The notes under the pieces: model-generated | What the model saw: only the letters and a program-made list of their open reading frames with translations | What the model was told of the DNA's origin: nothing | The model's database searches: none | Virus record (IMG/VR): IMGVR_UViG_3300025400_000049 | Span: 1 to 33,592 of that record | Length of the DNA stretch: 33,592 nt | Origin: a virus | Strand: one strand, 5' to 3' | Shown here: one piece after another, positions 1-33,592 of the stretch | Numbering within the stretch: the stretch's first letter is position 1 | Layout of the letters: every line of letters begins with the position of its first letter | Made by a program: the position numbers and the translations under genes

Positions 1-96
1 GAGCAAAGACGCATTTTTCGCAACGCACCGCCATGACGCACCCATTGCGTCATGTGTCATTCCTTTGCGTTTGCTTTGACATGACGCAAACGATGA
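1..96. promoter_or_regulatory. Repeat-rich leader upstream of terS
   Basis: This non-coding stretch carries several copies of a TGACGCA core. ATGACGCA at 33-40 and its exact reverse complement TGCGTCAT at 46-53 form an 8-bp inverted repeat with a 5-nt spacer. A further direct copy lies at 81-88, GACGCA is at 8-13, and TTTGCGT (64-70) pairs with ACGCAAA (84-90). TTGACA at 76-81 lies 15 nt before the terS ATG, like the element before other late genes. In cos phages with GpA-type terminases, repeats next to terS are often small-terminase binding sites; that reading is inferred. An operator controlling late expression is the alternative. Confidence 0.55.
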
Positions 97-747
97 ATGC
101 GACACGGAAGAGACCAGCACCTGCTTGTGAAAGCTTATGCCACGGCTCGAAATATCTCCCTTCGTACCGCCCAACTCCATCGTCAGCGCCGGGATCCGCT
201 ATTTTTGGAATTCCTTTCTCGTCAGGCCAACACCGCCGTTCGCACTGCGGCCGCCCCTGTCCGGAAAATTTCTACACCTGAATCGTTCAACGCAACGCCA
301 GTATCCTCCTTTGAAGATACCGGAGACGATTTGGAAAAGGCTCGCCGCATGGAAAAGGAAGCCTATCAGTTCTGGCAAAGCGTAGCCGCCACCTATGGGG
401 AACTTTTGGCTTCCCGAGACATCAACGCAACGCAATGGAGCCGCGCCGAAAAGGACGCCCAAGAGAGTTATCGTAAAAGCAAACGGGCAAGAGAGACCGC
501 CGAAATTGCCGCCGGTCGTCTCGTCCCTGCTTCCCAAATTGCCGATCTGCGCCGCCGGTTCATCCAACCGATCAGATCAGTTTTGGCAAACATGCCGTCA
601 GAAGTGGGACCTCGAGCTAACAGCTTCGACCCCGCATTTGGCATCCAGGCATGTCAGGAATGGTTACGCAACAGGTTCACGCCACAACTTGCCGCCGTTG
701 AGAAAGAGTTCAGCAAGTACGACACCTCCGATCCGATCCCCGCATGA
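97..747 (+). CDS. Putative terminase small subunit
   Basis: The 216-aa protein should recognise phage DNA and hand it to the motor subunit encoded just downstream. The N-terminus (about residues 8-40) looks like a DNA-binding helix-turn-helix, with a VKAYATARNISLRTAQ stretch followed by basic residues. Residues about 80-150 are charged, alanine-rich and probably a coiled coil, and the C-terminal third is a separate helical region. It is first in the late cluster and precedes a GpA-type large terminase, the usual place for a Nu1-like subunit. The ATG at 97 was chosen because it gives the full helix-turn-helix and lies 15 nt after TTGACA; no Shine-Dalgarno sequence is visible. The call rests mainly on position and HTH character. 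Confidence 0.7.
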   Translation: MRHGRDQHLLVKAYATARNISLRTAQLHRQRRDPLFLEFLSRQANTAVRTAAAPVRKISTPESFNATPVSSFEDTGDDLEKARRMEKEAYQFWQSVAATYGELLASRDINATQWSRAEKDAQESYRKSKRARETAEIAAGRLVPASQIADLRRRFIQPIRSVLANMPSEVGPRANSFDPAFGIQACQEWLRNRFTPQLAAVEKEFSKYDTSDPIPA

Positions 748-977
748 AAATGATTGGTGTGAAACGTGGTTCTCAACCGGTCCCTTTCGGATGTGTTCCT
801 TGTCCTGGTCTCAAAGGATTTCCCAAAGGAAAAATCCGCCTACGCATTCGGAATGACGACTTTGTCAGGATCTTCATCCGCAACCGATCCCGATTCATCG
901 CCACCATTCCGGTCATTGAAAGTGGATTTTGGCATTACTGCCCCGAGTTAAATCAAGGCATCAATATCAAATCATGA
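744..977 (+). CDS. Small protein between terminase subunits, unknown function
   Basis: A 77-aa basic protein that I do not recognise. Its ATG lies inside the last codons of terS (ATGA overlap at 744-747) and its TGA lies inside the start of the large terminase (ATGA at 974-977). Precise overlaps at both ends are a strong sign of a translated, translationally coupled gene. The sequence has a short PFGCVPCPG segment with two cysteines, a run of arginine/isoleucine-rich beta-like residues (KIRLRIRNDD, RIFIRNRSRF), and no membrane segment. It could be a terminase accessory protein or an unrelated small factor. Other frames in the same 227 bases give only shorter, less plausible proteins. Confidence 0.55.
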   Translation: MKMIGVKRGSQPVPFGCVPCPGLKGFPKGKIRLRIRNDDFVRIFIRNRSRFIATIPVIESGFWHYCPELNQGINIKS

Positions 978-2710
978 CCGATCTCTTGGGAGAGTTCCTT
1001 GGGGATCTCAGTTTGCCTGAGTTGCCCGATCCGGTTGCGTGGTGTGAGGAGAACATAGAGTTCTCACCACGCGTCTCGCCGAATCAGCCTGGACGATTTT
1101 CCACGCTCCTTCGTCCCTACATGCGCGAACCGCTTAGTCAGTTCCACCCCGAGAGCGGATGCACCGACTTGACGCTCTGCTGGGGAAGCCAATGCGCCAA
1201 GACCACCGTGGCCATGATGGGCATGGCTTACAAACTGGCAAATGACCCTTCTCCCACGTTGGTCGTCATGCCTACCGAAGCACTTGGTCGCTCTTGGAGT
1301 CAGACCCGGTGGATTCCGTTGATTGAGGATAACCCCGCGCTATCGGTACACATGCCGGAAAACAAAGACCTCATGAAATCTTTGGAAATGCAATTTGCCC
1401 GCCAGACGACCACCGTGGTCGGGTCGAATTCCCCCAGCCAACTTAGTAGTCGCCCCGTCCAAACGCTAATTTTGGATGAATGTTGCAAATTTGCCCGCGC
1501 TTCGACCGATGAGTCGAGTGCCATGAAGCTTGCGGAGCAACGCACGAAGACCTTTTCCCGATCGTTGAGGGTAAAAATGTCCACACCCACCACCGCCGAA
1601 CATGAGTTTTGGTTGGATTTTCAAGCCGGAGACCAGAGGTATTTTGAAATTCCATGCCCGGAATGCGGCGGTCGTTTTACCTTTGAACATGCCCAGGGTG
1701 AAAAGAAAACCCTTGTTTGGGATGCCGAGGCAAAAGGAACTGATGGCGTCTGGGATAAGGAAAAAGTGCGCCAGTCCGCCCACTATCGTTGTCCGCTTTG
1801 TGAGTTCCAGATCAGGGATCATCACAAGCCCTCCATGATGTTGAAAGGTGAATGGGTGGCACGCAACCCGTCGGCACCGGCCGGTCGCCGTTCCTATCAC
1901 CTGAATTCGTTTTATTCTCCCGACGTCCAGTGCTCTTTTGGAAATCTTGCCGTCCGATTTTTGGAATCGATCGATCTGTTCGGACTTCAGGATTACAACA
2001 ACGGATGGATGGCGCTTCCGCATCAGGAAAGCACCGTCAATGTGAAGGAGGAAAAAATCCACGCCCTCCGGTGCAAAGATTACCGCCTTGGTCAGATCCC
2101 GTCCTTTCTGTTGGAGAAATTCGGCTACCTTGTGCTCACGGCGGATCCTGGCCAAGACCAGACCCACTGGGTCGTCTCGGCGGTTTCACGAGATGGGGAA
2201 ATCGCCGTTGTGGATTGCGGCACCGTCCTGGCACCCGAGGATCTTCTCACCCTGCTCAAGGATAAAACCTACAAAGGCACCGGAGATGCCGACTGGCCGA
2301 TTGGTTTTGGCATCGTCGATTCAGGATGGCAAACGGATCGCATCTACGATCTTTGTGTCCGCAGTCGTGGCAAATTGTGGCCGTCCAAAGGATCCGTCGC
2401 ATCATTTGGCACTTGGAGCACTTCCCAGGTAAAGACCCACCGGGGACTGGTTTTGCATACTTACGTCGATTACACGCTGAAACTTTCGCTCTATCTGGAA
2501 AAGATTGAAAAACGCCTCGCCCCTTTGCTTCACCTGCCCGATGACGCCCCGGCCGCGCTCATTCATGGACTGACCGGCCAGCAATTATTAGAGACCCGCA
2601 CCCCGCGCGGCACGACCAAGTATTGGAAAGAAATCAGGGAAGATCACTTTGGCGACTGCGTGAAACTTGCCGTTCTGAGTCATTGGATTGCCAAGACAAG
2701 TGGAAAATGA
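974..2710 (+). CDS. Terminase large subunit, GpA family
   Basis: The 578-aa ATPase/nuclease packages DNA into proheads and cuts it at genome ends. The Walker A-like loop is WGSQCAKTT at residues 70-78 and Walker B is LILDE at 165-169. Two CxxC pairs (CPEC 228-231, CPLC 273-276) form the zinc-binding insertion typical of GpA-type terminases. The C-terminal nuclease region shows acidic residues in TADPGQDQ (D391), IVDSGWQTD (D449) and DHFGDC (D557, D561). Length and order match lambda gpA relatives, which usually make cohesive ends. The ATG at 974 overlaps the upstream stop; a TTG 45 nt earlier is less likely. No Shine-Dalgarno sequence is evident. Confidence 0.93.
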   Translation: MTDLLGEFLGDLSLPELPDPVAWCEENIEFSPRVSPNQPGRFSTLLRPYMREPLSQFHPESGCTDLTLCWGSQCAKTTVAMMGMAYKLANDPSPTLVVMPTEALGRSWSQTRWIPLIEDNPALSVHMPENKDLMKSLEMQFARQTTTVVGSNSPSQLSSRPVQTLILDECCKFARASTDESSAMKLAEQRTKTFSRSLRVKMSTPTTAEHEFWLDFQAGDQRYFEIPCPECGGRFTFEHAQGEKKTLVWDAEAKGTDGVWDKEKVRQSAHYRCPLCEFQIRDHHKPSMMLKGEWVARNPSAPAGRRSYHLNSFYSPDVQCSFGNLAVRFLESIDLFGLQDYNNGWMALPHQESTVNVKEEKIHALRCKDYRLGQIPSFLLEKFGYLVLTADPGQDQTHWVVSAVSRDGEIAVVDCGTVLAPEDLLTLLKDKTYKGTGDADWPIGFGIVDSGWQTDRIYDLCVRSRGKLWPSKGSVASFGTWSTSQVKTHRGLVLHTYVDYTLKLSLYLEKIEKRLAPLLHLPDDAPAALIHGLTGQQLLETRTPRGTTKYWKEIREDHFGDCVKLAVLSHWIAKTSGK

Positions 2711-2714
2711 ATCT

Positions 2715-2720
2715 TTGACA
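2715..2720 (+). promoter_or_regulatory. TTGACA leader element
   Basis: TTGACA in TTTGACAC lies 16 nt before the ATG at 2737, just after the large-terminase stop. A short TGCT/AGCA hairpin can form between it and the ATG. It belongs to the recurrent late-gene set; no -10 box sits at a normal distance, so it is not read as a -35 box. Confidence 0.55.
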
Positions 2721-2736
2721 CTGCTCCTCGGTAGCA

Positions 2737-3063
2737 ATGTCACTGAACTATTCGGCACTCAATAACGGCGGCCAAATCTCCTACTGCGTGCGCTACCTTC
2801 GGCGCACCCAGACCGTCGCGGCCTTGGAGGCATTAGCTGACAGCATCTTTCAGAGTGCCACTGACGAGGTCACCATCACCACCCTGGCGAACGATGGCGT
2901 TCACAGTTCCGGTCAGATCACGTTTCCAAAGAGCGTCATCGGCTACGCCGTTGAGAAACTCCTCATGGAGGCATCCATCAGCGGCATCACCGGGGAGAAC
3001 AAGCTCGACCCCATTCCCGGTCCCGTGATTGCCGATTTCTCTCACCGCCTCGTCAGGACGTAA
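2737..3063 (+). CDS. Small protein at the head-tail joining (gpW) position
   Basis: A 108-aa protein lying exactly between large terminase and portal, where lambdoid phages place gpW. gpW itself is about 68 aa and no clear gpW motif is visible, so the name is positional. The protein reads as helix (TVAALEALADSIFQSA), beta (TDEVTITT, SGQITFP), then another helix (VIGYAVEKLLMEASI), a compact alpha/beta layout compatible with a small connector protein. It follows a TTGACA element by 16 nt and ends 3 nt before the portal ATG, so it is probably cotranscribed with portal. Function is uncertain. Confidence 0.6.
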   Translation: MSLNYSALNNGGQISYCVRYLRRTQTVAALEALADSIFQSATDEVTITTLANDGVHSSGQITFPKSVIGYAVEKLLMEASISGITGENKLDPIPGPVIADFSHRLVRT

Positions 3064-3066
3064 TTT

Positions 3067-4641
3067 ATGGCCCGCAAGAAAACGATTAGCCCGTCCCGTC
3101 GCACCGGGAGCACGCCGACCCGCCGCCTTCCTTCCGTCGGGAAACCTACCGGAGGATCGGGTCCCGCCCGGATCAAGGCCGCTTACGGATACGACGCCGC
3201 CGTTCCCTCCATGCAGAGGGGATACATTTATTGGCCGACCCTTTCGCCGAGAGACGAGATCAACGTCTGGACCCGCCGCGAGATTGCCCGCAAGGTGCAT
3301 TATCTCATGGCCAACATGGGACTGGCTCGCCGCCTGCTCACTTCGATCACCAACATGGTCGTCGGCAACGGATTCAACCCGCAAGCGACCACCAAGGATG
3401 CCGAATGGAATGCCCTGGCAGATGCCGCGTATAACCGCCGCGCCCGGAGTGCCGCCACTTACGACGTCTCGGGTCGATTAACCGCCGTCCAGATGCAACG
3501 TCTGGCCTACTTGACACAGAAGAAAGACGGCGACGCCGCCATCGTATTCAGTGAAAGCCAGAGCGGTGGAGCGCTTCGCCGCCTCTATTCTGGAACACAA
3601 GTCGGTGAACCGATCGGCACCCTTGACAAGAAAATGAACGACGGCATCGCCGTCGATCGGCTCGGCCGCGCCCAGGCATTTTATTTCCTTGATGACGACT
3701 TTTCCAAAACCACACGGGTCGGTGCCGAAAATGTCGTCTGGATGTGCAACTTGGAAAGCCCCGGCCAGTTCCGTGGCGTCAGTTCGCTGGCACATGCCGT
3801 CAACAAGATGATCGACATCACCGAGCTGAACGCCTCGGTCATGCAAGGCATCAAACTCAGCAACCAGATCGGATACTACCTTGCTTCACAGGACAAGGAT
3901 GCCACCCCGGGGATCATGGATGCCCTGGCTGGCAAATATCAAACCGATCAAGTGGTTGGCACTGATAACAGTGGAAACTTACAAAGCATCCGCACCAGCG
4001 AAGTTTTTGGCATGGGTGGAGAGATCAAGGAAGTTCCCCCCGGCTATGACATCAAGACATTGCTTGATCAACGTCCCCACCCGAACAGCGTCGAATTCGT
4101 CGAGAATTCACTGATCCGTGATTGTTGCTGGGGTTTGGGCATATCGGACGCGCTGGGCTGGTCGATTTCTAAATTTGGCGGAGCAGGGGTCAGGTATGTT
4201 CTGGCCGACGCCCAGGCATGGATCAAGGCCGAGCAATCCAACTTTATTGATACCTGGCTCTCGCGTGATTGGACCTACACGATTGCCAAGGAGATGAAGG
4301 CCGGACGCCTTCGCAAGTGCAAGGATCCCGCCTGGTATTCCCATTCATGGATTCCTTGTGAGTCGGTGACCGTGGATTTCGGTCGTGACGGTCGCATCTA
4401 TCTTGAGCAACACCGCACCGGCCTGATCTCAACCGATCGCCTTTATAATCTCAAGGGTCAGGACGCCAAGGAAGAGGTCACCCGCGAAATGGATTTTGCC
4501 GTTTGGAGGAAGCAAGAAATGGAAAGCCGTGGCCTTTCCATGAGCGATCTCTACCCGGAGCTGAAAGTGGAGCAACCGATCGTCGAACCCCCTGTGGAGG
4601 AAGAGGACGTAAGCGCCCCCGGCAACCTTACAGGAAAGTAA
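3067..4641 (+). CDS. Portal protein, lambda gpB family
   Basis: The 524-aa protein should form the dodecameric portal ring at the capsid vertex, through which DNA enters and to which the tail joins. Family-typical features include a basic N-terminus, the ARRLLTSITNMVVGNGFNPQ-like segment near residues 80-100, the conserved block around QRLAYLTQKKDGDAAIVF (about 140-160), and the long mixed central domain with GVSSLAHAVNKMIDITEL. The C-terminus is acidic and disordered (VEEEDVSAPG). Length matches lambda-type portals. It is flanked by terminase and S49 protease, the standard order. The start codon follows the previous stop by 3 nt with no clear Shine-Dalgarno sequence. Confidence 0.92.
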   Translation: MARKKTISPSRRTGSTPTRRLPSVGKPTGGSGPARIKAAYGYDAAVPSMQRGYIYWPTLSPRDEINVWTRREIARKVHYLMANMGLARRLLTSITNMVVGNGFNPQATTKDAEWNALADAAYNRRARSAATYDVSGRLTAVQMQRLAYLTQKKDGDAAIVFSESQSGGALRRLYSGTQVGEPIGTLDKKMNDGIAVDRLGRAQAFYFLDDDFSKTTRVGAENVVWMCNLESPGQFRGVSSLAHAVNKMIDITELNASVMQGIKLSNQIGYYLASQDKDATPGIMDALAGKYQTDQVVGTDNSGNLQSIRTSEVFGMGGEIKEVPPGYDIKTLLDQRPHPNSVEFVENSLIRDCCWGLGISDALGWSISKFGGAGVRYVLADAQAWIKAEQSNFIDTWLSRDWTYTIAKEMKAGRLRKCKDPAWYSHSWIPCESVTVDFGRDGRIYLEQHRTGLISTDRLYNLKGQDAKEEVTREMDFAVWRKQEMESRGLSMSDLYPELKVEQPIVEPPVEEEDVSAPGNLTGK

Positions 4642-4644
4642 TGG

Positions 4645-4905
4645 ATGGAACTTCCCGACGAACTGTATCAGGACGCCGGTCACAGTCGGGGAACCTATAA
4701 CGGAAAGCCGATGCGGTTCATGGTGGAGACCGATCCCGGATATACCGATCTGAGTGACAATGCCACCGTGCTCAGAAAACTCATGGCATGGGAGCGCAAG
4801 AATCTTGGAGAACTCAGTTGGCATGCCTACATCCGCAGGAAAATCTCGGCCGAAATCAAAGAGAACATCGCTCGGAAAAAGAAAAAGTCGGTTTATATCC
4901 CCTGA
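4645..4905 (+). CDS. Small basic protein between portal and protease, unknown
   Basis: An 86-aa protein I do not recognise. It begins 3 nt after the portal stop. The ATG at 4641 overlapping that stop opens a different frame that ends after about 19 codons, so 4645 is preferred. The N-terminus is acidic (MELPDELYQD), the centre carries a helix around NATVLRKLMAWERKNLGELSW, and the C-terminus is strongly basic (ENIARKKKKSVYI), suggesting nucleic-acid or capsid-interior contact. Position between portal and prohead protease suggests a head-assembly role, but there is no direct evidence. Confidence 0.6.
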   Translation: MELPDELYQDAGHSRGTYNGKPMRFMVETDPGYTDLSDNATVLRKLMAWERKNLGELSWHAYIRRKISAEIKENIARKKKKSVYIP

Positions 4906-4913
4906 CTTCCGTT

Positions 4914-4919
4914 TTGACA
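4914..4919 (+). promoter_or_regulatory. TTGACA leader element
   Basis: TTGACA in GTTTTGACATCC lies 13 nt before the protease ATG at 4933, within a 27-nt gap. No Shine-Dalgarno sequence is present. It is a member of the late-gene leader set. Confidence 0.5.
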
Positions 4920-4932
4920 TCCGCCTGAGTGG

Positions 4933-5820
4933 ATGAAGCTCGCACGCATCGCCACCCGTCTTTACGCCACCCCGTGGCACATCCTTCCCGAGGCTCATCG
5001 CCGCCTCCAATCCCTCTTTGAGGCGCACCAGTCCCAACCGATCAGCTCCATTCTCACGACTGAGAACGACGGCGACCAGGACGACATGGAACAGAAGTCC
5101 TATGATGTCGAGAATGGCGTCGCCATCGTCCCGGTGAATGGCGTGATCGGAAAGCGTCTCAACATGCTGGAAATGATGTGCGGGGGTGCCGACGTCGATC
5201 AGATCGTCAATGCCGTCATGAAGGCCGACATGGATCCTTCCGTTCACAGCATCCTGCTTGATGTGAATAGCCCAGGCGGCATGGTCACCGGCACGCCCGA
5301 GGCGGCCGCATCGCTGGGGAAGACCGCCAAGCCCCTGTACGCTTTCACCGATTCCCAAATGTGTTCGGCGGCCTACTGGCTCGCCAGCGCCGCCACCTCC
5401 GGCATTTTTGTCACCGGATCGAGTGATGTGGGATCGATCGGAACTTATCTTGCGATGATCGACAGCTCCCGCGCTTACGAAATGGAAGGGCTGAAGCTGG
5501 AACTTTTCAAGGCTGGCCGGTTAAAAGCCATCGGTCTGGAAGGCAAATCGTTCACCGAGGAAGAGCGTTCGTTCCTTCAGGATGGAGTCGAGCGTGCCAA
5601 CAGCCGGTTCCTTGAAGCCGTCACCACCAACCGCGCCCAGGCCGGTTACAAGATTTCCGACGAGACCATGCAGGGACAGTGGTTCGACGGGGAACAAGCC
5701 GTGGCAAACGGCCTTGCCGACCGCATTGTCTCCGGGATCGGCGAAGTGATCGAACTGATTTCCCAAGACATTGATGAGGATGGCGATGGGGAGGAAGACG
5801 ACGACAACGACGGCATGTAA
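4933..5820 (+). CDS. Prohead protease, S49 (SppA-like) family
   Basis: A 295-aa serine peptidase of the S49 family used by lambda-type phages (gpC) to process the portal/scaffold during prohead maturation. The ClpP/SppA fold is evident: VAIVPVNGVIG (63-73), ILLDVNSPGG (107-116), the nucleophile in SQMCSAAYWLA with Ser145 as best candidate, and the general-base lysine in GRLKAIG (Lys198). The C-terminus is a very acidic tail with repeated D/E residues. Unlike lambda, where scaffold Nu3 is nested in gpC, the scaffold here is a separate downstream gene. The ATG at 4933 is 13 nt after TTGACA. Confidence 0.9.
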   Translation: MKLARIATRLYATPWHILPEAHRRLQSLFEAHQSQPISSILTTENDGDQDDMEQKSYDVENGVAIVPVNGVIGKRLNMLEMMCGGADVDQIVNAVMKADMDPSVHSILLDVNSPGGMVTGTPEAAASLGKTAKPLYAFTDSQMCSAAYWLASAATSGIFVTGSSDVGSIGTYLAMIDSSRAYEMEGLKLELFKAGRLKAIGLEGKSFTEEERSFLQDGVERANSRFLEAVTTNRAQAGYKISDETMQGQWFDGEQAVANGLADRIVSGIGEVIELISQDIDEDGDGEEDDDNDGM

Positions 5821-5841
5821 TCCGCCTCTTTTTTTAAAACT

Positions 5842-5847
5842 TTGACA
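5842..5847 (+). promoter_or_regulatory. TTGACA leader element
   Basis: TTGACA in ACTTTGACACCGCAC lies 21 nt before the ATG at 5869. The sequence TTTGACACCGCAC is identical to that at the end of the structured RNA at 8772-8867. The TTG inside it could in principle be read as a start codon in the same frame, but the ATG at 5869 is preferred. Confidence 0.55.
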
Positions 5848-5868
5848 CCGCACCTAGCTGGAAACCAC

Positions 5869-6372
5869 ATGAACATTTTCTCCCAATTAAAAGCCGCCCT
5901 TGCTGAAAAGGAAACCATCCTTGGCCAGCTTTCCGCCGCGCAAAACTCCTTGACCGAGGCCATCGCGCTGATCGAAACCAAGAACGGCCTGATTGCCGAA
6001 CTGGAAGCCGCCGCCGAAGGTCATTCGCTCAAGGTCAGCGAGTTGGAGCAACTTGCAAACGATCACGCCGCATCCCTTGAAGCCGCCAAGGTGCTTCATG
6101 CCGAAGAGATTTCCAAGCTCACCGAGGTCAAGGAAGCCCTGGAAGAGACCGACCGCCAGATCGACGAAGAGGTCGCCGCCGCAACCATTGATCAGGTAGC
6201 CGCCCTTGGTTTTGAGGCAAGCGCTCTTCCCCTAGAGGCCGATGCCGCCGCCAATGACCCGGCTTCGCTCTACGACCAGTGGAATTCCCTCAAGGGATCC
6301 GCAAAAACCAGCTTTTTCCGCGAACACAAGGCCGTGCTCCAGAAGTACGACGCCGAGCGTTCCAAGAAATAA
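5869..6372 (+). CDS. Putative capsid scaffold protein
   Basis: A 167-aa protein, almost entirely helical and rich in Glu, Ala, Lys and Leu. Residues about 3-105 are a long predicted coiled coil with heptad-like leucines (LKAALAEKE, LIAELEAAAE, VSELEQLAND, EEISKLTEVKEALEE). The basic C-terminal region has a WNSLKGSAKTSFFREHK segment of the kind that binds the coat protein in many scaffolds. It sits between S49 protease and major coat protein, the expected position. It is a positional and compositional assignment. A TTG 27 nt upstream is in frame but lies within the leader element. Confidence 0.72.
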   Translation: MNIFSQLKAALAEKETILGQLSAAQNSLTEAIALIETKNGLIAELEAAAEGHSLKVSELEQLANDHAASLEAAKVLHAEEISKLTEVKEALEETDRQIDEEVAAATIDQVAALGFEASALPLEADAAANDPASLYDQWNSLKGSAKTSFFREHKAVLQKYDAERSKK

Positions 6373-6431
6373 CCCCGAGCTAGGAATCCCCAAGCTCACC
6401 AACCCAACCCAACTCCCAACTCCTCACCATC

Positions 6432-7328
6432 ATGGCTAATTCCATCGCCAGCGATCTTCAGGTACAGGCTATCCTTGAAAACGCCCTTTTGGCTTTCAAG
6501 CGTACCCTCGCCCCGATTAACGCTTTCAGCACCGTGTATCGTGGCATCCCTCTTCAGGGTAATGACACCGTCACCGTTCCCTACTACCCGCTTCAGGGTA
6601 CCGCATCCAGCGACTTCAACGGGTCGTACAGCGCCGACGCAGGCACTGTCCAGAGCCGCAACGTCGTTGTCAACAAGCGCAAATATCAGGCGCTCAACAT
6701 TACCGGCTACGAACTCGCCCGCCAGCCCCACCTCTCCGTGGAGAAGCTGATGGACCGTCAGGCCGAGGCTCTTGCCCATGACGTCGTCATGGACATCCTG
6801 AGCGTTGTCAGCGCTTCCAACTTCGGAAGTGCGGTTTCCACGGGAGCACCCACTGCTTTCGATTTCACGGACATCGCCGACATCGTCACCGAGATCAACA
6901 ACAGCTACTGGCCAGTCGCCAACCGTAGCCTTGTGCTTTCCAGCACCTACCATGGAGCGCTCCTGAAGGATCCTTCCATTGCCAATTGGAACGCCATGGG
7001 TCAGGCCGGTGCCGACGTCAAGCTCAAGGGTGCTCTCACCCACATCGCCGGTCTGGACGTGTTCGTCACCCCGAACATCCCCGCCAACAGCGAGAACCTT
7101 GTCGGTTTTGCAACCCTGCCCGATGCCGCCCTGGTGGCTTTCGCGCCGATCGCTCCTGCGGACGACCGCATCACCCGTTACGTCACCGCCACCGATGACA
7201 ACGGACTCACCCTCGAGTACCGCGAGTACCCGATCCCCGGCTCGGACACTGTCCAGATGGTGATTGAGGCCAACTACGGCTACGGCAAAGGCGAAAGTGC
7301 CGCTCTCAAGCGCATCGTTTCCGCCTAA
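6432..7328 (+). CDS. Major capsid protein
   Basis: A 298-aa protein expected to assemble the icosahedral shell. It follows protease and scaffold, is followed by a strong terminator, and has the composition of an HK97-fold coat protein: N-terminal helix (LQVQAILENALLAFKRTLAP), an E-loop-like beta region (NDTVTVPYYPLQG), a spine-helix candidate (SVEKLMDRQAEALAHDVVMDIL), and A-domain beta strands near RSLVLSSTYHGALL and GLDVFVTPNIP. The exact coat subfamily is unclear to me. The 59-nt leader is rich in CCAAC/ACTCC repeats and has neither a Shine-Dalgarno sequence nor TTGACA, so this gene may start translation differently from its neighbours. Confidence 0.85.
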   Translation: MANSIASDLQVQAILENALLAFKRTLAPINAFSTVYRGIPLQGNDTVTVPYYPLQGTASSDFNGSYSADAGTVQSRNVVVNKRKYQALNITGYELARQPHLSVEKLMDRQAEALAHDVVMDILSVVSASNFGSAVSTGAPTAFDFTDIADIVTEINNSYWPVANRSLVLSSTYHGALLKDPSIANWNAMGQAGADVKLKGALTHIAGLDVFVTPNIPANSENLVGFATLPDAALVAFAPIAPADDRITRYVTATDDNGLTLEYREYPIPGSDTVQMVIEANYGYGKGESAALKRIVSA

Positions 7329-7350
7329 GAGATTCACCTCTCCTGCTCCG

Positions 7351-7386
7351 CCCCTCCTCTGGAAGAATTTCCGGGGGAGGGGTTTT
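7351..7386 (+). terminator. Rho-independent terminator after the coat gene
   Basis: CCCCTCC (7351-7357) pairs with GGAGGGG (7376-7382). An inner stem, CTGGAA with TTCCGG, extends the hairpin, and four T residues follow. The T-run is short, so some readthrough into downstream head/tail genes is likely. Placement right after the coat gene suits attenuation of distal late transcription. Confidence 0.75.
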
Positions 7387-7414
7387 GGGCTGAAGAGACC
7401 AGACGACTGGTACC

Positions 7415-7453
7415 GACAACGACAACCCCGACGACAACCCCGACGACAACCCC
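7415..7453 (+). repeat. 12-nt tandem repeat in 5' leader
   Basis: The unit GACAACCCCGAC occurs at 7421-7432 and 7433-7444, with a partial third copy at 7445-7453 and GACAAC just before at 7415-7420. It lies between the coat terminator and the ATG at 7476. No coding frame is convincing here. Its role is unknown. Confidence 0.7.
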
Positions 7454-7475
7454 AAAAGACACCCCTCGACACCTT

Positions 7476-7733
7476 ATGAGAATTTTCCTCCTCACGCTTT
7501 CCGAAGAGAGCGACCCGCGCAACCACCGGCATCAGTTGCTTGCCGGACCGACCAGCGATTACATGGCGCTTCGGGAGCAATTCCACGCCAAAAACAGCGA
7601 CAACGATTTTTCCATCCTTTCAATGTGGGATTCTACCGGGGGAGTGATTCGCCGCAAGAGGCTCATTAGTGAGAAGAAGCCAGCAGTTTCCAAGAAAGCC
7701 AAAGCCGAGAAATTGGAAATGGCCTCGGCCTAA
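7476..7733 (+). CDS. Hypothetical 85-aa head-region protein
   Basis: I do not recognise this 85-aa protein. It starts with MRIFLLTLSEESD, has a mixed alpha/beta middle (FSILSMWDSTGGVIRRKRL), and ends in a lysine/alanine-rich tail (KKPAVSKKAKAEKLE) that is probably disordered. It is the first gene after the coat terminator and tandem repeats. Small basic-tailed proteins here can be head decoration or connector proteins, but nothing in the sequence proves this. No Shine-Dalgarno sequence; TCGACA occurs 4 nt before the ATG, which may be coincidence. Confidence 0.6.
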   Translation: MRIFLLTLSEESDPRNHRHQLLAGPTSDYMALREQFHAKNSDNDFSILSMWDSTGGVIRRKRLISEKKPAVSKKAKAEKLEMASA

Positions 7734-7738
7734 TTGTT

Positions 7739-7990
7739 GTGTTGATCCGGGTGAATCCATCTACCGAAATTACTTCTGCCTGGGCAAAAGTCCGGCCGCT
7801 TCTTTCCACGCTTCCAGTGAAGCTCACGGGAGAAATTGCAACACTGGATTCCCATCTTTTTTCTTTGAAACAAATGGCCGCGCCCATGGAGAAAAAAGTC
7901 TTTTCTGAAACAACAATGATTTCAAAAAAATCAAACCATTGGCTTGGCAATTTTTTTAGCAAATTGGTTTCCAAGGCACGGGGCATCTAA
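7739..7990 (+). CDS. Hypothetical 83-aa protein with GTG start
   Basis: An 83-aa protein of unknown function, beginning with GTG at 7739, 5 nt after the previous stop and ending 3 nt before the next ATG. The tight spacing supports expression. The first half (NPSTEITSAWAKVRPLLSTLP) looks ordered; the end is basic (ISKKSNHWLGNFFSKLVSKARG). Its base composition is AT-richer near the 3' end. Position among head-completion genes suggests a virion or assembly role. Confidence 0.5.
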   Translation: MLIRVNPSTEITSAWAKVRPLLSTLPVKLTGEIATLDSHLFSLKQMAAPMEKKVFSETTMISKKSNHWLGNFFSKLVSKARGI

Positions 7991-7993
7991 GTC

Positions 7994-8320
7994 ATGGCAC
8001 TTTCCGACAGCATAGCGGCCATGGCCGCAAGGAGCACCGCCGCCAGGGATGCCCTGGCAAGCAATGTCACTTATCGTGGCAACACCGAACGGGCGGTTCT
8101 TTCCACACCGGATCCCAAGTTTGATTTGCAACTCGGAGGGTATCGTAGCGATGCCAGCTTTGAGTGCCGGTTCCTTCGTGTTATTACGCCGGTTCCCACC
8201 TTGGGGGAACTTGTGACCCTTCAGTCCACGGGCGAAACCTATCAGATTCTGGATATCATTCCGGCAAGCGGTGACCCGGCTCGGGCAACCGAAACCCGCG
8301 TCACCCTGAAAACTCCATAA
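7994..8320 (+). CDS. Putative head-tail connector (gpFII-like position)
   Basis: A 108-aa protein with an N-terminal helix (SIAAMAARSTAARDALA) followed by beta-rich sequence ending in GETYQILDIIPASGDPARATETRVTLK. A helix then a small beta barrel whose last strand reports DVxxxDPVRxxxRVTL-like residues is usual for head-tail joining proteins of the FII class. Length (108 aa; FII is 117) and place between coat and tail-terminator candidate support this. The call is structural-pattern inference; no catalytic motif is expected. Confidence 0.6.
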   Translation: MALSDSIAAMAARSTAARDALASNVTYRGNTERAVLSTPDPKFDLQLGGYRSDASFECRFLRVITPVPTLGELVTLQSTGETYQILDIIPASGDPARATETRVTLKTP

Positions 8321-8331
8321 TTTTCAACGCC

Positions 8332-8760
8332 ATGACCGCAGATATCGAACTTGGCCTCATTGGCATCCTTTCTACCCAAGCATCCCTAGATGGACTGATC
8401 ATTCATCCAGGCACAAGTGCCGAACAAATTCCCAATGGCCAACCGCTACTCATTGTGGAGGCTACCAATGCCCAGCGCACGGCCTTGGGACTCTGGAAAT
8501 CGACTTGTCCTCTTCGTCTGACCACTCCGGCCGCCGGCAGTGATTTGGCGCTCCATCGTCACCGGGCTTCGGCGATCGTCGCGCTCTTTGACCAGTATGG
8601 TCAGGGTCCGTCATCTTCCCTGGCATCTGATTTCAATGCCGCACAAACATCATGGAGCTACGCGGGCTTGGCAGGGATGACCGTCAGGGAGCAGGTGGAT
8701 CACGAACGTCATGTGATCGACATTGAAATCGATATCGGTGTGACCCCGGTGGTGGCGTGA
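8332..8760 (+). CDS. Putative tail terminator / minor tail protein (gpU-like)
   Basis: A 142-aa protein lying just before the tail-tube candidates, where tail terminators such as lambda gpU are found. It contains an N-terminal helix with GLIGILSTQASLDG, a beta segment, a helical stretch around ALHRHRASAIVALFDQYG, and a final beta-rich part, VDHERHVIDIEIDIGVTP, resembling the closing strands of gpU-like proteins. It would cap the finished tail and set the head interface. The assignment is from position and fold-like pattern. It is followed directly by the first structured-RNA copy. Confidence 0.55.
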   Translation: MTADIELGLIGILSTQASLDGLIIHPGTSAEQIPNGQPLLIVEATNAQRTALGLWKSTCPLRLTTPAAGSDLALHRHRASAIVALFDQYGQGPSSSLASDFNAAQTSWSYAGLAGMTVREQVDHERHVIDIEIDIGVTPVVA

Positions 8761-8771
8761 TGGGATGTTGG

Positions 8772-8867
8772 CTTTTGACGGCAGTCGCCTCCCGGCGACC
8801 GGTGCCGCCCTTCGGGCTACTCCTACGTCGTAGTCTTACGCGCCGGTTCCCACCGGCTTGTTTGACA
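8772..8867 (+). ncRNA. Structured leader RNA, copy A (TTGACA-terminated)
   Basis: This intergenic element shares conserved linkers with 17625-17721. Stems seen: P1 CGGCA 8779-8783 with TGCCG 8803-8807; P2 GTCGCC 8784-8789 with GGCGAC 8794-8799, loop TCCC; P3 CCC 8808-8810 with GGG 8814-8816; P4 CTAC 8817-8820 with GTAG 8830-8833; P5 GCCGGT 8842-8847 with ACCGGC 8852-8857, loop TCCC. It ends in TTTGACA (TTGACA 8862-8867), 14 nt before the tail-tube ATG. P2, P4 and P5 differ from copy B by paired changes, which argues for an RNA structure acting in the mRNA. I do not recognise the family. It could be a translation-control leader, a processing signal or a separate small RNA. Confidence 0.72.
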
Positions 8868-8881
8868 CCGCACTTAGGGAT

Positions 8882-9202
8882 ATGAGCGCAACCTTTGGCG
8901 TCGGAACCCTTCCGATCACTCCCAATTACACGGGCAACGTGCAGTCTTTCACGGAGACGACAACCGCCACGATCAAAACCTACCGCGACGAATCTGGCGT
9001 TACGGTTGCGGCTTTGCCGGTACCGATGGTAGAGCACAAGGTTTCGATCGATGTGGTCGGTACGGCAACCTTTGGTCTGACGCACAATTCTTCAATAGGA
9101 AGTGGAACACTGACGGTCATTTCCGTGTCTCAGGACGACACCAACGATGATTTTCCAAAAACAAAAATCGAAGCAGTCGCCTACAGCGCAAACGCCTCAT
9201 AA
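8882..9202 (+). CDS. Tail-tube candidate, paralogue 1
   Basis: A 106-aa beta-rich protein beginning MSATFGVGTLPITPN. It resembles the next protein in length, in the MSAT start, in a mid-region T-K-T-Y/D pattern, and at the end (GTLTVISVSQDDTNDDF versus GKIIVDMVETTQKNDDF). Small repetitive-use beta proteins between tail terminator and assembly chaperone are typically tail-tube or tube-like subunits. No large single major tail protein is visible, so one of this pair probably forms the tube. The ATG at 8882 is 14 nt after TTGACA; GGGA lies 4 nt upstream and may act as a weak Shine-Dalgarno sequence. An in-frame TTG at 8858 would start inside the RNA and is less likely. Confidence 0.6.
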   Translation: MSATFGVGTLPITPNYTGNVQSFTETTTATIKTYRDESGVTVAALPVPMVEHKVSIDVVGTATFGLTHNSSIGSGTLTVISVSQDDTNDDFPKTKIEAVAYSANAS

Positions 9203-9217
9203 TTTTTTTATCATTAC

Positions 9218-9541
9218 ATGAGCGCAACTTATACAGGTGGTATCGGAATCAACCTTCTCTCGGCCACGGCTCTTACCAAGGTAAGTGTCACCAATAAATT
9301 GGAGACAAAAACCTACATGGATTACAAGGGAGGGTTTGGCGGTTTTGCCACATTTGATCCAACCGGAGAAATGTCCTGCGAAGGGTACGGCGACACAAAT
9401 CCGGCCACGATTGCCACTCCAACCACAGGTCCCACCGGACTTACTTCGGGCAAGATCATCGTTGATATGGTGGAAACCACGCAAAAGAACGACGATTTCC
9501 GTGCGTTCAAATACACCGCCAAAATCTTTCCCGGCGCATAA
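9218..9541 (+). CDS. Tail-tube candidate, paralogue 2
   Basis: A 107-aa beta-rich protein related to the preceding one, rich in Thr and Gly with a TATPTTGPTGLTSGK turn region and a closing strand FKYTAKIFPGA. It lies 15 nt after its paralogue and before the chaperone genes. Tandem duplication suggests either two tube subunit types or a tube protein plus a cap/adaptor. No Shine-Dalgarno sequence is present before the ATG; the leader is a T-run then ATCATTAC. Which of the two is the abundant tube protein cannot be decided from sequence. Confidence 0.6.
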   Translation: MSATYTGGIGINLLSATALTKVSVTNKLETKTYMDYKGGFGGFATFDPTGEMSCEGYGDTNPATIATPTTGPTGLTSGKIIVDMVETTQKNDDFRAFKYTAKIFPGA

Positions 9542-9566
9542 TCGTTAAGCGCGGTGACATTTTAGA

Positions 9567-10037
9567 ATGAAAACAGGCCAGACATACCATTATCTGCGGG
9601 ACGAAGAGGATCCGCTCAAATCGCCCAACACCCAAGCCATCGGAGCGCTTCTTACTTGCGGCGGGCAACTTGTCAAGGAAGGGGGATACCTTAATGCAAT
9701 CGGCACTCAGGATGGCAAACCGACCAGGACGGTTGTTTGGGTTGCGGAAGAGCGTGAAATTGAATTTTCGGCTTTTTCCGGTGAGACAATCAGCACTCAG
9801 GAACTGTTGCGCCGGTGGAACGACCGGTCATGGCTCGCGGCCAACCTTGATCACCCGATCACCTACCTGCGCACTTACATGGAAAAGATCGGCAAATTGC
9901 GCGATGCCATCCGGGATAATCCACCGCAACTACACATCCAGAAGAGCGGCCGGAGCGCTTATGTCTCGACGACTCGCGGGCCTGATGGGAAACTGGTGCC
10001 TACCGAGCGCGGTCGCAAGCTTTTGGAACTTTTTTGA
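9567..10037 (+). CDS. Hypothetical tail-region protein (156 aa)
   Basis: I do not recognise this 156-aa protein. It is mixed alpha/beta: an N-terminal segment with TYHYLRDEEDPLKSPN, a beta region VVWVAEEREIEFSAFSGE, and a helical C-terminal half (TYLRTYMEKIGKLRDAIRD) ending in a basic, GRKLLELF tail. GTGACA, one base off the recurrent TTGACA, lies 7 nt before the ATG. It sits between tail-tube candidates and the chaperone pair, so a tail-assembly function is the most likely, though unproven. Confidence 0.6.
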   Translation: MKTGQTYHYLRDEEDPLKSPNTQAIGALLTCGGQLVKEGGYLNAIGTQDGKPTRTVVWVAEEREIEFSAFSGETISTQELLRRWNDRSWLAANLDHPITYLRTYMEKIGKLRDAIRDNPPQLHIQKSGRSAYVSTTRGPDGKLVPTERGRKLLELF

Positions 10038-10039
10038 TC

Positions 10040-10453
10040 ATGAGCAAGAAAACTCCTTCCGTGTTGAACAAAGCATTCCGCGACTCGCCGATTATTTGGA
10101 ACGGACTGACCTTTCATCGGTTTTCTTTGGAAACGCAACTTATCGTGATGGATGCGGAGCTGACATTCCTTTACGACCCATCGGTGAAACTTTCGGTGAC
10201 CGAACAAATCCAGCAAATGACGGAATTCCTGTATATTCATGGGACAGATCCCGATGCCGTTCCGTTTAAGAGTGATTCGCCGGAAAGCTATCGGAGCGCG
10301 GTTCGTCAGTTTGCCCGCAGAATCCCGATGACCGGTCTGGTCGGCTTGCGTGATGTGGTCGAACAAATCGTGGCCGGAGTGCATGAGGCCACCGTTGATG
10401 TTCACGACAAACCGGGCATTGGGTCTTCCAAGGAAACACCCCCCCCAAACTGA
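10040..10453 (+). CDS. Tail assembly chaperone, short (G-like) product
   Basis: A 137-aa protein ending 3' to an eight-C run. Its position before the tape measure, and the downstream frame lacking its own start, match the lambda G/GT arrangement, in which G and the frameshifted GT coat the tape measure during tail polymerisation. Sequence is helical in the second half (RSAVRQFARRIPMTGLVGLRDVVEQIV) with an acidic, Pro-ending tail KETPPPN. The ATG at 10040 is preferred to the TTG at 10034, which would only add two residues. No sequence motif defines this family; the call is from architecture. Confidence 0.7.
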   Translation: MSKKTPSVLNKAFRDSPIIWNGLTFHRFSLETQLIVMDAELTFLYDPSVKLSVTEQIQQMTEFLYIHGTDPDAVPFKSDSPESYRSAVRQFARRIPMTGLVGLRDVVEQIVAGVHEATVDVHDKPGIGSSKETPPPN

Positions 10454-10689
10454 GGGAGCCATCCCGTACCGCCTCGCTGGTCTTCACGATCGCAAAGGAA
10501 ACGGGATGGCCGGAACGCCACATCTTGCGCATGCCGCTGGCCAGGCTCCTGCAGTATCTGCACGCTTGCTACCGCAGTCACGACATCTGGACGGTGGATG
10601 CCAGCCCTTCAAAAGAAATCCAGTTGGAAGAGCTTGGGACGCTTTTGGAATTCTTTGACACCCCTGCTGTGGAAGACGATCCATGGTAA
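10040..10689 (+). CDS. Predicted -1 frameshift fusion (GT-like tail chaperone)
   Basis: At 10441-10447 the zero-frame reads C CCC CCA, a heptamer fitting X XXY YYZ, within C-run 10439-10446. Slipping back one base continues through AAA CTG AGG to TAA at 10687-10689, adding 80 residues (starting KLREPSRTAS, ending PAVEDDPW) for a 216-aa fusion. The added frame has no ATG near its beginning, is open from the slip site and reads like real protein (LVFTIAKETGWPERHI), so it should only be made by frameshifting. Its end overlaps the next gene start at 10683. Frameshifting itself is predicted, not shown; a +2 shift is a less likely alternative. Confidence 0.8.
10655..10660 (+). promoter_or_regulatory. 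TTGACA leader element inside the T frame
   Basis: TTGACA in TTCTTTGACACCCC lies 22 nt before the ATG at 10683. Unlike the others it is inside coding sequence (frameshift extension), so the match could be partly accidental. Spacing equals that of the 5842 and, if the second ATG is used, the 16543 elements. Confidence 0.35.
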
Positions 10690-11384
10690 GAATCACACCC
10701 CGCAACACCGACAAATTCCTTCGGGCTTTCGACACCTACATGCGCGATTCCAAGCGGTCACGCATGGAGGCCATGAAGACCCAGGCACGCGGCATTCTGC
10801 GCACGGTGATCGCCGTGACGCCTCCGAGCGGTTGGGATCCTTCAGCCGGTGAAATGACCAGCGGCGGCGAAGCTCGGAAACGTGGGGAACAAGCCGTCAT
10901 GAATGATCTGGCAAAGATCATGCGTGCCTACAGCGGAAAGAAACCCGATTCCAGTTCGCCTGGTTCAATTCACAAATCCTTTCGTCAGGCATCGACCGGC
11001 CGCGTCCAGAAATCATTGAACAAAGCTGGAAAAAAAGACCAGCGGTTCAAAGTACCGACGGCCATCCTTCGTGCCTACAAGCAGGAAAAGAAGAAAATGG
11101 TCGGTTTTTTGGCAAGCGGTTGGATTCCGGCGGCAAAGAAATTGGGAAAAGTTCGTTACCCCGCATGGATCGGCCGTCACAGCGCCCCTGGTCATTGTGA
11201 TTTGAGCATCGGACCAAAGGGGATCGCATTCCGAGCATCGAACGAGGTCAAGTTTGCCGGTCACATGAAAGACATGCAACGCCGCGTCACCTATGCCGTG
11301 AATGTGCAGATAAAAAACATGACCAAGATTTTGAAAAACCTTGAGGAGAAACAGATGAAAGCATCGGGACTTCCGGTGAAATAA
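10683..11384 (+). CDS. Hypothetical tail protein (HK97 gp10-like N-terminus)
   Basis: A 233-aa very basic protein, starting within the last codons of the frameshift extension. The N-terminal part (TDKFLRAFDTYMRDSKRSRMEAMKTQARGILRTVIAVTPPSG) resembles HK97 gp10/gpZ-type tail completion proteins, where a helix is followed by a TPxxSG turn. The middle is Lys/Ser rich (SFRQASTGRVQKSLNKAGKK) and the rest returns to alpha/beta (GFLASGWIPAAKKLGKVRYP). Its position after the chaperones is unusual for gpZ-like proteins, which normally precede the tube. A tail-completion or tape-measure-associated function is inferred. Confidence 0.5.
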   Translation: MVRITPRNTDKFLRAFDTYMRDSKRSRMEAMKTQARGILRTVIAVTPPSGWDPSAGEMTSGGEARKRGEQAVMNDLAKIMRAYSGKKPDSSSPGSIHKSFRQASTGRVQKSLNKAGKKDQRFKVPTAILRAYKQEKKKMVGFLASGWIPAAKKLGKVRYPAWIGRHSAPGHCDLSIGPKGIAFRASNEVKFAGHMKDMQRRVTYAVNVQIKNMTKILKNLEEKQMKASGLPVK

Positions 11385-11387
11385 GCC

Positions 11388-12902
11388 ATGAGCGTCGAAT
11401 TTGCATTGGACCTGATCACCGGGTCGTTTGATTCAAAAATTGCCAAGAGCAAGCATGAGCTAAAAGATTTTAGCGAATCGGCTTCCAAGCTTGGGGAAAA
11501 GATCGGCATCGGCGAACTTCTGGCACCTCTTGCGGCGGCCACGGCTTCCGTGGCAACGCTGGGCGGGATCATGGAAGGCATCCATGGAGCGGTGGAATTG
11601 GGCGATGACATGGTCAACCTTTCCAACAGGACGGGCATTGCCGTCGATCAGCTCATGATGATGCGGCGGCTGTTCAGGGACAGTGGAGTGGAGGCCGAAA
11701 AAATCGGTCCCAGCATTGGGAAAATGCAGAAATATCTTTCCGAAGCCGTTTCGACGGGTGGCACCCCGGTTCTCAAGAACATGGGAATTGATGCCCAGGC
11801 AGAGGCAAACAAAAAACCAGATGAAGCGTTCCGAGACATAGGGACAGCCATTTCACAGATTGGCAATGATTCAGACCGCGCCAAGGCGGCACTGGCCATC
11901 TTTGGCAAGCAGGGAAGCGAATTGCTTCAGATCTTCATGAACCCCGATTTCAAGAATGCAGGGGATATTTCCGCCACAGCGGCAAAGCTTGGGGAAAACG
12001 CTTATCTGTTCAAGGAAGCGCATGACCAGTTGGAACATGTGGGTGAAAAGCTTCAAGGGCTTTTCATAGGACTGGCGGGGCCGGTCATGGCCGCCCTGGA
12101 ACCGCTTTTGGAAGTTGGCGACCAGATCGATCTTTCCGGTGTGGGTGAGCAAATGGGGAATTTTTTGGAAAACTTTGCCACCGATTTCGACAAACAATTT
12201 GAAGAAGTCTTTGAAGGGCTTGGCGATTTTCTTGGGGATCTCTTGGGGCATATTCCTGAATTCATCGTTGGTGCGGTCGGTATCTTGGGTGGTCTTATCG
12301 AAAAGCTCGGTGCCGCCCTCCTGTTTGCGTTTCATACGCCGCTCGATTACTTGCAGGCCGCGATCCAGACCGCGATCGAGAAACTGATGGAAGGTGTCGG
12401 AAATATCCCGGGACTCAATAACCTCACCGGCACCACCGGATTCAAAGCCTCAAGCTTTGATGAAAACCTCAAGCAGGTTCAGGCCGAGGGTAATGGAGCC
12501 ACGCAGCTTGCCCGTCAGGGATCACAGGATGCCAACGGCACCATGAAAGAAGGCGGGGGTCTGATTGTTGATTCCATCAAGCAAAGCCTTGGCGCATTCA
12601 AAGGGGCATTTACGGCCACGGAAAAGAGCACCGCAGTCTTGAGTGAGGCACGGGAAAAGAACCGCAAAAAATATGCTCAAAACCTGAGCGGTGACGATGA
12701 GGTGGAGGGCATTGGGAAAAACAAAAATGCCTTTGCCGACTCATTGCGGAAAATCGGCGGGGGAGGATTTGCCGGTGGCCAAGGGGACCCCCTTTTGGAT
12801 GAAAACAGGCGACAGACCGGACTGCTTCAACGGATTGCTGATGCGGCAACAAGAAAAAATCCCGACATCGGTTCTGGTCCCTTTGGTGCTCGGTTTGCAT
12901 AA
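11388..12902 (+). CDS. Tape measure protein
   Basis: At 504 aa this is the longest tail gene, placed right after the chaperones, and it has tape-measure traits: long helical, Ala/Gly/Leu-rich sequence, a hydrophobic central region (FIVGAVGILGGLIEKLGAALLFAF, about residues 285-308), and the usual C-terminal ending, GGGGFAGGQGDPLLDENRRQ followed by a helix. If the usual relation of about 0.15 nm per residue applies, the tail would be near 75 nm, short for a siphovirus. No lytic-transglycosylase or peptidase domain is visible. It begins 3 nt after the previous stop. Confidence 0.85.
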   Translation: MSVEFALDLITGSFDSKIAKSKHELKDFSESASKLGEKIGIGELLAPLAAATASVATLGGIMEGIHGAVELGDDMVNLSNRTGIAVDQLMMMRRLFRDSGVEAEKIGPSIGKMQKYLSEAVSTGGTPVLKNMGIDAQAEANKKPDEAFRDIGTAISQIGNDSDRAKAALAIFGKQGSELLQIFMNPDFKNAGDISATAAKLGENAYLFKEAHDQLEHVGEKLQGLFIGLAGPVMAALEPLLEVGDQIDLSGVGEQMGNFLENFATDFDKQFEEVFEGLGDFLGDLLGHIPEFIVGAVGILGGLIEKLGAALLFAFHTPLDYLQAAIQTAIEKLMEGVGNIPGLNNLTGTTGFKASSFDENLKQVQAEGNGATQLARQGSQDANGTMKEGGGLIVDSIKQSLGAFKGAFTATEKSTAVLSEAREKNRKKYAQNLSGDDEVEGIGKNKNAFADSLRKIGGGGFAGGQGDPLLDENRRQTGLLQRIADAATRKNPDIGSGPFGARFA

Positions 12903-12911
12903 CGATCGTCC

Positions 12912-13622
12912 ATGAGCCTGATTGACGGATCATTTTTGTTGGGGGAAAAGCGATCCATTGATCGCACGGGTCTTTATAAAATTACCCGAAACGTCTTTTT
13001 TTCATCCAAGGAATCAGCCGTGACAGGAACGTATGCAGAAGTCGGCAACACCTATGATGGGGCGCTCTTTGTGGGTGGCGGTGGGAAAGGGGATGAGGCC
13101 GGAAATTGGGTTTGCAACTGGAATTACGAAAAGGTTGCTGGTTCTTCTGAAGTAAATACATCAAACGACATTGGATTGATTGAAGAGCTTGATTTCAGCT
13201 CGATTCAAAGTCCCATTCAAACAAGCCCCAATTTTCAAAACCTTGTTTCGACTTACGGATGGGATGAGGCAACGCAATCGTTTCCCAAAAAGATATCTGG
13301 TGGAAATGACAGCCCGGTATTTGGAACAACCGATTTCCTTTCCTATTCATGCGTCTATCGTCAGATCCAAACATTGGAATCGGTACCTTCGACGATTTTC
13401 GACAATATCGGCACGATTGACGACAACGTGCCGTTTCAAAAAATCGCCGATCCTGCGGAAGGTGATGAGCGCACCTGGCTATATTTGGCGCCCAAGATTG
13501 CCTCCCGAGGGAATGCTTTTCAAATCACTCAGGAATGGATGTTGTCGGGATTTGGCACTGGATGGATCCCCGAAATCTATTCTCAAGTGGCTTTAAGCGT
13601 TTTGAATACTTCCGACAACTAA
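12912..13622 (+). CDS. Distal tail protein, paralogue 1
   Basis: A 236-aa protein with no family I recognise, but clearly related to the following gene. Shared blocks are DRTGLY/F, I-x-EELDFS ... PIQ-x-x-PNF, a FDNIG-I segment, and a final W-L-x-L-x-PKI-x-SR ... WMLSG-x-G block. Beta-rich composition and position after the tape measure suggest a distal tail or baseplate component. No lambda-type gpM/L/K/I/J set follows, so the tail tip differs from the standard model. Confidence 0.6.
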   Translation: MSLIDGSFLLGEKRSIDRTGLYKITRNVFFSSKESAVTGTYAEVGNTYDGALFVGGGGKGDEAGNWVCNWNYEKVAGSSEVNTSNDIGLIEELDFSSIQSPIQTSPNFQNLVSTYGWDEATQSFPKKISGGNDSPVFGTTDFLSYSCVYRQIQTLESVPSTIFDNIGTIDDNVPFQKIADPAEGDERTWLYLAPKIASRGNAFQITQEWMLSGFGTGWIPEIYSQVALSVLNTSDN

Positions 13623-13629
13623 GGAATTT

Positions 13630-14259
13630 ATGAGTATTGAAATCATCGGTGGCAGTTTTACGCTTGATCGGACGGGGCTTTTTACACAGACCGACCGCTA
13701 TGCGTTTCCCTCTCAGGATGGCGCATTGCCAACCGAAGCGGAAAACTTTGCCGCCGCTTACGAAGAATCAAATTTCTCGGTTGATGAGAGTGGTGCATTT
13801 TGGGTTGGCGAATATCGATCCACGGATGCCCAAGGGATGATCACCGAGGAACTGGATTTTTCCATGCACGAGGAACCGATCCAGAGCCATCCCAATTTCC
13901 TGACCAAAGATACGGGCATCGCCGCCGTGTATAAATACGATCCGGCCTCCAATTCCTTTGCCAAAACAAAACCGGATGGATCCCCCAATCCGTTGTATGG
14001 TTGCACCAGTTATCTTGCGATGACGGCGACTTTTAGAAAAAACCAATCCGTTGGAAACCTTGATTCTGTGGATGGGTTGTTTGATAATATCGGCAAAATC
14101 TCGGGTCCGACCTACGATTTGATCACGATTCCGGTGATTGATTGGAGAAATTGGTTGAAATTGACCCCCAAGATTGTGTCTCGATCTGGCGTGTTTGAAG
14201 TGAGCGAATCCTGGATGCTGAGTGGAGCTGGCGGTTGGAACAGCAAAATTTACGTTTGA
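13630..14259 (+). CDS. Distal tail protein, paralogue 2
   Basis: A 209-aa paralogue of the preceding protein with the same DRTGLF, TEELDFS ... EPIQSHPNF, LFDNIGKI and WMLSGAGG segments. It starts 8 nt after the previous stop; AAGGA upstream gives a weak Shine-Dalgarno match, one of few in the late region. Tandem duplication with divergence suggests two rings or a heteromeric tip. The function is inferred from position only. Confidence 0.6.
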   Translation: MSIEIIGGSFTLDRTGLFTQTDRYAFPSQDGALPTEAENFAAAYEESNFSVDESGAFWVGEYRSTDAQGMITEELDFSMHEEPIQSHPNFLTKDTGIAAVYKYDPASNSFAKTKPDGSPNPLYGCTSYLAMTATFRKNQSVGNLDSVDGLFDNIGKISGPTYDLITIPVIDWRNWLKLTPKIVSRSGVFEVSESWMLSGAGGWNSKIYV

Positions 14260-14265
14260 TTGACA
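14260..14265 (+). promoter_or_regulatory. TTGACA leader element
   Basis: TTGACA immediately follows the stop at 14257-14259 and lies 14 nt before the ATG at 14280. TATAAT occurs at 14276-14281, but the 10-nt spacer is too short for an ordinary sigma-70 promoter and the box overlaps the start codon. Confidence 0.5.
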
Positions 14266-14279
14266 TCTTGGCTTCTATA

Positions 14280-14495
14280 ATGACCACACCGATCACGATC
14301 ACGATCCCGTCCAAACCCGTCCAGGTTTCATTGTCCATCAGCGCCGATCAGGTCAATGGACTTGTGGAGCTTTTGCAAAACGCCCCCGCTTCGGTAATTG
14401 CGTTTCCTGAAAATAAAACGGCTTCGGATCTGACTCTTTTCTCGTTGTCGATCACCCCGTCGGGTGCTGGCAAATTGGTTTTGGCGCTCAAGTGA
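14280..14495 (+). CDS. Small Thr/Ile-rich protein, unknown
   Basis: A 71-aa protein starting MTTPITITIPSKPVQVSLS, with beta-rich first half and a helix (ADQVNGLVELLQNAP). I do not recognise it. It follows the paralogous distal tail genes and a TTGACA element by 14 nt. An in-frame TTG 45 nt earlier would start inside the preceding gene and across the leader element, so the ATG is preferred. Likely a small virion or assembly protein. Confidence 0.55.
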   Translation: MTTPITITIPSKPVQVSLSISADQVNGLVELLQNAPASVIAFPENKTASDLTLFSLSITPSGAGKLVLALK

Positions 14496-14532
14496 GCCGA
14501 TTGATTCCAGATTTTATTTTTTAGTTTTTGCC

Positions 14533-15099
14533 ATGATCACGCTTCCGTCGAAAGTTTCGCGGGGTGATGAAGTTACTGCGGCCTGGGCCAACAAAGTGGT
14601 GGATACCCTGGCAAGCTTAAGGCCAATGGCGGGGGAGGGGACAAGGGTCTCGCAGACTCCCGGCGGTTTTATTGTTTCTTCAAACGTCCCATTTCAGAAA
14701 AAAACCCTTCCGTTTGATATCATACTTTCGGTCAATAATGCAGGTGAAGATCAGATGTTGTTGATGCCAGGCACCGTATCCGGTTTTTTAGCGTCTAACA
14801 TTTTTACTCCGATCACAGTTGATTTGACCCAGCAAGTGAATGTCTCTTTAAACGTCACGGCCACCAATGGATCGGTAACATCCGTCAATATCATGGCGGG
14901 AACGGATCCATTTACGGGACAAACTCCAACTGCTTATGAACCGTCGGGGGAATTTCAGATTCCCGCCGGAGTCATTATCGATGGAAAACCGTGGAATCTG
15001 CTGGCAAAAAATTGGGTCAATCCCGTTCCCGTGGTTGCTTACACGACTTACGAAGGGGATACCAACACCCCGGTGCCACATTACATCTGGACCTGGTGA
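14533..15099 (+). CDS. Hypothetical distal tail protein (188 aa)
   Basis: A 188-aa protein starting MITLPSKVSRGDEVTAAWANKVVDTLASLRP. The opening, with a RGD...VTAAWANxVVDTL helix, resembles the start of many phage tail/fibre-adaptor proteins, in which a short N-terminal segment docks on the tail. The rest is beta-rich with many Val/Thr strands (TVDLTQQVNVSLNVTATNG). It ends 3 nt before the next gene, so the two are probably coexpressed. An adaptor or fibre N-terminal part is a reasonable inference; no direct evidence. Confidence 0.55.
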   Translation: MITLPSKVSRGDEVTAAWANKVVDTLASLRPMAGEGTRVSQTPGGFIVSSNVPFQKKTLPFDIILSVNNAGEDQMLLMPGTVSGFLASNIFTPITVDLTQQVNVSLNVTATNGSVTSVNIMAGTDPFTGQTPTAYEPSGEFQIPAGVIIDGKPWNLLAKNWVNPVPVVAYTTYEGDTNTPVPHYIWTW

Positions 15100-15102
15100 T
15101 CC

Positions 15103-16533
15103 ATGGCGGCCTTTTACGATCTGGACGGACATAACGTAACGTCAAGCTCGAGCTATGAGGTGACGGGATCGTATGCGATGACGTTCCCAACAGTTCAGGC
15201 CGGATCGTATGTGTATCAGGATTTGACCGGCGGCAATCAAACGGCAACTGGATTAGCCATCGGATCTGATAGCAGTTCCTCAACGTCATGGGCATACACA
15301 TCTTACGAGACATTCACGGCGCAAACCGACACCGAGACATCTCCGCATCCGATTACTCATGTAGGTAATTTTACAAATATCCCTGCAAATTTTCAGGGAC
15401 ATCTTTTGGAGCTATCAACCGATTCAAGCTGGGAACAGGGATTTGTAATTTTTACCAATTCGTATGATTCAGATCCTAACTGGAATTCTTATGTGACCCG
15501 CTATGACGTGGCCACAATTTGGGATACGGATGTGGGGTTGGCCAATTCGTATTCAACAACTGTTGTCACGGTTTATCCGCCCGCTGAAACAATTTATCTG
15601 ACATCTTCTGTGGAATTGATGGGGGGATTTGTTGGGGGGGATATTTTTACCGAATATCCTTATTCTGAAACTGGTGATTGGAGGAATGAAGATCGATATC
15701 ACATGACTCCTGTTCAGGCGCCGCAAATGGAAACGTTGACATTGACAACGGGATTTTCCACAAATTCTTCTGGTTCATCCTACACCGAACTCTATGGATT
15801 GTATAAGAGACATGGTAACCAATCAACGGGCTATAAATATACAGGAGGGGCCAACCAACTGTTTACATTTGATCAAGTTACTCTTCCAATTTATCCGCCA
15901 AATCTTGTACCTGATAGCATGGCAAAGTTTGTTTTTGAAAATGGAGTTGCAACAACGGCCACCACAATTACCCAGGGGTTTGTTTTGGATGGTTCCAATT
16001 ACAAAGGTTTTTCTTTTGGGATTTCAGATTCAACCAACAACTGGGTCGAAATTGCAAATGTTACCCCGCAACTTCAGTTAATCGTTCCCAATAACTATTT
16101 TGGCGTTCCCTACGAATATGGATTTCAAAGCGGGTTCAGTTATGACGTGGGAAGTTATGATGCGTTGGAAAAAAGCATGGCGCTTTATTGGCAAACGACG
16201 ACCAGCGGATCAGACACGACAAAATCTGTTGTTTCCAGCACCACTTTTGAAAATCAATACGCTGGAGAAGCGGTAACTTATTCCACAAGTAATTGGGCAA
16301 CTGCCATAGCCATCAATGGAACGATTCCAGCCACCCTGGCTGGAATGTGGGGATTTACTTCTTACTATTCAACCGGCACGTCAACCGCCTCGACGCATTT
16401 TTCCACCACCTATGGAAATTCTTTTTATACAGTTTCAACCCATGCAATGACCATAGGAGAACCAGGAATTGATGTCGTGGCAAGTCCCAAAGGGCTTATC
16501 GCAGAGGTGTATGGATATTCAGGATATTTTTAA
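15103..16533 (+). CDS. Putative tail fibre / receptor-binding protein
   Basis: A 476-aa protein very rich in Ser, Thr, Tyr, Gly and Asn, with long beta-like stretches (SYEVTGSYAMTFP, TETLTLTTGFSTNSSGS-type composition) and no catalytic motif. Such composition is typical of fibres and receptor-binding proteins. Base composition is visibly AT-richer than the coat and terminase genes, as expected of a frequently exchanged host-range gene. Its N-terminus is not obviously homologous to known fibre anchors. It starts 3 nt after the preceding gene and is followed by a TTGACA element and a glycosyltransferase-like gene. Confidence 0.6.
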   Translation: MAAFYDLDGHNVTSSSSYEVTGSYAMTFPTVQAGSYVYQDLTGGNQTATGLAIGSDSSSSTSWAYTSYETFTAQTDTETSPHPITHVGNFTNIPANFQGHLLELSTDSSWEQGFVIFTNSYDSDPNWNSYVTRYDVATIWDTDVGLANSYSTTVVTVYPPAETIYLTSSVELMGGFVGGDIFTEYPYSETGDWRNEDRYHMTPVQAPQMETLTLTTGFSTNSSGSSYTELYGLYKRHGNQSTGYKYTGGANQLFTFDQVTLPIYPPNLVPDSMAKFVFENGVATTATTITQGFVLDGSNYKGFSFGISDSTNNWVEIANVTPQLQLIVPNNYFGVPYEYGFQSGFSYDVGSYDALEKSMALYWQTTTSGSDTTKSVVSSTTFENQYAGEAVTYSTSNWATAIAINGTIPATLAGMWGFTSYYSTGTSTASTHFSTTYGNSFYTVSTHAMTIGEPGIDVVASPKGLIAEVYGYSGYF

Positions 16534-16542
16534 ATGTAAAAA

Positions 16543-16573
16543 TTGACATCAATTCATGGGTAACGATCCCATG
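16543..16573 (+). promoter_or_regulatory. TTGACA element plus start-codon hairpin
   Basis: TTGACA at 16543-16548 is followed by CATGGG (16555-16560), a 7-nt loop, and CCCATG (16568-16573). The perfect 6-bp hairpin contains both in-frame ATGs, 16556 in the left arm and 16571 in the right arm. From the first ATG the TTGACA spacing is 7 nt, from the second 22 nt; the second agrees better with the other elements. The hairpin may limit translation until melted. Confidence 0.5.
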
Positions 16574-17593
16574 ATTTCGATAGTTATTGCGGCAACCCGC
16601 TCTTATCTCCATGTCTGGCCTCAACTGATCAGGGCCATCGCCACATCGGCGGCTCACCACGAGGAAGCCCACTTCATTTTTGCCACCGACAAGAGCGAGG
16701 AAGCCAAGAAGGCGGCGGAATACGCCAAGGGCAGGTTGCCCGAGGGGTGGAAAATCACCACGCTCAACCTTCCAATCTCCGAGGATGAGAAAAGCTACAA
16801 GGAAGCGGCTCAGATTCGGATCGCCCAGCTTCAGGGGGCGGCATTTGAGTTTGCCCGTCGGATCAAGAGCGATCTCTGCTGGTCGGTCGAAAGCGACACG
16901 ATCCCCCCAGCCGATGCGCTTCGGGTGCTGGAATGGACACTCCAAATGCCCGACGCCTTGGGTGATCCCTACTACCACATTGCGGCGGCCACCTATCCCA
17001 ATGGACTTTTCCTTGGAGGATTCGGATCGTATCAATCCCAAATCAATGAAGATTTCTTGCCCAAAGAACGCAAGCTCAAGCCCCGGCTGACGATCCTCCT
17101 CGAGGCGTGTGAGTCTCGGCTCAAGGAAACCAAAGACCGCAATGTTGCGGAAAAGGAAATGAAGCGGATGGGGAGACTGCGGGAATGGGTCAAGAAATCA
17201 CCGCCGGATGGCACGATTTGGGAAGTGACCGCAAAACATGGGTGGAGGCGCAGGGGGTGGATGGATTTTGCTTACCCTGGCATTGGCTTGGGCGCGGTGG
17301 TTCCTTCTGATTGGTGCGGATTAGGATGCACTTTATTGTCCAAGAAAGCTTTGGCGCTGGCAGATTTCAACGGCTACGTCGGCAAGGGCACTCAGGATCT
17401 GTTTCTTTGCTGGTTCCGCTTCCATCCGGCCGGACTGCGCATTGCCTCTGTTCCCCATGTCGCCTGCGACCATATCAAGCGGCGCGAACACAATGGGAAA
17501 AACGAGATCGTCCACCATGTCGCTTGGCATGACACGACTCCCGAACACTTTGGACATTTACGGCAACGGGAACAACCGTTTGTGGCGCTGTAG
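16556..17593 (+). CDS. Glycosyltransferase-like protein (GT-A type)
   Basis: A 345-aa protein (340 aa if it starts at the second ATG, 16571). Start MISIVIAATRSYLHVWPQLIRAI resembles the Rossmann-like opening of GT-A family 2 enzymes; SDLCWSVESDTIPP supplies an ESD variant of the metal-binding DxD; the later GKGTQDLFLCWFRF and HVACDHI segments match the ED and histidine motifs near the C-terminus of such enzymes. The middle is a charged helical insertion (KERKLKPRLTILLEACESRLKE). Base composition returns to that of the main phage genes. Likely substrates are host surface sugars, a tail/capsid protein or modified DNA bases; none can be chosen here. Confidence 0.55.
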   Translation: MGNDPMISIVIAATRSYLHVWPQLIRAIATSAAHHEEAHFIFATDKSEEAKKAAEYAKGRLPEGWKITTLNLPISEDEKSYKEAAQIRIAQLQGAAFEFARRIKSDLCWSVESDTIPPADALRVLEWTLQMPDALGDPYYHIAAATYPNGLFLGGFGSYQSQINEDFLPKERKLKPRLTILLEACESRLKETKDRNVAEKEMKRMGRLREWVKKSPPDGTIWEVTAKHGWRRRGWMDFAYPGIGLGAVVPSDWCGLGCTLLSKKALALADFNGYVGKGTQDLFLCWFRFHPAGLRIASVPHVACDHIKRREHNGKNEIVHHVAWHDTTPEHFGHLRQREQPFVAL

Positions 17594-17624
17594 GTGAGTT
17601 TGTTGTTGGTTGCCGATCGTCCCC

Positions 17625-17721
17625 CTTTTGACGGCACTTTGCTCCCACAAAGCGGTGCCGCCCTACGGGCTATTTCTGTCGAAATAGTCTTACGCGCCTC
17701 TTCCCAGAGGCTTGTTTGACA
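17625..17721 (+). ncRNA. Structured leader RNA, copy B (TTGACA-terminated)
   Basis: The second copy of the element at 8772-8867. Stems: P1 CGGCA 17632-17636 with TGCCG 17656-17660; P2 CTTTG 17637-17641 with CAAAG 17648-17652 around loop CTCCCA; P3 CCC 17661-17663 with GGG 17667-17669; P4 CTATTTC 17670-17676 with GAAATAG 17681-17687; P5 GCCTCT 17696-17701 with AGAGGC 17706-17711, loop TCCC. The linkers CTTTTGACGGCA, CGGTGCCGCCC, TAGTCTTACGCGCC and GGCTTGTTTGACA are the same as in copy A, while stem bases differ in matched pairs. TTGACA (17716-17721) lies 14 nt before the ATG at 17736. Confidence 0.72.
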
Positions 17722-17735
17722 TTTGTCGATTTACA

Positions 17736-17939
17736 ATGAGTACCATCCCTTTTTCCAACAAAGGTTCGTTGTTGATTTCCAACCCATTCGACCTTCCAGA
17801 ATACGACACGGTGGTTGAATCACCGCAGGGAGCCGCTTCCTCCGGTGGTACGATTACTTTTTACAAATCTGAAAACCAAGTTGCCCAACTGACGGTTACG
17901 ATTTCAGACGGTAATCGAAGAATTCAGAGGACGGCGTAA
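17736..17939 (+). CDS. Small protein downstream of structured RNA B, unknown
   Basis: A 67-aa protein starting MSTIPFSNKGSLLISNPFD, mainly beta-like with a Gly/Ser-rich linker and ending in SDGNRRIQRTA. I do not recognise it. It directly follows the second RNA copy and lies 3 nt before the fibre gene at 17943, so it may be a chaperone or connecting subunit of that fibre. TACAAT (17732-17737) precedes the ATG but is too close to TTGACA for a usual promoter. Confidence 0.55.
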   Translation: MSTIPFSNKGSLLISNPFDLPEYDTVVESPQGAASSGGTITFYKSENQVAQLTVTISDGNRRIQRTA

Positions 17940-17942
17940 TTT

Positions 17943-18749
17943 ATGGCACTCTTACTGAATCTCGGAGGTTTTTCCCTGGACCTCGATGCTCCATCGGGTT
18001 CTGGAAGCTCATCTTCTTCCAACTGGCTTTATCTAGGAGCCTACGACAACGGCGTATCGTATAACACCTCGGACGTAGTGCTTTACAACGGCGGACTCTG
18101 GTATTGCTACACTTCTGCAAATCTTTCAGCGGGATACCCTCCCGATAGTCGCCCTGAGTGTTGGGTGCAGGTTTCCAGTACCAATTTTGCGGGACTTGAT
18201 CTAACTGGAATTACATTCAATCCAGGCGGATCTTATGGCGACATTACGATAACTGGGGATTTGTATGCGATGGCTATTCAAGCTCCCTCAATAATAGCCA
18301 CTTATATCACAGATAACGGTGGGAATCGCTATTTCAAGCAAGGCGATAATGCGGATTTTGCGTCTGTTACAGTAAACGGAACAAATATCGTATCTGCGGG
18401 AGACAATGTTTCCGAATTTTACAACGACGTTGGGTATATAACCGGTAATTCTTGGCCTAATTTTTACGGTGTAGTCGGATGGGGAGGGTGGGATGGAAAT
18501 GTCTCATCTCTTAACCAGTCCGGAGCAATTACCGTTGGTTCATTTTGGTATAGTACCCTTACCCCGATTGCATTACTACCCGACGGCTCCGCATCTTTTG
18601 CAAGCGGCGCGGCTACAATAGACACAAGCGGAATTTTATCAATAGGCAATTCCGTTTCTTCATCTACGGATAATTCGGTTGATTCCAAGGTTGAAATCGT
18701 CATCAACGGGACGACCTATTACCTACTGGCCTCCACTTCGGCTTCTTAA
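17943..18749 (+). CDS. Putative tail fibre with chitin-binding-type module
   Basis: A 268-aa protein. Residues about 20-78 match the pattern of CBM5/12 (chitin-binding type 3) modules: a Ser-rich linker, NWLYLGAYDNGVSYNTSD, VVLYNGGLWYCYTSANLSAG, and a closing CWVQV with aromatic residues at binding positions. The rest is a beta-rich Gly/Ser/Thr region with repeated NGT and short strands, ending in VEIVINGTTYYLLAS, like fibre shafts. It probably binds host surface polysaccharide. Base composition is AT-rich and codon use variable, fitting a mobile host-range gene. The module is recognised by pattern only. Confidence 0.6.
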   Translation: MALLLNLGGFSLDLDAPSGSGSSSSSNWLYLGAYDNGVSYNTSDVVLYNGGLWYCYTSANLSAGYPPDSRPECWVQVSSTNFAGLDLTGITFNPGGSYGDITITGDLYAMAIQAPSIIATYITDNGGNRYFKQGDNADFASVTVNGTNIVSAGDNVSEFYNDVGYITGNSWPNFYGVVGWGGWDGNVSSLNQSGAITVGSFWYSTLTPIALLPDGSASFASGAATIDTSGILSIGNSVSSSTDNSVDSKVEIVINGTTYYLLASTSAS

Positions 18750-18763
18750 AAACTTTCCCAGCC

Positions 18764-18850
18764 ATGAAACACCCAATGCCATCCCCTAGCCTACGCTATT
18801 CGGACGCAACGACTTTCCAGCAGGGACATACAGATGAGTCCAACTGCTAA
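18764..18850 (+). CDS. Possible 28-aa small protein
   Basis: A short frame, MKHPMPSPSLRYSD to DESNC, in the 118-nt gap between the fibre gene and the next gene. Start ATG follows AGCC with no Shine-Dalgarno sequence. It may be a real small peptide or chance; there is no overlap-coupling evidence. Confidence 0.25.
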   Translation: MKHPMPSPSLRYSDATTFQQGHTDESNC

Positions 18851-18867
18851 AACCGGACACCAATACC

Positions 18868-19089
18868 ATGCCAGCACTTGTACCAACCGAGGCCACCCGC
18901 GCCGCTCTCGTCGCCAACCAGATCCTCACAGGGATCGTCAACGTCGCTACACAGGCAAAGAAGTCCCTTTCTGAGGGCGTTCCTGCCCAGGGAAGCCTTC
19001 CTGCAGTGACCGCCGCTGACATTACTTCCGCTCTTGGAGCCGCTAATGTGACCGCCCTTCAGGCGATCATTGCCGCCGCCGGGGTGTAA
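18868..19089 (+). CDS. Small helical protein, unknown
   Basis: A 73-aa Ala/Thr-rich protein, MPALVPTEATRAALVANQIL and two helical repeats, ending TALQAIIAAAGV. No membrane segment is convincing though it is rather hydrophobic. It precedes the membrane/lysis cluster. Similar small helical proteins are found near fibres or holins; I do not recognise it. No Shine-Dalgarno sequence. Confidence 0.5.
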   Translation: MPALVPTEATRAALVANQILTGIVNVATQAKKSLSEGVPAQGSLPAVTAADITSALGAANVTALQAIIAAAGV

Positions 19090-19103
19090 TTATTTGACCC
19101 GTA

Positions 19104-19352
19104 ATGAGCGCCGACGATGTTTCCATTTTACGAGAGGACATCGCGGCGCTCAAAGCGGTCTTGGAGGAACGTGCCAGGACAACGGATCGCAACTCGACCC
19201 TACTCCGCACCGTCATGGCCATTGTTGCCCTTCAACTGATCGGTTCGGTTTATATCGCCGGGGTAAAAGTGAACAAACTTGATAACCTTGCCGAGGAAGT
19301 AAATTCGATCCGTAATCATATTGATGTTTTGACTGCATCCCGTAAGGGATGA
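19104..19352 (+). CDS. Coiled-coil membrane protein, lysis region
   Basis: An 82-aa protein with N-terminal coiled coil (SILREDIAALKAVLEERAR), one transmembrane segment (LLRTVMAIVALQLIGSVYIAG, about residues 33-53) and a second short coiled region. TTGACC, one base off the recurrent element, lies 4 nt before the ATG. Layout and position suit a holin/antiholin or inner-membrane lysis partner. Its last bases overlap the next ATG (ATGA 19349-19352), implying translational coupling. Confidence 0.55.
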   Translation: MSADDVSILREDIAALKAVLEERARTTDRNSTLLRTVMAIVALQLIGSVYIAGVKVNKLDNLAEEVNSIRNHIDVLTASRKG

Positions 19353-19966
19353 CACCATTTCAGAAAGAACTGATCGCAGGTTGGATTCTTGCCGTTTTTT
19401 CGGCAATTTTGGCATCCGTTATTTGCATGGGGATGACCGGTTGCGCTTCTTCTCCGGTCATGACTCGGGTCTCTTCCTCGCCTCATGCCCAAGTGGATGC
19501 GGCTCTTTCCGATGTGCGCTTTTCCCAACAATCGGCCGCTTCTCAGGTCTCCCGACTATCCCAACTGGTCACTGGGGAGGAGTCGCGTCATGCAGTCCAG
19601 CAATTACAGACGACCATCAACGACCTTGGCCTCAAGCTCGAAACCGCCACTGGCAAGATCGCCTGGTACGAAGCGCAGTATGATCTGGTGATCGGTCAGC
19701 GGGACTGGTGGCAAGATCAGGATGGCAAGGACAAGGCTTCCCGTGTTCAGGCCGAGAAAGAGCGTGATGCGCTGGTCTGGATTTTTGCGATTGCCTGCGG
19801 TGGCATGGCGCTTTCCACATTCCGGTCGGCTCTTCAGGTGATCCAGATGCCGTGGCAACTCGTCGCCCTTGGCGGGGTGTTTGTCGGTGGGTTCGCCCTT
19901 GGATTTACGATTGCCCGGTGGGCGCTCCGGTTTCTGGCCGCCTTCACCCCGCACCTTCCGATCTAA
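19349..19966 (+). CDS. Lipoprotein-like multi-membrane protein, lysis region
   Basis: A 205-aa protein. An N-terminal hydrophobic segment ends in CMGMTGCASS, a plausible lipobox with the modified cysteine in MTGC. A coiled-coil periplasmic-like middle (VQQLQTTINDLGLKLETATGK, DKASRVQAEKERDAL) is followed by two hydrophobic segments (WIFAIACGGMALSTF, LVALGGVFVGGFALGFTIA). The N-terminal lipobox plus coiled coil resembles spanins, but the two C-terminal membrane segments are not usual for them. It lies between a coiled-coil membrane protein and a holin candidate. Confidence 0.5.
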   Translation: MTPFQKELIAGWILAVFSAILASVICMGMTGCASSPVMTRVSSSPHAQVDAALSDVRFSQQSAASQVSRLSQLVTGEESRHAVQQLQTTINDLGLKLETATGKIAWYEAQYDLVIGQRDWWQDQDGKDKASRVQAEKERDALVWIFAIACGGMALSTFRSALQVIQMPWQLVALGGVFVGGFALGFTIARWALRFLAAFTPHLPI

Positions 19967-20259
19967 TGATTGAGCGATTTTTATCATGGCTCAGATCGGT
20001 GCTTCAGGAGGGAACCGCTGATTCCATGTCTCGGCTGATCTTTTTCATGGTGGGGATCGCCACCTGTATTTCCTTTCTATCGGCTTTGATCTACTCGCTC
20101 TGGACGCACGCCCACACCCCGGAACACGTCTATGACCTCCCTCGCAATCTTAGCGATGGGTTGCGTGACATCTTTGTCGCGGCCGGTGCTGGCAAGGTAG
20201 CCCAACGCATTTGGGGGGAAAGCTCGGATAATGCTAACCCGAAAACGCCAACTTCATGA
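19966..20259 (+). CDS. Holin candidate
   Basis: A 97-aa protein with an N-terminal amphipathic start, a hydrophobic segment LIFFMVGIATCISFLSALIYSLW (residues about 24-46), and a C-terminal domain with helix LSDGLRDIFVAAGAGKVAQRIW. TAATG overlap with the preceding stop marks the start at 19966, and its own end overlaps the endolysin ATG (ATGA at 20256). Location immediately before the endolysin supports holin function. Only one clear membrane segment is seen. Confidence 0.6.
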   Translation: MIERFLSWLRSVLQEGTADSMSRLIFFMVGIATCISFLSALIYSLWTHAHTPEHVYDLPRNLSDGLRDIFVAAGAGKVAQRIWGESSDNANPKTPTS

Positions 20260-20825
20260 CCAAAAGCGACATTTTGACCGCCGCGTTGGTGGGTGGTTTC
20301 CCTGCAGGATTCCGCAAGGCGCTGGCACTTGTCTTGGAATGGGAGTGTGAATATGAGGCCGATCATCAGACGATCCGTTGGGAAAATGACCCAGCCGATC
20401 ATGGAGGATCAACTTTTGCGGGTCTCACGATCAATGATGATGGCATTTCCATTTCGCTTGCTACCGATCCTCATTGGATAGTTCAACGCTATTTCAGCGC
20501 CTATTGGTCGCCCCTGATTGGTCTTCCAATTCTGGTTCAGGAGATGGTTTTTTTTGAAGGGGTCAATGTCGGCATGGGCACGGCCATTTTAGCCCTTCAG
20601 ATGGCTTGCAATGATTATGGGTCAAGGCTCTTGACCGATTCAAAGTTAGGCGATCAGACCCGATCCGCTGCCTTTTGCATTTCAGACACAACCGGACTCT
20701 GCATGGGCTTTTTGCAAAAAATGCAACGCCACTATGAGGCGATCGTGGCCGACAATCCGTCTCAGGCAAAATTCTTATCCGGGTGGGAAAATCGTTTGAA
20801 TGCCGCCAAGGCTCTTCTTGCATAA
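20256..20825 (+). CDS. Endolysin, GH108 (N-acetylmuramidase) type
   Basis: A 189-aa peptidoglycan hydrolase that should break the cell wall at the end of the lytic cycle. The N-terminal helix has the GH108 pattern LEWECEYEADH, where Glu30 is the best catalytic candidate, followed by ENDPADHGGSTFAGLT (43-58), matching the family DPxDxGGxTxxGI motif. The C-terminal half (VNVGMGTAILALQMACND, then LLTDSKLGDQTRSA) resembles the PG_binding_3 domain that pairs with GH108. The usual EGG is changed to ECE, a variant worth noting. No signal peptide; release would need the upstream holin. Confidence 0.8.
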   Translation: MTKSDILTAALVGGFPAGFRKALALVLEWECEYEADHQTIRWENDPADHGGSTFAGLTINDDGISISLATDPHWIVQRYFSAYWSPLIGLPILVQEMVFFEGVNVGMGTAILALQMACNDYGSRLLTDSKLGDQTRSAAFCISDTTGLCMGFLQKMQRHYEAIVADNPSQAKFLSGWENRLNAAKALLA

Positions 20826-20832
20826 AGATTTT

Positions 20833-21381
20833 ATGAATTTTTCCGCCCGCCGCATTGCATTCACAGGTCTGGCCGGTTCTGGAAAATCAACCGCCGCCGA
20901 TTACCTTGTCTCCAAGCACAGGTTTCACCGGCTCTCGTATGCCTCACCGATGAAACGGATGATGCGGTGCATGCTCATCGAAGCCGGAGCCGGTCTCATG
21001 GAGGCCGTGGAAATGGTTGATGGCAAACTCAAGGAAGTTCCCACGGAGTTTTTGGCAGGCAAAAGCCCCCGATACGCTTTGCAAACACTTGGCACGGAAT
21101 GGGCACGCGATCTGATTGCCCAGGACATCTGGCGCAGAATCCTTCTTCACAAGGTGGAAATGCAGGCCGGACACCCGGTGGTGGTGGATGATTTGCGCTT
21201 TGCCGATGAGGCGGTCGGATTAAAAAAAGCGGGGTTCACCATCATCAGGATGTGTCGCAACGGCTCTGGCACCGGATCATCACATCGCAGTGAGGGGCAG
21301 GAATTTGACGTTGATCTGACATTGGACAACGACGAAGAGATTTCTTCGCTTCATGCCCAGTTGGATGTGCTGATCAAATGA
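20833..21381 (+). CDS. Deoxynucleoside monophosphate kinase (T4 gp1-like)
   Basis: A 182-aa P-loop kinase that phosphorylates deoxynucleoside monophosphates for DNA synthesis. Walker A is GLAGSGKST (residues 12-20). The family features DDLRF (PVVVDDLRFADEA), RMCRN, and SSHRSE are present, with GTEWARDLI in the middle, all as in phage dNMP kinases. Its placement in the late region after lysis, away from replication genes, is slightly unusual. It is coupled to the next gene by ATGA (21378-21381). A modified-base role cannot be excluded. Confidence 0.8.
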   Translation: MNFSARRIAFTGLAGSGKSTAADYLVSKHRFHRLSYASPMKRMMRCMLIEAGAGLMEAVEMVDGKLKEVPTEFLAGKSPRYALQTLGTEWARDLIAQDIWRRILLHKVEMQAGHPVVVDDLRFADEAVGLKKAGFTIIRMCRNGSGTGSSHRSEGQEFDVDLTLDNDEEISSLHAQLDVLIK

Positions 21382-22346
21382 AAAAACTGGCTTCCAAGGT
21401 AAAACTGCTCACGGCGGATGCCGAAATTCGCCGCCTCAAAGAACAGCTCAAAGCCTCGGAAACCCAAAAAGAGAAATTGGCTTCAGCGTTGGAGCGTGCC
21501 AGGGCAACTCCCAAGGCTCGTGTTCCCATTCCCCACAAGCCCAGCAAAGGATCCGCAGATGACCTTGTCAGGGTTATTATTCCCGACACCCACGGATCCA
21601 AGGCCGACAAGGCCGCGCTTGCGGCATGCCTGGGGGACATTAAATCACTGAATCCGCATGAAGTGGTGCTCTTGGGTGATCATGTCGATTGCGGCGGCCT
21701 GCTCGCCCAGCACCATGTTCTCGGATATGTTGCGGACACCGCTTATACCTACGAGGAAGATATTGCCGCCACCCGGGCATTCCTTGACGTTTTGCAGACT
21801 GCGGCACCGCGTTCCCGGATCCATTACATCGAGGGAAATCACGAAAAAAGAGCTGAAACCCTTTGTGTGACGATGGCGCTTCGCAATTCCAAAGATGCCG
21901 AATTCCTGCGGAAAGCCATCGCTCCCGAGTTTCTGCTCGATCTCAAGGGTCGCGGCATTCCCTATTACCGGCAGGCGGAATTTTACAACGGCCTGAAACT
22001 TCCGGGCACGATCAAGCTCGGCAAATGCTATTTCACGCACGGATCCAAAACCGCCGCCAATGCCACGGCCGTCATGCTTTCGGCATTTGGAGCACCGTTG
22101 GTTTTTGGGCACACGCACAGGGCGCAAAGTTCCACCGGTCGGCCGGTGCATTCGGGGGTGATCGCCGCATGGAATCCGGGTTGCCTCTGTGAACTTCAGC
22201 CGTTGTGGCAAAACACCAATCCCGTGACTTGGAGCCACGGACACGCAGTGCAACTTGTGGCACGCTCTGGCGAATTCCTTCACCTCAACATTCCAATCCT
22301 AGAGGGGAAATCCTTGCTTGGGTCGCTGGCATCGAAATTCCAATGA
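21378..22346 (+). CDS. Calcineurin-type metallophosphoesterase
   Basis: A 322-aa protein with an N-terminal coiled coil (residues about 8-45, LTADAEIRRLKEQLKASETQ) and a complete metallophosphoesterase core: PDTHG (D70, H72), GDHVDCGG (D101), GNHEKR (N154, H155), FTHGSK (H221), and GHTHR (H245, H247). All two-metal ligands appear present, so it is probably active. Substrate is unknown; phage relatives cleave phosphodiesters or phosphomonoesters. It follows dNMP kinase by an ATGA overlap, hinting at a nucleotide-related job. Confidence 0.82.
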   Translation: MKKLASKVKLLTADAEIRRLKEQLKASETQKEKLASALERARATPKARVPIPHKPSKGSADDLVRVIIPDTHGSKADKAALAACLGDIKSLNPHEVVLLGDHVDCGGLLAQHHVLGYVADTAYTYEEDIAATRAFLDVLQTAAPRSRIHYIEGNHEKRAETLCVTMALRNSKDAEFLRKAIAPEFLLDLKGRGIPYYRQAEFYNGLKLPGTIKLGKCYFTHGSKTAANATAVMLSAFGAPLVFGHTHRAQSSTGRPVHSGVIAAWNPGCLCELQPLWQNTNPVTWSHGHAVQLVARSGEFLHLNIPILEGKSLLGSLASKFQ

Positions 22347-22350
22347 TTTT

Positions 22351-22560
22351 ATGAAAAAACCGTCACTCCTGCGTGCCGAAAAAGTTCCCCGGGGTTGGTT
22401 CTCAAGGGAGGATTTGGAAAAAAAGTGGAATTGTTCCACCGCCCACACGCTTCATCTTTTAAGCGCGGCCATCAAAGAAGGGTTGGTGGAAAAACAGAAA
22501 TTCATGGTGGTGCGCCACGATCGTCTTTATCCGGTTCCCCATTATCGGGAGACAAAATGA
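22351..22560 (+). CDS. Small winged-helix-like protein
   Basis: A 69-aa basic protein whose sequence VPRGWFSREDLEKKWNCSTAHTLHLLSAAIKEGLVE follows the helix-turn-helix/winged-helix pattern (ordered helices then a wing, KQKFMVVRHDRLYPVPHY). It lies 4 nt after the metallophosphoesterase and overlaps the next gene by ATGA. A DNA-binding regulatory function is inferred. No Shine-Dalgarno sequence. Confidence 0.55.
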   Translation: MKKPSLLRAEKVPRGWFSREDLEKKWNCSTAHTLHLLSAAIKEGLVEKQKFMVVRHDRLYPVPHYRETK

Positions 22561-22970
22561 TTTCTCGCAAGGTCACCGGAATGAATGTGCTCAATATCAG
22601 GGTGCCGCTGATCAATGATCGGTGTTGGATTTTCTGGCCGTATTCCAGAAGTGCGGCGGAAAAATGGCTGGAAAAGAAAAAAATCAAGGATGTGGAACTT
22701 CTTTCCGACAAAGACGGAGCGCTGGGATCCTGCGTCTATACCGAAAAAAAAGGAGCTTTGGTTTTTTTGAAGCGATGGCGCAACAACGATTACGACCGCC
22801 ACGTTTTAGTCCATGAGCTGACCCACGCCGCTTCATTCATCCGTCATGCCCACGGCATTGAGGAGAACAATGAAAAAAACGAACTTCTGGCACACATCGT
22901 CGATCATCTGACCAAAAAAGCCCTTGCTGGCCTGAAAAAGCCGCTATCGAAAACCGATTTGAAAAACTGA
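22557..22970 (+). CDS. HExxH metalloprotease-like protein
   Basis: A 137-aa protein with VLVHELTHAASF (H86, E87, H90), a zincin metallopeptidase signature, followed by NNEKNELLAH, in which a further Glu/His could be the third ligand. The N-terminal half is beta-rich (LNIRVPLINDRCWIFWPYS). Small phage zincins of this shape are known but mostly uncharacterised. It is the last gene before the strand switch, converging with the GYF gene with only 3 nt between stops and no clear terminator hairpin. Confidence 0.6.
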   Translation: MISRKVTGMNVLNIRVPLINDRCWIFWPYSRSAAEKWLEKKKIKDVELLSDKDGALGSCVYTEKKGALVFLKRWRNNDYDRHVLVHELTHAASFIRHAHGIEENNEKNELLAHIVDHLTKKALAGLKKPLSKTDLKN

Positions 22971-22973
22971 TTT

Positions 22974-23360
22974 TTATTTCCAGACGTTGCCGCAGGATCG
23001 GCAATGCCAGGACTTGGGCAGGAACGGAATGAATAAAATCCCAAGCACGGAAATAAAAAGGATGCCCATGATCAAACACCCGACGCCGTCGGTTTTTCTA
23101 AAGCTGTTTCGGTTTCCGCAATGCGGACACCATGATCCAGAGCGATCAATTTTTGGTTTTTGATGAACGGCTGGAACCGAAGTGGCGGGTGGGGGAGTTG
23201 TTTCAAGGAGTCCGGGGAGATCGGCCACGGTTTTCCAATCGCTCCATGCATCAATCCATGCCGGATCATTGAGTGATAAAACGCCTCCCTTGATTTGTGC
23301 CTTCACCTGATCTAGGGAAAACGGACCTTCGTTCTGGCCGTTACGGAATAGCGTGATCAC
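22974..23360 (-). CDS. GYF_2-domain / zinc-ribbon membrane protein
   Basis: A 128-aa protein on the minus strand. N-terminal residues 1-48 match the GYF_2 pattern: ITLFRNGQNEGPFSLDQVKAQI ... LSLNDPAWIDAWSDWKTVADL. After a Pro-rich linker comes CPHCGNRNSFRK, a membrane segment (GCLIMGILFISVLGILFIPFL), and CRSCGNVWK. The two CxxC knuckles thus flank the membrane stretch. GYF_2 proteins are frequent in PVC-group bacteria; role unknown. Its minus orientation beside the repressor candidate suggests expression in the lysogen (moron). Start is GTG. Confidence 0.65.
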   Translation of the reverse strand: MITLFRNGQNEGPFSLDQVKAQIKGGVLSLNDPAWIDAWSDWKTVADLPGLLETTPPPATSVPAVHQKPKIDRSGSWCPHCGNRNSFRKTDGVGCLIMGILFISVLGILFIPFLPKSWHCRSCGNVWK

Positions 23361-23404
23361 CCCCTAGTAGTGGAACAACAGTTTACTTTTTCAAAACAAA
23401 AAAA

Positions 23405-23704
23405 TTATTTCTTTGATTTCTTGGGTGTGATCAACCGCGTCGAATCAGTTGCTTTGAGTTGCATCACCGGTCCCGAATAGTGGATGGGATAATCAACCCT
23501 GGGTGTTCCCTGGTGGATGCTGTCCTCGCGGATCAGTCGTGCCACATATTGCGGCATGGAGAGGTCAAGTTCAGAGGAACGTGCCTTCAAATAACCGATG
23601 AGTTCTTGCGGGATTTGGACGGTATAGAGTTTTGCGTTGGGATTTCTAGGCTTTGCCACAATGGGAATTTCCACCGCTTTTGACACTCTTTCAAATTTTA
23701 TCAC
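23405..23704 (-). CDS. Ribbon-helix-helix regulator, candidate repressor
   Basis: A 99-aa protein with a ribbon-helix-helix pattern at about residues 25-60: KLYTVQIPQELIGYLKARSS then LDLSMPQYVARLIRED. Such dimers bind palindromes. A perfect inverted repeat (23696-23718) overlaps its GTG start, as expected for autoregulation, and a divergent HTH gene lies across the 64-nt gap. It is the best candidate for a lysogeny-maintaining regulator in this window. The start (GTG) is uncertain because no ATG fits. Confidence 0.65.
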   Translation of the reverse strand: MIKFERVSKAVEIPIVAKPRNPNAKLYTVQIPQELIGYLKARSSELDLSMPQYVARLIREDSIHQGTPRVDYPIHYSGPVMQLKATDSTRLITPKKSKK

Positions 23705-23718
23705 CTTTTTTGATAAAA
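23696..23718. promoter_or_regulatory. Palindromic operator
   Basis: TTTTATCA (23696-23703), seven spacer bases, then TGATAAAA (23711-23718): a perfect 8-bp inverted repeat over the ribbon-helix-helix gene start and just left of the rightward promoter. Probable binding site for that regulator. Confidence 0.65.
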
Positions 23719-23722
23719 TCGG

Positions 23723-23751
23723 TTGACGAATAAGGAAAACCCTTATACAAA
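23723..23751 (+). promoter_or_regulatory. Rightward promoter of the HTH gene with internal operator
   Basis: TTGACG (23723-23728) is followed by TATACA (23744-23749, spacer 15) or TACAAA (23746-23751, spacer 17), a good sigma-70-like promoter. A 6-bp inverted repeat ATAAGG/CCTTAT (23730-23746) lies between the two boxes, a second possible operator. Confidence 0.6.
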
Positions 23752-23768
23752 ACTAAGCACATTAACCA

Positions 23769-24023
23769 ATGAACAACAGCGAACTGCTCAATAAGTCTCA
23801 GCTAGCGGAACGTCTCGGTCGTTCCAACGGGTATGTCTCGGCCATGTGCCGGGCAGGATTTCCAGTACCCTGTGGTCGCACGACGCTCAAAGCGGCCATG
23901 GAATGGATGGCCAAAAACCCCGACTTTCGCATGGCGGACGCCTATCCGCCTTCTTCCAAAATCAAACCGATCAATTCCCGAAGGAAATCTGTTTCAGAAA
24001 CTCTGCAGACTGCGACGGTTTGA
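23769..24023 (+). CDS. HTH protein, excisionase/Cro-like
   Basis: An 84-aa protein with helix-turn-helix LNKSQLAERLGRSNGYVSAMCRAGFP at residues 7-32, like AlpA/MerR-type excisionases and small repressors. It is divergent from the ribbon-helix-helix gene and its 3' end overlaps the integrase 3' end by 53 bp in antisense. That arrangement favours a role in the lysis-lysogeny decision or excision. Upstream promoter and operators are visible. Its C-terminus is basic. Confidence 0.65.
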   Translation: MNNSELLNKSQLAERLGRSNGYVSAMCRAGFPVPCGRTTLKAAMEWMAKNPDFRMADAYPPSSKIKPINSRRKSVSETLQTATV

Positions 24024-25056
24024 CCCTCTGATAGATCCGATGCACCGAATCACTGGCATGATGAACGAACGCCATCGCCGCCGCCTGGGGGACATTGGCA
24101 AGGGCGGCCTTGGTGATCCAAGTCGCTCGGAGTCCATGATGGACTTTGGGAATGCCAAGTCCGTCGAGGAAATGCCGCATGTCGAGACTTTTGAGAATGG
24201 TGGGCATATCGGCAAGGGTCTTCTTTCCGGCGGCTCGTCGAGCCTCCACGATTGGCTTCAGCAGTGCGGCCGCTCGCGGATCAAGGGGTTGCACCCAGTC
24301 GCGTTTCTTTCCTTTCATGACATGGCGTGGCCAATGGATCATGCCGGTCTCAAAGTTGAAGGCGGTGAGGGGAACGGCCGTCTGAGCGCCCCGACTGGCC
24401 TGAAAGGTTCCGAGAATGAGCGCCGGACGGATCCATTGGATTTTTTTGGGAAGGTTTTCGGAGGCTTTCAGCGCCTTGGTGACCTCTTCGTCCGTCCAGG
24501 GTTCAAATTCGCGTCGCTCTTCCGAGCGCCATCCAAGCTTCAAGGTGACAATGTCGGTGCAATATTCGCGAGCTTTGGCCTCTCCAAGCACCAGTCCCAA
24601 AAAGCGTATTTCTTTGATGACCGTATTCAGTCTGGCACCTTTGCGTCTTGTGCCGCTTTTGCCGCCTGGATTGTGTCCCTTTTGGTTTTCTGGTGCTCGC
24701 CATTGCCGGTATTGGCTCAGGTGAGCGCGGGTGAGATCGCACGGGTGGGAGATATTGACTTCTTTCATCCAACTACTCAGCCATCCCCACATGAGTTGGT
24801 AATTGCTGTAAGTGGCGGTCGTCAGGGCGCCGTATCGCTCCATCATCCAGGCTTCCACCCAATCGTCAAAATCACCGGCAAGCTGGCGGCCTTTTGCCAT
24901 TTCCTCAAGGGTGCGTTTGGCGGCCAAAGCACGGGCTTTTTTCTCACCGGCGCGGTCGCCGATAAGCCAGTCGGTTTTCTCACATTTCCACCGGCCTCCG
25001 CGTTTAATTCGGAGCCAATAAAACTTTGAATCCTTACGTCGATATATAGTCGCCAT
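23971..25056 (-). CDS. int: Tyrosine site-specific recombinase (integrase)
   Basis: A 361-aa phage integrase, on the minus strand, next to its attP. The N-terminus MATIYRRKDSKFYWLRI is an arm-binding-like domain; a SAM-like core-binding region follows; catalytic residues are R222 (FQASRGAQT), K248 or K250, H307-x-x-R310 (HHGLRATW), H333 (VHHAS), and Y342 (HRIYQRV). All expected catalytic residues appear present, so it is probably active. The ATG at 25056 was chosen: an upstream frame extends 27 more residues but those are hydrophobic and cysteine-rich, unlike integrase N-termini, and overlap the arm-site repeats. Confidence 0.92.
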   Translation of the reverse strand: MATIYRRKDSKFYWLRIKRGGRWKCEKTDWLIGDRAGEKKARALAAKRTLEEMAKGRQLAGDFDDWVEAWMMERYGALTTATYSNYQLMWGWLSSWMKEVNISHPCDLTRAHLSQYRQWRAPENQKGHNPGGKSGTRRKGARLNTVIKEIRFLGLVLGEAKAREYCTDIVTLKLGWRSEERREFEPWTDEEVTKALKASENLPKKIQWIRPALILGTFQASRGAQTAVPLTAFNFETGMIHWPRHVMKGKKRDWVQPLDPRAAALLKPIVEARRAAGKKTLADMPTILKSLDMRHFLDGLGIPKVHHGLRATWITKAALANVPQAAAMAFVHHASDSVHRIYQRVKPSQSAEFLKQISFGN

Positions 25057-25081
25057 TTTTCCGTACACACCGTAGCAAAAC

Positions 25082-25131
25082 ACGCAAATAAACGCAAATA
25101 AATGCATACACCTACAGAGAAACGCAAAAAC
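25082..25131. repeat. Integrase arm-type repeats
   Basis: ACGCAAATAA occurs at 25082-25091 and 25092-25101, in phase by one helix turn. ACGCAAAAAC follows at 25122-25131. They lie between the integrase start and the attP core, where arm-type sites are expected. The role is inferred. Confidence 0.5.
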
Positions 25132-25160
25132 AAACATACGAAATCGACCGCCCGCATAAT

Positions 25161-25228
25161 CGGGGTTCGATTCCCCGTGGCGATGCCAACAGAGCTTGTT
25201 GGCATCAGGGATGGAGGGGCATCAGGGG
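25161..25228. other. attP region with tRNA 3'-end core
   Basis: Bases 25161-25188 read as a tRNA T-arm and acceptor end: CGGGG TTCGATT CCCCG (a 5-bp T-stem with a 7-nt loop), then TGGCGAT, discriminator G and CCA. Upstream sequence does not continue as a tRNA, so this is the part that restores a host tRNA gene after integration. An inverted repeat ATGCCAAC/GTTGGCAT spans 25183-25205, and GGCATCAGGG is repeated at 25201-25210 and 25219-25228. Phage genes lie on both sides, so this is attP, not attL/attR. The tRNA isotype cannot be named. Confidence 0.75.
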
Positions 25229-25274
25229 GGTGCCAAAACCGTAGCACAGTAGCAAATTGCGCGGGAGGGGTTTT

Positions 25275-25376
25275 ATGATCCCGCTTTTCTTCGGAGTTCT
25301 TGGCTTCGTCCTGTTTATTGGGCGGAGGGAGTTTGCGGAGATTTTAGCCGAGGCCATGAGCCGTTTTTTCCGATGA
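25275..25376 (+). CDS. 33-aa membrane protein
   Basis: A short protein, MIPLFFGVLGFVLFIG followed by basic and acidic residues. One membrane segment at the N-terminus. It has a strong Shine-Dalgarno sequence (GGGAGGGG) 4 nt upstream. First gene of the early operon; overlaps the next start by ATGA. Function unknown. Confidence 0.6.
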   Translation: MIPLFFGVLGFVLFIGRREFAEILAEAMSRFFR

Positions 25377-25501
25377 GGCGCTTACTCCGATCTCTCTGGA
25401 ACGGCTATTGCCGGGTGACCGGTTATGAGAAGGCGATGCTTCAGTCCCGCACGGGTCTGAAGATCCAGTCCACCTGCTATCCGGGAAGATCCGATGAATG
25501 A
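25373..25501 (+). CDS. 42-aa basic protein, unknown
   Basis: A short Arg/Tyr/Cys-containing protein (MRRLLRSLWNGYCRVTGYEK) with ATGA overlap to the preceding gene and an 8-nt overlap with the next. No Shine-Dalgarno sequence, so it is probably translated by coupling. Function unknown. Confidence 0.5.
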   Translation: MRRLLRSLWNGYCRVTGYEKAMLQSRTGLKIQSTCYPGRSDE

Positions 25502-25586
25502 TCTGACCCGCTTTTATGTCGTCCTGGGTGCCGGGGTGATCGTTGCCCTTTCGTGGAATTTCCTATCCAAGGGGGGTGGGCGATGA
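25494..25586 (+). CDS. 30-aa membrane protein
   Basis: MNDLTRFYVVLGAGVIVALSW is a single membrane segment followed by FLSKGGGR. It overlaps the previous gene by 8 nt and the next by ATGA (25583-25586). Function unknown. Confidence 0.5.
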   Translation: MNDLTRFYVVLGAGVIVALSWNFLSKGGGR

Positions 25587-25795
25587 ACGGCACGCTTCGC
25601 CTCGCCACCGGCCTGATGGCTTGCTGTGATGACGAGGGGTGCGAGGTGACCGCTTCGGTGGTTGTCGGTGCCCGTCATCTGTGCGTTCTGCATGCCCGTG
25701 AGGAGTATGCTTTTTACAAGGCGGTCGCCCATTTGGGGCTTCGGCCGATGTCTCGCGAGGAAGAGCAGGCACGCAAAGGGGGTAACAGTCTATGA
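25583..25795 (+). CDS. Small Cys-rich protein, possible zinc binding
   Basis: A 70-aa protein, MNGTLRLATGLMACCDDEGC, then LCVLHAREEYAFYK. Cysteines 14, 15, 20 and a later Cys/His could bind zinc. GGGGG precedes the ATG as a Shine-Dalgarno sequence. An in-frame GTG 30 nt upstream is less likely because of the overlap and Shine-Dalgarno positions. Function unknown; it sits in the early operon. Confidence 0.55.
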   Translation: MNGTLRLATGLMACCDDEGCEVTASVVVGARHLCVLHAREEYAFYKAVAHLGLRPMSREEEQARKGGNSL

Positions 25796-25980
25796 AGACG
25801 GCCGACTCCCTCTGGTCTCTCAAGGTTCAGGCGCGGATGAAATCCACCGGGGAAACGTGGTGGGAGGCGTGTTCGGTGCTTGGGCGTCGCGGCGGCCTTG
25901 TTGCCGGTCGCAATCGCGCCGCCAAATCCAAGGCACTTTCCCAAGAGCGCCGCAAACAGGAGGCGATGGGAATCCGATGA
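25792..25980 (+). CDS. Small basic protein, unknown
   Basis: A 62-aa Arg/Lys/Ala-rich protein with the segment STGETWWEACSVLGRRGGLVAGRNRAA-like composition; probably nucleic-acid binding. It overlaps both neighbours by ATGA and has AGGGGG upstream. Not recognised. Confidence 0.5.
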   Translation: MKTADSLWSLKVQARMKSTGETWWEACSVLGRRGGLVAGRNRAAKSKALSQERRKQEAMGIR

Positions 25981-26540
25981 TCGCCGACACCCAAAACTCT
26001 TCTTACTGGCCGCGCATGGAAGATGACATCGATCTTCAGCTTCTTATTGAACGGGTGCTGGCCATGCGAGATCGCAATACCCGGATGGATCGTTCCCGGC
26101 TTTCGGAAATGATCGTGCTGGAAATGGAGCAGGATTTCCGCGAGGCGATCCAGTTTTGCCCAAAGATGATCCGATCGGAATCGGCGGCCGGTCTGAAGGG
26201 ATACATCGAGTGGATTTGCAATGAGTGGAAGGAGTTTAAAAACCCTTCTGATCTTTGCCTCTACATGACGACGAACATGTTCGTGAGTCTTTTTGCGATC
26301 CATCCCGACCTGGTCGATGGACGATCCCTGACCGATCTTGCCCGGATTCTTGGAATCTCAAAGCAACGGATGCACCACCGGCTGGTGAAGTTCAACGAGG
26401 AATTCGGCATCCGTGGCCGTGGACAGAAGTCGGAAACGGCGTCCCTGGCTTATGCCGAGGCGCAGATGGGAAACAATAACCGGATCAAGAATCGGCCAGA
26501 TGCCCAAACTGCCCAGGAGGAAATTCTCAGTCAACCCTGA
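25977..26540 (+). CDS. HTH regulatory protein (187 aa)
   Basis: A 187-aa protein with a C-terminal helix-turn-helix: RSLTDLARILGISKQRMHHR, about residues 121-140, followed by a basic helix. The N-terminal half is helical and acidic, with cysteines at CPKM and CNEW. The HTH resembles sigma region 4 and phage antiterminator-type factors. It starts by ATGA overlap and ends the small-gene chain. It could switch early to late transcription; that is inferred. Confidence 0.6.
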   Translation: MIADTQNSSYWPRMEDDIDLQLLIERVLAMRDRNTRMDRSRLSEMIVLEMEQDFREAIQFCPKMIRSESAAGLKGYIEWICNEWKEFKNPSDLCLYMTTNMFVSLFAIHPDLVDGRSLTDLARILGISKQRMHHRLVKFNEEFGIRGRGQKSETASLAYAEAQMGNNNRIKNRPDAQTAQEEILSQP

Positions 26541-26647
26541 CGGGAAGGGAACCGCCGGGCGCCCCGGTGTGACTGGGAAGGGTGCTGACAGGTCGGAAAG
26601 ACGGCCAACAACTAACAACGACAACCCAAAAAAAAGGAGCAGAATAG

Positions 26648-27778
26648 ATGAAACTTAAACTCAAAACCGCCTCTCTAAAGCTATGGCTGACGAGGGTCAT
26701 GAAAAACATCAAGGGTGGCCGATCCTCGGTTCCTGTCCTTGAAACCGTGCGTCTGGAAGCCGATGAGGAGGGGCACCTGACTCTGGACTTCACCAATCTC
26801 GACCAGTGGCAAAAAGTCACTTTTCCCGCTGATGTTTCCTCGGGGGGTGGCGTCCTGGTCAATGCGGATCGTTTTTCCAAGGCGGTCGGATTGCTTGAGG
26901 ATGAGGAAATCACGTTGGAAGAGACTCAAAAGGGTTTATCTCTGAAGGGTAAATTTGCTTCTTATACTTTCGCCGTGCTTCCTGCAGGTGAGTTTCCTGC
27001 GGAGCCAGCGGCCGTCCCTGCGGGTCTGGATGGAACGGTTTCCTTTTCCTGTACGGGAAATTTCCTTGCTTCGGCAATCGAAGCGGTTGATTTCTCCCTT
27101 TGCAAGGATGATGGTCGGTTTGCCCTTCATTCGGTGAAGTTGGAAGTTTTTCCCAAGGCAATCCGTATGGTGACCACCGATGGTCGCCGTCTTTCGATCA
27201 TTGACCGCGATCTTGCTAGTGGTTCGGCTTCCAAGGGGTCGCTTTTGATTCCCTCGGCGGCTATCAAGGCAATGAAGTCGTTGGCTTCGGATGCCGCTGA
27301 TTCGCAGATACAGCTCTACGCTGATGAGCGCGGGGTGGATCTCTGGTGGGGTGATTGGTGGCTACGTTCCAAACTCCAAGATGCGGAGTTCCCAAACTAC
27401 AAGCAGGTGATCCCTTCTTACGCTGATCGCCAGTCGGTCGTGATCGTGGTCGAGGAATGGCAGAAGGCCGTGGCCGGGGTGCTGGCCATCGGATCCGAGG
27501 AGAATAAGCTGACGATTGCCGGAAACAGGATTTCCCTTGAGGCTCCCGAAATTGGAAGTGCCTGGATGGAGGTTTCCCCTACGGATGCCGAGGAAGTGAC
27601 GCTCAATCCCCGCTACCTCCTCGAGGCGCTCAAGGCCGCGCCGTCGATCAAGGCGGCTTTCCTACCTGGCAAGTCGGGTGAGCCGGTCGTGATGACGATG
27701 CCAAACCAAACTGATGCAGATCCGATCCGTTGGACCCATGTCCTGATGCCGATCCGTACCTCGGGAGGTTCCAAATGA
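26648..27778 (+). CDS. dnaN: DNA polymerase sliding clamp (beta)
   Basis: A 376-aa protein of full DnaN length. The three-domain pattern is visible: KLKLKTASLKLWLTRV near the start, RMVTTDGRRLSIID in the middle domain, and the closing block LNPRYLLEALKAA with the C-terminal HVLMPIR, which is the hallmark of beta clamps. It tethers the replicative polymerase to DNA. AAGGAG 7 nt upstream gives a strong Shine-Dalgarno sequence. Early operon location fits replication. No polymerase is encoded in the window, so it presumably works with the host enzyme. Confidence 0.93.
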   Translation: MKLKLKTASLKLWLTRVMKNIKGGRSSVPVLETVRLEADEEGHLTLDFTNLDQWQKVTFPADVSSGGGVLVNADRFSKAVGLLEDEEITLEETQKGLSLKGKFASYTFAVLPAGEFPAEPAAVPAGLDGTVSFSCTGNFLASAIEAVDFSLCKDDGRFALHSVKLEVFPKAIRMVTTDGRRLSIIDRDLASGSASKGSLLIPSAAIKAMKSLASDAADSQIQLYADERGVDLWWGDWWLRSKLQDAEFPNYKQVIPSYADRQSVVIVVEEWQKAVAGVLAIGSEENKLTIAGNRISLEAPEIGSAWMEVSPTDAEEVTLNPRYLLEALKAAPSIKAAFLPGKSGEPVVMTMPNQTDADPIRWTHVLMPIRTSGGSK

Positions 27779-28125
27779 GCAAAGAAATTCTAGAAATTCA
27801 ATCATATCTCATGCGAAAAATGGGATATGGTTGTTCCGCTGAAGGCTATTCAAGAAAGCTCAAAATAGGAATTTGCCGAGGATACTATAGTTCGGTTTCT
27901 TCTGTATTGATTGAGGTTGAGGGATCTCCTGTTAGGGGGAGAGCTATTGTATGGTCGGATGCCGATTTCAACGAAAGCCCGAGTCAGTGTTTTAATATCA
28001 CAATTCAGCAAAAAGAAGGGCGTTTTAGGACGCATCGCAAATTTTATCATCAGAAAGATGATCCGAATCTAATTTCTGGAATTTTGAAATTAGCATTTCA
28101 GTCAATTCAGGAGGTCTCCAAATGA
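27775..28125 (+). CDS. Hypothetical early protein (116 aa)
   Basis: A 116-aa protein overlapping the clamp stop by ATGA, with GGGAGG upstream. It is AT-richer than the clamp. The sequence is beta-rich (IGICRGYYSSVSSVLIEVEG) with a later FYHQKDDPN segment. I do not recognise it. Genomic place between clamp and ligase suggests a replication accessory role, without evidence. Confidence 0.55.
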   Translation: MSKEILEIQSYLMRKMGYGCSAEGYSRKLKIGICRGYYSSVSSVLIEVEGSPVRGRAIVWSDADFNESPSQCFNITIQQKEGRFRTHRKFYHQKDDPNLISGILKLAFQSIQEVSK

Positions 28126-28331
28126 GCACTCAGTGGATCCCTATTGTCGGTGATCTGGTGCTGACCAAGTCCGATCGGATTATGGTCGAGGTGCTCCAGG
28201 TGCATCTGAAGACCCGTGAGGTCTGTCTTCGGCCTTATCATGCCCGGTCGGATGTTGGCGTCTGGAGAAAACTGGACGATATTGAAAAAGCCCCACAAAA
28301 GTCCGATCTGCTCCTGGGAGGTGTCCAATGA
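28122..28331 (+). CDS. Small early protein, SH3-like (69 aa)
   Basis: A 69-aa protein with beta-rich sequence PIVGDLVLTKSDRIMVEVLQV, like small SH3/KOW-type barrels. CAGGAGG lies upstream as a strong Shine-Dalgarno sequence; both ends overlap neighbours by ATGA. Function unknown. Confidence 0.5.
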   Translation: MSTQWIPIVGDLVLTKSDRIMVEVLQVHLKTREVCLRPYHARSDVGVWRKLDDIEKAPQKSDLLLGGVQ

Positions 28332-29155
28332 GCACGCTCATCATCGATACTCTGAAAGCGCAACTGGCCAGCGAGGTGGAGGCGGGTCAGGTGAAGCGTC
28401 TGTTAAATGATCCCGAATGGATCATTCAGGAAAAAATGGATGGAAAGCGGATTATGATTCATCGCCGAAACGAGGGGATGAATTTTTCTTTTCGTTTTGT
28501 TGCTGAAAATCGACAAGGGAAAAACGTCACAAAGTCTCTTCCTGATGTTTTGAAGGAGTACCTAAATGATATCTGCACCGGAGATTGGACGGCCGACGGG
28601 GAGTTGGTTGGGGATGTTTTCTGGTGCTTCGATTTCCTCGGAGAATCGGGATCGCTCAGTGAGGAGCCGCTCTGGTTCCGTCATGCGGCGATACCGGATG
28701 ATTTCCGCCGGATTGATTCACCTCTTCAGATTATCCCAATCCTTGAAGATGATGAAAAAAAGGTGGCTTTCACCCGTATTCTGAAATCGGGAGGTGAGGG
28801 GGTGATTTTCAAGAAAAAGGAGTCCTCTTATCGCGGAGGCCGCTCAAAGGATTGGCAAAAATGCAAATTCATCACTTCGGCCTCGGTCGTCGTGCATGCA
28901 CGCCATGCCGCCAAGCGGTCGGTCGAAATCGGCATTTGGGAAAATGGGCGCTCTTTTGCAGTCGGATCGGTGACGATCCCTGGCACGACGCGCATGCCTT
29001 ATCCCGGTGAGATCATTGAGGTGCAGTATCTCTACGCAACGGCCAAGGGGAAACTCTTCCAGCCGGTCTATCTGATGCAACGGGATGATCTGTGCCTGGC
29101 GGACTGCGGTGCACGGCAACTCAAATTCAAACAGGGTGCCAGACCCAATCCATAG
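28328..29155 (+). CDS. ATP-dependent DNA ligase
   Basis: A 275-aa ligase that seals DNA nicks in replication. The nucleotidyltransferase motifs appear in order: motif I QEKMDGKR with the adenylated Lys36; TADGELVGDVFWCFDF (motif III); GGEGVIFKK (motif IV); and DWQKCKF (motif V), followed by an OB-fold-like C-terminal domain (GEIIEVQYLYAT). It is at the minimal end of ATP-ligase length. GGGAGG serves as the Shine-Dalgarno sequence and the start overlaps the previous gene. Confidence 0.92.
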   Translation: MSTLIIDTLKAQLASEVEAGQVKRLLNDPEWIIQEKMDGKRIMIHRRNEGMNFSFRFVAENRQGKNVTKSLPDVLKEYLNDICTGDWTADGELVGDVFWCFDFLGESGSLSEEPLWFRHAAIPDDFRRIDSPLQIIPILEDDEKKVAFTRILKSGGEGVIFKKKESSYRGGRSKDWQKCKFITSASVVVHARHAAKRSVEIGIWENGRSFAVGSVTIPGTTRMPYPGEIIEVQYLYATAKGKLFQPVYLMQRDDLCLADCGARQLKFKQGARPNP

Positions 29156-29296
29156 AAGTCACAAATCAACCATCCACCACCAGTAGCGGTCGGCGGGAGG
29201 TCTGCAAGAAAGGGTGTGGCGGCTCATTTGACTCGCTCGCTCTCTCTACCAAGTCGGTCAAAAAAAAGAGCACAACTTTAAGGAGGAATCATTCAG

Positions 29297-30142
29297 ATGG
29301 CGGGAGCACATTTTTTTAACGAGAAGGCGGATGCGATCGTCCGGGGGTGGGTGGTTGCCCATGGGACGCAGAAGGTGGTGGAGGAGTTTTCGGATTTTTC
29401 CCCACAATGGTTGCTGGATATCACGGCGGAGATTTTTCTCCATGCCCGGGAGATCGAACAAAAAGGTCGCACGGCAAATCTGATCACGATCACCCAGGCT
29501 CTGATGGAGTCGGGTAAGCTGGATTTTGTCGGTGGTCCTGCAACGGTCGTTCCGGGCAATGATGTCTGGCCGGTGGTGGCAAGTTCTCTGGAAGCTCTCA
29601 GGTCGTGTCATCTGGAACGTGAGAAGGCCGCCATTGCCAAGTCGCTAGGTGAGGGGAATATCACCGCAGACGCGGCCAAGGAAGCTCTGGAATCCCTCAC
29701 CGGTGAACGCAAGATGCTTCGTGAGGAGATCGAATTGCCCAGGGTGAATCGTTTGCTGTCGGATTTCTCCCGCGATGTGGGTGCTGTTTGCTCCCGAAAC
29801 GGGGTGTTCCTGCTTGATGGGGTGCCTGTGGTGCTCCAGCCGCACAGCGACCGGATGGAGGATCTTTCGGCTGATTCGTTCCGAACGTATGTGGAAAAGG
29901 ATGTGCTCTTCTGGAAAACGATCAAGAAGAAGGGGGAGGATGGAAAGACGACTTATGAGCGGGGATATGAGTCGATGGGCAAGATGGCCAGCGCGGCCGT
30001 CCTGCAGTCGCATGAGTTCCGAAAGCAACAGCGTCCGTTGCGGATGATCTCAAGAATCCCGCTTCCGATCTTCAAGGATGGAAAACTTGTCCTGCAGGGT
30101 CCGGGCTATGACCACGACAGCCAGATCCTAGTGAAGGAATAA
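29297..30142 (+). CDS. Replication protein: DnaB-N-like plus primase/helicase N-part
   Basis: A 281-aa protein. Residues 1-90 resemble the DnaB N-terminal domain, including NLITITQALMESGKLDFVGG. The C-terminal part ends with RPLRMISRIPLPIFKDG and then GPGYDHDSQILVKE, matching the segment (rPtLrpDGsi... GYDxxTgl) that precedes the ATPase in phage primase/helicase proteins. The matching ATPase begins in the separate gene at 32022. Strong Shine-Dalgarno AAGGAGGA lies upstream. I infer that the two are halves of a split primase/helicase; the first half has no ATPase. Confidence 0.65.
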   Translation: MAGAHFFNEKADAIVRGWVVAHGTQKVVEEFSDFSPQWLLDITAEIFLHAREIEQKGRTANLITITQALMESGKLDFVGGPATVVPGNDVWPVVASSLEALRSCHLEREKAAIAKSLGEGNITADAAKEALESLTGERKMLREEIELPRVNRLLSDFSRDVGAVCSRNGVFLLDGVPVVLQPHSDRMEDLSADSFRTYVEKDVLFWKTIKKKGEDGKTTYERGYESMGKMASAAVLQSHEFRKQQRPLRMISRIPLPIFKDGKLVLQGPGYDHDSQILVKE

Positions 30143-30152
30143 AAAGCCCCCC

Positions 30153-30308
30153 ATGACCGATCCAAACAAAAAAACCGCCGACAACGGAAAGGGGAGTTCT
30201 CCCCGAAACAATTTCAGCCGGTCGTATCGCTCCAACTATGAGGCGATCAACTGGAAGAAGAAACAAACCAAACCGAACCAAAACGAATACAAAGCGAAAA
30301 AATCATGA
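30153..30308 (+). CDS. 51-aa basic protein, unknown
   Basis: A short Lys/Asn/Gln-rich protein, with RNNFSRSYRSNYEAINWKKK as its notable part. Its TGA overlaps the SSB-like start (ATGA 30305). Probably translated with it. Function unknown. Confidence 0.5.
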   Translation: MTDPNKKTADNGKGSSPRNNFSRSYRSNYEAINWKKKQTKPNQNEYKAKKS

Positions 30309-30610
30309 TCACTGTGAAACTCAAAACCAACCTTATCGATAAGAACCGGATCCACCGGGGGAAAAAGCACAACTACCTCGACCTGGTGCTCATTGAGAAC
30401 AAATTCGGGCGCGATGAGTTCGGATATGATGGCTTCATCAAGCAGTCAATCTCCAAGGAGGAACGCGAGGCCAATCCTGACCTGCAGATGCCGATCATCG
30501 GGAACTTCACGGTCTATGTGCCGCGTGATACTCCGGCCGCTCCCGCTCCCTCGATGGGGACTCGCCGCCAAGAGGTGCCAAATATGGCCGATGAGGATTG
30601 CCCATTCTAA
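30305..30610 (+). CDS. SSB-like protein with acidic C-terminal tail
   Basis: A 101-aa protein that ends ADEDCPF, like the DDDIPF tip of SSB proteins, which binds replication partners. The first 75 residues form a beta-rich domain (MITVKLKTNLIDKNRIHRG ... LQMPIIGNFTVYVP), compatible with an OB fold. The C-terminal third is Pro/Ala-rich and disordered. It is not a standard SSB by sequence, so this may be an independent or diverged ssDNA-binding protein. It lies next to replication genes. Confidence 0.55.
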   Translation: MITVKLKTNLIDKNRIHRGKKHNYLDLVLIENKFGRDEFGYDGFIKQSISKEEREANPDLQMPIIGNFTVYVPRDTPAAPAPSMGTRRQEVPNMADEDCPF

Positions 30611-30643
30611 AGGAAAATCATCACAACCCGGAGCAGGAGTCTT

Positions 30644-30754
30644 ATGAAAAAATCCCATTTCCTCGTCGATCTGGCCATGGTGTGCATTTACATCACGATC
30701 ATTTCGGTATCCGTCCAGCTAACGGTGCATGCCTGGCGGGAGGTGCTAAAGTGA
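30644..30754 (+). CDS. 36-aa membrane protein
   Basis: A short protein, MKKSHFLVDLAMVCIYIT, with a single membrane segment and a charged C-terminus. CAGGAG lies upstream as a Shine-Dalgarno sequence; its end overlaps the next gene's GTG (GTGA at 30751). Function unknown. Confidence 0.55.
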   Translation: MKKSHFLVDLAMVCIYITIISVSVQLTVHAWREVLK

Positions 30755-31017
30755 GAACAATCAGCGAAACGCCCAGGACAGATAGTAATTCCAATTCTGT
30801 TATTGGATTTTGGACTTGTGCCACTGTTCCTACCTCGTTTGCCCGTGAGCTAGAGCGGGAAAATACCAAACTCAAAGAGATGCTCATGGATGCCTCAAGG
30901 CGTGGCGACATGATGGCCGCTCATTGGAAAGAACGAGCAGAGAAAGCCGAGGCACTAATTCAACAACTTCACCACCTAGCATGGGCGATCGAGGAATTCC
31001 AAGACACAAACAAATGA
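30751..31017 (+). CDS. Coiled-coil protein of the TPRTD...ARELERE family, copy 1
   Basis: An 88-aa protein with GTG start overlapping the previous stop. It has an ETPRTD motif near the N-terminus, FARELERENTKLKEML as a coiled-coil start, and then a long helix. The following gene shares the TPRTD and RQLERE features. This family is frequent in phage early regions, of unknown role. Confidence 0.55.
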   Translation: MRTISETPRTDSNSNSVIGFWTCATVPTSFARELERENTKLKEMLMDASRRGDMMAAHWKERAEKAEALIQQLHHLAWAIEEFQDTNK

Positions 31018-31223
31018 AACCCGACAGCACACCAACGCCAAGGACGGATGAGGCTTGCGAGGCCATGGGCTTAAATGCCTTTGTAGTGCCAGTAGAAACA
31101 TCCCGTCAGCTAGAACGCGAACTGACCGAGAAAACCAACGAGGTTGCAAGGCTCCGTGAGGAGAACTCCGAGCTAAAACAAGGAAAGGTCTTTGTCGATC
31201 CCAAGTGGATCTACAACCTATAA
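31014..31223 (+). CDS. Coiled-coil protein of the TPRTD...ERE family, copy 2
   Basis: A 69-aa paralogue with TPTPRTDEACEAMGLNAFVV and SRQLERELTEKTNEVARLRE. It overlaps the preceding gene by ATGA. A TAA at 31221-31223 ends it, but the same frame continues for 20 plausible codons (LAKAHEELCQAGIREYG) to a TGA at 31284, so the gene may have been shortened by a nonsense mutation or be read through. A 24-nt near-repeat of its sequence occurs at 31408. Confidence 0.5.
   Translation: MKPDSTPTPRTDEACEAMGLNAFVVPVETSRQLERELTEKTNEVARLREENSELKQGKVFVDPKWIYNL
31137..31160 (+). repeat. 24-nt direct repeat, first copy (second at 31408-31431)
   Basis: AACGAGGTTGCAAGGCTCCGTGAG here and AACGAGGTCGCAAGGCTCCG onward at 31408-31431 differ at one base. 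Both encode NEVARLRE in adjacent proteins, so an internal duplication or recombination between neighbouring genes is likely. Confidence 0.7.
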
Positions 31224-31275
31224 ACCCAATTAGCAAAAGCTCACGAAGAACTCTGCCAAGCAGGGATACGAGAAT

Positions 31276-32025
31276 ATGGAATCTGACATCTACCACGATC
31301 TAGGACATCGCAGGAAGCAATTACTCAAAGCTAATAAAACCGAATTATTACACTCCGATAGTATGTCAACGAACGAAGACAATTTACAAATGACAACGAA
31401 CAATGACAACGAGGTCGCAAGGCTCCGTGAGCTTCTGAACCGAACGATTGAGATTGCTGACAAATTCAGTTCCGTTCAGCGAAGCCGAGCAGATGACCTT
31501 CCTATGGTTTTGCAGACAGCTAGAGACCTAGCGGATCTCAAAGCAGAAGCCGCACTCGCCCCCGCGCCAGAGGAACCAGCTAACCCGACTTGTCACAACA
31601 CCACGCACAAGTTCAGCCATTGCGATTGCAAGGAACCCGACAGTTTAGATCATGCACCAAAAATCTCCCATGAGGGGAATGGCGATGCGAAGTTCAAACA
31701 ACCCGAATGGCGAGAGCTTGGCCCTGACGAGGTGATATGCGAAGGGGATCAGGTTCAGCCAAAGCACCACGATCGAAAAGGAGCGTGGATCTGGATCTGG
31801 AGCCATGAGATAGGGGCAACTCCAAGGGATCAAAAGGCTATGCGATACCGCACCCGCCGCCCGTTATGCCCCAATAATGCCCCAAAGCAGGAGGAGATGC
31901 CGCTGGAGAAAGCTCCCGATGACCTTCACGCATGGATGAGACTTCAAGAGGAGATCAACAAAGAAGTTGCTGGTGAAATCCACTACCTCCGAGACGAGAT
32001 CCAGAAACTCAAGGAGATCAAATGA
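31276..32025 (+). CDS. Modular early protein with W-R-x-L-G-P-D-E motif
   Basis: A 249-aa protein (or 220 aa if it starts at the ATG at 31363). It begins with helix NEVARLRELLNRTIEIADKF, has a Cys/His-rich middle (NPTCHNTTHKFSHCDCKE), then EWRELGPDEVICEGDQVQ ... WIWIWSHEIGATP ... YRTRRPL, a domain common in phage accessory proteins, and a final helical region. Its stop overlaps the start of the helicase gene (ATGA 32022). The start is uncertain because no good Shine-Dalgarno sequence precedes either ATG. Function unknown. Confidence 0.5.
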   Translation: MESDIYHDLGHRRKQLLKANKTELLHSDSMSTNEDNLQMTTNNDNEVARLRELLNRTIEIADKFSSVQRSRADDLPMVLQTARDLADLKAEAALAPAPEEPANPTCHNTTHKFSHCDCKEPDSLDHAPKISHEGNGDAKFKQPEWRELGPDEVICEGDQVQPKHHDRKGAWIWIWSHEIGATPRDQKAMRYRTRRPLCPNNAPKQEEMPLEKAPDDLHAWMRLQEEINKEVAGEIHYLRDEIQKLKEIK

Positions 32026-33125
32026 CCTACGATCTCGTTCCGTTGCCATTGGCAACCAAGTTTTTGCGAGATCTGCTTTCGGAGTTTCCTTTTGCCGATG
32101 ATGGTGAGCGCTCTCTCTCGGTTCAGATTGCCGCGATGGTGAGCAGGTTTGCTTTCACTCTGTTGCCGAAGTCGGCGCAGATTCCTTATTTCTGCTGGAA
32201 TGCCAATTCCTCGCGCTCCGGTAAATCTCTTTTGATCAAAATCGTGGAAATCCCTGTGGCCGGATACTGCAAGATGCAGACGCTTCCAGAGGAAAAGGAG
32301 GAGGTGGCCAAGGTGCTCGACTCGGCCGTTCTCTCGGGATATCCGAGCCTCATCTTCGACAATGTGAAGCACAAGATGGAGGGGTCGGCTTTGGAGCAAT
32401 TTGCGACTTCCTCTGTCCATGCCGGTCGTCGTCTCGGTGGAAACAAGGGATTTGAGATCCGCAAACAGATGGTGGTGCTTTTTAGTTCCAATCAGGCCGA
32501 GGTATCACCTGACGTTGCCGGGCGTATGCTTTTCGTGGATTTGTTCAACCTTGAGGCCGATCCCCAAGCCCGTGAGATCAAGAATCCTATCGGTGATGAG
32601 TATTTGGAACGGCCGGAGGTGCGTCAGTCGATTCTTTCGGCGCTGTGGTCACTCGTTCATGCCTGGGATGTTGCTGGCCGTCCGGTTGGCTCTGGTCGGT
32701 TGGTTGGGTTTGAGGATTGGAGTCGGGTGATCGGTGGCATTGTGGAGCATGCTGGATTTGGTTCTCCATTACGGCGACCGGAGGCCGATGACTTTGGTGA
32801 TCCAGATGGCATTGATATGAAGACTCTGGTGGAGAAGCTGGCCGCCGGGTATTTCCGTGACGCCATTGAGTTCCCGTGCAGGGATGGGATCACCTTTGAT
32901 GATCTGATCTGGATCTGCAGGAACGAAAACCTTTTTGAAGATAGTATAGCCGGTAAGATTGATAAGGAGTCCAGGGAGTTTGAGATCTACCCAAAGTCCC
33001 GCAGTCGAATGGGAAAACTCTTTGCTGGATACAATGGCCGAGTCTTTCGATTTGATTCGCCTCGGACTTCGGTGAAGTTTGAGCGGGTGGGCAATCGTAA
33101 TGCTCGACTTTACAGGGTATCGTGA
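32022..33125 (+). CDS. Primase/helicase ATPase part (split second half)
   Basis: A 367-aa AAA+-like ATPase. Walker A is ANSSRSGKS (61-69, K68); Walker B-like sequence is PSLIFDNV (D113). A sensor/arginine-finger block is FSSNQAEVSPDVAGRMLF. The first residues, LVPLPLATKFLRDLLSEFPF, match the segment that in phage primase/helicases follows the GYD motif. Here the GYD motif ends a different gene, so the ATPase seems separated from its N-terminal half. AAGGAG lies upstream as Shine-Dalgarno. It is the last gene of the window and is followed by a terminator. Confidence 0.7.
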   Translation: MTYDLVPLPLATKFLRDLLSEFPFADDGERSLSVQIAAMVSRFAFTLLPKSAQIPYFCWNANSSRSGKSLLIKIVEIPVAGYCKMQTLPEEKEEVAKVLDSAVLSGYPSLIFDNVKHKMEGSALEQFATSSVHAGRRLGGNKGFEIRKQMVVLFSSNQAEVSPDVAGRMLFVDLFNLEADPQAREIKNPIGDEYLERPEVRQSILSALWSLVHAWDVAGRPVGSGRLVGFEDWSRVIGGIVEHAGFGSPLRRPEADDFGDPDGIDMKTLVEKLAAGYFRDAIEFPCRDGITFDDLIWICRNENLFEDSIAGKIDKESREFEIYPKSRSRMGKLFAGYNGRVFRFDSPRTSVKFERVGNRNARLYRVS

Positions 33126-33157
33126 TCGCTCATTGATCTATCCTTACATCACAAGAT

Positions 33158-33194
33158 AACCCAATTTCGGCATGTGCTGACATTGGGTTTTTTT
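33158..33194 (+). terminator. Rho-independent terminator, end of early operon
   Basis: AACCCAAT (33158-33165) pairs with ATTGGGTT (33182-33189); TCGGCA with TGCTGA lengthens the stem, and a T-run follows to 33194. A strong hairpin 33 nt after the helicase stop. Confidence 0.85.
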
Positions 33195-33248
33195 GTGTCC
33201 TGATCTTGTCGTCATGCTTTGCGTTCCCGCGCCCTTTTTTATCGATCA

Positions 33249-33443
33249 CAAGTGCAGGTCACCGGCACTATGTTGTTTGGAATTGTAAAGAAAGGGGCGG
33301 GGTTTTGATGAATGGAACAATCAATGTCCCCATCAAGTGCAGGTCACCGGCACCGAGATCAAAGGTCATTGCCCTCACCTGCACTAATTCTATTACTCTT
33401 ATACACAACTACTTAAAAGATATGAAATGCAGGTAATGCAGGT
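33249..33443. repeat. TGCAGGT repeat cluster: candidate origin or packaging site
   Basis: A 20-nt direct repeat CAAGTGCAGGTCACCGGCAC occurs at 33249-33268 and 33334-33353. The core TGCAGGT appears at 33253, 33338, 33428 and 33437, and inverted (ACCTGCA) at 33377; a partial copy is at 33522. AT-rich sequence and a TTATACACA at 33399-33407, which fits the DnaA-box consensus TTWTNCACA, lie between them. The pattern suits replication iterons. As GpA-type phages have a cos site near terS and this end may join the window start in a circle, small-terminase binding is an alternative. Confidence 0.6.
33399..33407 (+). other. DnaA-box-like site
   Basis: TTATACACA matches TTWTNCACA. It lies in the AT-rich middle of the TGCAGGT repeat cluster. 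Confidence 0.4.
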
Positions 33444-33592
33444 AAAGTCGGAGGCTTGTTGGAATTTTTGGAAAATCCGTAAAAACTACATCAAGTGAAT
33501 TCCGGTTGGAAACGCACCTGGCCTGCACCACCAGCATCGAACAAAATAATGGAACGCAACAAACATCAGTGCATCCGTGTAAAATTTATTGC

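Follow-up and report, generated by a model that had tools for sequence, protein, structure and literature searches.

Why would an uncultured phage place the same stretch of about 96 nucleotides in front of two of its genes, with linkers almost unchanged and stems altered on both sides at once? The window analyzed here, i.e. the whole of a 33.6-kb IMG/VR record, encodes a lambda-type terminase, the portal, an S49 head protease and the major head protein on its left side and the replication genes on its right side. A DNA polymerase III beta clamp and an ATP-dependent ligase-like protein are encoded at 26648-29155.

Fold, covariation and relatives of the element

The element, referred to below as type I, occupies two intergenic positions. 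Copy A is bordered by a gene ending at 8760 and a gene starting at 8882, and copy B by a gene ending at 17593 and a gene starting at 17736. No third copy was found in the record by a sequence scan or by a covariance model. The 3' end of the element reads CTTGTTTGACA. Its parts are as follows.

8772..8867, plus strand: type I element, copy A, 96 nt (covariance model 110.6 bits)
8773..8779, plus strand: left TTTTGAC of copy A, the left flanking repeat on the side of the insertion site (from the filled/empty comparison of sister phages)
8779..8807, plus strand: P1 and P2 of copy A (P1 8779-8783/8803-8807; P2 8784-8789/8794-8799)
8808..8816, plus strand: P3 hairpin of copy A, CCC-UUC-GGG
8817..8833, plus strand: P4 of copy A, a helix varying in length and sequence across the family, its inner part imperfect in this copy
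8834..8865, plus strand: P5 of copy A, with a UCCC loop and conserved internal mismatches
8861..8867, plus strand: TTTGACA of copy A; the ATG at 8882 is 14 nt downstream
17625..17721, plus strand: type I element, copy B, 97 nt (covariance model 103.7 bits)
17715..17721, plus strand: TTTGACA of copy B; the ATG at 17736 is 14 nt downstream

The first-pass annotation had described these two copies at these positions, and we found its comparison accurate. The linkers are nearly identical, both sides have changed in four of the five P2 pairs and in two of the six P5 pairs, a C-G pair of the outer P4 stem has become U-A, and the UCCC loops of P2 and P5 are retained in both copies. A sixth P2 pair is a C-A mismatch in copy B. 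From these matched changes it had concluded that structure is under selection, and had called for a covariation analysis of homologues.

Such homologues exist. Exact-pattern scans, in which true relatives were picked from the matches by reading the remainder of the element, gave at least 27 distinct copies in at least about 20 IMG/VR phage contigs. The covariance model finds one to four clear copies per phage record, and on about 0.5 Mb of other contigs it gave three hits at E<=1, all of them true copies, with no false hit. In the five-helix model, 95% of the cells of the 27 distinct copies are paired, a percentage that leans towards the model since the alignment was fitted to it. Double changes occur in 18 of the 32 pairs. 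Over the same copies, which are related so that cells are not independent, 123 cells are double-changed, a count that falls to 10-23 once the structure is slid; sliding the partners lowers the covariation score from 0.395 to 0.04-0.06. Divergent copies add support for two pairs beyond the seed alignment of 16 sequences, namely the outer P1 pair, where C-G is replaced by U-A in four distinct copies, and the inner P5 pair, with the same replacement. P3 is nearly invariant and thus receives little covariation support. The conserved unpaired positions are the UCCC loops of P2 and P5, the CNG bulge (three nucleotides which, with the UCCC loop, lie in the P1/P2 region of copy A), UCNNANGCG before P5 and the terminal UUUGACA. 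Altogether, covariation across the 27 distinct homologues supports the view that structure is selected.

The polarity of this structure is less clear. Apart from one invariant G-U pair, variation stays almost wholly within Watson-Crick pairs (G-U in 3 cells, A-C in 8), and such a scarcity of G-U is unusual for an RNA family. Variation of this near-pure kind gives no preference for the mRNA strand, and a structure of single-stranded DNA is possible. Folding of the single sequences, which is weaker evidence than covariation among homologues, gives z-scores of -2.1 and -4.6 on the plus strand and almost equal values on the minus strand.

The family had not been recognized from the letters, and the database searches agree: Rfam 15 returned no match at E<=1 in the whole record and, in three sister stretches, no match that overlaps an element. 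ARAGORN gave no tRNA or tmRNA match to the element, and blastn searches of INPHARED with copy A and of PLSDB with copy B returned nothing relevant. A strict 3' pattern, which would miss divergent copies, gave 15 hits in 84,980 prokaryote genomes, all attributable to chance on inspection, and no true copy. In phage G007, a tRNA-like match (RF00005, 32.6 bits) at L246:5516-5570 lies close to where a type I element begins. The relatives all come from metagenomic contigs, their start codons are predicted, and the element-bearing phages share orthologous genes and form one broad group. Their closest named terminase is that of Akkermansia phage Moulinsart (39.5% identity), a likeness that only hints at a Verrucomicrobiota host; the TTTGACA motif is absent from Moulinsart.

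Gain, loss and conservation at a fixed site

The element is present in some phages and absent from others at orthologous genes. The clearest case is provided by two phages with near-identical flanks, one empty (G009) and one filled (G012), which differ by exactly 86 extra nucleotides between TTTGAT and TTTGAC|A. This exact insert indicates that the element is a discrete unit. A similar contrast between filled and empty sites is seen at the portal gene, at the cluster-1 genes and for one type III element (see below). Moreover, copies at different genes of phage G005 are 93% alike, and a copy of phage G003 upstream of an unrelated gene shares 98% identity with copy B. A decayed type I copy in L234 (G007:19186-19285, minus strand) is followed by no start codon and lies on the strand opposite to that phage's other copies.

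Two further element types use the same site. Types II and III are structured, start after TTTGA/TTTGTC, end with TTTTGACA and are found in tandem with type I, some of them truncated. Type II (L245/L051, L087, L176, L235 and L252) is built as TTTGTCTGCCGATC..hairpin..GACTAAG..hairpin..TTTTGACA, upstream of late genes, and had no Rfam match in stretches L245 and L246. Type III (L051, L087, L184, L254 and L326-L329) reads TTTGATTCGCTCGC...CAGTCTAACCGG..CACC..ACGTTTTGACA at the TTTGACA site, and its P5 displays C-G to U-A changes.

These observations have a cost. Sites that are filled or empty and copies that are nested or truncated have the look of a mobile DNA repeat, which counts against a reading of the element as a leader RNA. 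A DNA repeat of the MITE kind had been named at the outset as what would speak against a selected RNA, and part of that case is now before us: the element is discrete and insertable, and its empty sites are clean. The main alternative is a non-autonomous palindromic insertion, IS200/IS605-like or REP-like, whose single-stranded DNA hairpins would be recognized by a tyrosine (Y1) transposase acting in trans. Insertion 3' of TTTGAY would regenerate TTTGAC|A and would be harmless before a start codon. The exact 86-nt insert speaks for it: G009 against G012, and other pairs, show a unit with subterminal hairpins placed precisely 3' of a short, fixed target, as expected of this class. On the left flank, TTTGAT|G is close to TTGAT|G, the target of ISDra2 (PMC2806898, PMC5934647). 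So do the three element types found at one site, in tandem and sometimes truncated, the 93% likeness of copies at different genes of one phage, the decayed L234 copy and a covariation that is of Watson-Crick type only. However, Pfam family PF01797 of the Y1 transposases is found in none of 18 phage records, a count that covers phages only, so that the host could be the source. The target motif is conserved even without an insert, nearly all intact copies share one orientation and one distance to the start codon, and deletion between TTTGAY repeats could also yield empty sites.

Conservation bears on the same point. Where orthologous sites carry the element, its copies are 95-100% identical, whereas identity in the flanks, which are mostly coding, is often only 70-90%; for copy A and L009 the values are 96.9% and 73%, and in nine portal-gene leaders the element is 96-100% identical. 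An element better conserved than mostly coding flanks is presumably maintained, even if recent and repeated replacement of the element, or recombination passing through it, could produce the same pattern. This level of conservation at shared sites argues against a merely selfish insert, and we regard the IS200/IS605-like origin as a serious but rather unlikely explanation. The two ideas could also be combined, a functional leader RNA spreading as a mobile unit.

The TTTGACA motif and late-gene leaders

In most copies, the TTTGACA that ends the element lies 13-17 nt upstream of the next start codon, and all three element types terminate in it. It is also the most enriched combination of heptamer and distance before ATG in these phages: among 91 distinct sites, 22 lie at a distance of 13 nt and 11 at 14 nt, where 1.5 would be expected for each. 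At 13-17 nt the motif precedes 16 unrelated gene families, whereas all 21 heptamers with one mismatch precede 0-4 and windows at other distances give 0-6. Many TTTGACA-led genes have no element, among which four in the window.

2714..2720, plus strand: TTTGACA without element, 16 nt before the ATG at 2737
4913..4919, plus strand: TTTGACA without element, 13 nt before the ATG at 4933 (head maturation protease)
5841..5847, plus strand: TTTGACA without element, 21 nt before the ATG at 5869; sister phages hold a type I or II element here
10654..10660, plus strand: TTTGACA without element, 22 nt before the ATG at 10683

In the comparison with a diverged relative (G001), the leader around the motif has changed, yet at 2737 and 4933 both the motif and its spacing persist. 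In nine cellular genomes, TTTGACA-N13/14-ATG is not a strong feature; only a Treponema MAG (G025) clearly exceeds the reversed-pattern control. Its count (33 against 4 reversed) is higher than in the other eight and may reflect coding composition.

The genes concerned mostly lack a Shine-Dalgarno sequence. With the early/late split and the start sites assigned in this analysis, a Shine-Dalgarno of -6 kcal/mol or better precedes two of 26 late genes and seven of 12 early genes of this phage. Over all phages, one is found at 6 of 53 TTTGACA-led starts. The predicted late genes, which largely lack one, lie at 2700-20300, and the early and replication genes, which often have one, at 20800-33100. 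The leader of the major head protein gene (6380-6431) is rich in C and A (CCCAACCCAACTCCCAACTCCTCACCATC) and contains neither Shine-Dalgarno nor TTTGACA.

Two other readings were considered and abandoned. An in-frame TTG at 8858 and 17712 was dropped as a start codon because the 13-nt spacing of most copies places it out of frame. A sigma-70 promoter with TTGACA as its -35 box was rejected, no -10 hexamer being found 16-18 nt downstream.

A further possibility is that UUUGACA-N13-AUG is itself a ribosome entry signal independent of Shine-Dalgarno, the element being an enhancer, not always needed, that brings the 30S subunit into position. The tight spacing between motif and start, the weak Shine-Dalgarno at TTTGACA-led starts and the conservation of the motif without the element are all consistent with it. 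However, some conserved sites lie at 21-34 nt, both Shine-Dalgarno and UUUGACA are missing from several late genes, and no ribosomal contact is known for the heptamer, so that this role appears improbable to us. Still less credible is an attenuator (a conditional intrinsic terminator) or an RNase processing site, made of P5 and its U-rich tail, that would separate the late cistrons. P5 followed by TTGTTTGACA is indeed the sole terminator-like hit at each copy, but its stem has only six pairs, its U tract is broken, one weak hit per copy compares with 0.4-0.5 expected by chance, and P1-P4 as well as the distance to the start codon would be left unexplained.

We propose that the element is a modular, cis-acting structured RNA of the intercistronic leaders of late genes, which would act on a trans factor via UUUGACA and the UCCC hairpins; on balance we consider this reading probable, by a little. 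The element is gained and lost as a unit, its fold covaries, its 3' end is start-proximal and it is conserved above its flanks; its action in cis on the late mRNA is what we infer from these observations. The element would be gained or lost at TTTGAY|A and maintained by selection where present. In the nascent or mature transcript of late genes, which for the most part have no Shine-Dalgarno, it would offer a trans factor the start-proximal UUUGACA and the UCCC-loop hairpins. The likeliest candidate for this factor would be NusB-S10 of the Nus complex, recruited in the manner of boxA, which could keep RNA polymerase elongating through the late genes or tune their initiation. The recruitment of NusB-S10 by UUUGACA, suggested by analogy, is a tentative step that we would not bet on, and a constant gap of 13 nt before the start codon is more easily reconciled with translation control than with pure antitermination. 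A broader version, which we find more doubtful still, is that UUUGACA about 13 nt upstream marks the late genes in place of a Shine-Dalgarno, and that types I-III are interchangeable mobile modules which plug into this mark and load the transcription or translation machinery.

If the leader-RNA proposal were true, an uncultured phage group would run its late operon by a start-proximal RNA signal and swappable structured modules. This would be a new case of late-gene control at the RNA level, with a short recognition motif that is directly testable, and of a structured RNA module able to spread through precise insertion at its own signal.

Comparison with known systems

A parallel can be drawn with the boxA/nut sites of lambda, of rrn leaders and of the suhB leader, which have in common with the element a U-rich ...UUUNACA beside hairpins and near gene starts (PMC5725501). 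Nus factors are recruited by boxA sites lying near start codons, with effects on translation and on Rho termination in suhB (PMC5725501). The gamma-proteobacterial boxA consensus is GYTCTTTAANA (PMC5725501); CTTGTTTGACA does not conform to it, although the core is similar. The core of the element has a G where the E. coli consensus has an A. Among rrn leaders of MAGs, that of one Saccharibacteria MAG has TCCTTTGACA upstream of the 16S, that of a second MAG has GTTCTTTGAAA, and no such sequence was seen in a Planctomycetota MAG. UUUGACA resembles boxA in sequence, which we take as a lead and not as membership. The element differs by its 96-nt multi-hairpin body and its many copies along the late operon, and Nus-factor binding is only putative.

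The put RNA of phage HK022 occurs, like the element, in more than one copy per phage. It belongs to early operons and acts directly on RNA polymerase, whereas the element lies before late-gene start codons, and the two have neither a sequence match nor an Rfam match. What they would share is to be cis-acting structured RNAs encoded by a phage (PMC9378689).

Like IS200/IS605 insertions (ISDra2, IS608) and REP/REPIN sequences, the element has hairpins near its ends, an insertion point 3' of a short, T-rich target and no long target duplication. In contrast, no transposase was found in the phage records, and the element is tied strictly to start codons and conserved above the flanking genes. Finally, the orphan structured RNAs revealed by comparative genomics (PMC2864571) resemble it in their covariation support, in a function that is unassigned and in their origin, partly from phage or metagenome DNA; from these the element, which has no Rfam hit, is set apart by its modular presence and absence at a fixed start-proximal motif.
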